Below, piece by piece: positions 1-64,000 of a stretch of DNA of 64,000 nt (positions are counted from its first letter, which is position 1; each line of letters begins with the position of its first letter). The translations under genes were made by a program, and so were the position numbers. Source of the stretch: Porphyra umbilicalis (taxonomy: Eukaryota > Rhodophyta > Bangiophyceae > Bangiales > Bangiaceae); the NCBI GenBank assembly GCA_002049455.2, contig KV919106.1, positions 1 through 64,000 of the forward strand, written 5' to 3'. The notes under the pieces are model-generated. The model was not told where the DNA came from. It worked only from the letters and a program-made list of their open reading frames with translations, and made no database searches.

Positions 1-9
1 TAACAAAAT

Positions 10-812
10 CTGGGTACCCATAAAGTTGGCATATCGGTAAATTTGGTCGATAAACAAAATCGGTAAAGGTCGGTATCCCGATCGATAATCGATATTGGCC
101 ATTCGCTCAACGGTCGGTACATGTCGGTATGGTACTTATATTAGTATTTAAAATTGGGAGGAACTCGACCGATGCGACACAACGAGCGAGGCACGTGACA
201 GACCCACTATATTTTGTCACCGACCAGACAGACCAGCAAACCAGCCGCGACAAATATGATAGTCAGCGCACAAGGCACCAGTGTCTGGCAAAAAGACCCT
301 CCCGTGCCAGTCCAGGTGGCCAGCTCTGCCCGAGAAAGGGTGCCCACTGCCATCTCATGACGTGCCTGGGTGTCTCCAGAAGGTAGTGTGACGGTTGCGC
401 AACATCTGCGCCACCGAGCTTCCTTTGTGTTATACTGTGGGCAGCAGGGTGAGCGAGCAGTTTGCTACCGACATAATGCATGAGGAAAAAAGTGCGTGGC
501 TTGGCATGCAAGAGAATCGTTGACGGGGGGGCGAAGGGACGGGTCCAAGCTAGCCCAGGTCAGTCACGGTCGAGGTCGTGGCGCTGGTTTGGTGGGGTGC
601 AGAGGCGAGCAGTTGGTACGGTCGGGTCTTGTGATGGTCTATGAGAGAGGGTACGAACGCAAGTGGTGCTCTAACTACACATCCCAAGGATTGGAGTTAT
701 CAAGAAACTTAAAATACCGAGATATCGGTACGAAATCGGTAAATCGGTATACCGATCGGGAAACGGTATCCAGAATCGCAACGTTCGGTAAATGCCAACC
801 TTAGTACCCAGG
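10..812. mobile_element. MITE-like element with imperfect terminal inverted repeats
   Basis: The left end (10-32) and the reverse complement of the right end (788-812) both read CTGGGTAC, then a short variable spacer, then GTTGGCAT, giving imperfect terminal inverted repeats of about 23-25 bp. Just inside both ends are many CGGTA/TACCG words (30-130 and 710-797), some forming small palindromes. The interior is much lower in GC than the surrounding genes and has no convincing ORF. No target-site duplication can be read, because the left flank is only nine bases long. This looks like a non-autonomous DNA transposon, but the family is not identified and the element might extend beyond the window. 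Confidence 0.5.
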
Positions 813-1483
813 TCCTCGTCGAGCCAAGATTGACCCAAAGGAGGGAGTAACAGTCAACCGCCGTCGATCAATCACCAAAGTCCCGTTTGCAATTAATTCT
901 TCGAGCTTGTCAGTTTTCGCCTGAGCAGTTCAGTCGGTGAACGTGAGTCCCAAAGCCCCCCCCGTCTGATCGGACCACCCGCAGTCCCCACGCCTGCAAA
1001 ACCGAGCCGATCACGACGGTGCCTGCGCGGGTCCACCCCTCTCACCCGTGCCCCTACTGAGGGTGCGGCCCTTTGCATCGCCAGCTCGCCCCTTGAGCGC
1101 TGAAAGCGCTCTCCTACGCTCATCTCAGACAATCGAAGCCAATCTCCCGACCAGGACGTGCACCCCGGGTGCAGACGGTATGGCCACTGTGGCCGCGCGA
1201 GAGGCTGGGAGGGCCCCGATCACAGTCCACAAGGTCGGGCGGGTAAACTCGCGCAGCAGCCGGCCCGTGCACGACGCGCAGCGGGTGGCGGGCGGAGCAA
1301 GCAGCGCAGAAGAGGCCGCTTGCCCCTCCCCGCCGCCACGCGCGCCCACCCCCCCACTTCCCGCGCCCCGACTCTGCATCCCCACTCCCCAACCACCACT
1401 CCCCTCCCCACCCACCGCCGCCGACACACCTACTCACCCACCCACCCATCCACTCCCCCCCCCCTACCCCCACGCGCTTTATC

Positions 1484-1885
1484 ATGGCCTTTGCCACCCC
1501 CTTTACCGGCGCGGCCGTTGCGGCGCGCCCGACCGCCGCCACCGGCGTGGTCTGCCGCACCCCCCCAATGGCGGCCGCCAAGCCGTCGGCCGGCGCCGCC
1601 GCTGCCGCGCTCGCCGCCGCCGCCCTCCTTGCCGTGGGCGCGCCGGCGCTCGCGGCGGGCCCCCCCGTCAAGAGCCCGACCATCCAGTCGGACGTGCCGC
1701 TGGCAAAGGCCCGCGAGTTCCCGCGCGGCAACACCCTCGCGGAGCACCTCAAGCCCACCGTGACGGCGGAGGGCAAGGTGCTGGGCGGCCTGACGCCGAC
1801 GGGCAGCACGACGGGGGCGGCCAAGGCGATTACGGACAAGACGCCTGGCGTGGGCGCGATTACGCCTGGGCAGAAGAAGAAGTAA
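1484..1885 (+). CDS. small plastid-targeted, probably thylakoid-lumen protein of unknown function
   Basis: A 133-residue ORF with an Ala-rich bipartite-looking N-terminus. Residues 1-35 resemble a chloroplast transit peptide (Ala, Thr, Pro and Arg, almost no acidic residues). Residues about 38-58 are a hydrophobic Ala/Leu stretch ending in ALA before AGPP, like a thylakoid-processing site. The mature part would be about 75 residues, polar, rich in Gly, Thr and Pro, and ends GQKKK. There is no CxxCH, iron-sulfur or other cofactor motif. The ATG sits in a good context (tttatcATGG) directly after a C-rich leader. I do not recognise the mature protein; localisation is inferred from the presequence only. 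A second protein of the same design lies at 27836-28246. Confidence 0.72.
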   Translation: MAFATPFTGAAVAARPTAATGVVCRTPPMAAAKPSAGAAAAALAAAALLAVGAPALAAGPPVKSPTIQSDVPLAKAREFPRGNTLAEHLKPTVTAEGKVLGGLTPTGSTTGAAKAITDKTPGVGAITPGQKKK

Positions 1886-2559
1886 GCGGGGGAGGGGGGG
1901 GCGATCGGCACTCCAGGCGGCAACGGCTGTTGTATAGGAAGGCGGAGGGTGACGGTGGGGGGGGGTGCGGAGAGGGGGTAGCGTGAAGCGCAGAGGTGGA
2001 GCCAATGATCTGTCAGGTCGCACAGCGTGCTCGGCAAGACAATTTTTCCCTTCCACGCTCTCGTCTCGGGCGGTACGTGCGCGGCGGCTCGGTCGCGCCG
2101 GTCCTTGCCGCTCGGCCACCGGCTCGTTTCTTTCCACCAGACGGGGCGGCGGCATTGATATTGGCTACCGCTCATGACACGGCATTGCTAGGATGGTGTG
2201 ACAGCAGTACAACAAAAAGCCGCGTGTCTCTCAGGCGGCCACTGGAACGCCCGCGCGCTGCGCGGCGCGTGCATGGGCAGGTGGCCGCGTGGCCGACCTG
2301 TCGGCGGGTGCCGACTGGGTGGCTGGTTGGGTGTCGGGGCGCTCAATGCCAGCGAGCAGGCGCCCCGTCTTGCGCCCACGCTGCCAACCACCGCCCGCCA
2401 CGACCGACGGCGCCCACACAAAAAAGAGGAAAACACGAGGCGCACGGCAGCGTCACCAGCAAGAGACCAACCTACGATCGCCGCCACACCACCGCCACGC
2501 CCGCTCAGCCGCCCGCCCGCCCGCCACCCGCCCGCTCCATCCGCCGCCGCAGCCGCTCC

Positions 2560-3511
2560 TGCGCGCGGCGCTGACCCGGCGACAGCCCCGCCTCGTCGTC
2601 CCCCCCCCCCCCCCCAGGCGTCGCCCCCAAACGCATCGGTCGGGGGCCACCCCGCCCCCCCCCCCCCCCCCCCCGCCCGCCGCCGCCGCAAAATCAAACG
2701 CGTCGGCGGCCATGGCGCCGCCGGCACCCCCCCCGCCACCCACCCCCCCTCGGGCGGCGGTTCCACCCCGCCGCCGTCCCCCCCCCGCCGCTCGCGGCGC
2801 GCCCGCACCGCCGTTGCTGCCGACGCCGCCGCCGCCTCGGCCGCGGCGGCGGCGGCCCACACGTCGCGTCCCCCTCCTCCCCTCCCCCCCCAGCGGGTCG
2901 GGCGGCCGCCCCCCCCCCGCAAAGCGGTACTTTCCCGGTGGCGGTGGCGCCCCCCCCCCCCCCCCCCGGCCCCCGCCACCCGCGGGGGCCCCCCCACCAG
3001 CGGGTAGGGCGCCGCACCCTCCTCCCCCCCCCCCCCGCCGCCGCCGCCAGCCGATCGGCCATGGCCGCCCGCACCGCCGGCGGCACGTGGGTCTGCAGCC
3101 AGGCGCCGTCGACCCCCCCCCCCTCGGCGGCCGACGCAATGGCGCGCACCTCGTTGGCGAGCGGGGACCCCTCGTCGAGGGCGGCGAGGCGCTCCGCGGC
3201 GCCCGAGGCGGCGGCTTCGGCGACCGCCACGGTGGCGGCGGCGGCCGCCGCGAGGGCCCCCACGTCGACAATGATGCGCGCGATGACGGGCGGGCGCCAC
3301 AGCCGCCGCACCGCGAGGGCGGTGGCGAGCGGCAGGCCGACCGACGCGGCGAGGGCGGGGAGGGGGGACGACGCGGAGCGGCTTGCCGCCGCCTCGGCGG
3401 GCGTCGGCGTGTAGTGGGCGGCACGGGCGGCGGCAAAGGCGGCGGCGGCAATGTGGGCCGACGTGGGGGGGTGGCGGGCGCCGCCGGCCAGGGGGGGGGG
3501 TCGCCCTCCAT
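2560..3511 (-). CDS. probable protein-coding gene of unknown function, frame disrupted at homopolymers
   Basis: From a minus-strand ATG at 3511 the reading begins MEGDPPPWPAAPA. After a G/C run near 3465-3471 a coding-like reading continues in another frame to about 3030. It contains a hydrophobic stretch around LATALAVRRLW and then alternating helix-like segments such as ERLAALDEGSPLANEVRA and WLQTHVPPAVRAAMADRL. Beyond the C-run at about 3025-3038 the most coding-like frame changes again (PYPLVGGPPRV) and becomes Gly/Ala/Pro low complexity. The balanced composition of the 3470-3030 part, against Arg/Pro noise in the other frames, is why I think a gene is present. Function is unknown; a membrane protein is possible. 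The frame changes could be assembly indels, short introns or decay. Confidence 0.38.
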
Positions 3512-3658
3512 GACCGAGTGTGGCGGGCGTCAACGGGGGGGTCGCTGCAGGGGAGGACGAGGCAGCCGACGTGGAGGCGACTCTGGGCGACAGGCACTGT
3601 GCAGCTTTGATACAAAGATTTCCAAAGAGATGCATGTCTCTCGAAAAACACGTGGTTA

Positions 3659-4379
3659 GTGTCTATTCTACCACAGAATCGCATCAAATGATGCGGTGCT
3701 GCGCATCAAATGATGCGGTGTCGGAATCGCGGTTTTCGGGGCATCTGAGTGGGAATCGGCCCTTTCGGCACCTATAAACTCACGTTGTTGCTGTTCTCGT
3801 CGGCAATATGGAGCTGGGTGGTCGCCATGTCAGCCCAGCGTAAAGAAGACCCGTTGAGGATGACCCTTATATGAAAAAAGTATCAAAGCCGACTCAGAGG
3901 GCATCTGTTGGCGGGGCCGAGCATCTCTCTCCCCCCCCCCCCCCCTCCAGAACCCCCAAGTACGTCGATTTGGACTTGAAACAGCCACTGTGGGGGCCCC
4001 GCGTACTCGTCTTGTTCGACGTGCGGAGGCTGTCCGAACATGTTGTTTCTGCCTAGGGACACATCTGTGTCTCATAGAAAGGGTACGTGGAGTCTCCTGG
4101 AGCCGGACAACCCACGAAGAGCTCTGCTTCGTATGGGGCGGGGGGAGGGGTGGACATGGCAGGATGGTCTGCTGGGTGCTTCCGCGGCATCGCCTGTATG
4201 GGAAGGAAGAAACATATTCTGGGCGGCCTCCTTCTACTCCAAGGATAAAAAGCCTACACAGGACCCGATCCTGCCGTCAGAATGAACAGCGGAGCAGCCA
4301 TTCTCTCGTAGCAGAAGACAGAAAAACCGCATCAATTGATGCGAATCGCATCAAATGATGCGGTCGGTAGAATAAACAC
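3659..4379. mobile_element. MITE with TA target-site duplication and Tc1/mariner-like ends
   Basis: The left end reads GTGTCTATTCTACC immediately after a TA (3657-3658). The right end is its near-perfect reverse complement (GGTAGAATAAACAC), immediately followed by TA (4380-4381). That gives a 14-bp TIR with one mismatch and a TA duplication, as in Tc1/mariner-class elements. Just inside each end are two 14-bp palindromes of the type GCATCAAATGATGC, at 3681-3694 and 3703-3716 on the left and 4329-4342 and 4348-4361 on the right. No transposase ORF lies inside the 721 bp, so it is non-autonomous. A related pair of ends, head to head, is seen at 34685-34706. Confidence 0.8.
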
Positions 4380-4683
4380 TAGACTCGGAATGAGTCACCA
4401 GTGATTCACTCGCGAGTCGTGCGGCTGGCACCGTGCAGCTGCCGTCGGCCCCCGCCACACACCGTGCGGCCGCAGCCGCCGGCACCGCGGACGTCTGCAG
4501 GGCCGCCGGAAAACGCGTGCGGTTCCCGTGTCTTCAAGGCGCCGCTGACAAGTGCGTCGGCCACCCCGGATCCCGCCTATCGATGACTGCGCGACGACGC
4601 CCCCACGTCAACCGCTCGCCCCGCCGACCGGCGCTTGCCGCCCGTGCCGACCCGACGACCGCCTGCCACAAGCCAACGCGGCC

Positions 4684-5238
4684 ATGGTCCACCCGCCCGC
4701 CGCCACGACGCTGCGCTGCTGCAGCAACTGCCACCAGCCGTTTGTCGGCAATGGCCCGGGCATCCCCACCTCGGACGTCGTCGCCTGCTGCGCCGAGTGC
4801 TACTGGTCGGTGGCCATGGACCCGACGGGCGCCCGCCGGCGGGAGCAAAAGCGCAAGAGCCGCGGCGTGCGGCGGCGCCACGGGGGGGCGGGCGCCGCCG
4901 CCGCCGCCGCCGCCACGGCGACCGCGGCAAGCGACGTGCCAGCGACGCGGCGGCGGCGGCGGCAGCGCACGGAGGGGGGGCCCGTGGCACCACCGCCCGT
5001 GTGCCGCCACGGCGTGCGCGCATCGACGGCGGGTGCGGCCTGTATGTGGGACCATGACGGCACGCCACCGGGGGAGCGCGCCAAGTGGCTCTGCGGCTGC
5101 GCGGTCGACTGTCCCCACCGTCAACCGTGGGGGGCGGACGAGTCGGAGCACGCAATGTTTGAGTTTCACATGCGGACGATATCGCAGGAGGAGGGGGTTG
5201 GCGCGGCGACAGAGACGGAGCCAGCCAGCGGTGGGTAG
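4684..5238 (+). CDS. Cys-rich putative zinc-binding protein of unknown function
   Basis: The ORF of 184 residues begins at the ATG at 4684. The same frame is open further upstream to an earlier ATG at 4552, but that part is low complexity. Residues about 10-40 contain CCSNC and CCAEC, spaced like the two halves of a zinc ribbon. A basic Arg/Lys stretch (RREQKRKSRGVRRRHGG) and an Ala-rich linker follow. The C-terminal half has another Cys/His cluster (CRHG, CMWDHD, CGCAVDC) and ends with an ordinary acidic helix-like tail. Cys-x2-Cys pairs plus a basic patch would suit a nucleic-acid-binding protein, but I recognise no family. Confidence 0.55.
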   Translation: MVHPPAATTLRCCSNCHQPFVGNGPGIPTSDVVACCAECYWSVAMDPTGARRREQKRKSRGVRRRHGGAGAAAAAAATATAASDVPATRRRRRQRTEGGPVAPPPVCRHGVRASTAGAACMWDHDGTPPGERAKWLCGCAVDCPHRQPWGADESEHAMFEFHMRTISQEEGVGAATETEPASGG

Positions 5239-5813
5239 ATCGTGAGCAAGGGGGGGGCTGGTCCCGTGCGCTAGGAGTGTGCCTTGGACATATGCTGTGC
5301 ACAAGTTGTCCCTCGTCGACTGTTTGTAGCGGCGGTGCAGGTCGCACACAAGCCGCCTCCACACGACATCCATTGTATTGTACTTGTAAATAGATGCTCA
5401 ACGTCATCACGAGGAGTCTCGGGCGAGCGCCGCCGCCACCGCCATTGTCACCCGCTGGTTGCTCCGTGTTGTCCTTGGCCGGCGGCGGCCGCCTGCACGG
5501 CGGCCGGGGTGTAGCTATAGGGCGGTACGTGGGGGTGCGTGGGGACGGTACGTGGGGTGCGTGGGGTGGTGCCGAGGTCGCTGCCTCGGCCGCGTAGGGG
5601 ACCCATCACACATTTAGTCGAATGAAGTTTTTCAATTATTCGTGGATCAACTCGTCCGGTCGCCGCCGGTGTCCGCTTCGGGTTTTGGGCGTCGACGAGG
5701 GGACCCGACCGCAGCGTCGTTAACTACCGGCGCTGTCGCGCTCGTTGTCCTCTCTCTCTTCAGGCTCTTCTTTGAACGCCGCCTTCCCTGCTCCTCAGCC
5801 CCTTGCGGCCATC
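5239..5813. other. intergenic region and probable PWP1 leader
   Basis: No supported gene. A CTCTCTCTTCAG sequence ending near 5762 would be a good 3' splice site, so a 5'-UTR intron in the PWP1 transcript is possible. A short AT-rich stretch at 5610-5640 is the only clear drop in GC. Confidence 0.35.
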
Positions 5814-7799
5814 ATGCTTTCCGCCGTCTGTTGGGTTCCACCCGGGCGCTCCCGCACCGACCTGCCCGCGGACGCGGGCAGCGTCCCACCCCCACCCCCC
5901 AACGACACTGGCGACGCCGCCCCCGACGCTGGCGCGACGGACCCCGCCTCCAAAGGCGCCGCCGATACCACCGGCGACGACGCCAACGATGCGGTGCTGA
6001 CATCTGACACGGACGAAGACGCTGTCGACGTGTCGGACGTCCTCTCGTCGGGCGTTGAGGCGCTCGCGCTCTACCAATCCAACGCGGACGACCCCGTGCT
6101 CTCTGCCGCCGCCGCGCCCGGCGAGGACCCCGACGCCGTCTATGACGAGGAGGAGCTGGGCGACGTCCTCCTCCGCCCGACCGACGCGCTAGTCATTGCG
6201 GCGGTCGCCGAGGAAGACGCGTCGCTCCTCGCCTTTCACGTCGTTGAAGCGGCGGTGGCCTATGGCGACGACGGCACGGCAATCATTGACACGGACGATG
6301 AAGAGGGCGCCGTCGGGCCAGACGGTCAAAAGGCGGTAGAGGAGCCCTACGTACCCCACTCGTACGTGCACCATGACTTGATCCTGCCGGCCTTCCCGCT
6401 TGCCACCGCGTGGACCGACGGCCGCGTCGGCGGCGCGCCAGCGGGCGGCTCCTACGTGGCCGTCGGCTCGTTTGGGCCGGCCATTGACGTATTTGACGTC
6501 AACGCGCTCGACAGCCTCGAGGCGGTCGTCACGCTCGGCGGCTACGCGCCCGAGCGGACGCCAGCGGCGGGCGGGGCACCCCCCCGCCGCCGCCGTCGGG
6601 CGGGCGCCACCGCCGCCGCCGCCGCCGCCGCGGCCACGGCCGCGTCGTCGACCGCCCGCCTCGTCGACGGCTCCCACACTGGGGCGGTGATGGCCCTCGA
6701 CTGGCACCCAACGCAGCGGGAGTACCTCGCGTCCGGGTCGGCCGACGGGACGGTCAAAGTGTGGGACGCGGAAACGGGGGTGGCGTCGACGACGCTCGGC
6801 CACCACGCGGACAAGGTGCAGGCCGTCGCGTGGTCGCCGACGGACGAGGCGGGGCTGCTGACCGCCGCCTTTGACGGCCGCGTCACCGTTGTCGACGTGC
6901 GGGCGCCGCCGGCGCTGCCGGGGGGGGGAGGGCGCGCCATCCGCCTCCCCGCCGACGTGGAGGCGGCCGCGTGGTTGGGGGGCGGCGCAGGGGAGGATGG
7001 CCTCCCACCGGCAGGCACCGCCGTGGCCGTCACCACCGAGGACGGGGAGCTAGCGTTGCACGACGTGCGCAAGTTGGGTGGCGGCGGCGGCAAAACGAAA
7101 AAGGGCAAGACGCGCGCGCAGCCGACGCTCCTCGCGTCGGTCGCCGCGCACACGGGGGCCGCGACCGCCCTCGCGCAATCCGCCGCCCTCCCCGGCCTCC
7201 TCGTCACGGGCGGGACGGATAAGCTCGTGCGCGTGTGGGACGCGGCCGCCCTCATTGCGGGCGGACGCGCGGCCGCCAAGGCGGCAGCACCGCCACCGCC
7301 GCCGCTGTGGGAGTCGGACGTCCACGCGGGCGCCGTCTTTTCCGCGGCGCTCCTCCCCCCCGCCCCCCCGGGCGTGTCGTTGGCGGCCGACGCGCCCGCG
7401 GCGGCGGGCGTGTCGCCCTTTGTCCTGGCCGTCGGCGGCGCCAAGGGCGCCCTCGTCTTGACCGACTTGGCCGTTGCCAGCGACGCGGTGCGCGGTCGCT
7501 GGGGGGGGGTGCTTTCGCCCGACCTGCGGTCGGCGGCGGAGCGGCGGGCGGCGCGCAACGCGCGCGTCGGCGGCCGCATCGCGACGGCTCGTGCGCGGCG
7601 GCGGGCGCGGGGGGGGGGGGGGGGGGGCGCCGGCGGGGGGGGGGAGGGGGGGGAGGGGGCCGACGACGATGCGGCGCTCAGCTCGAGTGAGGCTGGCGAC
7701 AGCGAGAGCGAGGGGGACGACGATTCGGACGCGGGGGCGGGGCTGGACGACGAGACGGGGAGTGAGATGGAGGACGAGGGCATGGACGAACAAAATTGA
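5814..7799 (+). CDS. PWP1: PWP1 family WD40-repeat protein (ribosome biogenesis)
   Basis: 661 residues. The start at 5814 is chosen because MLSAVCWVPPG matches the conserved PWP1 N-terminus; the frame is open upstream only as low complexity. An acidic region follows, then at about residues 185-250 the family block YVHHDLILPAFPLATAW and an IDVFDVNALDSLEAVVTLG-type segment. WD repeats then appear, clearest at about residues 287-320 (HTGAVMALDWHP, SADGTVKVWD), 325-360 and 445-480 (GGTDKLVRVWD). A Gly run encoded by 19 consecutive G (7609-7627) precedes a strongly acidic Ser/Asp/Glu tail (about 614-661). PWP1 proteins act in the nucleolus in pre-rRNA processing and rDNA chromatin regulation; that role is taken from the family. 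The Gly/Ala/Arg insert between the N-terminal block and the first WD repeat is lineage-specific low complexity. Confidence 0.93.
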   Translation: MLSAVCWVPPGRSRTDLPADAGSVPPPPPNDTGDAAPDAGATDPASKGAADTTGDDANDAVLTSDTDEDAVDVSDVLSSGVEALALYQSNADDPVLSAAAAPGEDPDAVYDEEELGDVLLRPTDALVIAAVAEEDASLLAFHVVEAAVAYGDDGTAIIDTDDEEGAVGPDGQKAVEEPYVPHSYVHHDLILPAFPLATAWTDGRVGGAPAGGSYVAVGSFGPAIDVFDVNALDSLEAVVTLGGYAPERTPAAGGAPPRRRRRAGATAAAAAAAATAASSTARLVDGSHTGAVMALDWHPTQREYLASGSADGTVKVWDAETGVASTTLGHHADKVQAVAWSPTDEAGLLTAAFDGRVTVVDVRAPPALPGGGGRAIRLPADVEAAAWLGGGAGEDGLPPAGTAVAVTTEDGELALHDVRKLGGGGGKTKKGKTRAQPTLLASVAAHTGAATALAQSAALPGLLVTGGTDKLVRVWDAAALIAGGRAAAKAAAPPPPPLWESDVHAGAVFSAALLPPAPPGVSLAADAPAAAGVSPFVLAVGGAKGALVLTDLAVASDAVRGRWGGVLSPDLRSAAERRAARNARVGGRIATARARRRARGGGGGGAGGGGEGGEGADDDAALSSSEAGDSESEGDDDSDAGAGLDDETGSEMEDEGMDEQN

Positions 7800-8440
7800 T
7801 GGAGAGGGGGGGGAGTGGGGAGCGTTCCTTACGACCATGTTCGGTGCGCGGTCGCGTTGTTTGGGGGGTGGGCGCGTCAGCGTGAGCGGCAACCGCCGAG
7901 CCGGCGGGTGCGGCGGTGAGGCGTCTGTCGTGCCCGCGGCCGACGGGGGCAGAGGCGGAGGGGCGCCTCGTACGCGCTCTGCCTACGTGCGTGCGCCACC
8001 GCGAGGGGTCCCGGCCGCGGCCGGCGCTCCCGAGCGCGACGCTCACCGCGTTCGTTGTGTGGGCAGGACTCGGTCACACCGGCTAGGTAGTGAGACGGCA
8101 CCGTGGCAGCCACGGTAACGGAGAGCCACCAGCGTTGCTGGAGTGGCGGCAAGCCGCCCTGCGGCAACAGGCGGGCAGACGGCAGCGCCGATGGGGACCG
8201 CAACAGATTCCAAAAAAAAAAAAGATCCTGTCAAGAAGCGACCGGGAAAAAAACAGCGCAACATGGGCGGGCACAGCTACCAAGCGACCGGAAACAAAAC
8301 AAAAATACAAGAACCCCCAACACACTACAGGCGGGCTGCTACGCCCGTGGCGGCCGTGGCAACGCCCGCAAGGGATCGGTCTACGCACGACGGACGCCTA
8401 CGCGCCCGCGCGGGCGGTACGGTCAACAAGGGTGGGGTGC
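7800..8440. other. intergenic region between convergent PWP1 and profilin genes
   Basis: 3' ends of two convergent genes. It contains an A-rich tract at 8211-8223. No ORF with sensible composition is present. Confidence 0.4.
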
Positions 8441-10049
8441 TTAGAAACCCGACTCGACAAAATAGTCACTGCAGGGGGCACCGAGGATACGAGTGGGACA
8501 GGCAGCGCGGCAATGACAGGCAATCGTGGTGAGTCAGATGGGTACATCGCTGCCGCAACGCCGCCGCGCCATCACAAAACAACTCGCAGGGGCGGTCCGA
8601 CAAAAAATATGCGGGGCAGATGAATACAGGCACATCAGGCACAGCAACCCCTCCGCAACGTACGCCAGGCGACCAATATCCGTGTTGACCTTGCCAAACG
8701 AAGCGCCGTTGGCGTAGGCCGGGTCGTGCACGCCAACAAGCAGCGCGCTGGTCGTCCGCATGACAATCACGCCCTGGGAGGACTTCCCCTCCTCCTTGCA
8801 GCGGCCCTGGATGAACGGCTGTAAAGACAAGCGAGAAGAAAATAAACATGACCACCCACAAGAGGATGGAGCTCGACACGCTCCGCGTCAGGCAACAGAT
8901 CCCAAGTTACCCAAACCACAGGACAAGCAAATGACACGCTCACGCACGCACACGTTGCGAGACAGGTGCGATCCGCACCGATACCATGTTGACTCGCAAT
9001 CCAGAGAGTTACCCCGCCCGGTGACCCGCTGACCCGTGGGGGGCACCGGGCGCCTTCCACTCCCGCCACCGGCCTCACCCCCAATTCACAGAAGGCATCC
9101 CAAACGTACCACGCCACCCTCATCGTCATCAACCTCGCCTCGTGTGAAGGCGTACCGCTGCCCCGCCACGCTGAAGCCGGGGCCGGCAATCGACTCGAGA
9201 GAGGTTGAGGAGAGCAGCGTCGCGAGGGACTTGGCCTCCTCAGGCAGGACGCTGTAGCCTGGGGAGCATGCCCAGGTGGTCCCGTCGTGCCCGACAATCG
9301 CTGCGTCACGCGGCGGGGATAGAGGGCGGGGGCAGCAGCGGGCGGTGGGCAAGGAACGAATGAACCAACGAATGATCCGGCAAGAGACGGGCACATGCAC
9401 AGCAGTGTCAGGCACCATGGATCATGCTGACAGGCGATCCCACCTCGCTCGCTGATCAGAGATAGTGGAGAAAATGGATGGCAGCACGCAAGCGTCAACC
9501 GGGTGAAGTCACAGGCGAGCACAACGTACAGGCATACGAAAAGCCAGCAGCCAGCAGCTGGTCGTCAATGTACTGCAAATAGTCAAGCAGCCAAATAATG
9601 CAGGCAGAACGAAGGTCCAACGACAGCACAGCAAGATGGGATAGTCAGCACAGGCGTGCAAAAAAGGCCTGGTCGACCCGAGTCTGACTCGCTCACCAGG
9701 CCAACCCAGGTACAATAGAGCCGGGAATCAAAGAGCGACCAGGACACCACCTGCACTCCACCCCCTCCCCTCTTCTCTTGGATCACGCACTGAGCAGACG
9801 CGCTGAGCAGACGCTCTAAGCGTGGCTCGCACAATACACCCAGCTGCCTCGCAGATAAGAGCAGGAACCCCCTATCCGCCTTCCCTGGTGCTCCATAAAC
9901 ACAGGAGACCAACAATGACAGTCTCCCAGCCGCTCCTGCCGCAGGCCACGGCCGGTCGGCCGGCCGACACCACGAACGAGCAGCCAAAACAGAAACGCAT
10001 CGGACACAAGCCAGCCAGACGTCGGTCAACCTACGCTCTGCCACGACAT
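8441..10049 (-). CDS. PFN: profilin, five exons
   Basis: The complete gene can be assembled from splice sites, giving a 143-residue product. Exon 1 is 10049-10035 (MSWQS), exon 2 is 9572-9530 (YIDDQLLAAGFSYA), exon 3 is 9300-9110 (IVGHDGTTWACSPGYS onward), exon 4 is 8818-8664 (GVIVMRTTSALLVGVHDP) and exon 5 is 8468-8441 (DYFVESGF, then TAA). The four introns are 462, 229, 291 and 195 bp; donors are GTAGGT once and GTACGT three times, and all acceptors are CAG. Phases join exactly (0, 1, 0, 2). MSWQ-YIDD at the N-terminus, IVGHDG-TWA in the middle and a DYFVESGF end are the classic profilin signature. Profilin binds monomeric actin and poly-proline and promotes actin assembly in the cytosol. 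An acidic insertion (EVDDDEGG) at the exon 3/4 junction is unusual. The gene is convergent with PWP1. Confidence 0.94.
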
Positions 10050-12720
10050 GATGGGGAAGGGAGAGGCGACGACGGCACAGGGGTGGGATGAGATGCAGGC
10101 GAGCAAGAAACAAGGAGCACGGCAACCAGCTGGGATGGGAGAGGCGATGACGCGGTGGGCAGGATGGGGGGCGACGGCCTGTACGGACGACTGGCCGAGC
10201 GATGGACGCACGGTCAGCTCCCGGTTTTGCAAGTAACAAATAGGGCCCTCTGAAAGCTGAGGGGGGCTGCAAAGAGGGATCAAACGGAGACCACGCCCAG
10301 GCTTCTGTACCTGTGGACCAATGGGCGCCCAGCATCGCGGGGTAAGTCAGTGGGAAGCCGGCGCACGGTGCCAACACCTCGACTTTGGTGGCCCGCGAAG
10401 GGCCTGCTGCGACTTGACAGCGCGGACACTCGGCAGCCACCGCGCCGCCCGTCGCACCGCAGTCGCCGTCACCCCCCCAAACAGGACGGTCAGGTGGGGG
10501 TGGCACGGCTGACAGTGCTCCCGTTGTGTTCGGACAGCCCGACGGCCTCGTCGTGGCGCCTTTGCGAATAGCGTTGGGCACGCCTCTCGTACTACGTGGA
10601 AGAGATCAGACAGTACTTAACAAACGTCGCACATCACAATTTCTTTTTCCATACTACCCCGGATCCATGTTTTTTTGTGGACTGTCACGACGGGCGCGAA
10701 GCAGCGCTCTCGGGTCCTCTGCACCGAGACGGGGTCCCTTTCGAGGCGCGCCGCAGCGCCGCCCCGAGGCGCCGCCCCCAGGCGCCACCGATGCGGCTCG
10801 CTGCATCCTGACGCGGCCCCCAGCGGTGGGCCCGCGGTCTAGGCGGCGGCCGGCAGTGGCCGGCCCAGATGCTCCAGTGACGGCTAACTGGCCACCCCCT
10901 GCGGCAGCACGGCGGCAACGGCCGACGCCCCTCGAAGAGGTCGGCTGTGGCAAGGACGTCGGTCACGCGTGCTTCCCTTAGCACAATGGCGCGCGCTGCG
11001 TTCCAGGCGGCATGGAGAGGCATCATCAGTAAAACCGGCGGTGTCGGTGCTCACCGGGCGGGCGCACCGTCATTGACATCACAGGGGTGACCATACGACA
11101 GCATGCCGCTCGGAAACGCGGAGCTATCCGCTCGTACGTATGGATGAGGCGTCGAGCGACCCTCCACGCCGGCTCCGACTCGCGCGGGTGCGCGGCAGCA
11201 GCTGCCGGTATCGACGCTCGCGTCACCAAGAAGCCAGCACCGGGGGCTGGCGTGCTCCACAGACCAGTTTCACCGACCATCAAATGAGTAGAGCAGAAGA
11301 AAAAATTCAGAAGCGCCTCCGGCGAATGAGGACTGTGGCAGCTGGTGAGGCAGCTGATACGACCATCATGGAGTCGACCCGGCGCGCACCAACTGAGTTG
11401 CACTGATGGTGTGGCGCGCGTCTGCGCACCGGCTCCTCGTTTTGGCGTCGACCTGGGGGTGTTTCGAATGCGGACGCTGCGGTGGGTGGTCGATGGGATG
11501 GCTGGAACGGAGGGGAGCGATGAGCAGGCCGCCCCTGATGCGGAAGAGGGGAGATCCCCGCCGTGCTGAACGCCAATGCGACGGCGGGTGCCGCTGCCGC
11601 CGGCTGCGCCTCCGTCGCCTGCGTGTCCGAGGTGTAGGCTGCTGCTGATGGCGGGGCGAGCCCACACACCCCCGCTGACGGGCGGGGCGCCGGTGGTTCA
11701 CCGGCTGGGGAGCGAAGGGGGCCCACCAGCGCCACCGCGAGACATGTGGCGAGGAACAAAGGGCCACGGATGGGGCGGAGGCCGTCGTCCGCGACGGCGG
11801 CGGCGGCAGCGCCCGCCGGTCGGTCGCGGCCGACGCGCGTCACGCCGCCGGCGTCTTTGGCATCACCCGTGGAGGTCACGGTGCGAGTACACTTGGCGCC
11901 GCTCTCCAGCCGCCGCTTGCCCCATTGGTCTCGTGGGACGCCGTGCCTCCTGGACGTTGTACTGGACACGGCAGCTCACCGCTGTTCGGTGCCCCCAAAC
12001 CGCCCACGCCGTCGACGGCGCCGGGGCCGTCCGGCTCGGCGTCGCTTTCAGCGTCATAGGCGAGGGTCGACGCGGCCGCCTCTTTCTCTTTGGACCTGAT
12101 GCGGCTTCGTCGGGCTTGGTGCGGCAACGTGACGCTGCCCCGCCTTCGTCGTACGACGGGAGACGGGCGAGCGCTACTCTCTGCGTTAGTTTCGTTGCAT
12201 GCGCAGTCTGATTGGTCGATAGCGAGGCCTGGATCGCTGGCACGCACACTAGACCAGAAATGTATGTGTAAAATATCTTACAGTGTAATTTATATAGACC
12301 TGTCATAATGGGGGTCACTTTGAGGCTGTTTTGCAATGAATAGCGGATCGTCCCCGCCGCCATCCAGCTCGGTCGCCGGGGCCACGCACGGTCCTGCTGC
12401 CGATTTGGCCGAAGACCCCATCTGTGACACGTGTGGCGGCCAGCCACCAGTCACCGGCGGGTCGGCGGCGACCGCGGCGCGGCGCACCCCGCAGACACCC
12501 CCGCGACCGCGACGTTCGTACGCCGCCGCCATCGTGCCCGGTGTGCGCGGGCGGGTGTCTCTTGCCCATTCCCCTTTGTTTTGTTTTGTCTCCTACCCTT
12601 CCAGTACAGTAGACCTGTTGTACTCGCCGCTGTTGCCCCCTTCTGTGTACGCGTGTGAGTCCGTTTGCTGAGTGCGAGCCGCAGCCGCGGCTCACCGACC
12701 GACCGACCCGCCCCGCCAGC
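10050..12720. other. 2.7 kb intergenic region between divergent profilin and eIF4G genes
   Basis: This holds the upstream regions of profilin (minus) and eIF4G (plus). A more AT-rich patch lies at 12240-12330. A short plus-strand ORF at 12336-12671 containing CDTCGG could be a 5' exon or an upstream ORF of the eIF4G transcript; nothing supports its translation. Apart from the weak minus-strand candidate at 11307-12247 I see no gene. Confidence 0.35.
11307..12247 (-). CDS. weak candidate minus-strand gene, unknown
   Basis: Two overlapping minus-strand frames contain stretches that look more like protein than GC noise. One is an acidic segment around LAYDAESDAEPDG (near 12050). The other, in a different frame around 11800-11600, contains LFLATCLAVALVG and AAYTSDTQATEAQ. 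They would need an intron to be joined. No family is recognised and there is no start or stop evidence beyond the open frames, so this may be chance in GC-rich DNA. Confidence 0.18.
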
Positions 12721-15700
12721 ATGGCGGCCTCCAACGGCGACGGCGCCCCCGCGGTGGCGGCGGACCCCGCCGCCTCCCCCCCTGCATCGGACAAGCCGGC
12801 AACGGCCGATGCGCCTGCGGCCAAGGCCGAGCCGATGACGTTTGGCCCGGGCGAGCGCCACGTCTACCCCGTCGATTGGCTCAAGCTTAGGGGCCGGGAG
12901 TTCCTCTCCCTCGACCTCCTGCCCGCGACCGTCGCCTCATCGGATGTCAACAAGCACAACCCCGCGGAGCACGCGACCGCCGATGGGGGCGGCGGCCTCA
13001 GCGGCGGCGGCCTCGGCGGCGGCCTCGGCGGCGGCGGCGGGCTGGACATGGCGCGCAGCGGGCGGACGGTCCCCCCCCCCTCTGGCGGCAGCGGAGGCCT
13101 CTTCCCAGAGCGCGGCAGCGCGCTCGGACGCGCCGCCGCCGGCGGCGCGGGGTCGGGCGGCCTCGGCGGCGGGTTGGACATGGCCGACCCCCGCGGCTCG
13201 ATGCGCCTCCCCGCCGCCACCGCCGCCGCCGCGAATGGCGGCGGCGGCACGGGGCGGGCGGCGCCGGCGCCGCCGCGCAGCGGCGGCCTGGGCGTCCTCG
13301 GCTCATACACGGCGCCGCTGCCGTCGCGGAGCGCCGCGAGCACCGCCGGCCTGCCCGAGCCCGACTTTGGCGCCGCCCGCGGCTCGATGAAGGTGCTGCC
13401 GCCGCCGTCGTCGCCGGGGACGAGGGGCACCGACTTGACGACGTCGCGGACGCCGCGGACGGGGGGCATGGCGCCCGCGGGGGGGGACCCGCGGGGCAGC
13501 AGCGGCGGTGGCGGCGCGTTTGGCAGCGGCCGCCGCGACCGCGCCGGCGGGTACGCGGATATGTTTGATCCCCGCGGCTCCAAGGTGCAAACGTCGGTCG
13601 TGCCGCCGCAGCCCGAGCTCAAGAAGAGCGGCAACGCGTGGGCGCGCAACCGGGAGGCCGACGACGAGGTGGAGGCCAAGGTCAAGCAGGTCCGCTCGCT
13701 GCTCAACAAGCTGACGCTCGAGAAGTTTGACAAGATCTACACGCAAATCAAGGCCATTGAGGTGTCCTCCCCGGAGGTCCTCGACGGCATTGTGGCCGAG
13801 GTCTTCCAAAAGGCCCTCTCCGAGTCCAACTTTGCGGGCATGTATGCCGACTTGTGCTCCCGCCTGTCCAAGGAGAATCTCAAGCTGACGGGCTCCATGG
13901 CCGACGCCCCCGAGTCGGAGAAGCAAAAGCTCAACTTCCGGCGGATCCTCCTGACCAACTGCCAGTCTGAGTTTGACCGCTTTGCCAACGAGGAGACGCT
14001 CATGAACGACCTCAAGACGCTGTCGGACGAGGGCACCCTGACCGGGGAGGACATCATGAAGGTGGTGACCAAGGCGCGGGAGAAGAAGAGCGCGGCGATG
14101 AATGAGTTTGTCGACAAGTTGGAGGTCATCTCCAAGCAAGAAACCATCCGCCCCGAGGACATTGGTGTGGTAATTGGGCGAGCCAAGCGGCGCATGCTCG
14201 GTAACATCATGTTCATTGGCGAGCTCTTCAAGAAGAAGCTGATCCTTGAGAAGATCATCCACACTGAGTGCATACAGCGACTGCTCACCATCTCCAAGGC
14301 CAAAAAGGAGGAGGACGTCATTGAAGCGCTCATCCAGCTGGTCTCCACCACCGGCAAGCTCCTCTCGATGAACACCAAGGCGCGGCCGCTCATGGACAAC
14401 TACTTTAAGGACTTTGCACTGCTGTCGCGAGACAAGGAGATCCCCTCCCGCGTCCGCTTCCTCCTCAAGGACCTCCTCGACCTGCGCGACGCCGGCTGGC
14501 AGGGCCGCCGCGACGACGGCGCCAAGACGATCGCGGAAATCCACGCCGACATTGAGAAGGAGGAGAAGGAAAAGGAGGCGGCGGCAGCCGCGTCGGCCTC
14601 CAGCGCGCGCTCCCGCGACACGCGGGGCTTTGGCGGCGGCCGCGGGGGCTATGGCCGCGACATGCGGGGGCCGATCCCGACCTCCCACCACGCGGTGAGC
14701 ATGCACATCCCGTCGGCGGCGCGGGGCGGGTCGGGGGCGGGCGGCGCACCAGCGGCGCGCAACCGCCTGTCGGCGGCGTGGGAGAGCGTCGAGCGCAAAG
14801 AGGCAGCGGCGGCGGCGACGCAAATGTCGGCGGACGCGACGACCGTCAAGCTGCGGCCGGGTGGGCTCCGGCCGGGCGGCGGCGGCTTGCGACCGGGCGG
14901 CCGCGGGCGGGCGGCAGGCAGCGATGCCGCGCGGCCGTCCGCTTCGCTCCTCTCCAACAGCTTCGCGCAGCTGGCAGAGAGTGCGGGCGGGACCATGAGC
15001 CTGCGGCCCGGCGGCGGCGGGCGGGGGGCGGCGCCCAAGCCGGCGGCACCCAAGCCGGCGCCATCGACGCCATCGGCACCGCCGGGCCTGTCCAAGGACG
15101 CGCTCAAGCGCAAGACCAAGAGCATCCTCTCCGAGTACCTGTCCATCAAGGACGTCAAGGAGGCGCTCGAGTGCGTCAAGGAGGAAGTCCCTTCGTCGAA
15201 TTACACGGGCTTTGTGCAGACGGCCATGCGGAACGTGTTGGAGCTCCGCGTGCAAGAGCGGGAAGTAATGCTTCCGCTCTTTGAGGCCTTTGCGAGCGGC
15301 TCGGTACTGCCGCATTCGGCGTTTGTCGACGCCTTTTCGGACGTTGTCAAGATGCTCGATGATTTGGACATTGACGACCCCAAGGCGTGCGAGTATGTCG
15401 GCAAGTACCTTGGCCGCCTCGCCGCCGTTGGCGCGTTCGCGCCCAAGGCGGCCGCGGACGCGGCGGCGCCGGCCGACGCGGGCCTCGGCTTCCTCGGATC
15501 TGCCGTGAAGGAGATTGAGAACCCGGCGCTAGCCGTCAAGCTGATCATTGGGGTGTTTGCCAACTTCAAGGCCGCCCTCGTGGCGGGCGCGGGCGGCCGC
15601 GCGGCCGTCGACGACGATGCGGCGTCGGCTGCATCCATGGCCGCCTACACGGCGTGCGGCGTCGACCTCGAGGCGCTCGCCGCCGCCGCGCCGGGTGGGG

Positions 15701-16314
15701 GTGGCGAGAAGGTGCTAGGGGGCACCCTCGAAAAGTCGGGCATGGGCTTCCTCCTCCCCCTCCGCGCCGCCGGCGCGGACATTGCCAAGCGCCTCCGCGA
15801 CGGCACGCCCGTGGCGGACGTGCAAGCGTGGATCGAGGCCAATGTGGCTGCCACGGTCCGCGAGTCGTCGGCGTTTGTGCGCACGCTCGCGGCGGCGGCG
15901 CTCGGCACGGCCGTTGCGCCGACGCTCTCTGCCGGTGAGCGGGGGCTCACCGCGGACGTGGTGTCGGAAGAGGCGCGGCTGCTCAAGGACGCGGCCGCCC
16001 CGCTCCTCCGGCCCGCCGTCGATGGCAACGTGGATGCGCAAGTGGCGGTGCTGCTTGAGGCGCAGGCCATTTGCTACCGCGCGCGCTTCCCGGGCGCGGG
16101 CACCCTGACGGGGCCGGACGGCAAGCCGCGGTCGCCGCTGGTGCGGCGACTGTTTGACGGCCTCTACGACCACGACGTTATTGACGAGGAGTCGGCCAAC
16201 GCGTGGAAGGATCGGGACCCGGGGGCGGACGATAGCGGCAAGACCGAGGCGCTCGTGCAAACCAACGCGTGGTTTGAGTGGCTCGCCACCGCCGAGGAGG
16301 AGGACGACAAGTGA
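12721..16314 (+). CDS. EIF4G: eukaryotic initiation factor 4G with MIF4G, MA3 and W2 domains
   Basis: 1197 residues from the ATG at 12721 (context gccagcATGG). A 320-residue disordered Gly/Ala/Pro N-terminus contains HVYPVDWLKL, a possible degenerate eIF4E-binding motif (YxxxxL fits, the following hydrophobic residue is displaced by one), and a repeated short motif of the type DPRGS/ARGSM. The MIF4G domain spans about 321-610 (LLNKLTLEKFDKIYTQI; ILLTNCQSEFD) and would bind eIF4A. A linker with LRPGG repeats follows. MA3 is at about 794-907 (ILSEYLSIKDVKEALECVKE). The C-terminus (about 1080-1197) is a W2/eIF5C-type domain with LYDHDVIDEESANAWKD and an aromatic-acidic end (WFEWLATAEEEDD). eIF4G is the scaffold of the cap-binding complex; W2 at the end is the animal-type arrangement. 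The frame is uninterrupted, unlike its neighbours downstream. Confidence 0.95.
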   Translation: MAASNGDGAPAVAADPAASPPASDKPATADAPAAKAEPMTFGPGERHVYPVDWLKLRGREFLSLDLLPATVASSDVNKHNPAEHATADGGGGLSGGGLGGGLGGGGGLDMARSGRTVPPPSGGSGGLFPERGSALGRAAAGGAGSGGLGGGLDMADPRGSMRLPAATAAAANGGGGTGRAAPAPPRSGGLGVLGSYTAPLPSRSAASTAGLPEPDFGAARGSMKVLPPPSSPGTRGTDLTTSRTPRTGGMAPAGGDPRGSSGGGGAFGSGRRDRAGGYADMFDPRGSKVQTSVVPPQPELKKSGNAWARNREADDEVEAKVKQVRSLLNKLTLEKFDKIYTQIKAIEVSSPEVLDGIVAEVFQKALSESNFAGMYADLCSRLSKENLKLTGSMADAPESEKQKLNFRRILLTNCQSEFDRFANEETLMNDLKTLSDEGTLTGEDIMKVVTKAREKKSAAMNEFVDKLEVISKQETIRPEDIGVVIGRAKRRMLGNIMFIGELFKKKLILEKIIHTECIQRLLTISKAKKEEDVIEALIQLVSTTGKLLSMNTKARPLMDNYFKDFALLSRDKEIPSRVRFLLKDLLDLRDAGWQGRRDDGAKTIAEIHADIEKEEKEKEAAAAASASSARSRDTRGFGGGRGGYGRDMRGPIPTSHHAVSMHIPSAARGGSGAGGAPAARNRLSAAWESVERKEAAAAATQMSADATTVKLRPGGLRPGGGGLRPGGRGRAAGSDAARPSASLLSNSFAQLAESAGGTMSLRPGGGGRGAAPKPAAPKPAPSTPSAPPGLSKDALKRKTKSILSEYLSIKDVKEALECVKEEVPSSNYTGFVQTAMRNVLELRVQEREVMLPLFEAFASGSVLPHSAFVDAFSDVVKMLDDLDIDDPKACEYVGKYLGRLAAVGAFAPKAAADAAAPADAGLGFLGSAVKEIENPALAVKLIIGVFANFKAALVAGAGGRAAVDDDAASAASMAAYTACGVDLEALAAAAPGGGGEKVLGGTLEKSGMGFLLPLRAAGADIAKRLRDGTPVADVQAWIEANVAATVRESSAFVRTLAAAALGTAVAPTLSAGERGLTADVVSEEARLLKDAAAPLLRPAVDGNVDAQVAVLLEAQAICYRARFPGAGTLTGPDGKPRSPLVRRLFDGLYDHDVIDEESANAWKDRDPGADDSGKTEALVQTNAWFEWLATAEEEDDK

Positions 16315-16669
16315 GCGGCGTCGGGGGTGGCGGGGGGGGCGCCCCGCTGCTGCCCCCACGCGCCGCCGCGGGGTGTGAGTACCGGGGAAAGCGGCGGGGG
16401 TGAGGGTGGGGGGGCGCTTGCTCCTCCGGTATGTGGGTGTGAGTCTCGACTGCAGCAGCTTGTTTTTTTTCTTTTCCACCCACCCCCGCCATTGTATCGA
16501 CCAATTCACCGGGTTCCCCCACCACCTTCCCCCCCGACCCCCCGCGGCTGGCTGCGTAGGTGTATGCATTTTCCGGCGCGCGACGACCGTCCCGTCGACG
16601 GCCGCCGCGGCGGCGCGTGTGGTTAGGTGGTGCCGGCGTGCCCGGCACCAGTCTGTTCTTTCTTCTTCG

Positions 16670-18917
16670 TCACTGCCTGGGTCCGTCCTTTTCCCCGCGT
16701 CGGGCGCGTGGCAAGCACTCTGTGCCCCGTGTCCCCGTGTGCCAGACGAGGCGCCGCCCGCTGCGCGGTGCGCGGGGGTCGCGGGCGCACCGCCCCCCCC
16801 CCCCCCCCGCCCCAGCCGTCGCGGCAGTCGGGCCGCGGCGGCCGCGCACACGCCCCGCGGGGCGCCGCGCACACGCCCCGCGGGGCGCCGCGCACACGCC
16901 CCGCGAGGCGCCGCGCACCCGCCACGCGCACCGCCCCCGGGGCGCGCGCCCCTCACCCGCGCGGCGCCGCCCCCCCCCGGCGGCCGCCGCCGCCGCCGCC
17001 AGCGCCCCCCCCACGTCGGCGACCAAATCCGCCACGTCCTCGCACCCGACCGACAGCGTCAGGCGGCGGCAGGTCAGCGGCGGCACCCGCGGCGGCCCCG
17101 CCGCCGCCGCCGCCGCCCCCGCCGCCGACCGTGGCGGCCCGCCGGCACCACCCCCCCCCACACCGCCGCCCGCGCGGCGGCGCCCGCCGCCGCCGCCGTC
17201 GCTGCCGCCACCACCTCTGCGTCGGCGGGCCACACGGTCGTCGCGTCCCCCCCGGCGTCGCCTCGGCGAGCACCACCACCCGCAGCGCGTCGACAAACGC
17301 GTCGGGGGCGCCGGGCGCCCCGCCGGTCAGCATCACGCCGACCGTGCGGCCGACGCCCGGGTACCACACCCGCACGCGGAGGGGGGGGTGCGCCGCCGCC
17401 GCCGGGCGGGGGGCGCACGCAGCGGCGGCGGCGCCCCCCCCCCGCGGGGGGCGGGGACCTCCCCCGCCCCCTCCACCCCCCCCCCTCCCCCCCCCCCTCC
17501 TCTGGCCACGCGGCCAAGTAGGCTGCGAGCGCCGCCGCCGTCCCCGCCGCCGCGGCGGCCACCACCCCCCCTCCCGCCCGCCCCGCCACGACCGGTAGGC
17601 GGCGGCCGGTGGGAGGGCGCCCGCCGACGGCGTTGCCGCCGACTTGACCCCCCCCGCACCCGCGCGTGCCCCGCGCGGGTGCGCGTGTAGACGAGCGCGC
17701 CGCCGTCGCCGTCGCCGCCGCCGGCCGGCGCCACAACCGCGTCGACGCCGGCGGCAAAGAGGCGGGCGAGGCCGCCGGGCCCGCCGGGGGGGGGTGCACC
17801 CCGTCCCCAACCACGTCGAGGACGACAATGGCGAGGCGGGGGTGGGCGGCGCGCAGGCGCGACGCGGTGGCGCCCACGCCCAGGGGGGGGGGTCCCCAAA
17901 GGGCGTGGGGGGGCGAGCAACGCTGCGAGGGGGCGAAAGGGGGGGGGGGGGGGGCGCCGCTGCCGCCGCGTCGGCGGCGCCGGGTGCCAGTGGCGGCGGC
18001 GGCGGCGGCGGCGGCGCGGCGGCTGCGGGGGTGGCGGGCGCTCCCGCCGCCGCCGCCGCCGCCGGCCCCCCCCCCACCGGCGCCCCCCCCCCCAGGGGTC
18101 CTCCCCCCCCCCAGCCCCACCGCCCACGCCGCCGGCAGCGGGGCGGCCACGACGCCCAAGCGCGCGTACAACCCCCCCCCCCCCCCACGAGCGCCGCCAC
18201 TGGCGGGGGCACCCCCCCCCCACCCACACCCCCCCCCCGCCCGCAACGACGGCAGCAGCGCCGCGTGCACGCCCGCCACAATCGACGGCGTCGACGACGC
18301 GGCGGCGGCGCCCGCCGCCGCCGCCGCCGCCGTCTCGGCCACCCGCGCCGTTAGCGTGCCGTACCGGCCGTAAAAGAGGCCGTCGAGGATGCCGTCGCGG
18401 GCGTGGCGGGGCGGCGGCCGCCGCGTCGGGGAGGGGGGGGGGGAGGGGGGTGCCGGCGGCGGCACCGCCGCCGTCATTGTCGGCTGGGGGGGGGGGGGGG
18501 GGGGGGGCGGGGGGTCCACCCGGCATACGCCGACGCGGCAAAATCCGCCCGCCGCCGAAACGTGACGGTCGAGCCCCGCATGACGGGCGGGCCCGGGAGG
18601 ACGACCCCCGGCGGGGTGCGCCACGCGGCGCCCCCGCCGGCGCCGCCGGCGCCCCGACCCCACGCGCTGCCGCCGGCAACGGGGGCGTCGGCCGGGCGGG
18701 TCTGCCGCGCAAAGTCGGCCCGCCGGTAGCCGCCGCGGGCGGCGACGGTCGCGGGGCGCCACGACGGCGGCACGTCGGCGCCCGCGGGGCGCCCGTCGTT
18801 CAAGGTGTGGGGCGCGTCGAGGGCGCCGTGCGTCCGGCGGTCGTCTGGGTCGGGGGGGGGGGGGGGGGGGGGCGCGGGCGCGGCACCCGCGAGCGGGCGG
18901 CCGTCGGCGGCGGCCAT
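16670..18917 (-). pseudogene. Cys/Met-metabolism PLP-dependent enzyme-like gene (cystathionine gamma-synthase family), frame-scrambled, PLP lysine absent
   Basis: Blocks in the right order for the family occur along the minus strand but in several frames: GPPVMRGSTVTFRRRADFA near 18580 (family: PPIYQTSTF), GLFYGRYGTLTARVAETA near 18370 (YSRYGNPT), ALLPSLRAGG, HPRLAIVVLDVVGDG near 17850 (VDNTF region), FAAGVDAVVAP near 17740, AALAAYLAAWPE near 17520, VRVWYPGVG near 17370, a VDALRVVVLAEATPGG stretch near 17260 (SLGG region), and LTLSVGCEDVADLVADV near 17030 (VRLSVGIED-ADL). At least five frame changes coincide with C/G runs. Where the family has S-x-TKY with the Schiff-base lysine, the reading is VVAPAGGGDGDGG, without lysine. 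Family members catalyse trans-sulfuration; this copy would be inactive as read. The start at 18917 is tentative. Alternatives are a decayed gene, or a divergent pseudoenzyme obscured by assembly indels. Confidence 0.6.
16844..16915. repeat. ~23-bp tandem repeat, three copies
   Basis: Three head-to-tail copies of GCGCCGCGCACACGCCCCGC plus G/C-rich filler, in the 3' region between eIF4G and the convergent PLP-enzyme gene. The minus-strand reading frame of that gene runs into the repeat. Confidence 0.8.
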
Positions 18918-19062
18918 GGGGACCCCGCCCGGGCGGCGGCGGCGGCGGCGGCGGCCGTCGGGGCGGCGGCCGCCGCCGTCGGCCGGGCGGCGCTCGATCC
19001 AGTGGGGGCGCCGAGCGCGGGCGGCGGCCGCGCCGCGGCGGGGGGGGGGGGGGGGGGGGGGG
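18486..19062. repeat. cluster of very long G homopolymers
   Basis: Three runs of 21-23 consecutive G occur on the plus strand at 18486-18507, 18852-18872 and 19040-19062, with shorter ones between 17880 and 18440. Such runs can form quadruplexes and are error-prone for polymerases and sequencers, which matters for judging the frame changes of the overlapping gene. Confidence 0.9.
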
Positions 19063-20323
19063 CACGCAGGGCGCAAAGGCGGCGGCGGGCATGGCGGCGG
19101 GGGGCGGCGCGGGCGCGGCGCGCGGGGCACCGGGGTGAGCCGGCGCGCAGCTCGTGCGCGTGCGCGCGCACCCAGATCTGGGCCCCGTCCGTGCCAGACA
19201 CGGGGTGCGACGGGGTGGCGCCGCCGCGCGGCGGCGCGACCGTGGGCGTCGCCCGACGGGTCGCCACTGCGCCGCTGCGGCCGGCGCTGGGCCGGCCGTT
19301 TGTCCCCGCGCCGCCGGCAACCCCCCCCCCCCCGACGTTGTCGACCGCGCCTTGGGCGCTTGACCAGACCTCGACGCGGTCGTGCGCGTCTGCCTGCGCG
19401 CCCAAACACGGCAGTGACCCCCTGCCGTCCCGCCGCTGGTAAGGACGACCACCCCAGGTAGCGCTTTGTGTTGCGTGCGGCTCGGTCCCACGCGCGGACC
19501 GTGTTAGGCGGGTGCGCAGCGCAGGGCGTCGAACAGGCCGTGTCGGTCGACGTGCCGTGGGCGTCTGCCCGCACCAACACCCGTCCGTCATGGTCAGCGA
19601 GGCGCCGGCCGGGGTTTCAACAGACACGACGCGGCAGGGGGACACCCAACGTCCACAGATGCCGCCGGCCGGGCCGCTTGGTCGGCACCAGACGGCGGTC
19701 CGAGTGGGCCCCGTCCACACAAACGGTTGTTGTCGGCCGCTGCCTGGAGGCGCGGCGGGGCGGTGAGACCCGACGTGGGACACCGTCCCGTGCATTGACC
19801 CGCCACCCGTCCGACGCTGCCACTGCAGCGACGCCCCGCAGGCCGCGACCCGTGCCGGCGGTGACGGCGGTGGGCTCGCCCGCCCGTGACGCCAAAGGCC
19901 CTGCGTGCACGGCGCTTCCTCGCCATCTTTTCCGCCGAAAACCACTTTTTGGGGGTGCTGTTTGGGGCTTGGCGCCACGTGGAGATACGGTAGGGCGCCG
20001 CCGCCGTCGGCCGGATCAACGGATGGGTGGCGCGGCGACGCCCGGGCCACGGCCCCCGACGGCCAGTCGTCTGCCCCATCCCGCCACCCCCCCGCCGCCA
20101 CTGTCGCCGCCCAGTCCCGACGGCCCGGTCGCCCGTGGTCCCCGCCGTCGCCGCGCCCGCGCGCCGCCGCCGCCCCCCCCCACGCCATTGCCGTGGCGGC
20201 TCCTTGGTTCCCCGCCCCCCTCCCCGCCCGCCTTTTTTTTTTTCTTTTTTTTTTTTCTCTGGCGCTCTGACAGTCCTGCCGCCCCCCCCTTGGCGTTGCG
20301 GCAGGGACGCGGCGGCGCGGACC
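18918..20323. other. region between divergent PLP-enzyme-like gene and GART
   Basis: Long open frames exist on both strands simply because stops are rare at this GC content. A minus-strand frame to 20188 may contribute an N-terminal extension of the PLP-enzyme-like gene (segments CRVVSVETPAGASLTMTDG and GAQIWVRAHAHEL look protein-like), but I cannot place it. A T-rich tract at 20231-20260 interrupts the GC-rich sequence upstream of GART. Confidence 0.3.
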
Positions 20324-21356
20324 ATGGCGCCGGTGCGGACGCGGCGGCCGGCGGCCTTTGTCGCTGCCGCGGCGGCGAGGCCCCCCACCCCCACCGTCTG
20401 TCGGTCAGTGTGCGCCGCCCCCGCCGCTGCGGGCTGTGCGTGGACGCCGGCGGTGCGTCTCGGCGGCGGCCGGCCGTCGACGCACCACGGGTTTGGGGTG
20501 GCGCGCACGCCCCCCCCCCCCCCCCCGCGCCCCTGCACATGGCGGTGACGCCGTCGTCACCGCCCTCCTCCTCCTCTGCGGTGCCCCCCCCCCCCCTGCC
20601 CGCGCAGACGACGCCGCCCGCCCCCCCGTCCGCACGGCGGTCCTCGTCTCGGGCGGCGGCCGCTCGCTCGTCAACCTCCTCGACCGCGTCGCCGACGGGC
20701 GCCTCTGCCACGTGGCCATTGTCCTCGTGGTCGCCTCCAAAGCGTCGGCCGGGGCACTCGGGCACGCGGCCGCCGCGGGCATCCCGTCGGCGGTGTTATC
20801 CCCCCGCGCCTACCCCGGCGACGCGGCGGCGCACTCGGGTGCCATCTCGTCTGCGCTTGACGAGGCGGGCGTCGGCCTCGTCGTCCTCGCCGGCTGGCTC
20901 CACTTTTACGCCATCCCCGACCGCTACGCCGGGCGGGTGCTCAACGTGCACCCGTCGCTCATCCCCGCCTTTTGCGGGCGCGGGTACTATGGGCACCACG
21001 TGCACGCGGCGGTCGTGGCGTTTGGCGTCAAGGTGACGGGCTGCACCGTGCACCTGTGCGACAATGAGTTTGACCACGGCCCGATTATCGTGCAGCGGCC
21101 GGTGGCGGTGGCGGCGGGGATGACGCCGGATGAGGTGGCGGCGGCGGTGTTTGAGGAGGAAAAGGTGGCGCTCGCCGACGCGGTCGGCGCGTACGCGGCG
21201 GGGCGGCTGGCGCTCCGCGGCCGCGTCGTGCGCGTGTTGGCCGAGGGGGAAGCGCCCGCGCCGGAGGAGGCCCTCGTGGGGGGGGCGCCAGTCGTTGGGG
21301 GGCGGACGGGGGGGGGAATGAGTGTGCGCGAGCCCCGCACGCGGCGGGCGGGCTAG
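20324..21356 (+). CDS. GART: phosphoribosylglycinamide formyltransferase (GAR transformylase), probably plastid-targeted
   Basis: The enzyme body runs from about 20637 to 21356: AVLVSGGGRSLVNLL (phosphate loop), then NVHPSLIPAFCGRGYYGHH with the catalytic Asn and His, VTGCTVHLCDNEFDHGPII with the catalytic Asp, and a C-terminal helix. The long GRGYYGHHVHAA version of the loop is the variant found in many bacterial and algal PurN proteins. It transfers a formyl group from 10-formyl-tetrahydrofolate to GAR in de novo purine synthesis. No ATG lies in this frame upstream. The ATG at 20324 (accATGG) opens a transit-peptide-like reading (MAPVRTRRPAAFVAAAAARP) in another frame, ending at 20548. The two frames would be joined by a one-base excess or two-base deficit in the C17 run at 20510-20526. 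A short intron ending in the pyrimidine-rich CAG near 20608 is the alternative. Confidence 0.87.
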
Positions 21357-21980
21357 CGGCGGGCGGGGGGGGCGGCCGCGGGGCGGCGGGCTCGGGAGGC
21401 GTGGTGGGGGGTCCCCAACGAACGGGCCGGTCGGCCGCGGCGGGGGCGGGGCTGGGTGCGGGCGGCTCTGGTGGCTTGCGTCTGGCTGGGCTGGCGGCGG
21501 CGCCGCGTGGCAGCGTCATGGCGGCCGCCGAGCAGTCGCGCCAGGTGTCCCCACTGACGCTGCGGGCGCCGGGGAGGAGGGACCTGGCGCTGCGGACGCA
21601 GGGGTTGAGTTGGACGGCGGGGTGCGCGCCCGCGCGGCAGCGCGCGACGGTGGGGCCGGGCGAGAAAGGTTGACTCGATGCCGTCCTGTCCCCCCAACAC
21701 CCACCGCGGGCGGACCACACGCGCCGGTCGCAGAGCGGGGGTGGGTGCCACGGGGGCCTCCCGCCCGCAACAGCCCGGGCGGGTCGAGGCGCAGGCCGCC
21801 GCGCGGCTGCGTGCCGCGGCAACGAGGTAAAGAGGGGGACAAAACGGGCGCCGCGGCGCACGTCCTTCGTAAAAAAAACACAAACAAGCCGACCCACCCC
21901 CAAGAGCCCACCACCACCGCCAACGGCCCGTACTGCCGCCGCCAACAACGGTGTGCCTCCCCCCCCTCACCACCCCCCCG

Positions 21981-23927
21981 TCAAAACAGCTGCTTGGGGC
22001 GCCGCCGCTTGACCCCCGACTTGCGCGACGCGGTCACCGACGGCGCCGTCCCCGGCGGCCGCCGCGCGCCGCGCGCCGCCACCGCCAGCGCCGGCAATGG
22101 CGCCGCCGCCGACGCTGCCACCACCGTTGCCGGTGCCGCCGCCACCCGGGCGGCCGACGGCGGCCAGCGCGACGCGCCGGTGCCGACGCCCTCGCCGCCC
22201 CGCCGCTCGTGCTGCTGCCCCCGCGGCCGCGGCGGCGCCTCGCCGTCAGACGCGTCGGACGCTTCGCCCATGACCATGCGCGGCGGCGGCGGCGGCGGCA
22301 GCGGTGGCGGCGCGTCGGGGGTGGCGCCGCAGCAGCCACCGAAGCCGCCGCCGTCAGAGCCCGACGGCGGCGGCAATGGCCACAGCGTGGACGCAACGCC
22401 CGCGACCAGGTCGGCTAGTGTCGGCTGCCCGTCGGCGGGGGCGCCCGCCGCCGCCGCGTCACCGCCCGCGGTGGGTGGCACGGCGGCGGCATGCCCGCCA
22501 CCAGCCGCCGGCAGTGACGGGGGGAGGGGTGGCCACGACGCTGCCGGCGCGGCCAGCGCCGGCGGCCGCGCGATGAGCAACCGCCACGCGGGCGGCGGCG
22601 GCGGGCGGGGGCGCCCTTCCAGGCGCGGCCGTAACACGAGGTGCACGTAGGTCGCCGCGTCGCGGTGCCACTGGGACAGTCGTGGCGTCGGAGGGGGGGT
22701 GCCGCCGCCGCCGCTGCTGCCGCGGCGGCAGCGGCCGTCGGCGACACGGCCGCGCGGGGCGGCGCGGGATTCACCGTCCACCGGGGCGGTGGCAGCGGCG
22801 GCGGTGACGGCGGCGGCGACAGCGGCGACGACACGGCCGCCAGGCCTCCCGTCACCGACGCGGCGGGCGGAGGGCCAAGGCGCGCGGCGGCGGCCGCCCA
22901 GGCTGTGGCCGGCACCCCCCCCCCCCCCCAAATGCGGCGGTGATGCGCGCCCAGGCGCCGTCGCCCTCCCCCGCACGCCGGTAGAGCGGCCGGTGTACGG
23001 GCGGGGCAGACGGGGCGGCGCCCCCCCCCCCCCCCCTCCCCCGCCCCTCCGTCCATGGGCGACGCCCCCCCCCGCCGCCCCCCCTCCGGCGGCGGCGGCG
23101 GCTGCCGCCGCCGCCTCCACCGCCGGCAGCGCCGCGGCGACGCCGCCGAGGAGCCCCATGACTGGCCGCACCAGGTAGGCGACGAGGAGCGGCACGGCGG
23201 CGGCGGGTGGCACGGTCGCGACCGGCGCCGACGCGGCGCCGACAAAAGGCCCGACGGCAGCGAGGCGCAGGTGGAGGCGCCCGCCGCCGAGGGAGAGGCC
23301 GGGGGGGGACCCGCCGGCGGCGGCGGCGGCGGCGGCGGTCGCCGCCGCCGCCGCCGCCGCGCCAACGGCGGCGGGCACCGCCGCGCCGCCGGGCGCGGCC
23401 AGCGGCGCGTCGACGGCGGCAACAACCGAGCCGCACGCGGTGACGCCCAAGACCGTCACGACGGCGGCGCCGCCGGCCCCGCCGTTGCAGCGACCGCCGG
23501 CGGCGCCGCCGAGCGGGGCGGCCGCACCGCCGACGGCCAGCTGCACGTAGCCGCCCTCGGGGCCGGGGAGGGCGTGCCAGGGGGACCCGTGTAGGCGTGC
23601 GGCGGCGGTGGTGGCGGTGGCGGTGGCGGCACCGGCGGCGGCACCGGCGGCGGCGGCAGAGGGGGGGAGGGAGGACGGGGTCGCGAGCACGGCAAGGGCG
23701 GGGGAATGCATCCCCGCCGCCGGCACCGCGAAAGGGAAGGCCAGGGAGCCGGCAAGAGGGGCGCACGCCACCCCCGCCGCCGCGTCTGCGCGCACGGGCG
23801 GCGGCGGGTCCACGGGCGGCGGCGGCGGCGGCGGCGGGTCGTCGGCCGCCGCCACGGGCGGCGGCGGCGCGGCCGCCGCGCGGGACGGGGGCGGCCGCGA
23901 CGCGGGCGGCGGCAGCCGCACGCGCAT
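21981..23927 (-). CDS. long unknown protein with basic nuclear-localisation-like C-terminus
   Basis: An open minus-strand frame from a candidate ATG at 23927 (MRVRLPPPASRP) to 21981. Parts look like genuine protein: SPWHALPGPEGGYVQLAVGG, a hydrophobic VPLLVAYLVRPVMGLLG segment, WHRDAATYVHLVLRPRLEG, PTLADLVAGVASTLWPLPP and a basic end KSGVKRRRPKQLF that resembles a nuclear localisation signal. Between about 23000 and 22700 the better reading (LYRRAGEGDGAWARITAAF) is in another frame, entered and left at C runs (22917-22930, 23022-23038), so indels or introns are likely. The rest is Ala/Pro/Gly low complexity. The gene is convergent with GART. I do not recognise the family. Confidence 0.45.
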   Translation of the reverse strand: MRVRLPPPASRPPPSRAAAAPPPPVAAADDPPPPPPPPVDPPPPVRADAAAGVACAPLAGSLAFPFAVPAAGMHSPALAVLATPSSLPPSAAAAGAAAGAATATATTAAARLHGSPWHALPGPEGGYVQLAVGGAAAPLGGAAGGRCNGGAGGAAVVTVLGVTACGSVVAAVDAPLAAPGGAAVPAAVGAAAAAAATAAAAAAAGGSPPGLSLGGGRLHLRLAAVGPFVGAASAPVATVPPAAAVPLLVAYLVRPVMGLLGGVAAALPAVEAAAAAAAAAGGGAAGGGVAHGRRGGGGGGGGAPPRLPRPYTGRSTGVRGRATAPGRASPPHLGGGGGAGHSLGGRRRAPWPSARRVGDGRPGGRVVAAVAAAVTAAAATAPVDGESRAAPRGRVADGRCRRGSSGGGGTPPPTPRLSQWHRDAATYVHLVLRPRLEGRPRPPPPPAWRLLIARPPALAAPAASWPPLPPSLPAAGGGHAAAVPPTAGGDAAAAGAPADGQPTLADLVAGVASTLWPLPPPSGSDGGGFGGCCGATPDAPPPLPPPPPPRMVMGEASDASDGEAPPRPRGQQHERRGGEGVGTGASRWPPSAARVAAAPATVVAASAAAPLPALAVAARGARRPPGTAPSVTASRKSGVKRRRPKQLF

Positions 23928-24539
23928 CGTGCCGCCGGCGGGGGTGGGCGCCCAGGGCGGCGACGGGGGGGAGGCGGGGGGGGGGGCTTGGTGGCCCTGG
24001 CGGTGCCGGCGTGGGGGGGGGGTGGGGGGGGACGTCCGCCGCCACTTGGCCGCGCCGCCGACGGGCCGCGCCGGCGGGACCATGCTCCGACGGTGCAATG
24101 GGGGAGGGTGGGGGGGGGGGTCGGTCGCGCCCGCCACCCACCGTCGGCCAGCGGCGGCGCGGGGGGGCACGCGGCACCACGCGCCGGCGGGGACGGGCGG
24201 GGGCGTGCCGCGGTGGCGGCGCGTGCGCGAGGTGCGCGAGACGTGTGGTCGGCGGCTGCCACCCGTGGCCGGCAGCGTTCGCCGGCGGCCGGTCGGTCGT
24301 GGCCGGCCCCCGACCGCGGTACCGCGGCACAGACCGCGGTGCACACCGCCACGCCGTGCACCGCGGTGTGTGCCCCGCGGCCAGCACAACACCGGGCCGG
24401 TGGGGGGACGGATGCCCACGGACGGCAGCGGCGGTGGGGGGCCACGCGCCACACGCCCTGCCACGACTGGCACGTCGTCGTGGTGGGGGCCACCGCGCTC
24501 GTGCCGCCGCAGCGGTCGCGGTCGGGTTGGCCGGCGCAC

Positions 24540-25550
24540 GGCAGTGTGTGCAGCAGCCGTTTCGCGCGCCCGTGTGGTCGCGTCCCGCCAAGAATACTGC
24601 AGTACGAACGGAAGAAGCCCCCCTGGAATAGTCGATCTTGCCTTTCAATGAATGACTGCGCTTCTATTGCTTTCCAGTCTTAGTCGTATGCAAGCAAATC
24701 TAGTGTTGGTCCAAATATTTTACAACGCGTGTGAGGGGCCCTTTGTGAAAGGCTTGTGAGGATACCACAGGTGGATAAATGACTTTCAGCTTCGATTTCT
24801 CGTGCTGATGGTCACGGTCTATGAGAGGATGAGGTCGATGGAATGGTCCTTGAAGACCGGTCGGCCTTTTCCCGCTTGTGACAAGAACCGGCAAAATGAT
24901 CACGTTGCGTCCCAAGCAACGAAGCATCAATGATGGGTCGACCTTCTACATAGTGTTCTGCCTTAATTTTCATACTTTTCATCCAGCTGCAGATGCCTTG
25001 AGCTTCTCCCAAACCGTTGTCATGCCCCTTTCAAAAACCCTCTAATCCCCTGGCCTTTAGGACAGGGTACTATCCAACATGCGCATAGGGGCCCCCATTC
25101 TAATTTTTTCCCGAGCTAGTGCACATTGCGGGAGTACTTGCGAAAAAGCGGGGTGCACGCGGAGAGACCTCGTACGGCTCGGGTGGTCGTCGCCGTACGT
25201 TGAGTCCGACATGGTTAAAAGCGTCAACTTGCACACTATCCGTACATGTGTTTTTGCACGATTGCCGTACGTTGGGCGTTTGTGAGGTCCAACCATGTAG
25301 AAAGAGGGGTTTTTTCTCGTTCAGATGGCTTGAAACGTGGGGTCTGTGCTTCAGACGAGCTGGAAACGAGGATGCGTGCTGCATATGACCGCGTCGGGTG
25401 AGGAATTGAAGACGTAATTGGTAAAACATGCCCCTCAGATGCTCTGGACGGTGTTTTTGTTCTTCAAAATTTCGAACGCGCAGGAGAGGGCCAAGATCGG
25501 GGACAGCCGAGAGTCGTGGAATGTGGTGTGACCGTGGCGCGCAGTGACTG
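24540..25550. other. lower-GC intergenic DNA
   Basis: GC content falls sharply from about 24630. Only short ORFs are present, including minus-strand ones at 24700-24930 and 25100-25639 (the latter overlapping the element below). None matches a family I know. The region could be old transposon sequence. Confidence 0.35.
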
Positions 25551-26495
25551 AGGCCCGTTCTCAGTCGCGCTTCGTGTGACGCCACATTCATGTGACGGCG
25601 CAGCGAAGTGAGAAAGCTGCGCGCAGACACGAACGACACTTTTGAGGTGACTTTACAAACACATGGACAAGTCCAAATAAATTAGAATGGTTCTCTTGAG
25701 CTACGATCGGATTGATGCGGGTTCACCCAGGCAGTTCCAAGCGTGCGCCGTGCTTGAGGAGTGGAGGAAGCGACGCAGGAGGGAGAAGGAGGAAGACGGG
25801 CTGGGGGAACAAAGGGGTGTGCGACAAGAAGCGCGCGAGTGGTAGCTGATGTGAGATGGGGGGAGCGAAAAATTGTGAAGCTCCTTGCTCCGGGGACCGC
25901 TTTCTACTCGACTGGCGAGCGACCGGGTGCATCTCAGGGCCTTCAGGGTCTCGCATCTCGTTCACCGCACCACTACCGTCGTAAAATGTCCGCGGCTATG
26001 AACCACCGCGACTCACACGTGCTGGAACAAAAAGGAGTGGCATCTTGAACGCTGCGGCCGGCCAGGGCGGGCGTGAAATGCGTGGGGGGGGGGGATGAGC
26101 GGAGATGACCGCCAAGAGCGGGGGTGGCCGCTACGAGCGGGGTGCTGGGACCCGTTGGTGGGCCTGGTACGGGTGGCTCTGATCAACGCATGCTGGCGCT
26201 GCTTGCGTCTTGTCACGAAGCGTCACAGTTAAATTGGCTGGTGACTGACAGCCTTGGATTTCTTGTGCGATCCACACAAAATTGCGCAGCAAGTGACAGC
26301 CGTTTCGAAATGCATTGCGAGTCCGCGGCGGCCGCCACATGTGGTCACATGAAGCAACCTACGCGAAACGTTTACGTAGGTTGCTTCATGTGGCGTACAA
26401 TGTGGCGCCTTGTACCCCTGTGTTTCGCTTCTCGACCAATAGAATCGCGGTACATCTGGCGTTCCGTCACACGAAGCGCGACTGAGAACGGGCCT
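25551..26495. mobile_element. 945-bp segment bounded by a perfect 31-bp inverted repeat
   Basis: The 31 bases at 25551-25581 (beginning AGGCCCGTTCTCAGTCGCGC) recur as an exact reverse complement at 26465-26495. Flanking bases do not show an obvious target duplication. The interior has a minus-strand ORF end and the hairpin described below, but no transposase motif. Most likely a decayed or non-autonomous DNA transposon, although a simple inverted duplication is also possible. Confidence 0.55.
26346..26392. repeat. perfect 18-bp stem hairpin
   Basis: CACATGAAGCAACCTACG (26346-26363) is followed after 11 bases by its exact reverse complement (26375-26392). A weaker extension of the stem continues outward (CCACAT on the left, ATGTGG on the right). 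It lies inside the 31-bp inverted-repeat element and could be the terminal junction of a nested palindromic element. Confidence 0.85.
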
Positions 26496-27835
26496 GAAGC
26501 GGGCAGTCGCGAGTGGCGTGACGCAGCTGCCCGCGTGGTGCTGTGCGCGGACCTGTGACGAGGAGAGGGCGGCGTCGTGCGTGTGGCCCGTGCGAGGGGG
26601 TGGTGGTGTCGCGGTGGCGGATCCGGCCGTGCGGGATGTCGCGCAACTGACCGCGCGGTACGTCGTGGGGGGAGGAGAAAGGACAGGGGGGTACGTTCGG
26701 GGGGCTGTGGAGGGGTTGAGGGGCCGTGGGGATGGAGGGGGGGAGGGGTGAAGACGCCGCTGGCTAGCCGGTGGCAGCCCCTACGGCGGCGGCGGCGGAC
26801 CCTGCGCCCGCGCCCCCTGCTGCGATAGGCTTGCTACTGGCAACAAGCCTAGCCATCACGGACGAGGGGGCGGGATTGGTGTGGCGTCTGCCCCAGGGGG
26901 CGGGTGGACTGCGCGGTAGCGGCGGCGGAGGCGGACGTGGGTGTGAGGCCGGTGGGCTGGGGGGGGTGAGGCTGTCGGCGAGCCGTGCGTGGCTTGGGAC
27001 TGTCGCAAGCACAGCGTCGCCTGGGTGGGGGGCCGGCGCGCTCCGGGGCGGACGGCTCTTGCGCGCGCGCCTGCCCGTGGACGCCCGCAATGACATAAAA
27101 AATAACAACCAATGCAGTGCATGAAAAATATACCCACGTGCCAAGTGAAGCGCGACGCGGCAAGTCTAAAAATTGCTCCAGAACTTACTCAAATAGATTG
27201 TCTTCGATCACAGCACAACTCCAGGCCAGGGTGTTTTCGCGTACGCGCTTTCAGTCAACTGGAGGCAAGACGTCATCGACGGAAGTAGCCATTGACCACA
27301 GCCAATGACGGCTCCGATCGCGCAGGTTATGGCCTGGATGCTCTTGAGGTCGCGCGCTGAGTGGGCAGGTCGGAGGAAAATCTCCACCTTTTTTTTTCCC
27401 ACCCAACACTGACTGCCGTTGAAACGGCAAGGGGTTGGCCCCACGGACCACGCACGGTCGCCGATGCAGCTCGCTGTACGCAGCGGCAGCTCGCGCGTCC
27501 CGCGCTAGCGCGGCCAAGCGAGCCCCCTTGGTTCATTTGAGTGCCAGCCCGCTCGGACCCACCACCCGTGTGGTCGCCGGGCGGCGGGTTCCGTGACTGA
27601 CGTCCGGCCGCGTTGCCCCCACTTTCTCCGTCTCGCTGCCTGTGCCACGCTTGGCTTGCAAACAGCCTGCCGTCCGCACCGCCCCCTTCCGCCACCCGCT
27701 GCTTCCGCCACCCGCCGCCGCCGTCTTCCCGGTGCTTCCCCCACTCCCTAACCTGGCTCTCGGCCGCCGTCGCACGCACCGCCCTCGCGTTCGCCGCGTC
27801 CTTTGCTTCCCCCTCCTGCCCCACCAGCCGTCGTT
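26496..27835. other. intergenic region upstream of lumen-type protein
   Basis: GC-rich tract 26520-27090, then more balanced sequence. No supported gene. The last ~250 bases before 27836 are C/T-rich, a probable promoter and leader. A T9 tract lies at 27391-27399. Confidence 0.35.
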
Positions 27836-28246
27836 ATGGCCTTTGTTTGCGGCGTGACGCCGCTGCGCGTCGTCGCCACCCCTCACCGCCACGCCGCCCC
27901 TGCAATGACGTCCCGCCCTCCCAACCCCGCGGGCGGCACCCCCGTTGGCCGCGCCCGCTTCCTCCGCCTCGCCGCCGCTGTCGCCGCGGCTGCCGCCGCC
28001 GGCACGCTGACGGGCGTCGGATCCGCGTTGGCGAATGACCCCGCCAACAGCAGCCGTCCCGACGAGATGTCGTCAGGCCGCAGCGGCCTCGTCGGCGGCC
28101 CGACGCCGACCAGGGAGGACCTGCCGGAGCGCACCCTGCGGCCGGGGGAGACGCAGGCCCAGGAGGACGCAGAGGTGGCGGAAGAGCTGTCTGAGCGCCT
28201 CCGCCGGCGGGCAAACAAGACCAAATTCATCTATGGCGCGATGTGA
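27836..28246 (+). CDS. small plastid-targeted, probably thylakoid-lumen protein of unknown function
   Basis: 136 residues from the ATG at 27836 (in-frame sequence upstream is leader-like). Residues 1-38 resemble a transit peptide (MAFVCGVTPLRVVATPHRHA). Residues about 40-64 contain GRARFLRLAAAVAAAAAAG followed by a segment ending SALA before NDPANSS, a good thylakoid-processing-type site. The mature part of about 70 residues is charged, with REDLPERTLRPGETQAQEDAEVAEELSERLRRR predicted mainly helical (quoted in pieces: REDLPERTLRPG, EVAEELSERLRRR) and an end KFIYGAM. No cofactor motif. Two basic residues precede the hydrophobic core but not as a twin-arginine RR, so the Sec route is more likely. 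Design is parallel to 1484-1885, but the mature sequences are not obviously homologous. Confidence 0.72.
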   Translation: MAFVCGVTPLRVVATPHRHAAPAMTSRPPNPAGGTPVGRARFLRLAAAVAAAAAAGTLTGVGSALANDPANSSRPDEMSSGRSGLVGGPTPTREDLPERTLRPGETQAQEDAEVAEELSERLRRRANKTKFIYGAM

Positions 28247-28950
28247 GCGGGACGCGGCCGGGAGAGGGGGTGGGGCAGGGGCCCGGTCTTGCCAGGGGGT
28301 TGGGGGGGAGATGGCAAGGTCTGGGCAGGGGGGACGGACGACGTCGGTTGCGTTGTCGGTTTGGGTGTGGATGCGCGAGGGGGGGTCAAAACGAGTAGTG
28401 TGGTGTCGGGGGTTATGACACGCGCGCGCTCTCGGACCGGTCGGTGGCCGACAGGTCGAGGTGCTACTACTGTACGGCTCAACTGATTTTGCTGCGGGCA
28501 CCCCCGTGTTGGGGCAGCCGGTCGCAGGGGGGTTGCAAGAGCTTGCGTCTGCGAGTGTGGAAGGGGCCGGCCAGGCGGCTGACCTGCTGTGTGTGCAATA
28601 AGTACGTGCATGTGTACCGCCGCACTTGACGAATGTGTCTCGGACAGACCGAGCGCGTCTTTCGACTTTCGATGTCAGCGCCACACTGTGCTGGGCGCCA
28701 AGAACAGCGGCAACACGCGTGCTGTCGAGGCATCGTGCGTGACGCTGCACTCTGCTGCGCACAGCACATGCTGGAATGATCACTGCCTTCTCATCTGCAC
28801 TGCGCTGTGTTCGCCACGAGTCATACAACGTGCATGCCTCTTATCCTTGCTCCCAAACGCCCAGCTCATACAGGCGTCGCGCGCACACTTCATGCACACA
28901 AGCAGCGGACACAAAGAGGCCGAGTGGCAAAGGAGGCCGGGTGGCACCCC

Positions 28951-30057
28951 CTAGTACTGGCACGCGAGGCCACGGAACTTGAACTCGTTCTTGGCCGGCA
29001 TCGTGCACCCCGACCGCTTGATGACCACGTTGGCCGCGTAGTTGCCCCGCGCCACGCACTCGACGGTAGGCACACCAGCGGCCATGCCGGCCAGGAAGCC
29101 GCCCGCAAACGCGTCACCGGCGCCGTTGGTGTCGACGAGCTCCGACGGCGCGCACGGGATGATGTCGTATGTGTCGACAGACCAGAGGCGCTCCGCGTCG
29201 CCAACAGCCACGATCGTCGGCTCCGCGCCCTGCGTGAAGACGACCGTGCGTGGCCGGGAGGACGCCTTGTCGGCGCGCGCGAGCTTGATGGCCACCTCCT
29301 TGACGTCGGTGGTGTCCCAGCCCATGGCCTTGGCCAGCACCCCGGCCTCGGCCTCGTTGCCAAAGTAGACGTCGACGAAGGGGAGGGCGGCCTTCATGGC
29401 CGCCAGGAAGGGGGGCACCTCGAGGAGGAAGGGCGCCGACAGGTTCATCGCCAGCGTCTTGCCCGTCTCCTTGGCGTGCTCGCCAATCGCCTGCACCGTC
29501 TCGGGGGAGACGGTCAGGAAGAAGCCGGCGATGTAAAACAGGCGGGCCTTGAGGACGAGCGCCCACTGCTTGGCGTCCTTGGCATGGTCGACCGTGTACG
29601 TGTTGGCCGCCGACAGATTGGCGACAAGCGACCGCGCCGCCCCGCCGTCCGTCACCAACACGGCGCATGTCCCCGTGGGCTGCCCGCCGCCCGTGTAGTA
29701 GTTGACCTTGACGCCGTCGGCGGTCGCCGACGCCGCCATTTTTTCCGCAAAGTCGTCCTGACCGACGGCACCAATGAAGCCCGTTGCCCCCGGGGTGCCC
29801 AGCATCCACTGGGCCACGCGGACGGCGTTTTGGGTGGCACCGCCGGCCGTGTAGGATGCCCCGTGCTCATCTCGCAGTTCCGTATACAGGGGCAGGTGGG
29901 CTTCCTCAGCTAGGATGGCGTTGTTGGCCTCCAGCTTGTACTTGGCCAGCGTGTCGCTGGTGACATTGGCGGTCATGTCGAGCAGCGGGTTGCCAAGGCC
30001 GAGGAGAACCCCCTCTGGCACGCCGGCGCCGGCCGCCGATCCGTTGGTGTCCGCCAT
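28951..30057 (-). CDS. ADK: adenosine kinase
   Basis: 368 residues, single exon. The ATG at 30057 is chosen over an open upstream extension to 30195 because MADTNGSAAG is immediately followed by the conserved VLLGLGNPLLDM start of the fold. Family features: GGATQNAVRVAQW at about 72-84, FIGAVGQDDF, NLSAPF, and the PfkB signature DTNGAGDAFAGGF at about 309-321 with the catalytic Asp and anion hole. The enzyme phosphorylates adenosine to AMP with ATP, salvaging adenosine released by the S-adenosylmethionine cycle. Length is slightly above the usual 340-350, mostly at the N-terminus; no targeting peptide is apparent, so a cytosolic location is likely. It is convergent with the lumen-type gene at 27836. 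Confidence 0.97.
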   Translation of the reverse strand: MADTNGSAAGAGVPEGVLLGLGNPLLDMTANVTSDTLAKYKLEANNAILAEEAHLPLYTELRDEHGASYTAGGATQNAVRVAQWMLGTPGATGFIGAVGQDDFAEKMAASATADGVKVNYYTGGGQPTGTCAVLVTDGGAARSLVANLSAANTYTVDHAKDAKQWALVLKARLFYIAGFFLTVSPETVQAIGEHAKETGKTLAMNLSAPFLLEVPPFLAAMKAALPFVDVYFGNEAEAGVLAKAMGWDTTDVKEVAIKLARADKASSRPRTVVFTQGAEPTIVAVGDAERLWSVDTYDIIPCAPSELVDTNGAGDAFAGGFLAGMAAGVPTVECVARGNYAANVVIKRSGCTMPAKNEFKFRGLACQY

Positions 30058-30202
30058 TGTCGAAGGTGGTAGGCGGCGAAGAGTCTGGAGCGTAGATGGA
30101 AGGGTGTAGCAGGAGAGAGCGTGTGGGGCGGCTGAGAGCTGGGAGGGGGGTGCGGGTGGCGGCAATGAGGTCACAGTCGAGGCAATAAAGGGCAATGAGG
30201 GG

Positions 30203-31399
30203 TCAGCAAGACGCAGTCACCGACGGCGATTGCGGGCGAGGCTGGCGATCGTGGAGCCTGTGCTTACATTGTTGATCGTCAGAACAATTACCGTAGATTC
30301 TCTCGTCAAGAGTCTCATCAAGTAGATTCAGGGTCACGGTTAGGGCTAAAGCCTCTGGAGTGCCTTCGTTGAAGAGGAGCGGCGACTGACACGACGACCG
30401 GTCTTCAGTGTGCGGGCTCGGAGAACCCCAGCAAGCGGACGTCCCTGGCTTGGCACCCTTGCTATCGCGACAGACGGGGGGATGACGTGCGCTAGGCGGG
30501 GAACAAGTCAGAGATGAAACAAAGGCGAAGGTAAGAACCTGTATCGACCACCGCATCGCCCCCGCCCTGTGCGCCGAAGCATCGGTAGGCTCAAGCGGCA
30601 GGCTCACCCTCGTACAGTACACAGGTGGCCTCCCAGGAGGTGGCGGTGCACCACGTAGGCTCTCCTTAGCATCCACGCACCGACCCGGCACGGCACCGGC
30701 GGTCTGAGCGCCGTGACACAGCTGAAGCGTGGCCCTGCGCTGCGTGAAAGCCAACCCCCCCCGCATGTGTGCCTCAGTGGGGGTTTCTGCCACAGTAGAC
30801 GGCAGCGGTGGCACGATGCTGCTGCTGTGCCGTCTACGCAGCGCTCGGCAGGCTTGTCGGCGGCTGGCCTGCGCTTGCCGCGACGCCATCCGCAGGCCGC
30901 GTCGTGCGCACGACGCGTGGTCTGGCTCTACCCGGTACCCGGAAGTGGCGGACCGGATGAGCGGGCGGCGTGGTGTCGGCGCCGACGCCGCATGGCTGGT
31001 GGGGCGGGCGCTTGGACGGCCACCGCCTGCGGACGGGCATGCACACGGGCAGCCGCCCCGTCCCACGGCCCAAGACCGTGCCAACGGCACTCCAACTTGG
31101 TCGGGGGTGACGGTCGGGGTGATGGCCGGCAGTCGGACGCGTGCGAGCAGGTGCCTGGTGGTTGGGCTCGCACAAATGGCGCTGCAGATGGCAATGCAGA
31201 AGGCGGCAGTAGCCAGAGGGAGAAAACCCGTTGTCACGAAAAGAAGAGTCATCACAACAGTGAAGGCTGCATACGAGGGTGGTAGGGTAGGAAACTGTGA
31301 TCCGTTCTGAGATGCTGTCTCTGGCAGAAACGTGGAACGCGTATCTTCACGCCGTGCCATAGGTAAACAGCAGCAATCGAAAATCGGGACAACGGACAC
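30203..31399 (-). CDS. uncertain ORF between adenosine kinase and glutamine synthetase
   Basis: A 398-codon minus-strand frame, with one possible membrane segment near the N-terminus (AAFTVVMTLLFVTTGFLPLA) followed by Arg/Pro/Ser/Ala-rich sequence without recognisable domains. A plus-strand frame of 194 codons overlaps it (30729-31310). In DNA this GC-rich either can be chance. It includes the upstream region of adenosine kinase. Confidence 0.22.
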   Translation of the reverse strand: MSVVPIFDCCCLPMARREDTRSTFLPETASQNGSQFPTLPPSYAAFTVVMTLLFVTTGFLPLATAAFCIAICSAICASPTTRHLLARVRLPAITPTVTPDQVGVPLARSWAVGRGGCPCACPSAGGGRPSARPTSHAASAPTPRRPLIRSATSGYRVEPDHASCARRGLRMASRQAQASRRQACRALRRRHSSSIVPPLPSTVAETPTEAHMRGGLAFTQRRATLQLCHGAQTAGAVPGRCVDAKESLRGAPPPPGRPPVYCTRVSLPLEPTDASAHRAGAMRWSIQVLTFAFVSSLTCSPPSARHPPVCRDSKGAKPGTSACWGSPSPHTEDRSSCQSPLLFNEGTPEALALTVTLNLLDETLDERIYGNCSDDQQCKHRLHDRQPRPQSPSVTASC

Positions 31400-31692
31400 T
31401 ACGGCCCGCAGCTACCATGCACATGCACGGCCAACCGCCTCAGACCGCCGTCACCACATCCACACAAACGGCGGACAAGATGCTATTGACCAAAAAAAAA
31501 AAGAGGGAAGGAAATGCATCCCTCAACCCGACACATGTACCTCAAGCACACCTCCCGGCGCCGTGCCGATACACAGCGCCGCCAGCAGTTACCGTCCAGG
31601 CGGCATCGGCCTGGACGGGTCAACCGCCGTCAACGAGGTGGCTTACGCCAAAACACCGCCGGCTCACCGGACACCGAGCGCCCTCCACCGCC

Positions 31693-32961
31693 CTACTCCA
31701 ACGGGATGTCGCAGCACGTGCTCGTCAGCAGCTTGGTCACCACGTACGAGTCAACGTCGCCCGACGGCCGCCGATCCTCCAGATACCCGCAGCCTTCATT
31801 GACCGTGTCGTGGCCGACACGGCAGCTCGCGCCGCGGTCGGCGGGGCCCCACGTGAACTTGTCAATCGACGCGGTCTCGTGTTTGCCCGTCAGCCGCTCG
31901 CTGTTGTCCCCATAGTTCTTGATGTGGAGCTCGTGCTTGAGCGCCAGCCGCTCCAGGGCGGGGATGATGGCACCCTCATAGCCGCCCGGGGCGCGCATGG
32001 CAGCGGTGGAGAAGTTGGTGTGGCACCCCGAACCGTTCCAGTCGCCCTTAACGGGCTTGGCGCTGTAGTCTACGCCAACACCCTGCGTCTCGGCAATGCG
32101 CTCAAGGATGTAGCGGGCCATCCACATCTGGTCGCCCTGTGAGACACCCGTCACGGGGCCAACCTGGAACTCCCACTGGCCGCACGCAACCTCACCGTTG
32201 ACCTGTGTGAGGAGCAAAGAGGGAGAAGAAGCAACAGAAAGCGAAGGAACAACAGCAAAACCACCGAGAGAAAAACAGCAAGGTCAGTCTCCACAGCACA
32301 AGCAGACCGAACATCCGTCATGACAAGGCGTCCTCGCCGCAACCACACACCCCAGATACCACCCAAACGCGACACACCCACGCCCCCACAGCCACCAGCG
32401 GCAGCCCCACCAACGTACCCCGCTGATTTGGATCCCGGCGTAGATGCACGCGCGCCAGTGTGCCTCGACGATCTGGCGCCCAAAGATGTACTTGGCGCCA
32501 ACGCCACAGTAGTACCACTTTTGTGCCTCCGGCTCACCCTCATCCGGGAAGCCCAGCGGGCGCCCGGTCTTGAGATTGGTCAGGAAGTACTCCTGCTCCA
32601 GGCCAAACCATGGCTCCTCGTCCTTGGCCGCCTCCTGCACCTTGGCGCAGCTGAAACGGCTGTTGGTTGGCAGCGGCTCCCCAGCCGGCGTGTACGTGTC
32701 GCACATGACGAGGATGTTATCGCCGGTGCGGAAGGGGTCCTTGAAGATGGCCTGCGGGCGGAGGATCACCTCCGAGTCGCTACCGGGCGCCTGCGACGTC
32801 GACGAGCCGTCATAGTTCCACTTCGGGAGGTCGGACGGAGCTTTGCCGAGGATCGACTTCGTCAGGGTGCGGCCCTTGGAGCGGAGCTTGCCGTACCCAT
32901 CAATCCACACGTACTCGGCAAAGACCGAGTCCCCTTGGGGGAGGTTCAGCAGCGCCTCCAT
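31693..32961 (-). CDS. GLN: glutamine synthetase type II, two exons
   Basis: Exon 1 is 32961-32419 (181 codons) and exon 2 is 32202-31693, separated by a 216-bp phase-0 intron with donor GTACGT and acceptor CACACAG. The join reads AGIQISG then [16 protein letters not shown], exactly as in the family. The product is 350 residues. Signatures: [13 protein letters not shown] (about 48-60), FGLEQEYFL with metal-binding glutamates, [15 protein letters not shown] (about 233-247) and [15 protein letters not shown] near the C-terminus. It condenses ammonium with glutamate using ATP. No presequence is visible before [10 protein letters not shown], so a cytosolic isoform is likely. The RGASCRVG segment has Cys where most relatives have Ile or Val. 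Confidence 0.97.
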
Positions 32962-35900
32962 TGTGGTCGGCTTGAGGGAGAAAAGGGTGGTGGAAAATGC
33001 GGTACAAATGCAGACGGGCGACGCGCGAGATACTTGGGGAGGGGGGAGGGAGGGGGGGTCTGAGAAAGACCGATCGAAAGAGGCGAATGTGGGCGTCGGA
33101 ACAGAGTGTGATGGACAGAAGAACGCGATGTGGGTGCGCGGGCAATGGCGGGCCTCTTGTACAGGAAAGCCGAGCGCGGCCGCTACACCATGCACCCCCC
33201 CCTTCTCACAGAGAACAAAAATCAATGGCCGGCGCGCCGCGTGCGTGGTGGACCTCAGCCTGCATACCCTCCCCCCCCCAGCCATGAGGGGCGAGCGTCC
33301 CGGGTTGGGAGCAGCGAGGGCGACCCCCCAGAGTGGGTGGGAGGGGGGGGCCGAGAGAGGCGGCACGTGCGCTGGCGTGGACCGCCACGCCGGGTTTTCG
33401 CACGGAGACGGCCGTCCCCGCCGTGCACCACCCACGGGCCCCAGGCGAACAGCCCGGCGCCGCAGCCAGGCCCCTTCCCCCTGCCAGTGGACGCAAGCAG
33501 GAACGCAGCGCGCCTGGCGGGGTCTGGTGTGGCACACCCGTGGTCCCCATTTGCTCAACCACCCTGCGCGGGCAGCCAGATCACCGCCGGTGCAGGCGTG
33601 GCGGCCGCCCTCTGCGTGCCGGGATCGCCCCTGTTGCGGCCGCCCGCCCAATGGAACCCGATCCGGGGCGGTCGGGGGACCAAAACGGCCTCTGTGAGTG
33701 GCCCATGCGGTGGTGTTCAAAGGGGAGGACCAACCCGCGGGGGTTGTGTGCGACGCACAGGTTGGGAGGGAGTGTGGGGGGGCCAACCTCAGTGGCAACC
33801 CGGCACGAGCAGCCTGCGCGCGGCGGTGCGGCACCCAGAGCGCTGGTGGACGTGCCCGTAATTGGCAGCCACGCGCACGGTGCGAAGCTGCAACGCGTTC
33901 AGCCTGCGCAGGCAGCTGCAGGGGAAGCTGCGCGCGGCGGTCCCAGGTCGCCGCCTGGCCGCCCAGTCGCGCAAGCAAGCCCGGTCCGTCCGGAGCCCTG
34001 CACCCGCGCGCACCGAGAAGGGCTTCAGAGTGGCAAGGGCACCCCCCCAACAAGGAATAGCGCGTAAGACGCGCGCGGTGAGCCCCACCCGTGCTGGGGC
34101 ACGGCCGGGAGCGAGGCTCAGTTCGAGGCTCTCGGGCGTGCGGTCCGCATCACACCACGCCTCGCGCAAGCGACGTGCGGCCGGCAGTGCCGCGTCAGCA
34201 CGACCTGTCATTCATCACTAGCCCCATAACTAGTGTGTGGCTGTGAAAGGCTCAAGATGCGACTCGCTTGACCAATGAGAGGACATGAAAAGCCTAGAGT
34301 GCACCGTGAACGGGCGTGGTGCAACGACTGCGAAGACAGTTGGCTGGGAAGTGGCCTGGCAAGCTCAACGTGAAACGATCGACGCAACTGGGGGACTTCA
34401 AAAGCAGGGAAAGCGGACGCCTGAGTGGACCAGTCGGCGGTACCACAGGAGGTCATGACAAGATCTGACTGGCCAAGGCGAACGCGTCTACCAGTGGACC
34501 GGGCGCTGTGCCCGTCAGGAATTGGTTCTGGCCTTACACAAAAACTTCGGGACAGGGAGCCTGGGATACCGTCAGCCCAATGCCAGACTGGCATAGATTA
34601 ATCGCAGGCCATTGGTCGCGCGGGGCCCCCAGGCCACGGGCCCAGGTCGGGCATCGTCTGGACGGTGCGAGGCCGCTGTGCGTCCTATTCTACCATGGTA
34701 GAATAGACCAGATGCATCTGGTCTTGACGAAGCGGCGTGCCCGAGCGCACCATCATGGCAAGTATGATGCTTTCTATGCTTTCTACATCCATCAAGCTGT
34801 CACGACTAATTTTAGAATCAGTTTCTTGTTGTCAACGAGTATGGCATAGGGCACTCTGGGAAGGCGCTCTTGACTGCAAGGTCGACTCGCTGTACGGCAC
34901 GCTCGTGTTGGGACCGAGAGTCAAAGAGCTGCGAAACCTGGCGCCGAGGCCGAACGAAGAAAGCACCTACGATGACCCACAGAGAGTCACACAAAAAACC
35001 GTCGAGCTGCTGACACAATCTGTTCTACGGGAATCATGTGCATGGACGTTCAAGAGCCATCCTCGGCGTCGGCTATCAGGCCCCGAAGAAACACAGGCAA
35101 CCGCTGTTCCACAGCCCCCACCGAGTGTGCGCGCCGCGCGCTCTGTCCCCCCGTTGGCAAAGCGAGGGAGTCGTATGCGTTTTAGTAAGCATGTTTCTTC
35201 TCTGGGTGCGTCGGAGCGCCCCCGCCACCCCTTCCTATCTTGGCCGCCAGGCGGTGTCCGCAAGACGACGGTCACCCCTCATCGTCCCGCAGTGCACACC
35301 TGCGCTCCGCGATCCTGTACCCATACTCAGCTCGCGTACGCGCGTCGCGTGTAGGCCCGCCCCTCCGCTCCCGAAGTGGCCCGCTGCGGCATTCTCCCGT
35401 GCTGAGTCTGTGGTTCAACTGCCGCCCTATCCCCGGTCGCGTACCGACCAGATCATCCCATTGTCAGCATGCGCGCGTGGTTGCTCAGCACCTCCTGCTC
35501 CTTGCGTCGCCCGCTTACGCCGGCCAGCACAGCGACACATGGTGGAGCACGCTCGTACCGGGGTGTGAGTCATGAGCTCGCCCCGCTGCCCCGCACAGGA
35601 GGGGCACAAGAGCTCGTTCTCTCCCTGCGCTCCGACAGGAAACTCGGCAACACGCAGGCCGCATCACTTCTGGGCGGACGCTGGTGGCGCACCTTCGAGA
35701 GTGCACTACGCGCATGCATTGACGTTTTTTCCGCCTTTACTGGGACCACAGAAAACCCTTACCGGAGCGGGTTGAAGCAGCGCCGTCAACGCTCGCGGAG
35801 CTCCACGCATTGGACACTCGAAGGGACAAAGGGCAAGGAGAGTTGAACATGCAGAGCGATGGCACACCGAAGCGAGAGCGGTGTCGGCAGTGATAGCCAC

Positions 35901-36779
35901 GGAGACTGCCTTCTGGATGCAAGACACATACATCTTCTCGTTGGTGGTGTGCTGAGCACATTTTTAGCGAAGCTTCTAAAGTCTGTCTCACTCTATTAGT
36001 CCTCTGAGAACCGCTCTTTTTTTGGAGAGACCAGAACTCCGCCGCTACGACCGCAAATGACAAGCAGTCTTCACGCAAGGGATAGAGACCCTCCAAACCT
36101 TTTTACTGCAAGAAATGGTACGCATTCTTCTGTAGGAAGCCCTTCAACGGCACACCTATGTCGAAAAGATACGGCTCAGACGCATCGTTTCCAGGCCTTC
36201 CGGCACACTGGGCGAGCCGCACGAGGTCACAGCACCGTTTCTCGCATTTGTCCCATGTTCACATATGGCACTTCCCCCAAAAATGGACACGCCGCCGATC
36301 AGGAAGCATCGTGCAGACATCGTGCTGTAAGGGGGAGCCATCGATGCATGTCCAATTGTTGAGCGGCGTTCGTGCCCCGGTAAAATCGGTTGCAAGCTCA
36401 AGACCAAAGGGCGACACTCCCGTCCTTTTCCTTATTCGCTGCCGTTGGGCTTCTCATGCAAGGAAGCAGCTCTCTATCTGGGGAGATTTTCTCTTCAACG
36501 CCGGCGTGCATCGGAATCAACTCTGATTTGGGCGTGTTTCTGCGTCCGCCACCATGCAATCGTTTGTGGGCACAAGCAGCGAGATTGCCCCGTCTCCGTT
36601 TTCTTCGCGGGAGGTGCGGCTCTGCCGCAATAGAGCACGGCATAGATCACTGCCGACGCCCCGGCTCAAATGTATCCCACCGTCGGCCGCTGCCACCGGC
36701 CGCGGCGCCATCAACTTCGGCTGTGTCACCATCGCCAACGCGGACCGCTGCCATCGACAGGGACGCCGCTGACCTCGGC
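32962..36779. other. 3.8 kb gene-poor region
   Basis: From 32962 to about 34200 the sequence is GC-rich and includes the GS promoter. From 34200 to 36700 it is more balanced, with many short ORFs and none convincing. It contains the double palindrome at 34685-34723. The stretch 36550-36760 (starting MQSFVGTSSEIAPSPF) leads into the GC-rich array and might be an upstream exon of the E(z) transcript, but this is only a possibility. Confidence 0.3.
34685..34723. repeat. two adjacent perfect palindromes resembling joined transposon ends
   Basis: A 22-bp palindrome with arms CTATTCTACCA (34685-34706) directly abuts an 18-bp palindrome GACCAGATGCATCTGGTC (34706-34723). The first contains two copies of the CTATTCTACC end motif of the MITE at 3659-4379, head to head, as expected if almost the whole element between its ends had been lost. 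Confidence 0.7.
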
Positions 36780-38840
36780 AGCCGCGTCCAGGTGTGCAGC
36801 GAACGACTGTGTCGCTGCCCAGGTGGGCTGGGCCGCTGCCGCCGCCGGTCGCACCGCCGCCGGTCGCACCGCCGCCGTCGCCCGCCGCAGCCGCCGCCCG
36901 CCGTCACCCGCCGCAGCCGCCGCCCGCCGCCGCAGTCTCTTGCCACCACCACCGCCGCGGCCGCCGCCGCCGCCGCCGGCCGCCGCGGCCGCCGCCGCCG
37001 CCGCCGGCCATCACAGCCGCCGCTGCCGACCCTTCCATCCTCCGCCGCCGCCGCCAGCGGTTGCGCGGCTTCTGCAGTCGGCCACCACCTCCGTCGCCCG
37101 CGCCCATCGGCTGCACCGCCGGCGCCGCCGCGACCGGCTGGCTACGCCGCTGCCACCGCCAGTGGTTGCGCGGCTACCAACGACGGCCACCACCTCCGTC
37201 AGCCACCCCCAACGGTTGCGCCTCGGCCGTGGCCGGCCGCCGCCGCCAGCGGTGGCCGTGTGCCACCCCCCTCCGTCTGCCTCCCCCACCGGTTGCGCCT
37301 CGGTCGTGGCCGTCTGCCACCCCCACCGGTTGCGTCTCGGCCGTGGCCGGCCGCCGCCGCCAGCGGTTGCCGTCGCCCACCCCCACCGGGTGCGCCTCGC
37401 CGTGGCCAGCCGCCGCCGCCAGCGGTCGCCTTCGCCCACCCCCTCCGTCTGCAACCCCCACCGGTTGCGTCTCGGCCGTGGCCGGCCGCCGCCGCCAGCG
37501 GTTGCGTCAGCCACCCCTGCCGTCTGCCACCCCCACCGGTTGCGTCTTGGCCGTGACCGGCCGCCGCCGCCAGCGGTTGCCGTCGCCCACCCCCACCAGG
37601 TGCGCCTCGCCGTGGCCAGCCGCCGCCGCCAGCGGTCGCCTTCGCCCACCCCCTCCGTCTGCAACCCCCACCGGTTGCGCCTCGGGCGTGGCCGGCCGCC
37701 GCCGCCAGCGGTGGCCGTTTGCCACCCCCCTCCGTCTGCCACCCCCACCGGTTGCGTCTTGGCCGTGGCCGGCCGCCGCCGCCAGCGGTTACCGTCGCCC
37801 ACCCCCACCGGGTGCGCCTCGCCGTGGCCAGCCGCCGCCGCCAGCGGTCGCCTTCGCCCACCCCCTCCGTCTGCAACCCCCACCGGTTGCGCCTCGGGCG
37901 TGGCCGGCCGCCGCCGCCAGCGGTGGCCGTTTGCCACCCCCCTCCGTCTGCCACCCCCACCGGTTTCGCCTCGGCCGTGGCCGGCCGACGCCGCCAGCGG
38001 TTGCCGTCGCCCACCCCCACCGGTTGCGCCTCGGGCGTGGCCGGCCGCAGCCGCCAGCGGTGGCCGTTTGCCACCCCCCTCCGTCTGCCACCCCCACCGG
38101 TTTCGCCTCGGGCGTGGCCGGCCGCCGCCGCCAGCGGTTGCCGTCGCCCACCCACACCGGTTGCGCCTCGGGCGTGGCCGGCCGCCGCCGCCAGCGGTGG
38201 CCGTTTGCCACCCCCCTCCGTCTGCCACCCGCACCGGTTTCGCCTCGGGCGTGGCCGGCCGCCGCCGCCAGCGGTTGCGGTCGCCCACCCCCACCGGTTG
38301 CGCCTCGGCCGTTGCCAGCCGCCGCCGCCAGCGGTCGCCTTCGCCCACCCCCTCCGTCTGCAACCCCCACCGGTTGCGCCTCGGGCGTGGCCGGCCGCCG
38401 CCGCCAGCGGTGGCCGTCTGCCACCCCCCTCCGTCTGCCACCCCCACCGGTTTCGCCTCGGCCGTGGCCGGCCGCCGCCGCCAGCGGTTACCGTCGCCCA
38501 CCCCCTCCGCTGCCGCGGCCGACCGGCGCCGTCGGCTGCGCTGTCGACGTTGCTGGCTGCCGCCGTCGTGGCCGTCCCCACCGTCGGCCGCACGGGCCGG
38601 TAGCTCCGCGGTCGTCGCGTTTGCCCGCCGCCGGCGTGGCCGTCGCCGCCGTCGGTTACCCCGGCAGGTTGCGCTGCCGTCGCCGTCTTTGGCTGCCGCC
38701 GCCGGCGTCCGGCGCCGCCGGCTGCGCCGCCGACGTTGCTGGCAGCCGCCGTCGCGTCCGTCGCCACCGGCTGGTTCACCGGTTGGTCGCGTCGCCGGCG
38801 TCGCCGGCGTCGCCGGCGTCGACGGTGGCTAAAGACGCTG
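36780..38840. repeat. GC-rich array with minisatellite of 58- and 76-bp units
   Basis: From about 37231 to 38490 a unit built around GGCCGGCCGCCGCCGCCAGC followed by CACCCCCACCGGTTGCG repeats about 18 times. Spacings between successive cores are mostly 58-59 or 75-77 bp; the longer unit carries an extra block CCCCCTCCGTCTGC. The left part (36840-37020) is simple (CCG)n-like. All frames are open because the sequence has no stops, which explains the long apparent ORFs; I do not regard them as genes. The array ends about 15 bp before the E(z) coding start. Confidence 0.9.
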
Positions 38841-38855
38841 TTTCTTCAAAACGAC

Positions 38856-41714
38856 ATGGACGACGACGCCGCTCCCCGGCCGCCCCCCTACCTCGCCGGC
38901 GGCTCATCCTCTGATGGCGGCGCGTCGAGTGTTGACGCCGTGGAAGAAGCCCTGGACACGGCGCAGGCGCGCGCCGGGGACCGACGCGCGGTAGCGCGCG
39001 TCGTCCCGCGCATCATCCGCAGGACGCTTCGGCTCGCGCGTCGCCGTCGACGGTCTGCTGCAGCAGCTGTTATGAGTGCGAACCGAGAGGCCATGCGCCG
39101 TCTACAGCGCGACCTGCATCTGCAGGCTTGCGGCGGGCCGGATCCTCCGGCCGTCGAGTGCACCGACTCCCTCGAAGGCATCACCGTCACGAATTCCTGT
39201 CGTGCTGTGTCGCATAAGCCTCCCTTTTCCAAGAAACCACGCCTGACGAATCCAGCTTGGCCGCCCAGGTCGCACGAAACGGGCGCAGGCGCCGCTCCTG
39301 CTGTCGCAGCAGTGGCGAATCGACCGCCCATCGAATCATCTGTCGATGCGACGGAGCGTACGGCCATTCGGCCGACGGTGCTACCCACCGTGCGACCACC
39401 ACCACGAATGACATCGTACGTGTCTGTCCGCCGGTCGTGGCGGCGCCTGGAAGCCCCTCCTCCGGGCTTCGTAGTCCCTTACTTAGGAGATTCTCCCCGT
39501 GCGAAGGGGGCGATGGCGCGCATCATTGACGAGAACAAGTACGCGTCAGCGGCGAGCCATGACGGTAGCTGCGCGTACGGGGACGAAGGGAGCACGGAAG
39601 GTACGGCGTACTACTCTCTTGCTGCCCGTACACGCAGAGCCATGGACCGAGAAGCTCTTGCCACTGTTGTCGCGGCGCTGCGTGCGGATGCTGTCGTTCT
39701 CCGCGTTGTGCGGCGTGTTCTCCGCGTGCGCCGGTCGGCTATCAAACTGATGCTAGATCTGGCGAACGCCCGACCGGCCGCCGCTGGTGCAGTGCACGTT
39801 GCGCGAACGGACGCCGCTGCTCGACACTCTGAACTTCGACGACTAACGGGTGGGGCCTCCCTCGCCGCGGTCTTAGCGGCGGGTACATTGGCGGAGTCCC
39901 CGCAGTCCTCGTCGGACGTGGACGGGTTGACGGGGCCGCGTGCGTTCGGCGTCGGTAGGCGCACGTCGGAACCCGTTGTTGTCCGTGGGCTCTCAGGCTC
40001 TCTGCGTGAAGGCGTCGCCGTTGCCCGCGCTGTAAGAGCGGCTGTTCGTGCGGCGGGCGGCGACGCCGTCCCCTCCGTCTCCTCACTCTTCGGCAATCTA
40101 CTGGGCTGCCGCCCTTTGCCGCGCCGCGGCGTGGCTGCTAATTCGTTGGTCGGCGTGGCCGCACCTCCGCGGCCGCCCGACTCGTCGCTCCGTACCCAGG
40201 AGACGCTTGTGCGCTTTTTCTGTCGTTTCTGCTGTGTGTACTGCTGTCGCATTCACGGGGCTCCTGTGCGTGACGGGCTCGTCACGCCGTTCCCGTCCAC
40301 GCCCGTAGCGCGTCCTTCCGACCCGCGACGCATGGAGACGGCGTCAGATGGCGCTGGCATTGATGCCCCAGGCACGGCGTCAGACGGCGGGGCAGACGGC
40401 GGTCGCGCGCGACGCGCCCGCGCCATGCATGCGGCGATTCGCGTGGCGGCCGGACCGTGTCGTGACTGCCGGCTCGACCTCCGCAGCCTCGCGGAGGTGT
40501 TCGCGCGCGGGTGCCGCACGGACGTCTGGGCCGTCGAAGACGTTGAGCTGCTTCATGCGGCTGTTCGTATTGTCGGACGGTTCGACACGTGCCGCATGGC
40601 CCGTTTCGTGCCCTCCTGGACATGTCGCCGGGTGGCTGAGTACCTGGTGGACTGGGGTTGGCCGAGAGCCTGGCCGGTGCAGCCGACGACACCTCGACCA
40701 CCCCAACGGGACGCTCCTCTTTCTCCCCCCCCCGAGTTCTCCCTCACGAACGGCAGCGAAAACGCGATCGTCAAGAAGTCCGCGCCCTTCGTTCCGTGTG
40801 GCCATCTTGGCGCGTGCACGCGGCACAATTGTCGATGCGTGCAAAGTGACGTGTCGTGTGAGAAGCAGTGTGGGTGTGCCCGTACCCGTTGGGCGTCGCG
40901 CGTGCCTGTGGTGTTGGATGCCGGCACTTCGGCGTCCGCATTTATCCCCGCCGACGGCTGCGCACCGACGGATGGGTCGCTGTTTTGCAGCAGGCGCATA
41001 TCGTGCTCCTGCACCTCGCCGTCGCGCTGTGAGACGGATTCGTGCCCTTGTTTTGCCATGGACCGTGAGTGTGACCCTGACGCGTGCATGATGTGCGGTG
41101 CCCACCTGCATCCGGCATCAGGCGTGGACGGGCTGACTACGGGATCCGTGATGGCAGAATCTCCCATCACCCGCTCCACTGCGGCCGCCACTGGGGCCTA
41201 TTGGCGCCTGGTGCGGTCACCACGCCCAACCGACCCCGGTGTCATGTCCGGGCTTGGCGTCGCTGCGTCTTCGCGCAGTCCGACGTCGGCAGGTACTAGG
41301 CGCTGTCGCAACGTTCAAGTTCAAGTTGGTGCCCGGGTGCGCCTCGTCCTGGGCGCATCTCGTGCCCACGGGCTTGGCGTCTTTGTCGCCGAACCAGCTG
41401 CAGCCGGAGATTTTTTTGGTGAATATGTGGGAGAGCTTGTCTCTACCGCGGAGGGGCACCGTCGCGGTCGAGCGTACGACGCGCGGGGGGTAAGCTACCT
41501 CGCCACTCTGTCACCAACAACCATCGTCGACGCCACCCGAGTTGGAAGCAGGACGAAGTTCATCAACCACAGCTCCGACTCGCCCAACCTGCACATGAAG
41601 CTGCTGAGCATCGGCGGTACAATTCGCGCCGCTCTCTTTGCTGCGAGGGATCTGAGCCCCGGAGAGGAGGTCTTTTTTGACTATGGCTATGCTCTTGACT
41701 CGTGGGTGAAGTGA
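38856..41714 (+). CDS. EZH: Enhancer of zeste, PRC2 histone H3K27 methyltransferase
   Basis: 952 residues from the ATG at 38856 (ccATGG-like context, frame open further upstream only into Arg-rich repeat). Domains: a divergent N-terminal half; an MCSS-like motif FFCRFCCVYCCRIHG at about 453-467; a SANT2-like segment at about 561-600 (ELLHAAVRIVGRFDTCRMAR, WTCRRVAEYL); a CXC domain at about 648-755 with two Cys clusters (CTRHNCRC, CEKQCGC; CSCTSPSRCETDSCPC, RECDPDACMMCG); and a SET domain at about 825-950 (HGLGVFVAEP, GEYVGELVS, VDATRVGSRTKFINHSS, GEEVFFDYGYA). The catalytic-core NHS and the FFDY tyrosine are present. The usual Cys of the NHSxxPNC motif is Leu (PNL), and the residue before NHS is Ile, not Ala. 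As the catalytic subunit of PRC2 it would trimethylate H3K27. A Su(z)12 homologue lies 7 kb downstream on the same strand. Confidence 0.94.
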   Translation: MDDDAAPRPPPYLAGGSSSDGGASSVDAVEEALDTAQARAGDRRAVARVVPRIIRRTLRLARRRRRSAAAAVMSANREAMRRLQRDLHLQACGGPDPPAVECTDSLEGITVTNSCRAVSHKPPFSKKPRLTNPAWPPRSHETGAGAAPAVAAVANRPPIESSVDATERTAIRPTVLPTVRPPPRMTSYVSVRRSWRRLEAPPPGFVVPYLGDSPRAKGAMARIIDENKYASAASHDGSCAYGDEGSTEGTAYYSLAARTRRAMDREALATVVAALRADAVVLRVVRRVLRVRRSAIKLMLDLANARPAAAGAVHVARTDAAARHSELRRLTGGASLAAVLAAGTLAESPQSSSDVDGLTGPRAFGVGRRTSEPVVVRGLSGSLREGVAVARAVRAAVRAAGGDAVPSVSSLFGNLLGCRPLPRRGVAANSLVGVAAPPRPPDSSLRTQETLVRFFCRFCCVYCCRIHGAPVRDGLVTPFPSTPVARPSDPRRMETASDGAGIDAPGTASDGGADGGRARRARAMHAAIRVAAGPCRDCRLDLRSLAEVFARGCRTDVWAVEDVELLHAAVRIVGRFDTCRMARFVPSWTCRRVAEYLVDWGWPRAWPVQPTTPRPPQRDAPLSPPPEFSLTNGSENAIVKKSAPFVPCGHLGACTRHNCRCVQSDVSCEKQCGCARTRWASRVPVVLDAGTSASAFIPADGCAPTDGSLFCSRRISCSCTSPSRCETDSCPCFAMDRECDPDACMMCGAHLHPASGVDGLTTGSVMAESPITRSTAAATGAYWRLVRSPRPTDPGVMSGLGVAASSRSPTSAGTRRCRNVQVQVGARVRLVLGASRAHGLGVFVAEPAAAGDFFGEYVGELVSTAEGHRRGRAYDARGVSYLATLSPTTIVDATRVGSRTKFINHSSDSPNLHMKLLSIGGTIRAALFAARDLSPGEEVFFDYGYALDSWVK

Positions 41715-42349
41715 CAGCCAGAAGTGGGAGAGGGGCAACTCTCGCCGGAGTGCCTGTGCGGGTGCAGGTCAAATGAGGGTCACGGTTTGGCCGATTGTTT
41801 GCCCCGTCCTGTTCTTGAAGAACCTCCATCCCTTGTTTCTTGTTCAAGAGGTGTCCTTTTATTCATGCACGCACGTTCTCCCGGAGCACGTGGTGTGCTC
41901 CAGCTCCCTGCCTCTAGACCGGCCCTTTGTGCTCTCGCTTGCACCCCCTCCACCCGCCTTGGATCACATGCGATGGCCTGCCGGCGGCGGCCACGCCGCA
42001 CATCACTTGCGACAGCGCATCGAGCAGCACCTCTGACACCGCCACGCCTCTCCGGGGTCAGGGGGGTGGAATTCGGCTTCCAACGCACGACACCCCCCTG
42101 GCGGAGTGGACGGCAGCGCCCGGACGGAGGGGGTGGCCGCTGGTGCCGGGCGCATGGCGGGGAGGTTTGAGGGACAGTGGCACCGCTGACGACGGTGCAC
42201 TGAGGACAGGAGTAGGGGCACCACTCGGCGTGGGGGGAGGGCGCCGGTGGTCGGTGGATGGGGAGACGGGTGTCGGCAGGTCGCCCAGTGGCGGCTACCG
42301 GTGGCGGGCGGCGGGCGACCGACGTCGGTGGGGGTGGCGGTAACCCGCG

Positions 42350-42560
42350 GGGGTGACGCGGTGGCAACCCGCGGGGCGGGCGTGTCGGCGGCCCGCGGGG
42401 CGGGCTTGGCGGCAGCCTGCGAGGCGGGCGTGGCGACAGCCCGCGGGGCGGGGGGGGTCGGCGGCCCGCGGGGCGGGCGTGGCGGCAGCCCGCGGGCGGG
42501 CGTGGCGGCAGCCTGCGAGGCGGGCGTGGCGACAGCCCGCGGGGCGGGCGTGGCGCGACG
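42350..42560. repeat. 24-27-bp minisatellite, about nine copies
   Basis: Imperfect head-to-tail copies of a unit resembling GCCCGCGGGGCGGGCGTGGC plus a variable GGCA/GACA tail. It begins about 640 bp after the E(z) stop codon. Confidence 0.85.
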
Positions 42561-42939
42561 ATGCCGCACCAGGGGGGGCGCCCTGGGGCAGAGGGGACAA
42601 TTGGAGCCAGGCGGGGCTCTGGGTCGTGTTGGGAGGGGGAGGGGGACGGGGAGGAGCCACCACAGGGGGCATCTCTCCCCACCCCACCCCTCCGACTGTA
42701 GGCCTGCTCGGGGACGGGGCGAGTGGGGACTGCTTAGCTGCGCGTGGGAGAGGCTTGAGAGGACCGCGTGGCCCCGATATAGTGATGGGGGGAACCGGCG
42801 GGAGAGACATGAGGGAGAAAACAGGCACCCTTTGTTCTCACCGCTGTCGCGACCAAGCGGGGAGAGTGACGGGTCGGGGGTACGGCTAACCCCCTTCCTG
42901 GGTGTACTTGACACCCCAAGGTGGCGGCGGCGGCACCCA

Positions 42940-44830
42940 CGGCGGCGACGTCCTTTGTTGTGGCGTCCGCGACAGCGTCACAGGCGGCGGTGGCGGCTAC
43001 TGTAGCGGTCGCAACGCCGACCGCCGGGCCTGTGGCACCGCGTCACAACGTACGCACCTCGACAGCTGTGGCGACGCACGCCGCCGCGTCGGCGGCGACT
43101 TTGGCGGACCCGGTGGCACTGCAGACGATAGCGGCGGCGAGCGCGGACGCGGCTGCGACGGCGGCCGCCTGGCCGTCCGCGGCGCTCCCCGTCGCGCGCG
43201 CGGCGGCGGCGCACGCGGCGGCGGCGCACGCGGCGGCGGCGCACAGGGAGGCGGCGCACGCGGCGGTGCCGGCGGTGGTGCCGGTTCCCGTGGCGATTTG
43301 TATGCAGGGGCGGCGGCGACGGCCGTGGCCGTTGCCGCGTCGGCCGCCTGGTCGGCAGCGGAGCGCCACGGTACGGGCCTCCCAGTGACGGCGGTGGCGC
43401 TTGCGGCGGCGCCGTGGGCGGGGGCGACGTGCCCCGCGGCAACGGCGGCGGCGACGACCGCCGTGCCGGTTGGGACGACGGCGACCGGCATGCCGCTGGC
43501 GCGCCACGCTCTGGGCCTCCCTCCGGGGACGGCACCTGCACCGCGAGTGCCGGGGGCGTCGGCTGCAGTCGCGGTAGCGCAGACGGCGGCGGCGGTTGCG
43601 ACGGCCGGCGCCGGGCCGCCAACCAGGCCCCACGATGCGCGCCCCTGCTGGTCGCGACCGCGCACGCGGCGGCCGTCGTGGGTATCCCGTCGCCCCGATT
43701 CGCGCGCCGGCGTGGAACGCCCCGACGGGCGCGTTGGCAGCCCCGCGCCCCGCGCTCTCGCCCTGCCCCCCACACCCCGGCACCGGTCCCGCTCGGCCGT
43801 GCCCATTCCGCGGCAACGAGGATGGCGCCGCTCTCGCTCGGGCAGCCTCGGGCGGCCAAGGCCTCCGCGGCGCCGGTGGCGGCTGCGGCGGCAGCGGCGG
43901 CGGCGGCGGCGCCGGTGACTCCCGCGACGGCGCATCTGCCGCGGCCGACGGCGGCGGGCCCCTCAACAGCCGCCGCCGCCGCCGTGCGAGGCATCACTGC
44001 GACTCGTGCCGCCGCCGCCACCGACGGTCCCGTCCACGCCCGCGTCTGCCGATGTGTTTGTCCACGTTGCGGCTCTTGTTGACGTCCGGGTGTACGCCTC
44101 CCCCCCCCCCTCCCCCCCCGCGCAACCCCCCGCGCACCCCCCCCCGTTCGTTGTCCCACCTGCGGTGGCCAGCAGGTGCTCCGAGCGGCCGCGGCCGTCT
44201 GCTGTTGTGGCGACGGTTGCGTCGGCCGAGGCGGCGGCGGCCGTGGCTGCGGCGGCGCAGACGGCGGCGGCGCAAACGGCGGCGACATCGTGGTCTGTCC
44301 GACAGCCACGGCGGAGCCCGGGCTTCCGGCGTCGCGTCGCGTTCCGCTCCCGCCGGGGGCGGTGCTGGCGCAAGCGGCGGCCACAAAGGCGGCGAGGGCC
44401 ACCGCGGCGGCGGCGCTGGCGGCGGCCGAATGCAGCGGTGGTGGCAGCGACGGTCACGGTGGCGGCGGCGGTGGCTGTGGCGGCCACCGGTGACGGGGAG
44501 CACGCGGCCATGGCCGCCGCTGCCGCCGCCGGCGACGGGGCGCACGCGGTCATGGCCGCCGCCACGCCCCTCCAGCGGATGTGCAGCAGGCGCGACATTC
44601 CCGGACACGGCTGACGCTCCGACATGCCCACCGCCGCAGCCCGTGCCGCTCACGTCGAACGCAGCGGTGGCAGGAAATACAGGTTCAGCGCGATGCGCCG
44701 CCGCCGATGCGCCGCCGCCGATGCGCCGCCGCCGATGCGCCGCCGCCGAGACCGCCGCCGCCGAGGCCGCCTCCGCCGGCCACGGCCGCAGCATCCGCCG
44801 GTGCTCCGGACGGCACTGTGATGCTCCGCC
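42940..44830. repeat. GC-rich low-complexity array with several short tandem units
   Basis: Degenerate GCGGCGGCG-type sequence with local tandem arrays: a ~15-bp unit GCGGCGGCGCACGCG at about 43203-43262, and four copies of a 14-bp unit GATGCGCCGCCGCC at about 44695-44752. Because 14 is not a multiple of three, the same unit cycles through DAPPP, MRRRR and CAAAD readings, so the open frames here are not evidence of a gene. C runs (44100-44150) are also present. Confidence 0.75.
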
Positions 44831-44891
44831 GTGACGTGCTTGTCAAGCGTGTGGGGTCAGAGACAGCAAGGTGAGAAAAAAAGGCAAGTGT

Positions 44892-45926
44892 TTAGTGCGC
44901 ACGAACTGCGGCCAAAACCCGATCTACGCGGTCAAATTGCCCGACAATATGGCGCTGGCTCAAGAAACTGGCCGCCATCGCCTGCAGCAGGTGGGGGTCA
45001 TCCACCAGTGCTTGATTGTGGTAGACCAAATTTCGGATGATCACCTTGAAATCGTTGAAAACGCCTTCAATCGGCTGCATGTCGGGGCTGTATGGAGGAA
45101 GGCGGAGGAACGCGACACCGTTGGCCGTCATGAAAGCGTCTCCATCGGCGTCATGGATAGGGGCGTTGTCAAACATCACGACGCAGTTGTCTGGCTGTAA
45201 ATCCCATGGCGCCCCCGGCGTGTACACGCCGAGCTTGGGGAAGAGATGTTGAAGAAAAAGTCGCCAGTCCGCCCCCGTCAACGCCTTCTCCCGCACGACC
45301 AGAGACATAAAGCCGAGGATGCGGCCTTGGCTGGATACCGCCATCGTTGTGCTTGTGCGAGGGACGGACCGCGGGTCACGATCACGAAGGTGCGAGCGCT
45401 CGTGCGTCAACGACCGGCCGTAGAGACGAAACACGTCGAACCCATCCGTGTGCGTCTCATCGACGGAGACGATGCAGCGACGGGGGATGCGCTGCCGTAC
45501 GATGGCGTGCTGACGCCGGCGCTCCTCCGTCGACTCACGAAACAGCCGCAAAATATTTTTACGACTGAATCCAAGTCGGCGAAGGTGGCGGTCGACCGTG
45601 CTCTTAGAAAAACGCACCCGTGTCATGTCCCCCGCCGGGTCCTGACTCATTATCTTGAGCATCTCGGCGTGCTCGCGGAGCAACGCATGAGGATGGTTCC
45701 GCACGAGGTAGATAAGCCCGTTCATCAGCTGCCGGTCGTACTCGCAAGCGTCGTGGTGCTTGTTCCGCCGGTCCGCGTTGCGCCACACCGACCCGCTGTC
45801 CGCGTAGTACTGCTCCCAGCGCCTCAGCTGTGTGCGCGACACGCCAATGCTGCTGCGCACCTTGCTGCGCTCCACACCGTTAGACAGCATGGAGAGAGCA
45901 GAAGCGCGCAAATGCTCAGAGTACAT
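44892..45926 (-). CDS. DDE transposase, IS630/Tc1/mariner superfamily
   Basis: 344 residues from the ATG at 45926; upstream in-frame codons are Arg/Pro repeat and not likely translated. The N-terminal half is helix-turn-helix DNA binding (LSMLSNGVERSKVRSSIGVS, then RTQLRRWEQYY). The catalytic region has Asp156 in VSVDETHTDG, Asp253 in MFDNAPIHDAD and Glu287 in PPYSPDMQPIEGVFNDF, with 33 residues between the last two. The frame is intact and all three acidic residues are present, so the protein could be active or recently so. Terminal inverted repeats are not visible; the gene is embedded between GC-rich arrays and between the two PRC2 genes, on the opposite strand. Confidence 0.93.
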   Translation of the reverse strand: MYSEHLRASALSMLSNGVERSKVRSSIGVSRTQLRRWEQYYADSGSVWRNADRRNKHHDACEYDRQLMNGLIYLVRNHPHALLREHAEMLKIMSQDPAGDMTRVRFSKSTVDRHLRRLGFSRKNILRLFRESTEERRRQHAIVRQRIPRRCIVSVDETHTDGFDVFRLYGRSLTHERSHLRDRDPRSVPRTSTTMAVSSQGRILGFMSLVVREKALTGADWRLFLQHLFPKLGVYTPGAPWDLQPDNCVVMFDNAPIHDADGDAFMTANGVAFLRLPPYSPDMQPIEGVFNDFKVIIRNLVYHNQALVDDPHLLQAMAASFLSQRHIVGQFDRVDRVLAAVRAH

Positions 45927-45959
45927 CTTACTCGAGGCAGAGCGAGCAGGTGCCGACGA

Positions 45960-47690
45960 CAAACGGCGGCCACTGCGCGGCCGGCGGCGCCCGAGGAAGC
46001 GGCGGCGGGCAATGGCGTCGCCGGCGGCAGCCAGCAACGCAAAGGCGGCGACGGTGGCGAAACCGGCCGGGGTGGTCGGCGGCCGCGCCGGCGGCGCCGG
46101 CGGCAGTCCGCAACGTCGGAGACGCAGCCGGCGGCGGCGGGCGCCGGCGGCGGCGGGCAAAGCAGGCGACGGCGGCGCAATCGGCCTCGGTGGCCGGCGG
46201 CGGCGACGGCCGCGACGGCGGCAGCCGGCAAAGAAAACGCGACGACGGCGGCGCAGCCGGCGGCGCCAGAGGCCGGCGGCGGCGGGCAGTTGGCGGTGCA
46301 GCCGGCGGTGCCGGTCGGCGGCGGCGGCCGCCAAAGGCGGCGACGGCGGCGACGGCGGCGTAACCGGCCGGGGTGGCAGGAGGCGGCGACGGCCGCGACG
46401 GCCGCGACGGCGGCGCCGGTCGGCGGCGGCAGCCGGCAAAAACGTCGGCGCAGCCGGCAGCGCCGCTCGGCGGCGGCGGCCGGCAAAGGCGGCGACGGCG
46501 GCGACGGCAGCGCAACCGGCCGGAGTGGCCGGCGGCGGCGACGGCCGCGACGGCGGCGCCGGTCAGCGGCGGCGGCGGGCAGCGTCGGCGGCGCAGCCGG
46601 CGGCGCCGGACGCCGGCGGCGGCGGCCAACGACGGCGACGGCGGTGCAACCGGCCGGGCCAGCCGGCGGCGGCGGCCGAAGGCGACCACGTCGGTGGCGC
46701 AGCCGTCGGCGCTTGGCGCCGCCGGCAGCGATGACGGCAGCGACGGCGGCAGACAGGAACGTCAGCCGCGTAGCCGGCGGCGGCGGGTGCCGCGGGCGGC
46801 GGACAACGTCGTCGCCGGCGGCGGGCGACGTCGGCGGCGCAGCCGGCGGCGCCGGTCGGCGGTGGCGGCCGGCAAAGGCGGCGACGGCGGCGACGGCGGC
46901 GCAACCGGCCGGAGTGGCCGGCGGCGGCGACGGCCGCGACGGCGGCGCCGGTCGGCGGCGGCGGCGGGCAACGTCGGCGACGCAGCCGGCGTCGCCGGAC
47001 GCCGGCGGCAGCGGGCGACGTCGGCGGCGCAGCCGGCGTCGCCGGATGCCGGCGGCAGCGGGCGACGTCGGCGGCGCAGCCGGCGGCGCCGGTCGGCGGC
47101 GGCGGCCGCCAAAAGCGGCGACGGCGGCGACGGCGGCGCAACCGGCCGGGGTGGCCGGCGGCGGCGACAACCGCGACGACGGCCGCCGGCAAAAACGACG
47201 GCGCAGCCGGCGGCGCCGGGCGCCGGCGACGGTCGGCAAAGGCGGCGACGGCGGCGACGGCGGCGCAACCGGCTGGCGTGGCCGGCGGGGGCGACGGCTG
47301 CGACGGTGGCGCCGGTCAGCGGCGGCGGCGGGCAGCGTCGGCGGCGCAGCCCGCGTCGCCGGACGCCGGCGGCGGCGGGCAACGTCGGCGGCGCAGCCGG
47401 CGGCGCCGGTCGGCGGCGGCGGCCGGCAAAGGCGGCGACGGCGGCGACGGCGGTGCAGCCGGCCGGGGCAGCCGGCGGTGACGGCGGCCGAAGGCGACCA
47501 CGTCGGCGGCGCAGCCGTCGGCTCTGGGCGCCGCCGGCAGCGGCGACGGCAGCGACGGCGGCAGACAGGAAAGTCAGCCGCGTAGCCGGCGGCACTGGGC
47601 GCCGCGGGCGGCGGGCAACGTCGGCGGCGCAGCTGGCGTCGCCGGACGCCGGCGGTGGCGGGCAGCGTCGGCGGCGCAGCCGGGCAGCGT
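45960..47690. repeat. GC-rich array with ~45-bp module and ~0.8-kb higher-order duplication
   Basis: A module containing GGCGGCGACGGCGGCGACGG and ending CGCAACCGGCCGG recurs at irregular spacing near 46017, 46331, 46487, 46872, 47109, 47236 and 47427. A longer block beginning GGCGACCACGTCGG and including CAGACAGGAA occurs at about 46679 and again at about 47491, so an approximately 0.8-kb stretch has been duplicated. Open frames across it encode Arg/Gly/Ala/Pro repeats in every frame. Confidence 0.85.
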
Positions 47691-47699
47691 CAAGTGCTA

Positions 47700-48691
47700 A
47701 CGGTCCAAGAGCGGCCGACCGACTGCGAAATGCCGGCAGTCGGCACACTGCGTGCGGTACAAAACAGCCGGCAGTCCGAGAGATAACCGTGGTCGGCACG
47801 AACGAGGGGTACAGTAGGCAGACAACAAGCAGCCAGTGGCCGGAACGCAGCCACCGTTGGGCACCGAGTGGGCGGAAGCAGACGGCAGGTCTGTTAGGCG
47901 AGCTGGCGCCGGCGGCGGTGGAGCACAAAACGGGTCCTCAACGAGCAGCCCGTCGGCCAGGAACCTCCGCTGGCAGAGCAACCTCCGATCCACGAGCACC
48001 CGCTAGTATCAAAGCACCCTCCGGTCGGTCGCCGAGCACTTGCCAGTCGCAATGCACCAGCCGGTGAAGAGCACGAGTCAAATCGGAGGACACCGCAGGT
48101 CGCGTCCGATGAGCCAAAAGATGACGGCCGACCCGCAGAGACGCACCTGAGAGACGACTGGCGAGGGACAAGCGCGGCGGTCACCCCACCGAAGATCTAA
48201 GATCACTCGCAAGTCCCTCACAGTGTCCTCGGGAACGTACGTTGACTGCATTTGTCGACAGCACGACAGGACGTTGTCCACTCGTTTGTCGAGAAACTCG
48301 CCAGGCATTACGTTTGGCGAGACTTTGAAGAGGAGTTACATAGGATTTTCCCTCCACTGGGGGTCTTTTGCTTTGGCCACCGCGCGCACAGCTTTGGCTT
48401 GAGCGAGCCCTGACAACGACCGCTCGTTTCGGTGGTCTGCGCCAATGAGACGCGCGGCGGCGGCGGCGGCGGCTCGCTGGCGGAGGCCGGGATCGCGGCC
48501 GCGGAGGCCGTCGGGGCGGCGGCCGAGGAACTGTCCAGCAGGGCGGGTCCGCCTTGATTGTATGTCGGTGCGCCTTGATTGTATGTCGGGCACTGGAGAA
48601 GCATTTCCGTCCCTTCCTCTTTGCTCCGGGTCGGACTTGTCCTCTGTGTCTCTGCGAGTCTGTTGGTGCGTTAGTACCGCGCTGTGAGAGA
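47700..48691. other. region between array and Su(z)12 gene
   Basis: Moderately GC-rich sequence without a supported gene. It contains a direct duplication of CGCCTTGATTGTATGTCGG (48550-48568 and 48571-48589) shortly before the Su(z)12 start, within its probable leader. Confidence 0.4.
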
Positions 48692-50735
48692 ATGTCTCGT
48701 CGACGCGCTTCTTTCCCCATGTCAGCCTCCACTCCCGGGCCCGCCTCCCTGCCGCCTCTACCATTTGAAACCCGCTTATCCCCCGCCTTTGTCCGTCGCC
48801 ACCCGTCTCCCACTCCCCCCGGTGTTCAACCGCTTGTTTTGGCTCTGGACGTCACTGTACTCGCCGGACGTGATCGTGATGAGGATGGGCGCACGTCACG
48901 TACGGGGCGTAGCAGCCGCTCGAGGACACGGGACATGTCGTCTGCCGTGGGCGGAGGATCTGCCGCCGGTCAGCGCTGCGAGTTCTACGTGGCGCTAGTG
49001 TGCGAGACTCCCGCTCTGGTGGGGCCCCTGCAGACGCTGATTTCCGTCGTACCGACGCTTGTCAGTCAAGCAGTGTCGATTGACCTACGGCCTGGCGTTG
49101 CCGCGGTATTGCACCATGAGGAGCGCCAGTCGGCCGCTACCGCGGCGGTCGGCCTCGCTGGTAGAATGGGGCGCTCTGCGGCGCCGGACCCTTTGGCGGC
49201 CCACCCTCGTCTTCTTCTGCGGATCGCGCACCGCACCGGCGATGGCCGTCGTGCGAAACCCGCCCCCGGTGTCGAGCACGTGCTGCACAAGGACGGCAAG
49301 TGGGTCGGCTCATGCGCTCGCGGTGGAGGCACCGATGCGCTCGGCGACGCACTGGATGGGTGGCAGCTGCACTTGTCCTGGGTGGGTGGCTTGTCCCCGC
49401 TCGACGTCTTGTCTACGTACTCCGTTTTCCTCGGCCGTCCGGGGCATTTGGCTGCAGTCCCGGCGGTGGCGTCGGCAGCGGCCGAGATGGCGGTGGCCGC
49501 AGAAGCGCTCGTCGTGGCGGATCATCCCGCCTCGCAAGGTCCAATGACGGCCCCGCGCGAGCCATGTGCGGCGCCTCCTGCAGCCAAGCTCTTCTCTCTT
49601 CCCTCTTCCGGCGGTGGCGGCGTGCCCGCTGTGCCACGTGTGGATGCTGATGGGGAGGAGTTGGTTGGCGGACGGCGGACCCCTGCAGTCTTCGACCGGT
49701 CGGCACCAACTCCCTTTGACGTTGAGTACCTGAAGTACCGCCCAGGTCGAAAGGCGCAGCCCTTCCGCCGACACACACGGCAGGACGCCCGGTGTCCGCT
49801 GTGTCAACTGGACGCGCGGACTGTCAGTGGCCTGCTGGATCACCTCCGCGCCCTCCACACCGACGTCAGCGTCGAGCTCTTCCGTGCCGTATCGGCCGCG
49901 GAGCTGGAAGGGGCCGCAGCCGCAGCCAGCAGTGATGGGGGCCGCGGGTGGGATCGCTACCTGGCACATATTCGCTGGGTGTCGACCCCAATGCTATTGC
50001 CAGGCCTTTTTGAGTCGGCCGGTTGGGTCCAATCGACGGCTGGGGCTGTGCGTCCCTCCTCCCGGCTTCCACCCGCAGCGGCCGCTGTTGCCCCCGGCAC
50101 CGTTCACCCCGACGCCCACGCCCCCTTTCAGCCGCTGCGCGACGATCACGGCGTAGTGCGCTCAGCCGGGGTCGGGCAAAGCAAGGATTGCGCGTCGCAC
50201 TCTGGCGACTGCAAGCGCTGGCCGCGAGTACTTTCACACAGGTAGCCTCACCCCTCTGTCCGTCAAGCAGTCGCCGAACGCCGAGCTGTCTTCTGACTCC
50301 GAGGACGGCGTCGACGAGGATTGGCTGCACTCGAGGGACGCGGCGCGCCTGGAGGCCCTCGAGTTGCCGTAGCATGATGTGTTGTTTATGGCTCTTTGGT
50401 CAGGGTACGTGGACGCGGCCCCCCCGTGGGGAGACAGAGGGGCGGCTTTCTTGCTCGGCGGCTTTTTCGTGGCTCGACGCAGGACCATCCTGGAAACAGG
50501 GTTGCTGGCTCAAGCCGTAGCGCATGTTGAGGTCATGTACACTCACGGGCTGTTGGATGTTGATTCAGCAGCACAAGCCATCGGCGTGCTGACGGACCGG
50601 TCGTGCTCGGGTGTGCCTAGTGGCAGTTCGGTGGGAACCGACAACGGACTAGACCCAGCGGAGGCTGTTGTTGCTGCCGCTGCCGGCGTGGCGGCGTCGG
50701 ACGCGCGCGCGGCAGCTGCCGAACGAGTCGGCTGA
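48692..50735 (+). pseudogene. SUZ12: Su(z)12/EMF2-type PRC2 subunit with VEFS box, interrupted
   Basis: The first part reads from the ATG at 48692 to 50245 and includes the family C2H2 finger CPLCQLDARTVSGLLDHLRALH (in two parts: CPLCQLDARTV, SGLLDHLRALH; about residues 367-388) preceded by VEYLKYRPGRKAQPFRRHT. In a different frame from about 50160 comes the family's pre-VEFS sequence REYFHTGSLTP, then an acidic LSSDSEDGVDEDWL. A TAG at 50370-50372 follows, and the same frame continues with the VEFS box DVLFMALWSGYV, then a HVEVMYTHGLLDVDSAA end, to TGA at 50733. So one frame change (between about 50100 and 50180) and one in-frame stop separate the finger from the VEFS box. Su(z)12 is required for PRC2 activity, and the VEFS box contacts the E(z) SET region. 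Splicing could restore the frame, but no convincing donor/acceptor removes the TAG without deleting conserved residues. Confidence 0.78.
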
Positions 50736-51010
50736 TCACCGCGCGCGGCAAAGGCCACGGCATCCAAACGTACGTCGTGGGTGTCAACGATGGCGCGTAC
50801 TCCCCCGCGACCCACGACCTCGTGTCGAACGCCTCGTGCTCGACCATGTGCATGGCGTCGCTGCTCAAGGTGCTGCACGACGATTTTGGCATCTCCCGGG
50901 GACCTATGACGATGACGCACTCCCTCACTGGCGACCAGCGCCTGAATGACGCTGGCCACTATGACTCCCTGCGCGTCCCGGACCTCGCCGAGTTCACCGC
51001 CGTGAAGTGA
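50732..51010 (+). pseudogene. glyceraldehyde-3-phosphate dehydrogenase fragment
   Basis: Reading from 50732: [20 protein letters not shown], then [18 protein letters not shown] and [19 protein letters not shown], to a TGA at 51008. This is the central GAPDH segment around the catalytic Cys (family SNASCTTNCLAPFAKVL and TMTTTHSYTGDQR). About 85 residues are covered; the NAD-binding N-terminus and the remaining catalytic domain are missing, and the last ~15 residues diverge. The catalytic Cys is kept, but the family TTNC has become STMC. It overlaps the last codons of the Su(z)12 VEFS frame by four bases. Most likely a truncated retrocopy or gene fragment left by rearrangement. Confidence 0.85.
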
Positions 51011-54000
51011 GTAAAAGCGTTGCGCGTTGCCTATCTCTCTGTGATGCTGCATGCTTTTCTTATTACCTGCTTTCCCGCTGTTCCGCGTTGCCATCTTTGA
51101 CCTCAGCCGCCTCGTTGCTGCGCGCCGGGCGCCGCGTCCGGGCGTCGCCGCCCGGCCACCCGTGGTCGGCACGGTCGCCGCTATCGCGCGTCCTCCACCC
51201 GCAGGCACCGCCAGTCACAGTGCGTGTGGGCTCACCGCCGCCCCGCTGCATACCGCCACGGCCGACGGTGCGCGGCTGCCCGACAGCGCGTCTTCGGCGC
51301 GGGCTACGGCGGCGCTTCGTACCGCCGCGGCCGCCATCGCCTCAACGCAGACGTGCGACGCCTGTGGACGCGCCGGCCGACCGCGACGTGAAGCAGCCGC
51401 TGGCAGCACTGCGGAGGGAAGAGGGTTGGGAAGGATGCAACTGCAACGCGCACAACCGCACGCCGCTGCCGCCGACGGGCGGCGCCATGCACGACACCTG
51501 CCCGCAGAGGCCGGCGGGCTGCCGTTGGCTTGGGAATCGCCCCCTTCCCCACGACGCCGCTCCACGCCACCCCCCTCACCCTATGCGTGACGGCTAATCG
51601 GTGGCGGCACTATTTTGCAGCCGTCGACGTCCCGGTCACGGGCGACCGCCTGCGCGACCGCGCGGTCGCGAGCGTGGCGCGCAACGGTGGTCACACACTG
51701 TCGGCCACTGTGGTGGAAATTGGGACCACGGGCGGACGCACGTCCGCGGCAGCCGTGAAGAAGACGACGCCGTCACTCCGCGGCGGCGGTTGGCTTTCCG
51801 CCGCTGCTGACAGAGGCGGCGGCAGGCGACGCACGACCGCGTGCAGTCGGCGGCAGGCGGCGGCGGGTGCAGCGGCGGCGGGTGGCCCGGCGGTGGGCGG
51901 TCACGCGTCGCCGCCGCATGTTGCCGTGACGGCAGTCTTGCCACCGCTGCGCACCCGGCGGCGCAACGGCGGCACGCGGCGACGGCACGACCAGGGGCGC
52001 CGGCAGCAGCAGCGGTGGCGCCTCTGTCGGCGGTGGTCGTACCTGGGTCGTGGTCGACGTGGCAGTGGTTGGTGGTGGCGGTAGCCATGTTGTGGAGGGG
52101 GCGAGCAGCGGTGGTTGGGGCCCTTCCCACGGCGGGCGCGAATCCCGAGCTGGCTGCAGCCGGCGGGCGACGGCCGGTGCCCTGGCGTGGGCGGCGGCAG
52201 CAGCCCCCCGCAAGTCCTCTGACGCCGCCGCCGCCTGGGTGGCGTCGTCATGGGCAAAGGCCGGCCCGTCGACGTGTCGGGCGCTGTGCACGCCTTCCGT
52301 CATCCCCTGCGCTCCCGCGAGCCGCCGCCGTCGACTGCACGACCAATACAGATAGCGCGCCACCACCTGCTTTTTGCCGCTGTGGTGGTGGCCGTAGCGA
52401 CGGCGCGGACGGCCTCCCGCGTCAGTTGGGGGATGGTGCAGAAAACTGCCTGGACCCGTGTCGCACGAATGCAGGTTGGACATACGGCGTCGGGCGTGGC
52501 ATGCACTTCAGAACGCAATGTCACACGTGAACTCCCCAAGGCACCATGTCAGCCACGCCTGTCTCGCATGCGGGCGGAACACCATGATGGCTCCAAAACG
52601 TTTCCGACTCTGCTGTCGAATGTACAACCCCTACCAGCATCGTTGAAAGCTGAAATCGTGCCTGCACAGCAGGCCCCGCTAGAGCCCAGGTCGAGCCCGC
52701 GAGACAACCTTGTCACTTTCAGAGCTGGAATCGTCAAAAACGCGGGCCACGTTTGCAATCGATTCGCGTCATGGAGACGAAAATGCATCTTGCTCGCCAG
52801 GTCTGTGTCGCTTTCCACGATCGATGTACACGGGACGGCTGTGGGACCTGGGAGGGAATGATCCTACAGCGGAAAAACAGTACGACACAGGCTGAACGTG
52901 CACATGCGAACCGACCTAAGACGGCACGATGTGCGTTTCAGAATGGGCAACACCCGCCAGCCCTTTTGCGCGAGGCATGTCCAGCGAAAACCCTTCCAGA
53001 CACGAGATCCACTTTATGCCAACTACAACCAATAGGATGACGCCATTCTGGCGATTTGAGGCGTCTTTCAGCGTCGGATTATATTTTCACACATTTCTTC
53101 GTGCCTCCGCACGAAAGACGTGGTCATCATGACAGTGTTGTGTATCAAGGTGAGCACCCGCCGCCGCCGTGGGCTCGACCACGGTGGCGCCGACCCGCAG
53201 TGTGAGTGTCGGGTCAAAGCAAGTCTGGTCTCTTCGTCCTACTCCCCCGGCCACCCGGGCTCACAGCTATGTACCCTCCAGGCGCTGCTCGCCCTATCGC
53301 CGGTCTCCCCCGTGCGTGCACCCTCGGTTCATGCCCCCCAGTGCGTGCCCCCCGCACGCCCTGGCGCGCCACTCAGTGGCCCGCACGCCGGGGCGGTTCC
53401 CATCCCGTGGGCCTCCCGCCCGCTCCCTCACTGGGGCGCCTCCGCGGCGCTCCCCCGTCACTCGCGCCCGTCTGGGCCGCTCGCGCCCGTCCGGGCCGGC
53501 CGCGCCCCCCTCAGCGCCCACGTGGCGCTGCGCCGGGCGCGCCGCCTCATCAACCACCACCCTGGCACCCGCCGGCGCCACGTCACCTTGGCGCCGGTGC
53601 GGCGGCGGCACGTCTGCTTACAGCGGTGCGCCCGCCGACCGCCACGCAACAGATAAAGCTGTCGCGCTGAGAGGGGTTTTTGTGTCCGTCGCATTTAGGA
53701 CAACAGGGAGTGACTGCTCGAGGTGAAAGTCGGCGTCCAGTGGGAACGAGGCCTAAGCGTAGAGCGTGTGGGTACCAGGGTATCTATTCGATGTTCGTGA
53801 CGCATAAAAGAAGACCACGGATGACTGACCACAGTAAAGCTCTCGCCGATACACACTTCGTCACCACATGCCAGACAGTGCCGGCCGTGGTCTCAAGGCA
53901 TTGTGGACACACATGTGGCTATTCGCACCTGCCTGGTAAGACTGCGGCGTGTCGCCATCGACCGCTGCTCCCACTCTGTCTGGAGGAGGAGGAGCCGATC

Positions 54001-55660
54001 CGCCGTGCTGGGGTTGACTAAGGCTCCAAAGGCGGCGCTTTCCTTTCAAGCCACAGCCAGTGACGTGGACGGCGCTGCCAGGTGCTCCACCATTCGTGGC
54101 GCCTCCTCCATTCGTAGGACCAAAGGGCATCAAATTGCTGGCGCCAATCAGTCCTGAGGCCGACCCCCTTCGGCCTCAATGAACTCCACATTCTTCGTGC
54201 CAGTGGTCATGACCAGACACGACCACCCGAAATGGTGCGCAATCGTCCATGTCGATCGAACAGAGGTGCGACCCGAGGGGTTTAGAAACATTTGTGCACA
54301 TGTAGCCTGCTTTCTCCGAGAGTGGCCCATGTTGACGACAATAATGTGGCGATCTCGGTCGATTCAGATCTGTGTCACGTCGGTACCGTGCTCGTCGTGG
54401 TGCGCACCATGCTCGGGTCAGAACACTGACGCGTTGTCCTGCCTCATCGTTTCTTGAGCTGTGTCGTTCGTCTCCTCCACGGCGAGGGATATCCGGCCCG
54501 ACCACCCTAGTTTTCCACCAGGTACGTTTCAGCATGTTTCACCATCGTGCATTCCATGGACAACAGCGGTTGTGACCAACATGACGCCGAAACAGCGGTT
54601 GTGACCAACATGATGCAGAGCTGGTCGCACTGCGTCGACAGCCCGTTCTCCCGCACATGCTCGAGCTGTCGTTCAAGGCCAAATGGCAGTCTTCTAACCT
54701 TTGCTCATGAGGCGGTTGGACCATATCGTTGTGCTGTGGTCATTTGATTCTGAAGTCATGGCTTGCGGCGCTTGCAACAAATTCGGCCCGCGACAAGCGC
54801 ATCCTACCGCGTCAGATGCGTCGCGCTGCCCACATTTGGAGTTCCGTTGTTGTCGCCGTTTGCAAGTCGATCATCCTCGGTTTCGGCCGGTCGTCGCCGA
54901 TAGGTACGTATGGGGACGGTTCTCGCGGCGGTGTTCGCGTCACTTCCTTTTCCCAGGACGTGTGCCGTGTGGGCCGTCGACTCGGCCACTGTTTGTTTTT
55001 CTCCCGCATAACGGCCACCGACCTCTGAGCTATGTCGAACACGCGGCGGTTGAAAGCAGCAGGCTGTGCTCTGCGCCCGCTTCCTGCACGCGACTTTGCG
55101 TGCCCCGCCCTCGTTGATGTTAAAGTTCTTTGTGGCATGGATGCCTCGGTTTGATGCCGTCGCATTGCTCTGTCTCTCGATCTTGTGCCCGAAGACGAGG
55201 CGCCGTGTATTTCGTGTTCTTTGAGTTCGTGCACGCTGTTCCATGGCGTGAGCTCGTTCTTCGTCAGCATTCGTCGCCCCGCACCGAAGTGTTTCAGTTT
55301 GTGCGAGCCCGTGGCGTACTCAGGCACCATCAGGCAAGCTTCTCGCGGTGTCGAGCGGCATTGTTTCTCTTATTTTTCGACAACTGGAGGAATCGCAGGT
55401 CACACCCTGGGGGGGTCGTTCTGGTGAGGAGCTCTATCGATGACCTCCAATACTTCACGGGGGTGGCCCACAGGAACAGGGCGGCGGTCCGTGTACGGAG
55501 GGTCCACGGACGGGGTGGGGCAGGGCGGGCAGTGGGCATTGGGAGGATAACAAGGTAAAAAGTGAGACAGCGGACGCGGGACGGTGGTGGAACCAGTTCG
55601 AGACCCGCCCAACAGTCGCTGCCCCCCCACACCTCTGACAGGAACGAGAAGGACCGAAGA
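51011..55660. other. 4.6 kb region without a supported gene
   Basis: 51040-52200 is GC-rich. After CTATTTTGCAG near 51618 a protein-like reading begins (VDVPVTGDRLRDRAVASVAR, then HTLSATVVEIGTTGG), possibly a single exon of unknown function. 52200-55500 is more balanced in composition with only short ORFs on both strands; 53200-53650 is Pro/Arg-coding GC-rich. A 22-bp direct repeat (ACAGCGGTTGTGACCAACAT plus GA) lies at 54563-54584 and 54592-54613. Confidence 0.3.
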
Positions 55661-55663
55661 ACA

Positions 55664-56418
55664 TGGCTGCTTTCGCGGCCGCTGCAATGGGCGGGCCGCC
55701 GCGGCAACGGCGGCGTCCACCGCAGCGCTGAACACGGCCAAGGACGAGGCGGTCAAGTCGGGCTGCCAGCTCGCCGTGGCACCGCGGTTCGAGCAGCCAA
55801 GTCGCCGCGGCAACGCAAGTGAGCGAGCGGTACTGTGACCAACACCGGCACGTGCCCGTCTTCGCCCAAGAGGGGTGGTCCCTGTGATGGAGGCACAGCC
55901 GGGCGAGGGCAGCAGGCGGGAGGCGTGTTAGACCACCGCTTAGCGGCCGGCGGTCGTGGACGCGTCCGAAAAGAGCCCAGCAACTCTTTGCGCGAGCAAG
56001 CTCACGCTGTCGTCGTGAGAACCAGAGGCTGACTACTATCTGAGCACGCTCATGCGGCGCCTGAACGGAACTCGGTTCCCGCTGGCGTCAGACCGCCACC
56101 CAGCAGGCGAAAGGACCATTGTGGCTCGCCTGTGACTACTGAAGTTGCATAAACTGAAAACGCTCCATGTGTATGGCGACCGCATACAGGCCGCCCGGAC
56201 AAGCAGGGCGCTTGAGTTTTAGTGCGGGCGACACCATCATAGCTTTTGAACAGATACCGGCCGGCCGCGTGCCCCCCAACTACCATGGGCATGATCACCT
56301 GCCTGCCCACTGTGGACACCATGGGTATTTCTCCTGCGATGACCGGACAGGGAAGAAAATGAGGCAGGGAAGCGTGATGAAGCTGCTCGATTGGCAAGAG
56401 ATGCATGCCTCAGGTTAG
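55664..56418 (+). CDS. possible multi-exon gene with an SH3-like segment, very uncertain
   Basis: One exon-like reading ends around 55819 (STAALNTAKDEAVKSGCQLA onward) at a good donor, CAA/GTGAGC. About 360 bp later, after CATACAG, a reading resembles the first half of an SH3 domain (AGRLSFSAGDTIIAFEQ) followed by NYHGHD and GYFSCDD. Exon order and frames cannot be fixed and the Trp-Trp pair expected in SH3 is missing, so this is a hint rather than a call. Confidence 0.17.
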
Positions 56419-56559
56419 ACACAATCTGCGAATGACGAGTGCCAGTCCGTGGGTCCCCAGTCAACACACCACTTCGCAAGAAACAAGCTCAGGAGCCCTC
56501 GCACTCGCAGCAGATACATTCACCAGACTCACCTGACAGAAACGAGCGCTCATGATGAT

Positions 56560-57210
56560 GTCAGTGGGGGTGGCCGCGGTGTGGAAGACAGCCGTGGGGA
56601 TGGCCGCGGTGGCGATTTCCGCGGCGCCAATGGCCTCGCCGCGCGGGCGCCGGCCGCTGTGAACATGAAGGCGACGACGCCGACCTCCGCGGGGTTAGCC
56701 GCGGTGTCGAGGACCACGGTGGGGATGGCCGCGGTAGCGAGGACCCCAGTGACGATGGCCGCGCCGCGCTGACGCTGGCCGCCGTGGGGATGATCGCAGT
56801 GTCAACGGCCGCCGTGACGAGGGCCACGGAGACGACGACCGCCGCGGGGATGACCGTGGTGACGGTGGCCGCGGGGGCGATTGCCGCGGTGACGGTGGCG
56901 CCGGGTGCAACTACCGCGGTGAGGATGACCGCCTTGAGGATGACCGCGCTGCCGACAGCCACGGTGCTGACGGCCGCGGTGACGACGACCGTGGTGACGA
57001 TGTCCATGGAAACGATGGCCGCCGTGACGGGGGCCGCGGTGACGATGGCCACGGTGCCGATGGCAGTGGTGCATTGACCGCCGTCATGAGTTCAACTCTG
57101 AGGACAGCCGCGGTGACGAGGGAGATGACGACGGCCGTGGTGACGACGGCTGTGGTGACGATGATCACAGTGAGAACGAGCGCGGTGGGGATGGCGGTGG
57201 TAGCGACGGT
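56560..57210. repeat. 15-bp minisatellite, long degenerate array
   Basis: Consensus GTGACGATGGCCGCG, varying at most positions, repeated for about 650 bp. The unit is a multiple of three, so pentapeptide repeats (VTMAA-like on plus, TVVTA-like on minus) appear on both strands; the period alone explains the long open frames. Confidence 0.85.
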
Positions 57211-57310
57211 GGCGGTTGGAACGTCACCGAGATGAGGATGGCCGTCAGTGGGGTAGTGACGACGTCATCAGCGCCGTCCCCACCAGATCGGCGGTGGAAA
57301 GTGGATCTCC

Positions 57311-58129
57311 ATGCTGGCCAATCATATCATGGGACAGTCGTTGGAGCGCTACTGGCCTCACGGCCGTGACAGGTGCTGGGATCTGATAGAAAAAATTGAC
57401 GCATTCGAGGCTCTGAATAACGTTCGACGATCGGGACGGTTCTCAGTCGACAAAAAGCACGTGGACATGAAGGCCGCGACCGATGCTGGGATCCAGAAGT
57501 ACGCGACCGATGCGGGGATCCAGAAATACACGATGCCAGTCCAAAGTACTGTATTTTCGAACAAGTCTTCGGCTTCGTCGTGCGCATCGACTTGGGACAG
57601 ACTGAGCATGGTGCGCGCTGCCGCGTTGCGCTCTGAACGAATGCACTTGAGGCTCACCGCAGAAGAGCCAACATTCGTTCTGGCTGCTCGATGGGCAATA
57701 CGCAAAAGTGGTCGCGCTTGTCGTTGCTGCGACTCGCACTATGTCTTCACGAACAGTTCGCATAAGGTCTTGAGGCATCCCTTCCCTTGTGGCATCACGA
57801 CTCGTCACAGTGCAATCTCCTTGAAAACTCGGTCATCGACACCAACGCTATCCTCGAGCTTTACTGGCCATGGTTACTCGCCATATTTTGCAGCTGCCGA
57901 CGCCTTCGAACCCGCGACGTCCACGCATGTCTCATGTCAAATCTGTCGACTGCGTCCTGAGACGACGTGCGAACTGGCGCATGCCCGACCGGGGTTCGAT
58001 ACGTGGAGCGGCATACAAGTCAATTGGTTTCACTCTGTGTCCTTTTCCTGCTTCTCTCTCCTGTGCCGTGTTCTCTGCGCTTGTCGCAGAGAAGCTGTCA
58101 GCGTCACGGCCGCCACCAGCATCATGTGA
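57311..58129 (+). CDS. hypothetical protein ORF
   Basis: A 272-codon ORF in DNA of ordinary base composition, where such length is less likely by chance. It begins MLANHIMGQSLERYWPHGRD, contains a ninefold-residue duplication ATDAGIQKY encoded by a 27-bp direct repeat (about 57477-57530), and a Cys-rich middle (CRCCDSH, CQICRLRPETTC) that could bind zinc. The last 30 residues are hydrophobic and Cys-rich. No family is recognised. It starts about 100 bp after the 15-bp minisatellite. Confidence 0.3.
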   Translation: MLANHIMGQSLERYWPHGRDRCWDLIEKIDAFEALNNVRRSGRFSVDKKHVDMKAATDAGIQKYATDAGIQKYTMPVQSTVFSNKSSASSCASTWDRLSMVRAAALRSERMHLRLTAEEPTFVLAARWAIRKSGRACRCCDSHYVFTNSSHKVLRHPFPCGITTRHSAISLKTRSSTPTLSSSFTGHGYSPYFAAADAFEPATSTHVSCQICRLRPETTCELAHARPGFDTWSGIQVNWFHSVSFSCFSLLCRVLCACRREAVSVTAATSIM

Positions 58130-58653
58130 TAGCTCCCTCCCGACCTGCAGTTGGCGTTGCCGTTGGCATGCCCGTTGACGAGGCCGATGCAGGGCTGCCC
58201 GCGGCGGAGGCGCGGAGGGACACAGCGGGGGCGACACAATGGCCATTGCCACGCCGACGGACTCGGTTCGGCCTTCCGCAAACAGCGGCGGGAGGGTGCC
58301 ACAGGCGCAATTGTGCGGGGACAGACCAGGTGTGGCGCTAGCCGGGCGTGCAGATCCTTGGACCATCGCCTCCGGCCAACAGCGGCGCGTTGCGTCTGCG
58401 CACATGCACGCCACCCGCGTGTTGCGCCTCCACCTGGGCTAGATGGATTAAATAGAATCCCACGTCTTCCCTCTGCCCCGGGGCTAGTCCCCGCGGCAAC
58501 CACCTATGACCTCGCCAACGAGGTGCCCGCAACCCGCAGTCGGACCCCTCTCCGTCCCCTCGCACTGCCTCCGGCACCTACGCCTCCCCTGCGGTCCCCC
58601 GCACCTTATCCTCATCCTCGTGTCTGCTGCAGCACCGTTGACGGATGCGGGAA

Positions 58654-58873
58654 CACCCGCCGTCGAGGGGAACGGAGAAGGAAAGGTAGGACCAGCAAAA
58701 AAACGCCGGCCGCCCAGGGTTCCATTATCGCCGCCCCCGCCTCTGTCCCTGCGCCGCCCACCACACTCCACCAGACTCATGCTTTTAACGGTCGGCCGTC
58801 GCCAGCAGAGCCCACCCACCCGCGGCTCAAGAGACACGCTGCCCAGTGCCACGGATGTCCTAACGATAAACCG
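58654..58873. repeat. 220-bp direct repeat, copy 1
   Basis: From CACCCGCCGTCGAGGGGAAC to GTCCTAACGATAAACCG. It is nearly identical to copy 2 at 59717-59936, offset by 1063 bp, with scattered substitutions. Each copy is the same length and starts and ends at the same points. Confidence 0.9.
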
Positions 58874-58885
58874 GCGCGCATCCCC

Positions 58886-59580
58886 GACCCGCCGCGGGCC
58901 GTGCCCCTTGACACCGCCACCGCCGCCGCCATCCCCCGCCCGCCCCCGCCCGCGCGCCCGCGGGTGCCGACGCAGCGACCGACCCCGACGGCCACCGCCG
59001 CACGACGGCGCGCACCGGCGGCGCCGTCACGACGCCGCGCCGCCCCGCCCCCACCACGGCGGCGACCGAGCGCGGGCGCCAGCAACACACTGCCGGCGGG
59101 GACGCGGCGCCGCGCCCGACCCGCCGCGGGCCTTGCCCCTTGACACCGCCGCCGCCGCCGCCATCCCCCGCCCGCCCCCGCCCGCGCGCCCGCGGGTGCC
59201 GATGCATAGACCGACCCCGACGGCCACCGCCGCTCGACGGCGCGCACCGGCGGCGCCGTCACGACGCCGCGCCGACCGCCCACACCGCGGCGGCGACCGA
59301 GCGCGGGCGCCAGCAACACACTGCCGGCGGGGACGCGGCGCCGCGCCCGACCCGCCGCGGGCCGTGCCCCTTGACACCGCCGCCGCCGCCGCCATCTCCC
59401 GCCCGCCCCCGCCCGCGCGCCCGCGGGTGCCGTCGCAGCGACCGACCCCGACGGCCACCGCCGCACGACGGCGCGCACCGGCGGCGCCGTCACGACGCCG
59501 CGCCGCCCCGCCCCCACCGCGGCGGCGACCGAGCGTGGACGCCAGCAACACACTGCCGGCGGGGACGGGGCGCCGCGCCC
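58886..59580. repeat. three-copy tandem repeat, 231-232-bp unit
   Basis: Units 58886-59117, 59118-59348 and 59349-59580, each starting GACCCGCCGCGGGCC and containing TTGACACCGCC about 22 bases in. The units are very similar, suggesting recent amplification. The array is bracketed by the 220-bp direct repeats. Confidence 0.92.
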
Positions 59581-59716
59581 GACCGTCGCTGCTCCCCCAT
59601 TTCTCCGCCTCGGCGGCCGCGCGGGAGGGCTGCCATGGCACCCGGCGGGCGGCCGACGCCCGCGGCCGACACGCCCGCCCCCCCCCCCCCCCCCTCGCCT
59701 TCCCCGCCCCCCCCGA

Positions 59717-59936
59717 CACCCGCCGTGGAGGGGAACACAGAAGGGAAGGTAGGACGAACGAAAAAACGCCGGCCGCCCCGGGTTCCATTATCGCCGCCCC
59801 CGCCTCTGTCCCTGCGCCGCCCACCACATTCCACCAGACTCATGCCTTTAACGGTCGGCCGTCGCCAGCAGCGCCCACCCACCCGCGGCTCAAGAGACAC
59901 GCTGCCCAGTGCCACGGATGTCGTAACGATAAACCG
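59717..59936. repeat. 220-bp direct repeat, copy 2
   Basis: Second copy of the repeat at 58654-58873, in the same orientation. Between the tandem array and this copy lies about 135 bp of unique sequence with a C run (59678-59693). Confidence 0.9.
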
Positions 59937-60251
59937 CACAACACCATGACAGCAGGCCATGGCGGGGAACGCACGCAAGAAAAGAGAGCCTCGCCATCCA
60001 TCAGAGTGTGTTTCTCGAAGCCTGGCAAAGACCGCTGGCGACGCCACCTCACCACCATTCTCACTCAGACAGGCCTTTCTGCCACTGTCGCACGCCGCAC
60101 ACAGTCGTCGCCTTTCACAACACAATATCGTCATGCCATACGCACCCCACAGAGTGGCAAACGTTCAACAGAACCACATACCATCGTCGCGCCATACACC
60201 GCGCATTCACCCCCACCCTTGCCCCTCCACGGGGGACTGCCCTTGGCCGCC

Positions 60252-60940
60252 TTAATTGCCGTCGCCCGTCGTCGGGTTAACACAGGCAATGCCCTCTTCG
60301 GCCTCATTGACGATACTCGGGGGCCTGCTACCGATTCGGCCGCATCCACCGCTGCAGGGACAGGGCCAACCCATCGGTGCCCCTTTCAGGTCCTTGACGA
60401 GGCTCTCCCCGAGGTGCACGTCCTCGGGGAACCTCCGACGCCGCCGCTGCCAGGAGCACCACATTCATGTCGGCCAAAGTCTGCTACAGACCCGAACAGT
60501 AGACCACAAGAGGGGCACTCGAACCACACACGGGCACCAGGAGGAATTCGGACTCGAACCCCACCTCCTCCGATGGCGCACGGCGACGAGGGACATACGC
60601 AACGGGCTCCCTGTTTCCATGCATGGTCTCCAACATGCGGGACGGCGCCGCTCGAAGAAACCGCACAAGGACCGACACGAACGGAGACATGCACATGTTG
60701 TGAAGCGCGATCGTCTGTGCGCGAGCGGTGAGGCACTCCTCCACCGCACGTTGCACACAATTGGTCGGCGGGTGGAGCGGCTCCGGAAGGAGCTGCCGGT
60801 GGTTCAGGAGCAGGTGGTATCATCGAATGAGTGTCAGGTGAAGACATCGTGGAGAGGGCCAGCGGTGACGAAGATGAAAGCTCGGTGGTACGGGGCACGC
60901 AGTGACGAAGAAGAGGAGCTGCACGAGAAGGGGCCCGCAA
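60252..60940 (-). CDS. candidate zinc-finger protein, incomplete model
   Basis: A minus-strand frame from 60940 contains CATCGGG and a C2H2-like finger FECPSCGLLFGSVADFGRHE near 60470. A second frame continuing to 60252 reads SLVKDLKGAPMGWPCPCSGG and ends GIACVNPTTGDGN. They would need a frame change or intron near 60450. The finger has Cys-x2-Cys and one clear His; the second His ligand is not obvious. No family assigned. Confidence 0.28.
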
Positions 60941-61946
60941 GGCAGCTGATCTGATTCTGAGCTTTACACCTCGTGAAGGAAAGTTGCCCTGCGACGTGCT
61001 GAAAATGTGGTAGTCGACAAAAATTAGGTCGTCACTTTTTTATGGGCCCCGGCATGGGCTCTCTGTCACAGGGTCCTGTTGGATGAGGGGAGGGCGGAAG
61101 TTCAAGTGATTGATGCAAATGTGCGAGGCAGCAGGAACAGACAACTCTCCTTTCGCCGCGTTATCTTTGGCCGCCATCCTCGCCGCGTCTGCTCTGGAGG
61201 TCACAACCCCAGACGCACATCATAGCCAGAGGCTGTGAACGCATGAGGCGGGCGCACCCACAACCACATCACCGCGAGCGTGGACGCGCCACACGAACAC
61301 GGCTTCTTTCTGCCCAAACTTTCATACGCGCTTTTCGAAACGATCATGCTGTACTGCCCTGTCGAGTTAATGCGAGGGGGTGGCACTGTCCACGCTGTGA
61401 TCTGAGGAAAACAACAGGTGCCTGATCTGACACGCTCACGTCAGCCATTGAGCTGTCGCGTTTGAGATAAGGAGCCAACGAGGGGCCGCAGATGGCATGA
61501 AATCCCAGGAGAGCAAAAAAACTGCCGGCTGACCGCACGAGACGTGTGTCACGACCTCATGGCGCGAACACAGGAAAGCACAGCGCGACGCAATGCCGCT
61601 AATTGAATTGCGTGGCGTGCTGTTTCCACACCGTGTCCGACTCTGGGCCTCACAGCAGCGCAACAGCATGTTAAGTGCATAGTTGACACGAATATCGCAA
61701 CGCATGCATCCCGATTGTCCCAGTACGGCCTTCGTCGCACCCATCCCCGTCGCCAGCTGCCCGCACTCGTACGTTGCGACAAGGATGCCGAATGCGGCGG
61801 CTGCCTGTACAACTGTGCGTTGCCGCAGCTGCGGGGGCACGAGCGGCGAGGGCACCTCGCTGTGACGACTATCTCCGGTGCATGCTTTCCCCGTGGTGGC
61901 GCCATCAAGCAGCCTGCAGCCCCCATCGCCCCCGCATCTCTACACA
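60941..61946. other. intergenic region upstream of the 61.9-kb gene
   Basis: Ordinary composition and short ORFs only. GTACGT occurs at about 61769 after CGCACTC and could be a donor of a 5' exon for the following gene; I cannot confirm it. Confidence 0.3.
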
Positions 61947-62432
61947 ATGGAGGCGGCCCCTCCCTCTTCACCCCGTGAGGACGACGCAGTCGTACAGCGT
62001 TGTCCTCTGCATCCCGACGTGCGCTTGGAGCAGCGCGATTGCGATGCTTGTCTCTTCCTCTGCCGTGCTGACCTGTGGGAGGCGGGCGATCTGATGCTGG
62101 CCATGTGCCCTGAGAGGGACGTGGCCTCGCTCATCCTCTGGCGCGGCCGCATGGACGCGAGGCTGAACCCGGTGCCTTTTGGCTGCTTCACCCAGCGCGG
62201 TCTGCTGTGCTTTTTCACCTCCACGTTTCGCGAGCCCAACGAGTACCCCATGCCCTCGGAGGCCATGAGCGTGTTTGTCGACATGCTGGACGCGGTGGTC
62301 GACTTCTTTTGGTCGCGCTGGGAGCTGCAGAACGAGACGACCAAGTACCCCTATTGCTCGGAGCACACGCCAACTGCGCTTGCTTGCAGCAGCTGCGTGT
62401 CGACCCACCCGTACTATGATGGAGCCCAGTAG
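61947..62432 (+). CDS. compact protein with two CxxH...CxxC zinc-ligand clusters, unknown function
   Basis: 161 residues from the ATG at 61947 (cacaATGG), preferred over an in-frame upstream ATG at 61878 because the conserved-looking sequence starts here. Near the N-terminus CPLHPDVRLEQRDCDAC has C-x2-H-x9-C-x2-C spacing, like half of a B-box. Near the C-terminus CSEHTPTALACSSC repeats the theme as C-x2-H-x6-C-x2-C. The middle is a well-mixed globular sequence with aromatic residues (VPFGCFTQRGLLCFF, VDFFWSRWELQNE). Coding bias is strong and a single frame is clear. I do not recognise the family; metal binding is inferred. Confidence 0.62.
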   Translation: MEAAPPSSPREDDAVVQRCPLHPDVRLEQRDCDACLFLCRADLWEAGDLMLAMCPERDVASLILWRGRMDARLNPVPFGCFTQRGLLCFFTSTFREPNEYPMPSEAMSVFVDMLDAVVDFFWSRWELQNETTKYPYCSEHTPTALACSSCVSTHPYYDGAQ

Positions 62433-62745
62433 GGGGAGTGTACTGGGTCCACGATCATTAAACTGACTGGTGCCTTTTGCCTTTTCGACCACCACCGCTA
62501 CCAGAAGTGGCTCCCGCGCGCCCCGCCGCCGCTGCCGGCTGCCGCCCGGCCCGCCGCCGCGACCACCGGCGCCGCCGGCCATGGAGCCCCTGCCGGCGGC
62601 CGCCGCCGCCGCATCCGCCGCGGCGCGTGCACGGCTCAGGTCTTGACAGGCACGCCCGCGGCAGCGGCGGCGGCGTCTGTCGCACGCGTGCCGCGCCTCT
62701 GTCGCCAGCGGCAGTGGTGGCGCGCACGAGGCGACGGCACCCGCC

Positions 62746-63330
62746 GTGGCGAGTGCCAGCGCCGCTTCAACCTCCCCCCCCGACGAGGGGCGCTTGGCCC
62801 GCGCCGCCACCCACGCGGCGCCGCCCGCAATGCGGCTCCGCGCCGCCGCCGTGCTGCCGCCGCCAATGGACGGCGGGAGCGCTGACGTCTGCGCCTTGGC
62901 TACCCCCGCCGCCTCCGCCACTGGGCGCGCCTTGTCTCGGCCCCTCGCCGTCGGCTGGACGCACATTTGTGGTCGGCGCCTTCGCCACCGCCTCTCTTGC
63001 CGACGGCGGACCGGCGGGCAGGCCCGGCTTTGCCGCCGGCCGACAGCGTAGCAGGACCGGGGTCGCCGCCCCGGCGGTGCCCACACCCCAACCCCCCGGC
63101 GCCGCCCCCGCCGAGGCGGCGCGACGGCACCGGGCCGCCGGCCGTACTGCGGCCGCAAATGGGCGGTCGGAGCGCCGACATCTGCGCTTTGGCCACCCCC
63201 GCCGCCGGCGCCACCGGGCGCGCCATGGCCCCGCCCCTCGCCGGCACCTGGACGCGCTTCTGTCGTGCGTGCATTCGCCGCCGCCGCCGCTTTAGCCGCC
63301 GGCAGACCACCCGGATAGCTCGGCGTCCCC
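62746..63330. repeat. ~292-bp tandem duplication in GC-rich sequence
   Basis: Two diverged copies, recognisable by CTGACGTCTGCGCCTTGGCTAC near 62882 (given as two parts: TGACGTCTGCGCC, TTGGCTACCC) and CCGACATCTGCGCTTTGGCC near 63175. Long open frames occur on both strands, so I do not call a gene. Confidence 0.7.
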
Positions 63331-63605
63331 GCCCGGGAGGTGCCCGCGACCCCCCCCCCCCGGCGGCGCCGCCGCCGACGCGTCGTGGGCGGCGGCTGTC
63401 GTAGCCGCAACGGCAGCGACGCCGTGCAGCGGTTTAAACTGGGGCGGGGTCGGCTCGAGCGTCGGTGCTTGGGGCGCCGCCCTGCCCTCTGGCTTGAGCG
63501 CGGCAGCCTGTTGTTGTAGACCTTTGCGGCCGGCAGCGGCGACGACGGCGGCGGCAGCCGCCGACTGCTGTTGCTGTTTATGCTGCTGAGAGGCAGCGGC
63601 TGGGA

Positions 63606-63980
63606 ATGGCCGCCGCTGTTTTTTGGTGCTTCATCTGCTCGCGCTGCAAGGTGCACTTAAGGTGCGTTTGTAGGGTGCCTGCGGCATTTTGCGTTGTGCT
63701 GGGTGCTCTACGAAAGCTTCCTGCGGCAGATCTTGCAGGCAGAGCCCTCGTGGTGGCTCAAGCGCTTGTCCTGAGGGTGGCTGCTTCTGCTGTTGATGTT
63801 GATGAGGATGTTGCTGCTGACAATGCTGCTGCTGTTGATGTTGATGAGGATGTTGCTGCTGACAATGCTGCTGCTGCTGATGTTGATGAGGATGTTGCTG
63901 CTGACAATGATGCTGCTGTTGCTGCTCTTAATGCTGTTGTGTCGTTTGTGCTGTTGTTACTTTTGCTGCTGCTGCGTTGA
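63606..63980 (+). CDS. ORF with 14-residue acidic repeats, doubtful gene
   Basis: A 124-codon frame starting MAAAVFWCFICSRCK and including three repeats of VDVDEDVAADNAAA encoded by the 42-bp minisatellite, followed by a poly-Leu end. The frame runs to within 20 bases of the window edge. The repeat length keeps the frame open, so translation is uncertain. Confidence 0.25.
   Translation: MAAAVFWCFICSRCKVHLRCVCRVPAAFCVVLGALRKLPAADLAGRALVVAQALVLRVAASAVDVDEDVAADNAAAVDVDEDVAADNAAAADVDEDVAADNDAAVAALNAVVSFVLLLLLLLLR
63792..63917. repeat. 42-bp minisatellite, three copies
   Basis: Units 63792-63833, 63834-63875 and 63876-63917, starting GTTGATGTTGATGAGGATG. The third copy differs at two positions. 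Flanking sequence is GCT/GTT trinucleotide-rich. Confidence 0.95.
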
Positions 63981-64000
63981 CGTTGTCGTCGTCGATGCTC

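Follow-up and report, generated by a model that had tools for sequence, protein, structure and literature searches.

Why do genes for two PRC2 subunits, E(z) and Su(z)12, lie close together on one strand in the red alga Porphyra umbilicalis? The earlier note on this DNA had named local duplication and capture into one mobile unit among the possible answers. We followed the pair through the window, which is the whole 64,000-nucleotide stretch analysed here (C346:1-64000), and through the 83.8 Mb assembly of 665 contigs. The pair is housed in a DNA transposon of 34,811 bp (34.8 kb; C346:36264-71074). It is probably one copy of a family of giant IS630/Tc1/mariner-type transposons that gained E(z), and often Su(z)12, and kept them as regular genes; the PRC2 of the element would act in trans together with host subunits. 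We read the pair as part of a giant transposon because of its inverted ends, TA junctions and transposase gene, the dispersed copies, and a codon evolution typical of working proteins. The features of the window are listed below.

36264..64000, + strand: part of the transposon inside the window; the last 7 kb of the element and its right end lie beyond the window
36264..36296, + strand: left terminal inverted repeat, beginning TATGGCACTTCCCCCAAAAATGG; the partner repeat, in inverted orientation, lies beyond the window at C346:71074
38856..41714, + strand: E(z) gene, 952 aa, a single open frame with SANT2, CXC and SET (open reading frame, Pfam and profile evidence)
44892..45926, - strand: transposase of the DDE_3 family, 344 aa, an open frame between E(z) and Su(z)12 (Pfam 2.2e-9)
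48692..50735, + strand: Su(z)12 gene, broken in the window copy, with the VEFS box at 50208-50570
50621..51007, + strand: GAPDH C-terminal-domain fragment, just after the VEFS box (Pfam 1.4e-8)
57260-58126 and 58506-60728, + strand: two further open frames of no Pfam family, common to C79, C174 and C266 and, more distantly, C184

The earlier description of an intact E(z) with SANT2, CXC and SET regions holds. The 952-aa frame is open throughout, and Pfam recognises both its SET domain (3.8e-16) and its E(z)-type CXC domain (preSET_CXC, 7.1e-7) over the cut-off. When a profile of eight element E(z) copies was compared with the PDB, EZH2 ranked first (6.8e-58) and the best non-E(z) SET family reached 2.7e-22; the alignment with EZH2 spans the cysteine motif LFCRRC, SANT2, both CXC stretches and SET. 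The SET core is kept in the aligned copies (NH of the NHS motif in 8/8; alignment A4), as is the CXC motif ReCDPDAC. Judged from these residues, the conservation of the SET core speaks for a probably active enzyme more than for a decoy. Structure predictions, with a mean pLDDT of 38.7 for the C-terminal part of E(z) and 28.5 for the Su(z)12 of C184, were too poor for use.

The Su(z)12 gene does lie downstream on the same strand, as had been claimed, and its VEFS box is clear (Pfam 8.3e-10, over the cut-off), but the gene is not intact in this copy and its finger is less distinct. Relative to the C79 copy, a loss of 128 nt at about 50169 throws the reading frame off, and there is a TAG at 50370-50372. 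The Zn_SUZ12 finger scored 2.4e-5 in the window and 2.3e-4 in a second match, both below the model cut-off, and the C2H2 finger aligned with that of SUZ12 in the profile comparison with 7.3 bits. The corresponding frames are open on C184, C219, C273 and C79 (751-804 aa), with VEFS over the cut-off also in those of C184 and C273. A profile of three open copies and the first part of the window gene, compared with the PDB with matches taken up to E = 1, found SUZ12 in all 8 of its 8 matches (best 3.2e-5). The VEFS boxes are 19-24% identical to that of SUZ12.

A genome is expected to hold a handful of E(z) genes and of VEFS genes. The genome-wide search for other E(z) and Su(z)12 loci, which the earlier note had proposed, returned 80 matches to the E(z)-type CXC among 81 candidates (one below the cut-off) and 26 to VEFS among 26 candidates, alongside 85 SET domains among 100 scored candidates. 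We read 19 E(z) frames of the element type, some of them partial, and scored the best 48 of 2792 candidate protein relatives; the E(z) of C266 carries two stops. Many of the E(z) copies lack a VEFS in their vicinity, and an E(z) domain lies no more than 22.1 kb from 24 of the 26 VEFS boxes, the exceptions being those of C478 and C6. The two genes lie on the same strand 6-12 kb apart at nine loci, including the window, and tail to tail at distances of 0.7-1.1 kb (six loci), about 2 kb (four) or 13-15 kb (four); on C47 the distance is 22 kb.

The order E(z), transposase, Su(z)12 is identical on C79, C174 and C266, while C184, C219 and C273 again have Su(z)12 downstream of E(z) on the same strand. 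Because the same order recurs on other contigs, the pair on one strand is real, as first described, and is neither a chance arrangement nor a mis-assembly of one contig. The wide dispersal of the copies over many contigs also speaks against local duplication.

The first account of the locus, correct as to the gene pair, had missed the transposase between the two genes and the terminal repeat at 36264. The transposase (coding frame 44895-45926) has the D, D and E motifs with 33 residues from the second D to the E, and by its DDE_3 family and this signature it is of the IS630/Tc1/mariner type. Relatives 94-99% identical to it sit between the two Polycomb genes on C79, C174 and C266 (one stop each in C174 and C266), and that of C184, 97% identical, sits near the other end of its element. 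We scored the best 117 of 374 candidate relatives and divided them at 50% identity, a value set after inspecting the list. An E(z)-type CXC domain lies within 30 kb of 60 of the 88 transposases that are at least 50% identical and of 1 of the 29 below that value; the share of the genome within 30 kb of a SET match is at most 5.6%. Thus E(z) is tied to one transposase clade and not to the nearest relatives outside it, and the association extends to identities of about 51-57%. Of the 88 transposases, 28 have no E(z) in the 30 kb to either side, and 18 of the 80 CXC domains have no listed transposase of at least 50% identity over the same distance; contig ends account for some of these cases. The 29 more distant relatives, at 42-49% identity, make up a clade near the E(z)-bearing one, and 28 of them have no E(z) within 30 kb.

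The element on C346 is bounded by terminal repeats with 2 differences between them over 33 bases; TA stands at each junction, without any longer repeat. Similarity between C346 and the loci on C79 and C266 begins at 36264, where the end sequence starts, and the C174 element likewise begins at the position matching 36264. Since no empty site was seen, we infer mobility and TA target duplication from the ends. Together with the transposase and the copies on many contigs, they support capture into one mobile unit among the answers first proposed.

Ordinary genes, namely THOC3-like WD40, eIF4G, PfkB and glutamine synthetase, lie to the left of the C346 element. The 290 bp immediately left of it (window 35976-36263) have a 97% copy 1.4 kb to the left of the C174 element; this match may reflect either a shared flank repeat or insertion into the same type of repeat. 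Inside the element, long G+C-rich repetitive arrays precede E(z) (36833-38818) and adjoin the transposase (46085-47680). They are similar to each other in inverted orientation, and several of their frames are open; gene finders are likely misled by them.

The 23-bp end TATGGCACTTCCCCCAAAAATGG occurs at 128 sites genome-wide (56 forward, 72 reverse; at most 2 mismatches), and the reversed pattern, searched as a control, occurs at 0 sites. A variant end sequence yielded further sites. From 110 different listed end sites (100 of the 128, and 14 from the variant search), pairing of adjacent, convergent ends less than 60 kb apart gave 34 pairs, 20 of at least 15 kb and 14 shorter (3.2-9.8 kb). The large elements span about 17-48 kb between their paired ends and together make up 0.79% of the genome. 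Of these 20, 16 contain an E(z) CXC domain (16 of the 80 in the genome), 18 a transposase at least 50% identical to that of the window (18 of the 88 listed) and 11 a VEFS box (11 of the 26), mostly with a single CXC and a single transposase each. Four lack a CXC match: C1:117555-165293 has a SET match and a transposase, those on C135 and C193 a transposase alone, and that on C13 neither CXC, SET, VEFS nor transposase. The large pair on C73 contains E(z) and no listed transposase. None of the 14 shorter pairs contains a CXC, VEFS or transposase match. Three short elements of 3.5-4.8 kb (C33:333333-336836, C12:122898-126524 and C56:136677-141499) have both end types in common with the giants and, by eye, solely repetitive frames; from this content they look non-autonomous.

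The elements carry other cargo. The GAPDH fragment, also found in C79 and C174 (98% identical) and in C266 (80%), is likely captured cargo. Beyond the window, the element encodes a P-type metal ATPase frame (C346:64013-66052, - strand; Pfam 7e-39). In such ATPases a D is expected before KTGT; here the residue is G, and the protein is therefore probably not a working pump. Near the right end, also beyond the window, lies a Cys/His-rich frame of 652 aa and no Pfam family (C346:68466-70421, - strand), with pieces about 88-98% identical in C184, C273 and C219; its recurrence makes it a possible second element gene. The frames scanned with Pfam (10, 10 and 93, part of them outside elements) included no capsid, DNA polymerase or packaging family and no tyrosine recombinase, and none of the scanned element frames was an ESC/EED or p55.

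Are the captured genes maintained? Between subfamilies, dN/dS was 0.16-0.30 for E(z), 0.36-0.39 for Su(z)12 and 0.10-0.25 for the transposase, in a sample of chosen loci (36 + 6 E(z), 6 Su(z)12 and 15 transposase pairs, with one E(z) pair having no defined dS). E(z) pairs at dS 0.02-0.14 gave ratios of 0.23-0.65, and those at larger dS 0.16-0.30; pairs with dS below 0.01 gave ratios of 1.2-3.5, which are uninformative (both Polycomb genes in the pair C184-C219; E(z) and the transposase in the pair C313-C5). By this codon measure, all three genes are under purifying selection between subfamilies. Between C346 and C184, dS is 0.14 for the transposase and 0.44 for E(z), and between C79 and C184 it is 0.40 for Su(z)12; these differences suggest that modules have been swapped between elements.

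The alga's own PRC2 genes do not appear to form a cluster, which the pair in the window might have been taken to be, as its likely E(z) is on C76 and its likely Su(z)12 on a different contig, C478, with that on C6 perhaps another. C76 has a SET domain (4e-7) and a CXC domain (4.6e-7) in the 1,200 bases read, and C478 a VEFS box (1.2e-11). None of the best 117 of 374 transposases lies on C76, C478 or C6. The VEFS box on C6 (429693-430049), on a contig with no E(z), is 29% identical to that of C478. VEFS boxes of the elements are 44-54% identical to the C6 box and 24-28% to that of C478. From these identities, C6 is possibly a second host Su(z)12 and may be closer to the donor than C478. We dropped C143 as a host E(z) since it reads as a decayed copy of the element type, and C61 since its match to the E(z) of the window is at 51%; C352 and C506 encode SET proteins of other kinds. 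Phycobilisome linker domains, which mark the organism as a red alga, gave 12 matches in the assembly, eight on seven nuclear-like contigs and four on C665, which is taken as the plastid.

For E(z) (22 rows), the best tree needs two changes, and 48% of 200 bootstrap trees have one, so that a single capture and several captures are both compatible with these sequences. The VEFS tree (8 rows) has no well-supported branch. Because the host sequences C76 and C478, as well as EZH2 and SUZ12, form long branches, the trees do not fix the origin of the captured genes.

What might a transposon do with two PRC2 genes? The E(z) and Su(z)12 of the element would bind one another through their SANT2/CXC and VEFS parts, and the pair would recruit ESC/EED and p55 from the host to form a transposon-owned PRC2 that methylates H3K27. 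Going one step further, this complex might act in trans on the host Polycomb system, and intact copies would supply those that have lost Su(z)12, such as that on C346. Transposons become expressed when E(z) is lost in the red alga Cyanidioschyzon (Hisanaga 2023, as cited in PMC13353863), and an ancestral role of PRC2 in the repression of transposable elements has been proposed (PMC8788455). According to PMC4777549, mariner elements of animals co-opt the PRC2 of their host by means of a silencer and thereby restrain themselves. In view of the Cyanidioschyzon loss and the mariner co-option, PRC2 is a natural lever for the element, one that can be moved in opposite directions. The element PRC2 could set the level of the element's own silencing, or it could compete with host PRC2 for partners and so ease transposon silencing; either course is compatible with the data. 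With some reserve, we lean towards a selfish PRC2, in which element E(z) and Su(z)12, together with host WD40 subunits, would steer the H3K27 methylation of the alga for the benefit of the transposon, in a lineage where PRC2 otherwise silences transposons.

Two other uses of the captured genes have to be weighed. They might be decoys, which would attach to PRC2 subunits of the host or to nucleosomes and so block the host complex while methylating nothing themselves. Such a block would help a transposon if PRC2 represses transposons as it does in Cyanidioschyzon (PMC13353863, citing Hisanaga 2023), but a decoy need not keep the NH of the SET core in 8/8 copies or the ReCDPDAC of the CXC domain, and we consider this unlikely. 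E(z) and Su(z)12 might instead be passengers, host genes multiplied by a large transposon to which they are of no use. Other host-like genes, namely a GAPDH fragment and one for a P-type ATPase, are indeed present in the elements, the C346 copy of Su(z)12 is broken, and many E(z)-bearing elements have no VEFS box; however, dN/dS between subfamilies is low for both E(z) (0.16-0.30) and Su(z)12 (0.36-0.39), and E(z) stays with one transposase clade down to identities of about 51-57%, which makes mere carriage quite improbable.

The mobile unit itself could be questioned on two grounds. If host PRC2 genes had spread by segmental duplication, with transposons inserted alongside, the varying position of the transposase (between the genes in C346, near the end in C184) would be accounted for, and the 290 bp common to C346 and C174 are the sole known flank shared outside the ends. 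However, E(z) copies are bounded by matching inverted ends, mostly with one CXC and one transposase per pair, and in C79 and C266 the similarity sets in with the terminal sequence at 36264, so that we give this explanation very little weight. An endogenous giant virus, or a hybrid of virus and transposon, is brought to mind by size and gene cargo alone. The Pfam-scanned frames hold no capsid, polymerase or packaging family and the transposase comes with matching ends, while 0 of 43 pattern matches on viral contigs were confirmed as relatives of the window E(z); a viral origin is the least credible of these readings.

The giant transposon thus resembles IS630/Tc1/mariner elements in its 344-aa DDE_3 transposase with D-D-E motifs, its inverted ends and its TA junctions, and differs from them in cargo and size. 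Elements of this superfamily are usually a few kb long, whereas those of the alga measure 17-48 kb and carry E(z), often Su(z)12, and other genes. Capture of epigenetic enzymes by DNA transposons has precedents. HarbingerS and MuDR transposons of Phytophthora carry SET genes (Kojima and Jurka 2014, as cited in PMC12730594) and are, like the alga's element, DNA transposons with a SET histone methyltransferase gene; to judge by their names in that source, they belong to other transposase superfamilies, and the alga's gene is an E(z) with CXC, accompanied by Su(z)12. Fungal DNA transposons carry TET/JBP genes (PMC12730594), which in that account encode a DNA dioxygenase, unlike the histone methyltransferase and partner subunit found here. 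The animal mariner elements belong to a related superfamily linked to PRC2, but, as described, they use host PRC2 through DNA sites, whereas the alga's element carries PRC2 genes. Fungal Starships are likewise giant, cargo-carrying eukaryotic DNA elements, though published descriptions give them a tyrosine recombinase in place of a DDE transposase. Compared with EZH2 and SUZ12 of the PRC2 core, the element proteins are recognisable by profile, but their genes sit on a mobile element in tens of copies, and the VEFS box has diverged to the low identity given above. Among the matches listed in the open-licence literature, which misses many papers, none described a transposon-borne E(z) or Su(z)12. 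Transposons with SET or TET/JBP genes were thus known, and what appears to be new, as read from the sequences, is a Tc1/mariner-type giant with an E(z)-Su(z)12 pair.

The enzyme that the PRC2 proposal sets against transposons is here borne by a transposon family. The capture and use of a multi-subunit chromatin complex by mobile elements thereby becomes testable, and the element copies, some with Su(z)12 and others lacking it, provide a natural series. In such algae, counts of PRC2 genes may be counts of transposons.
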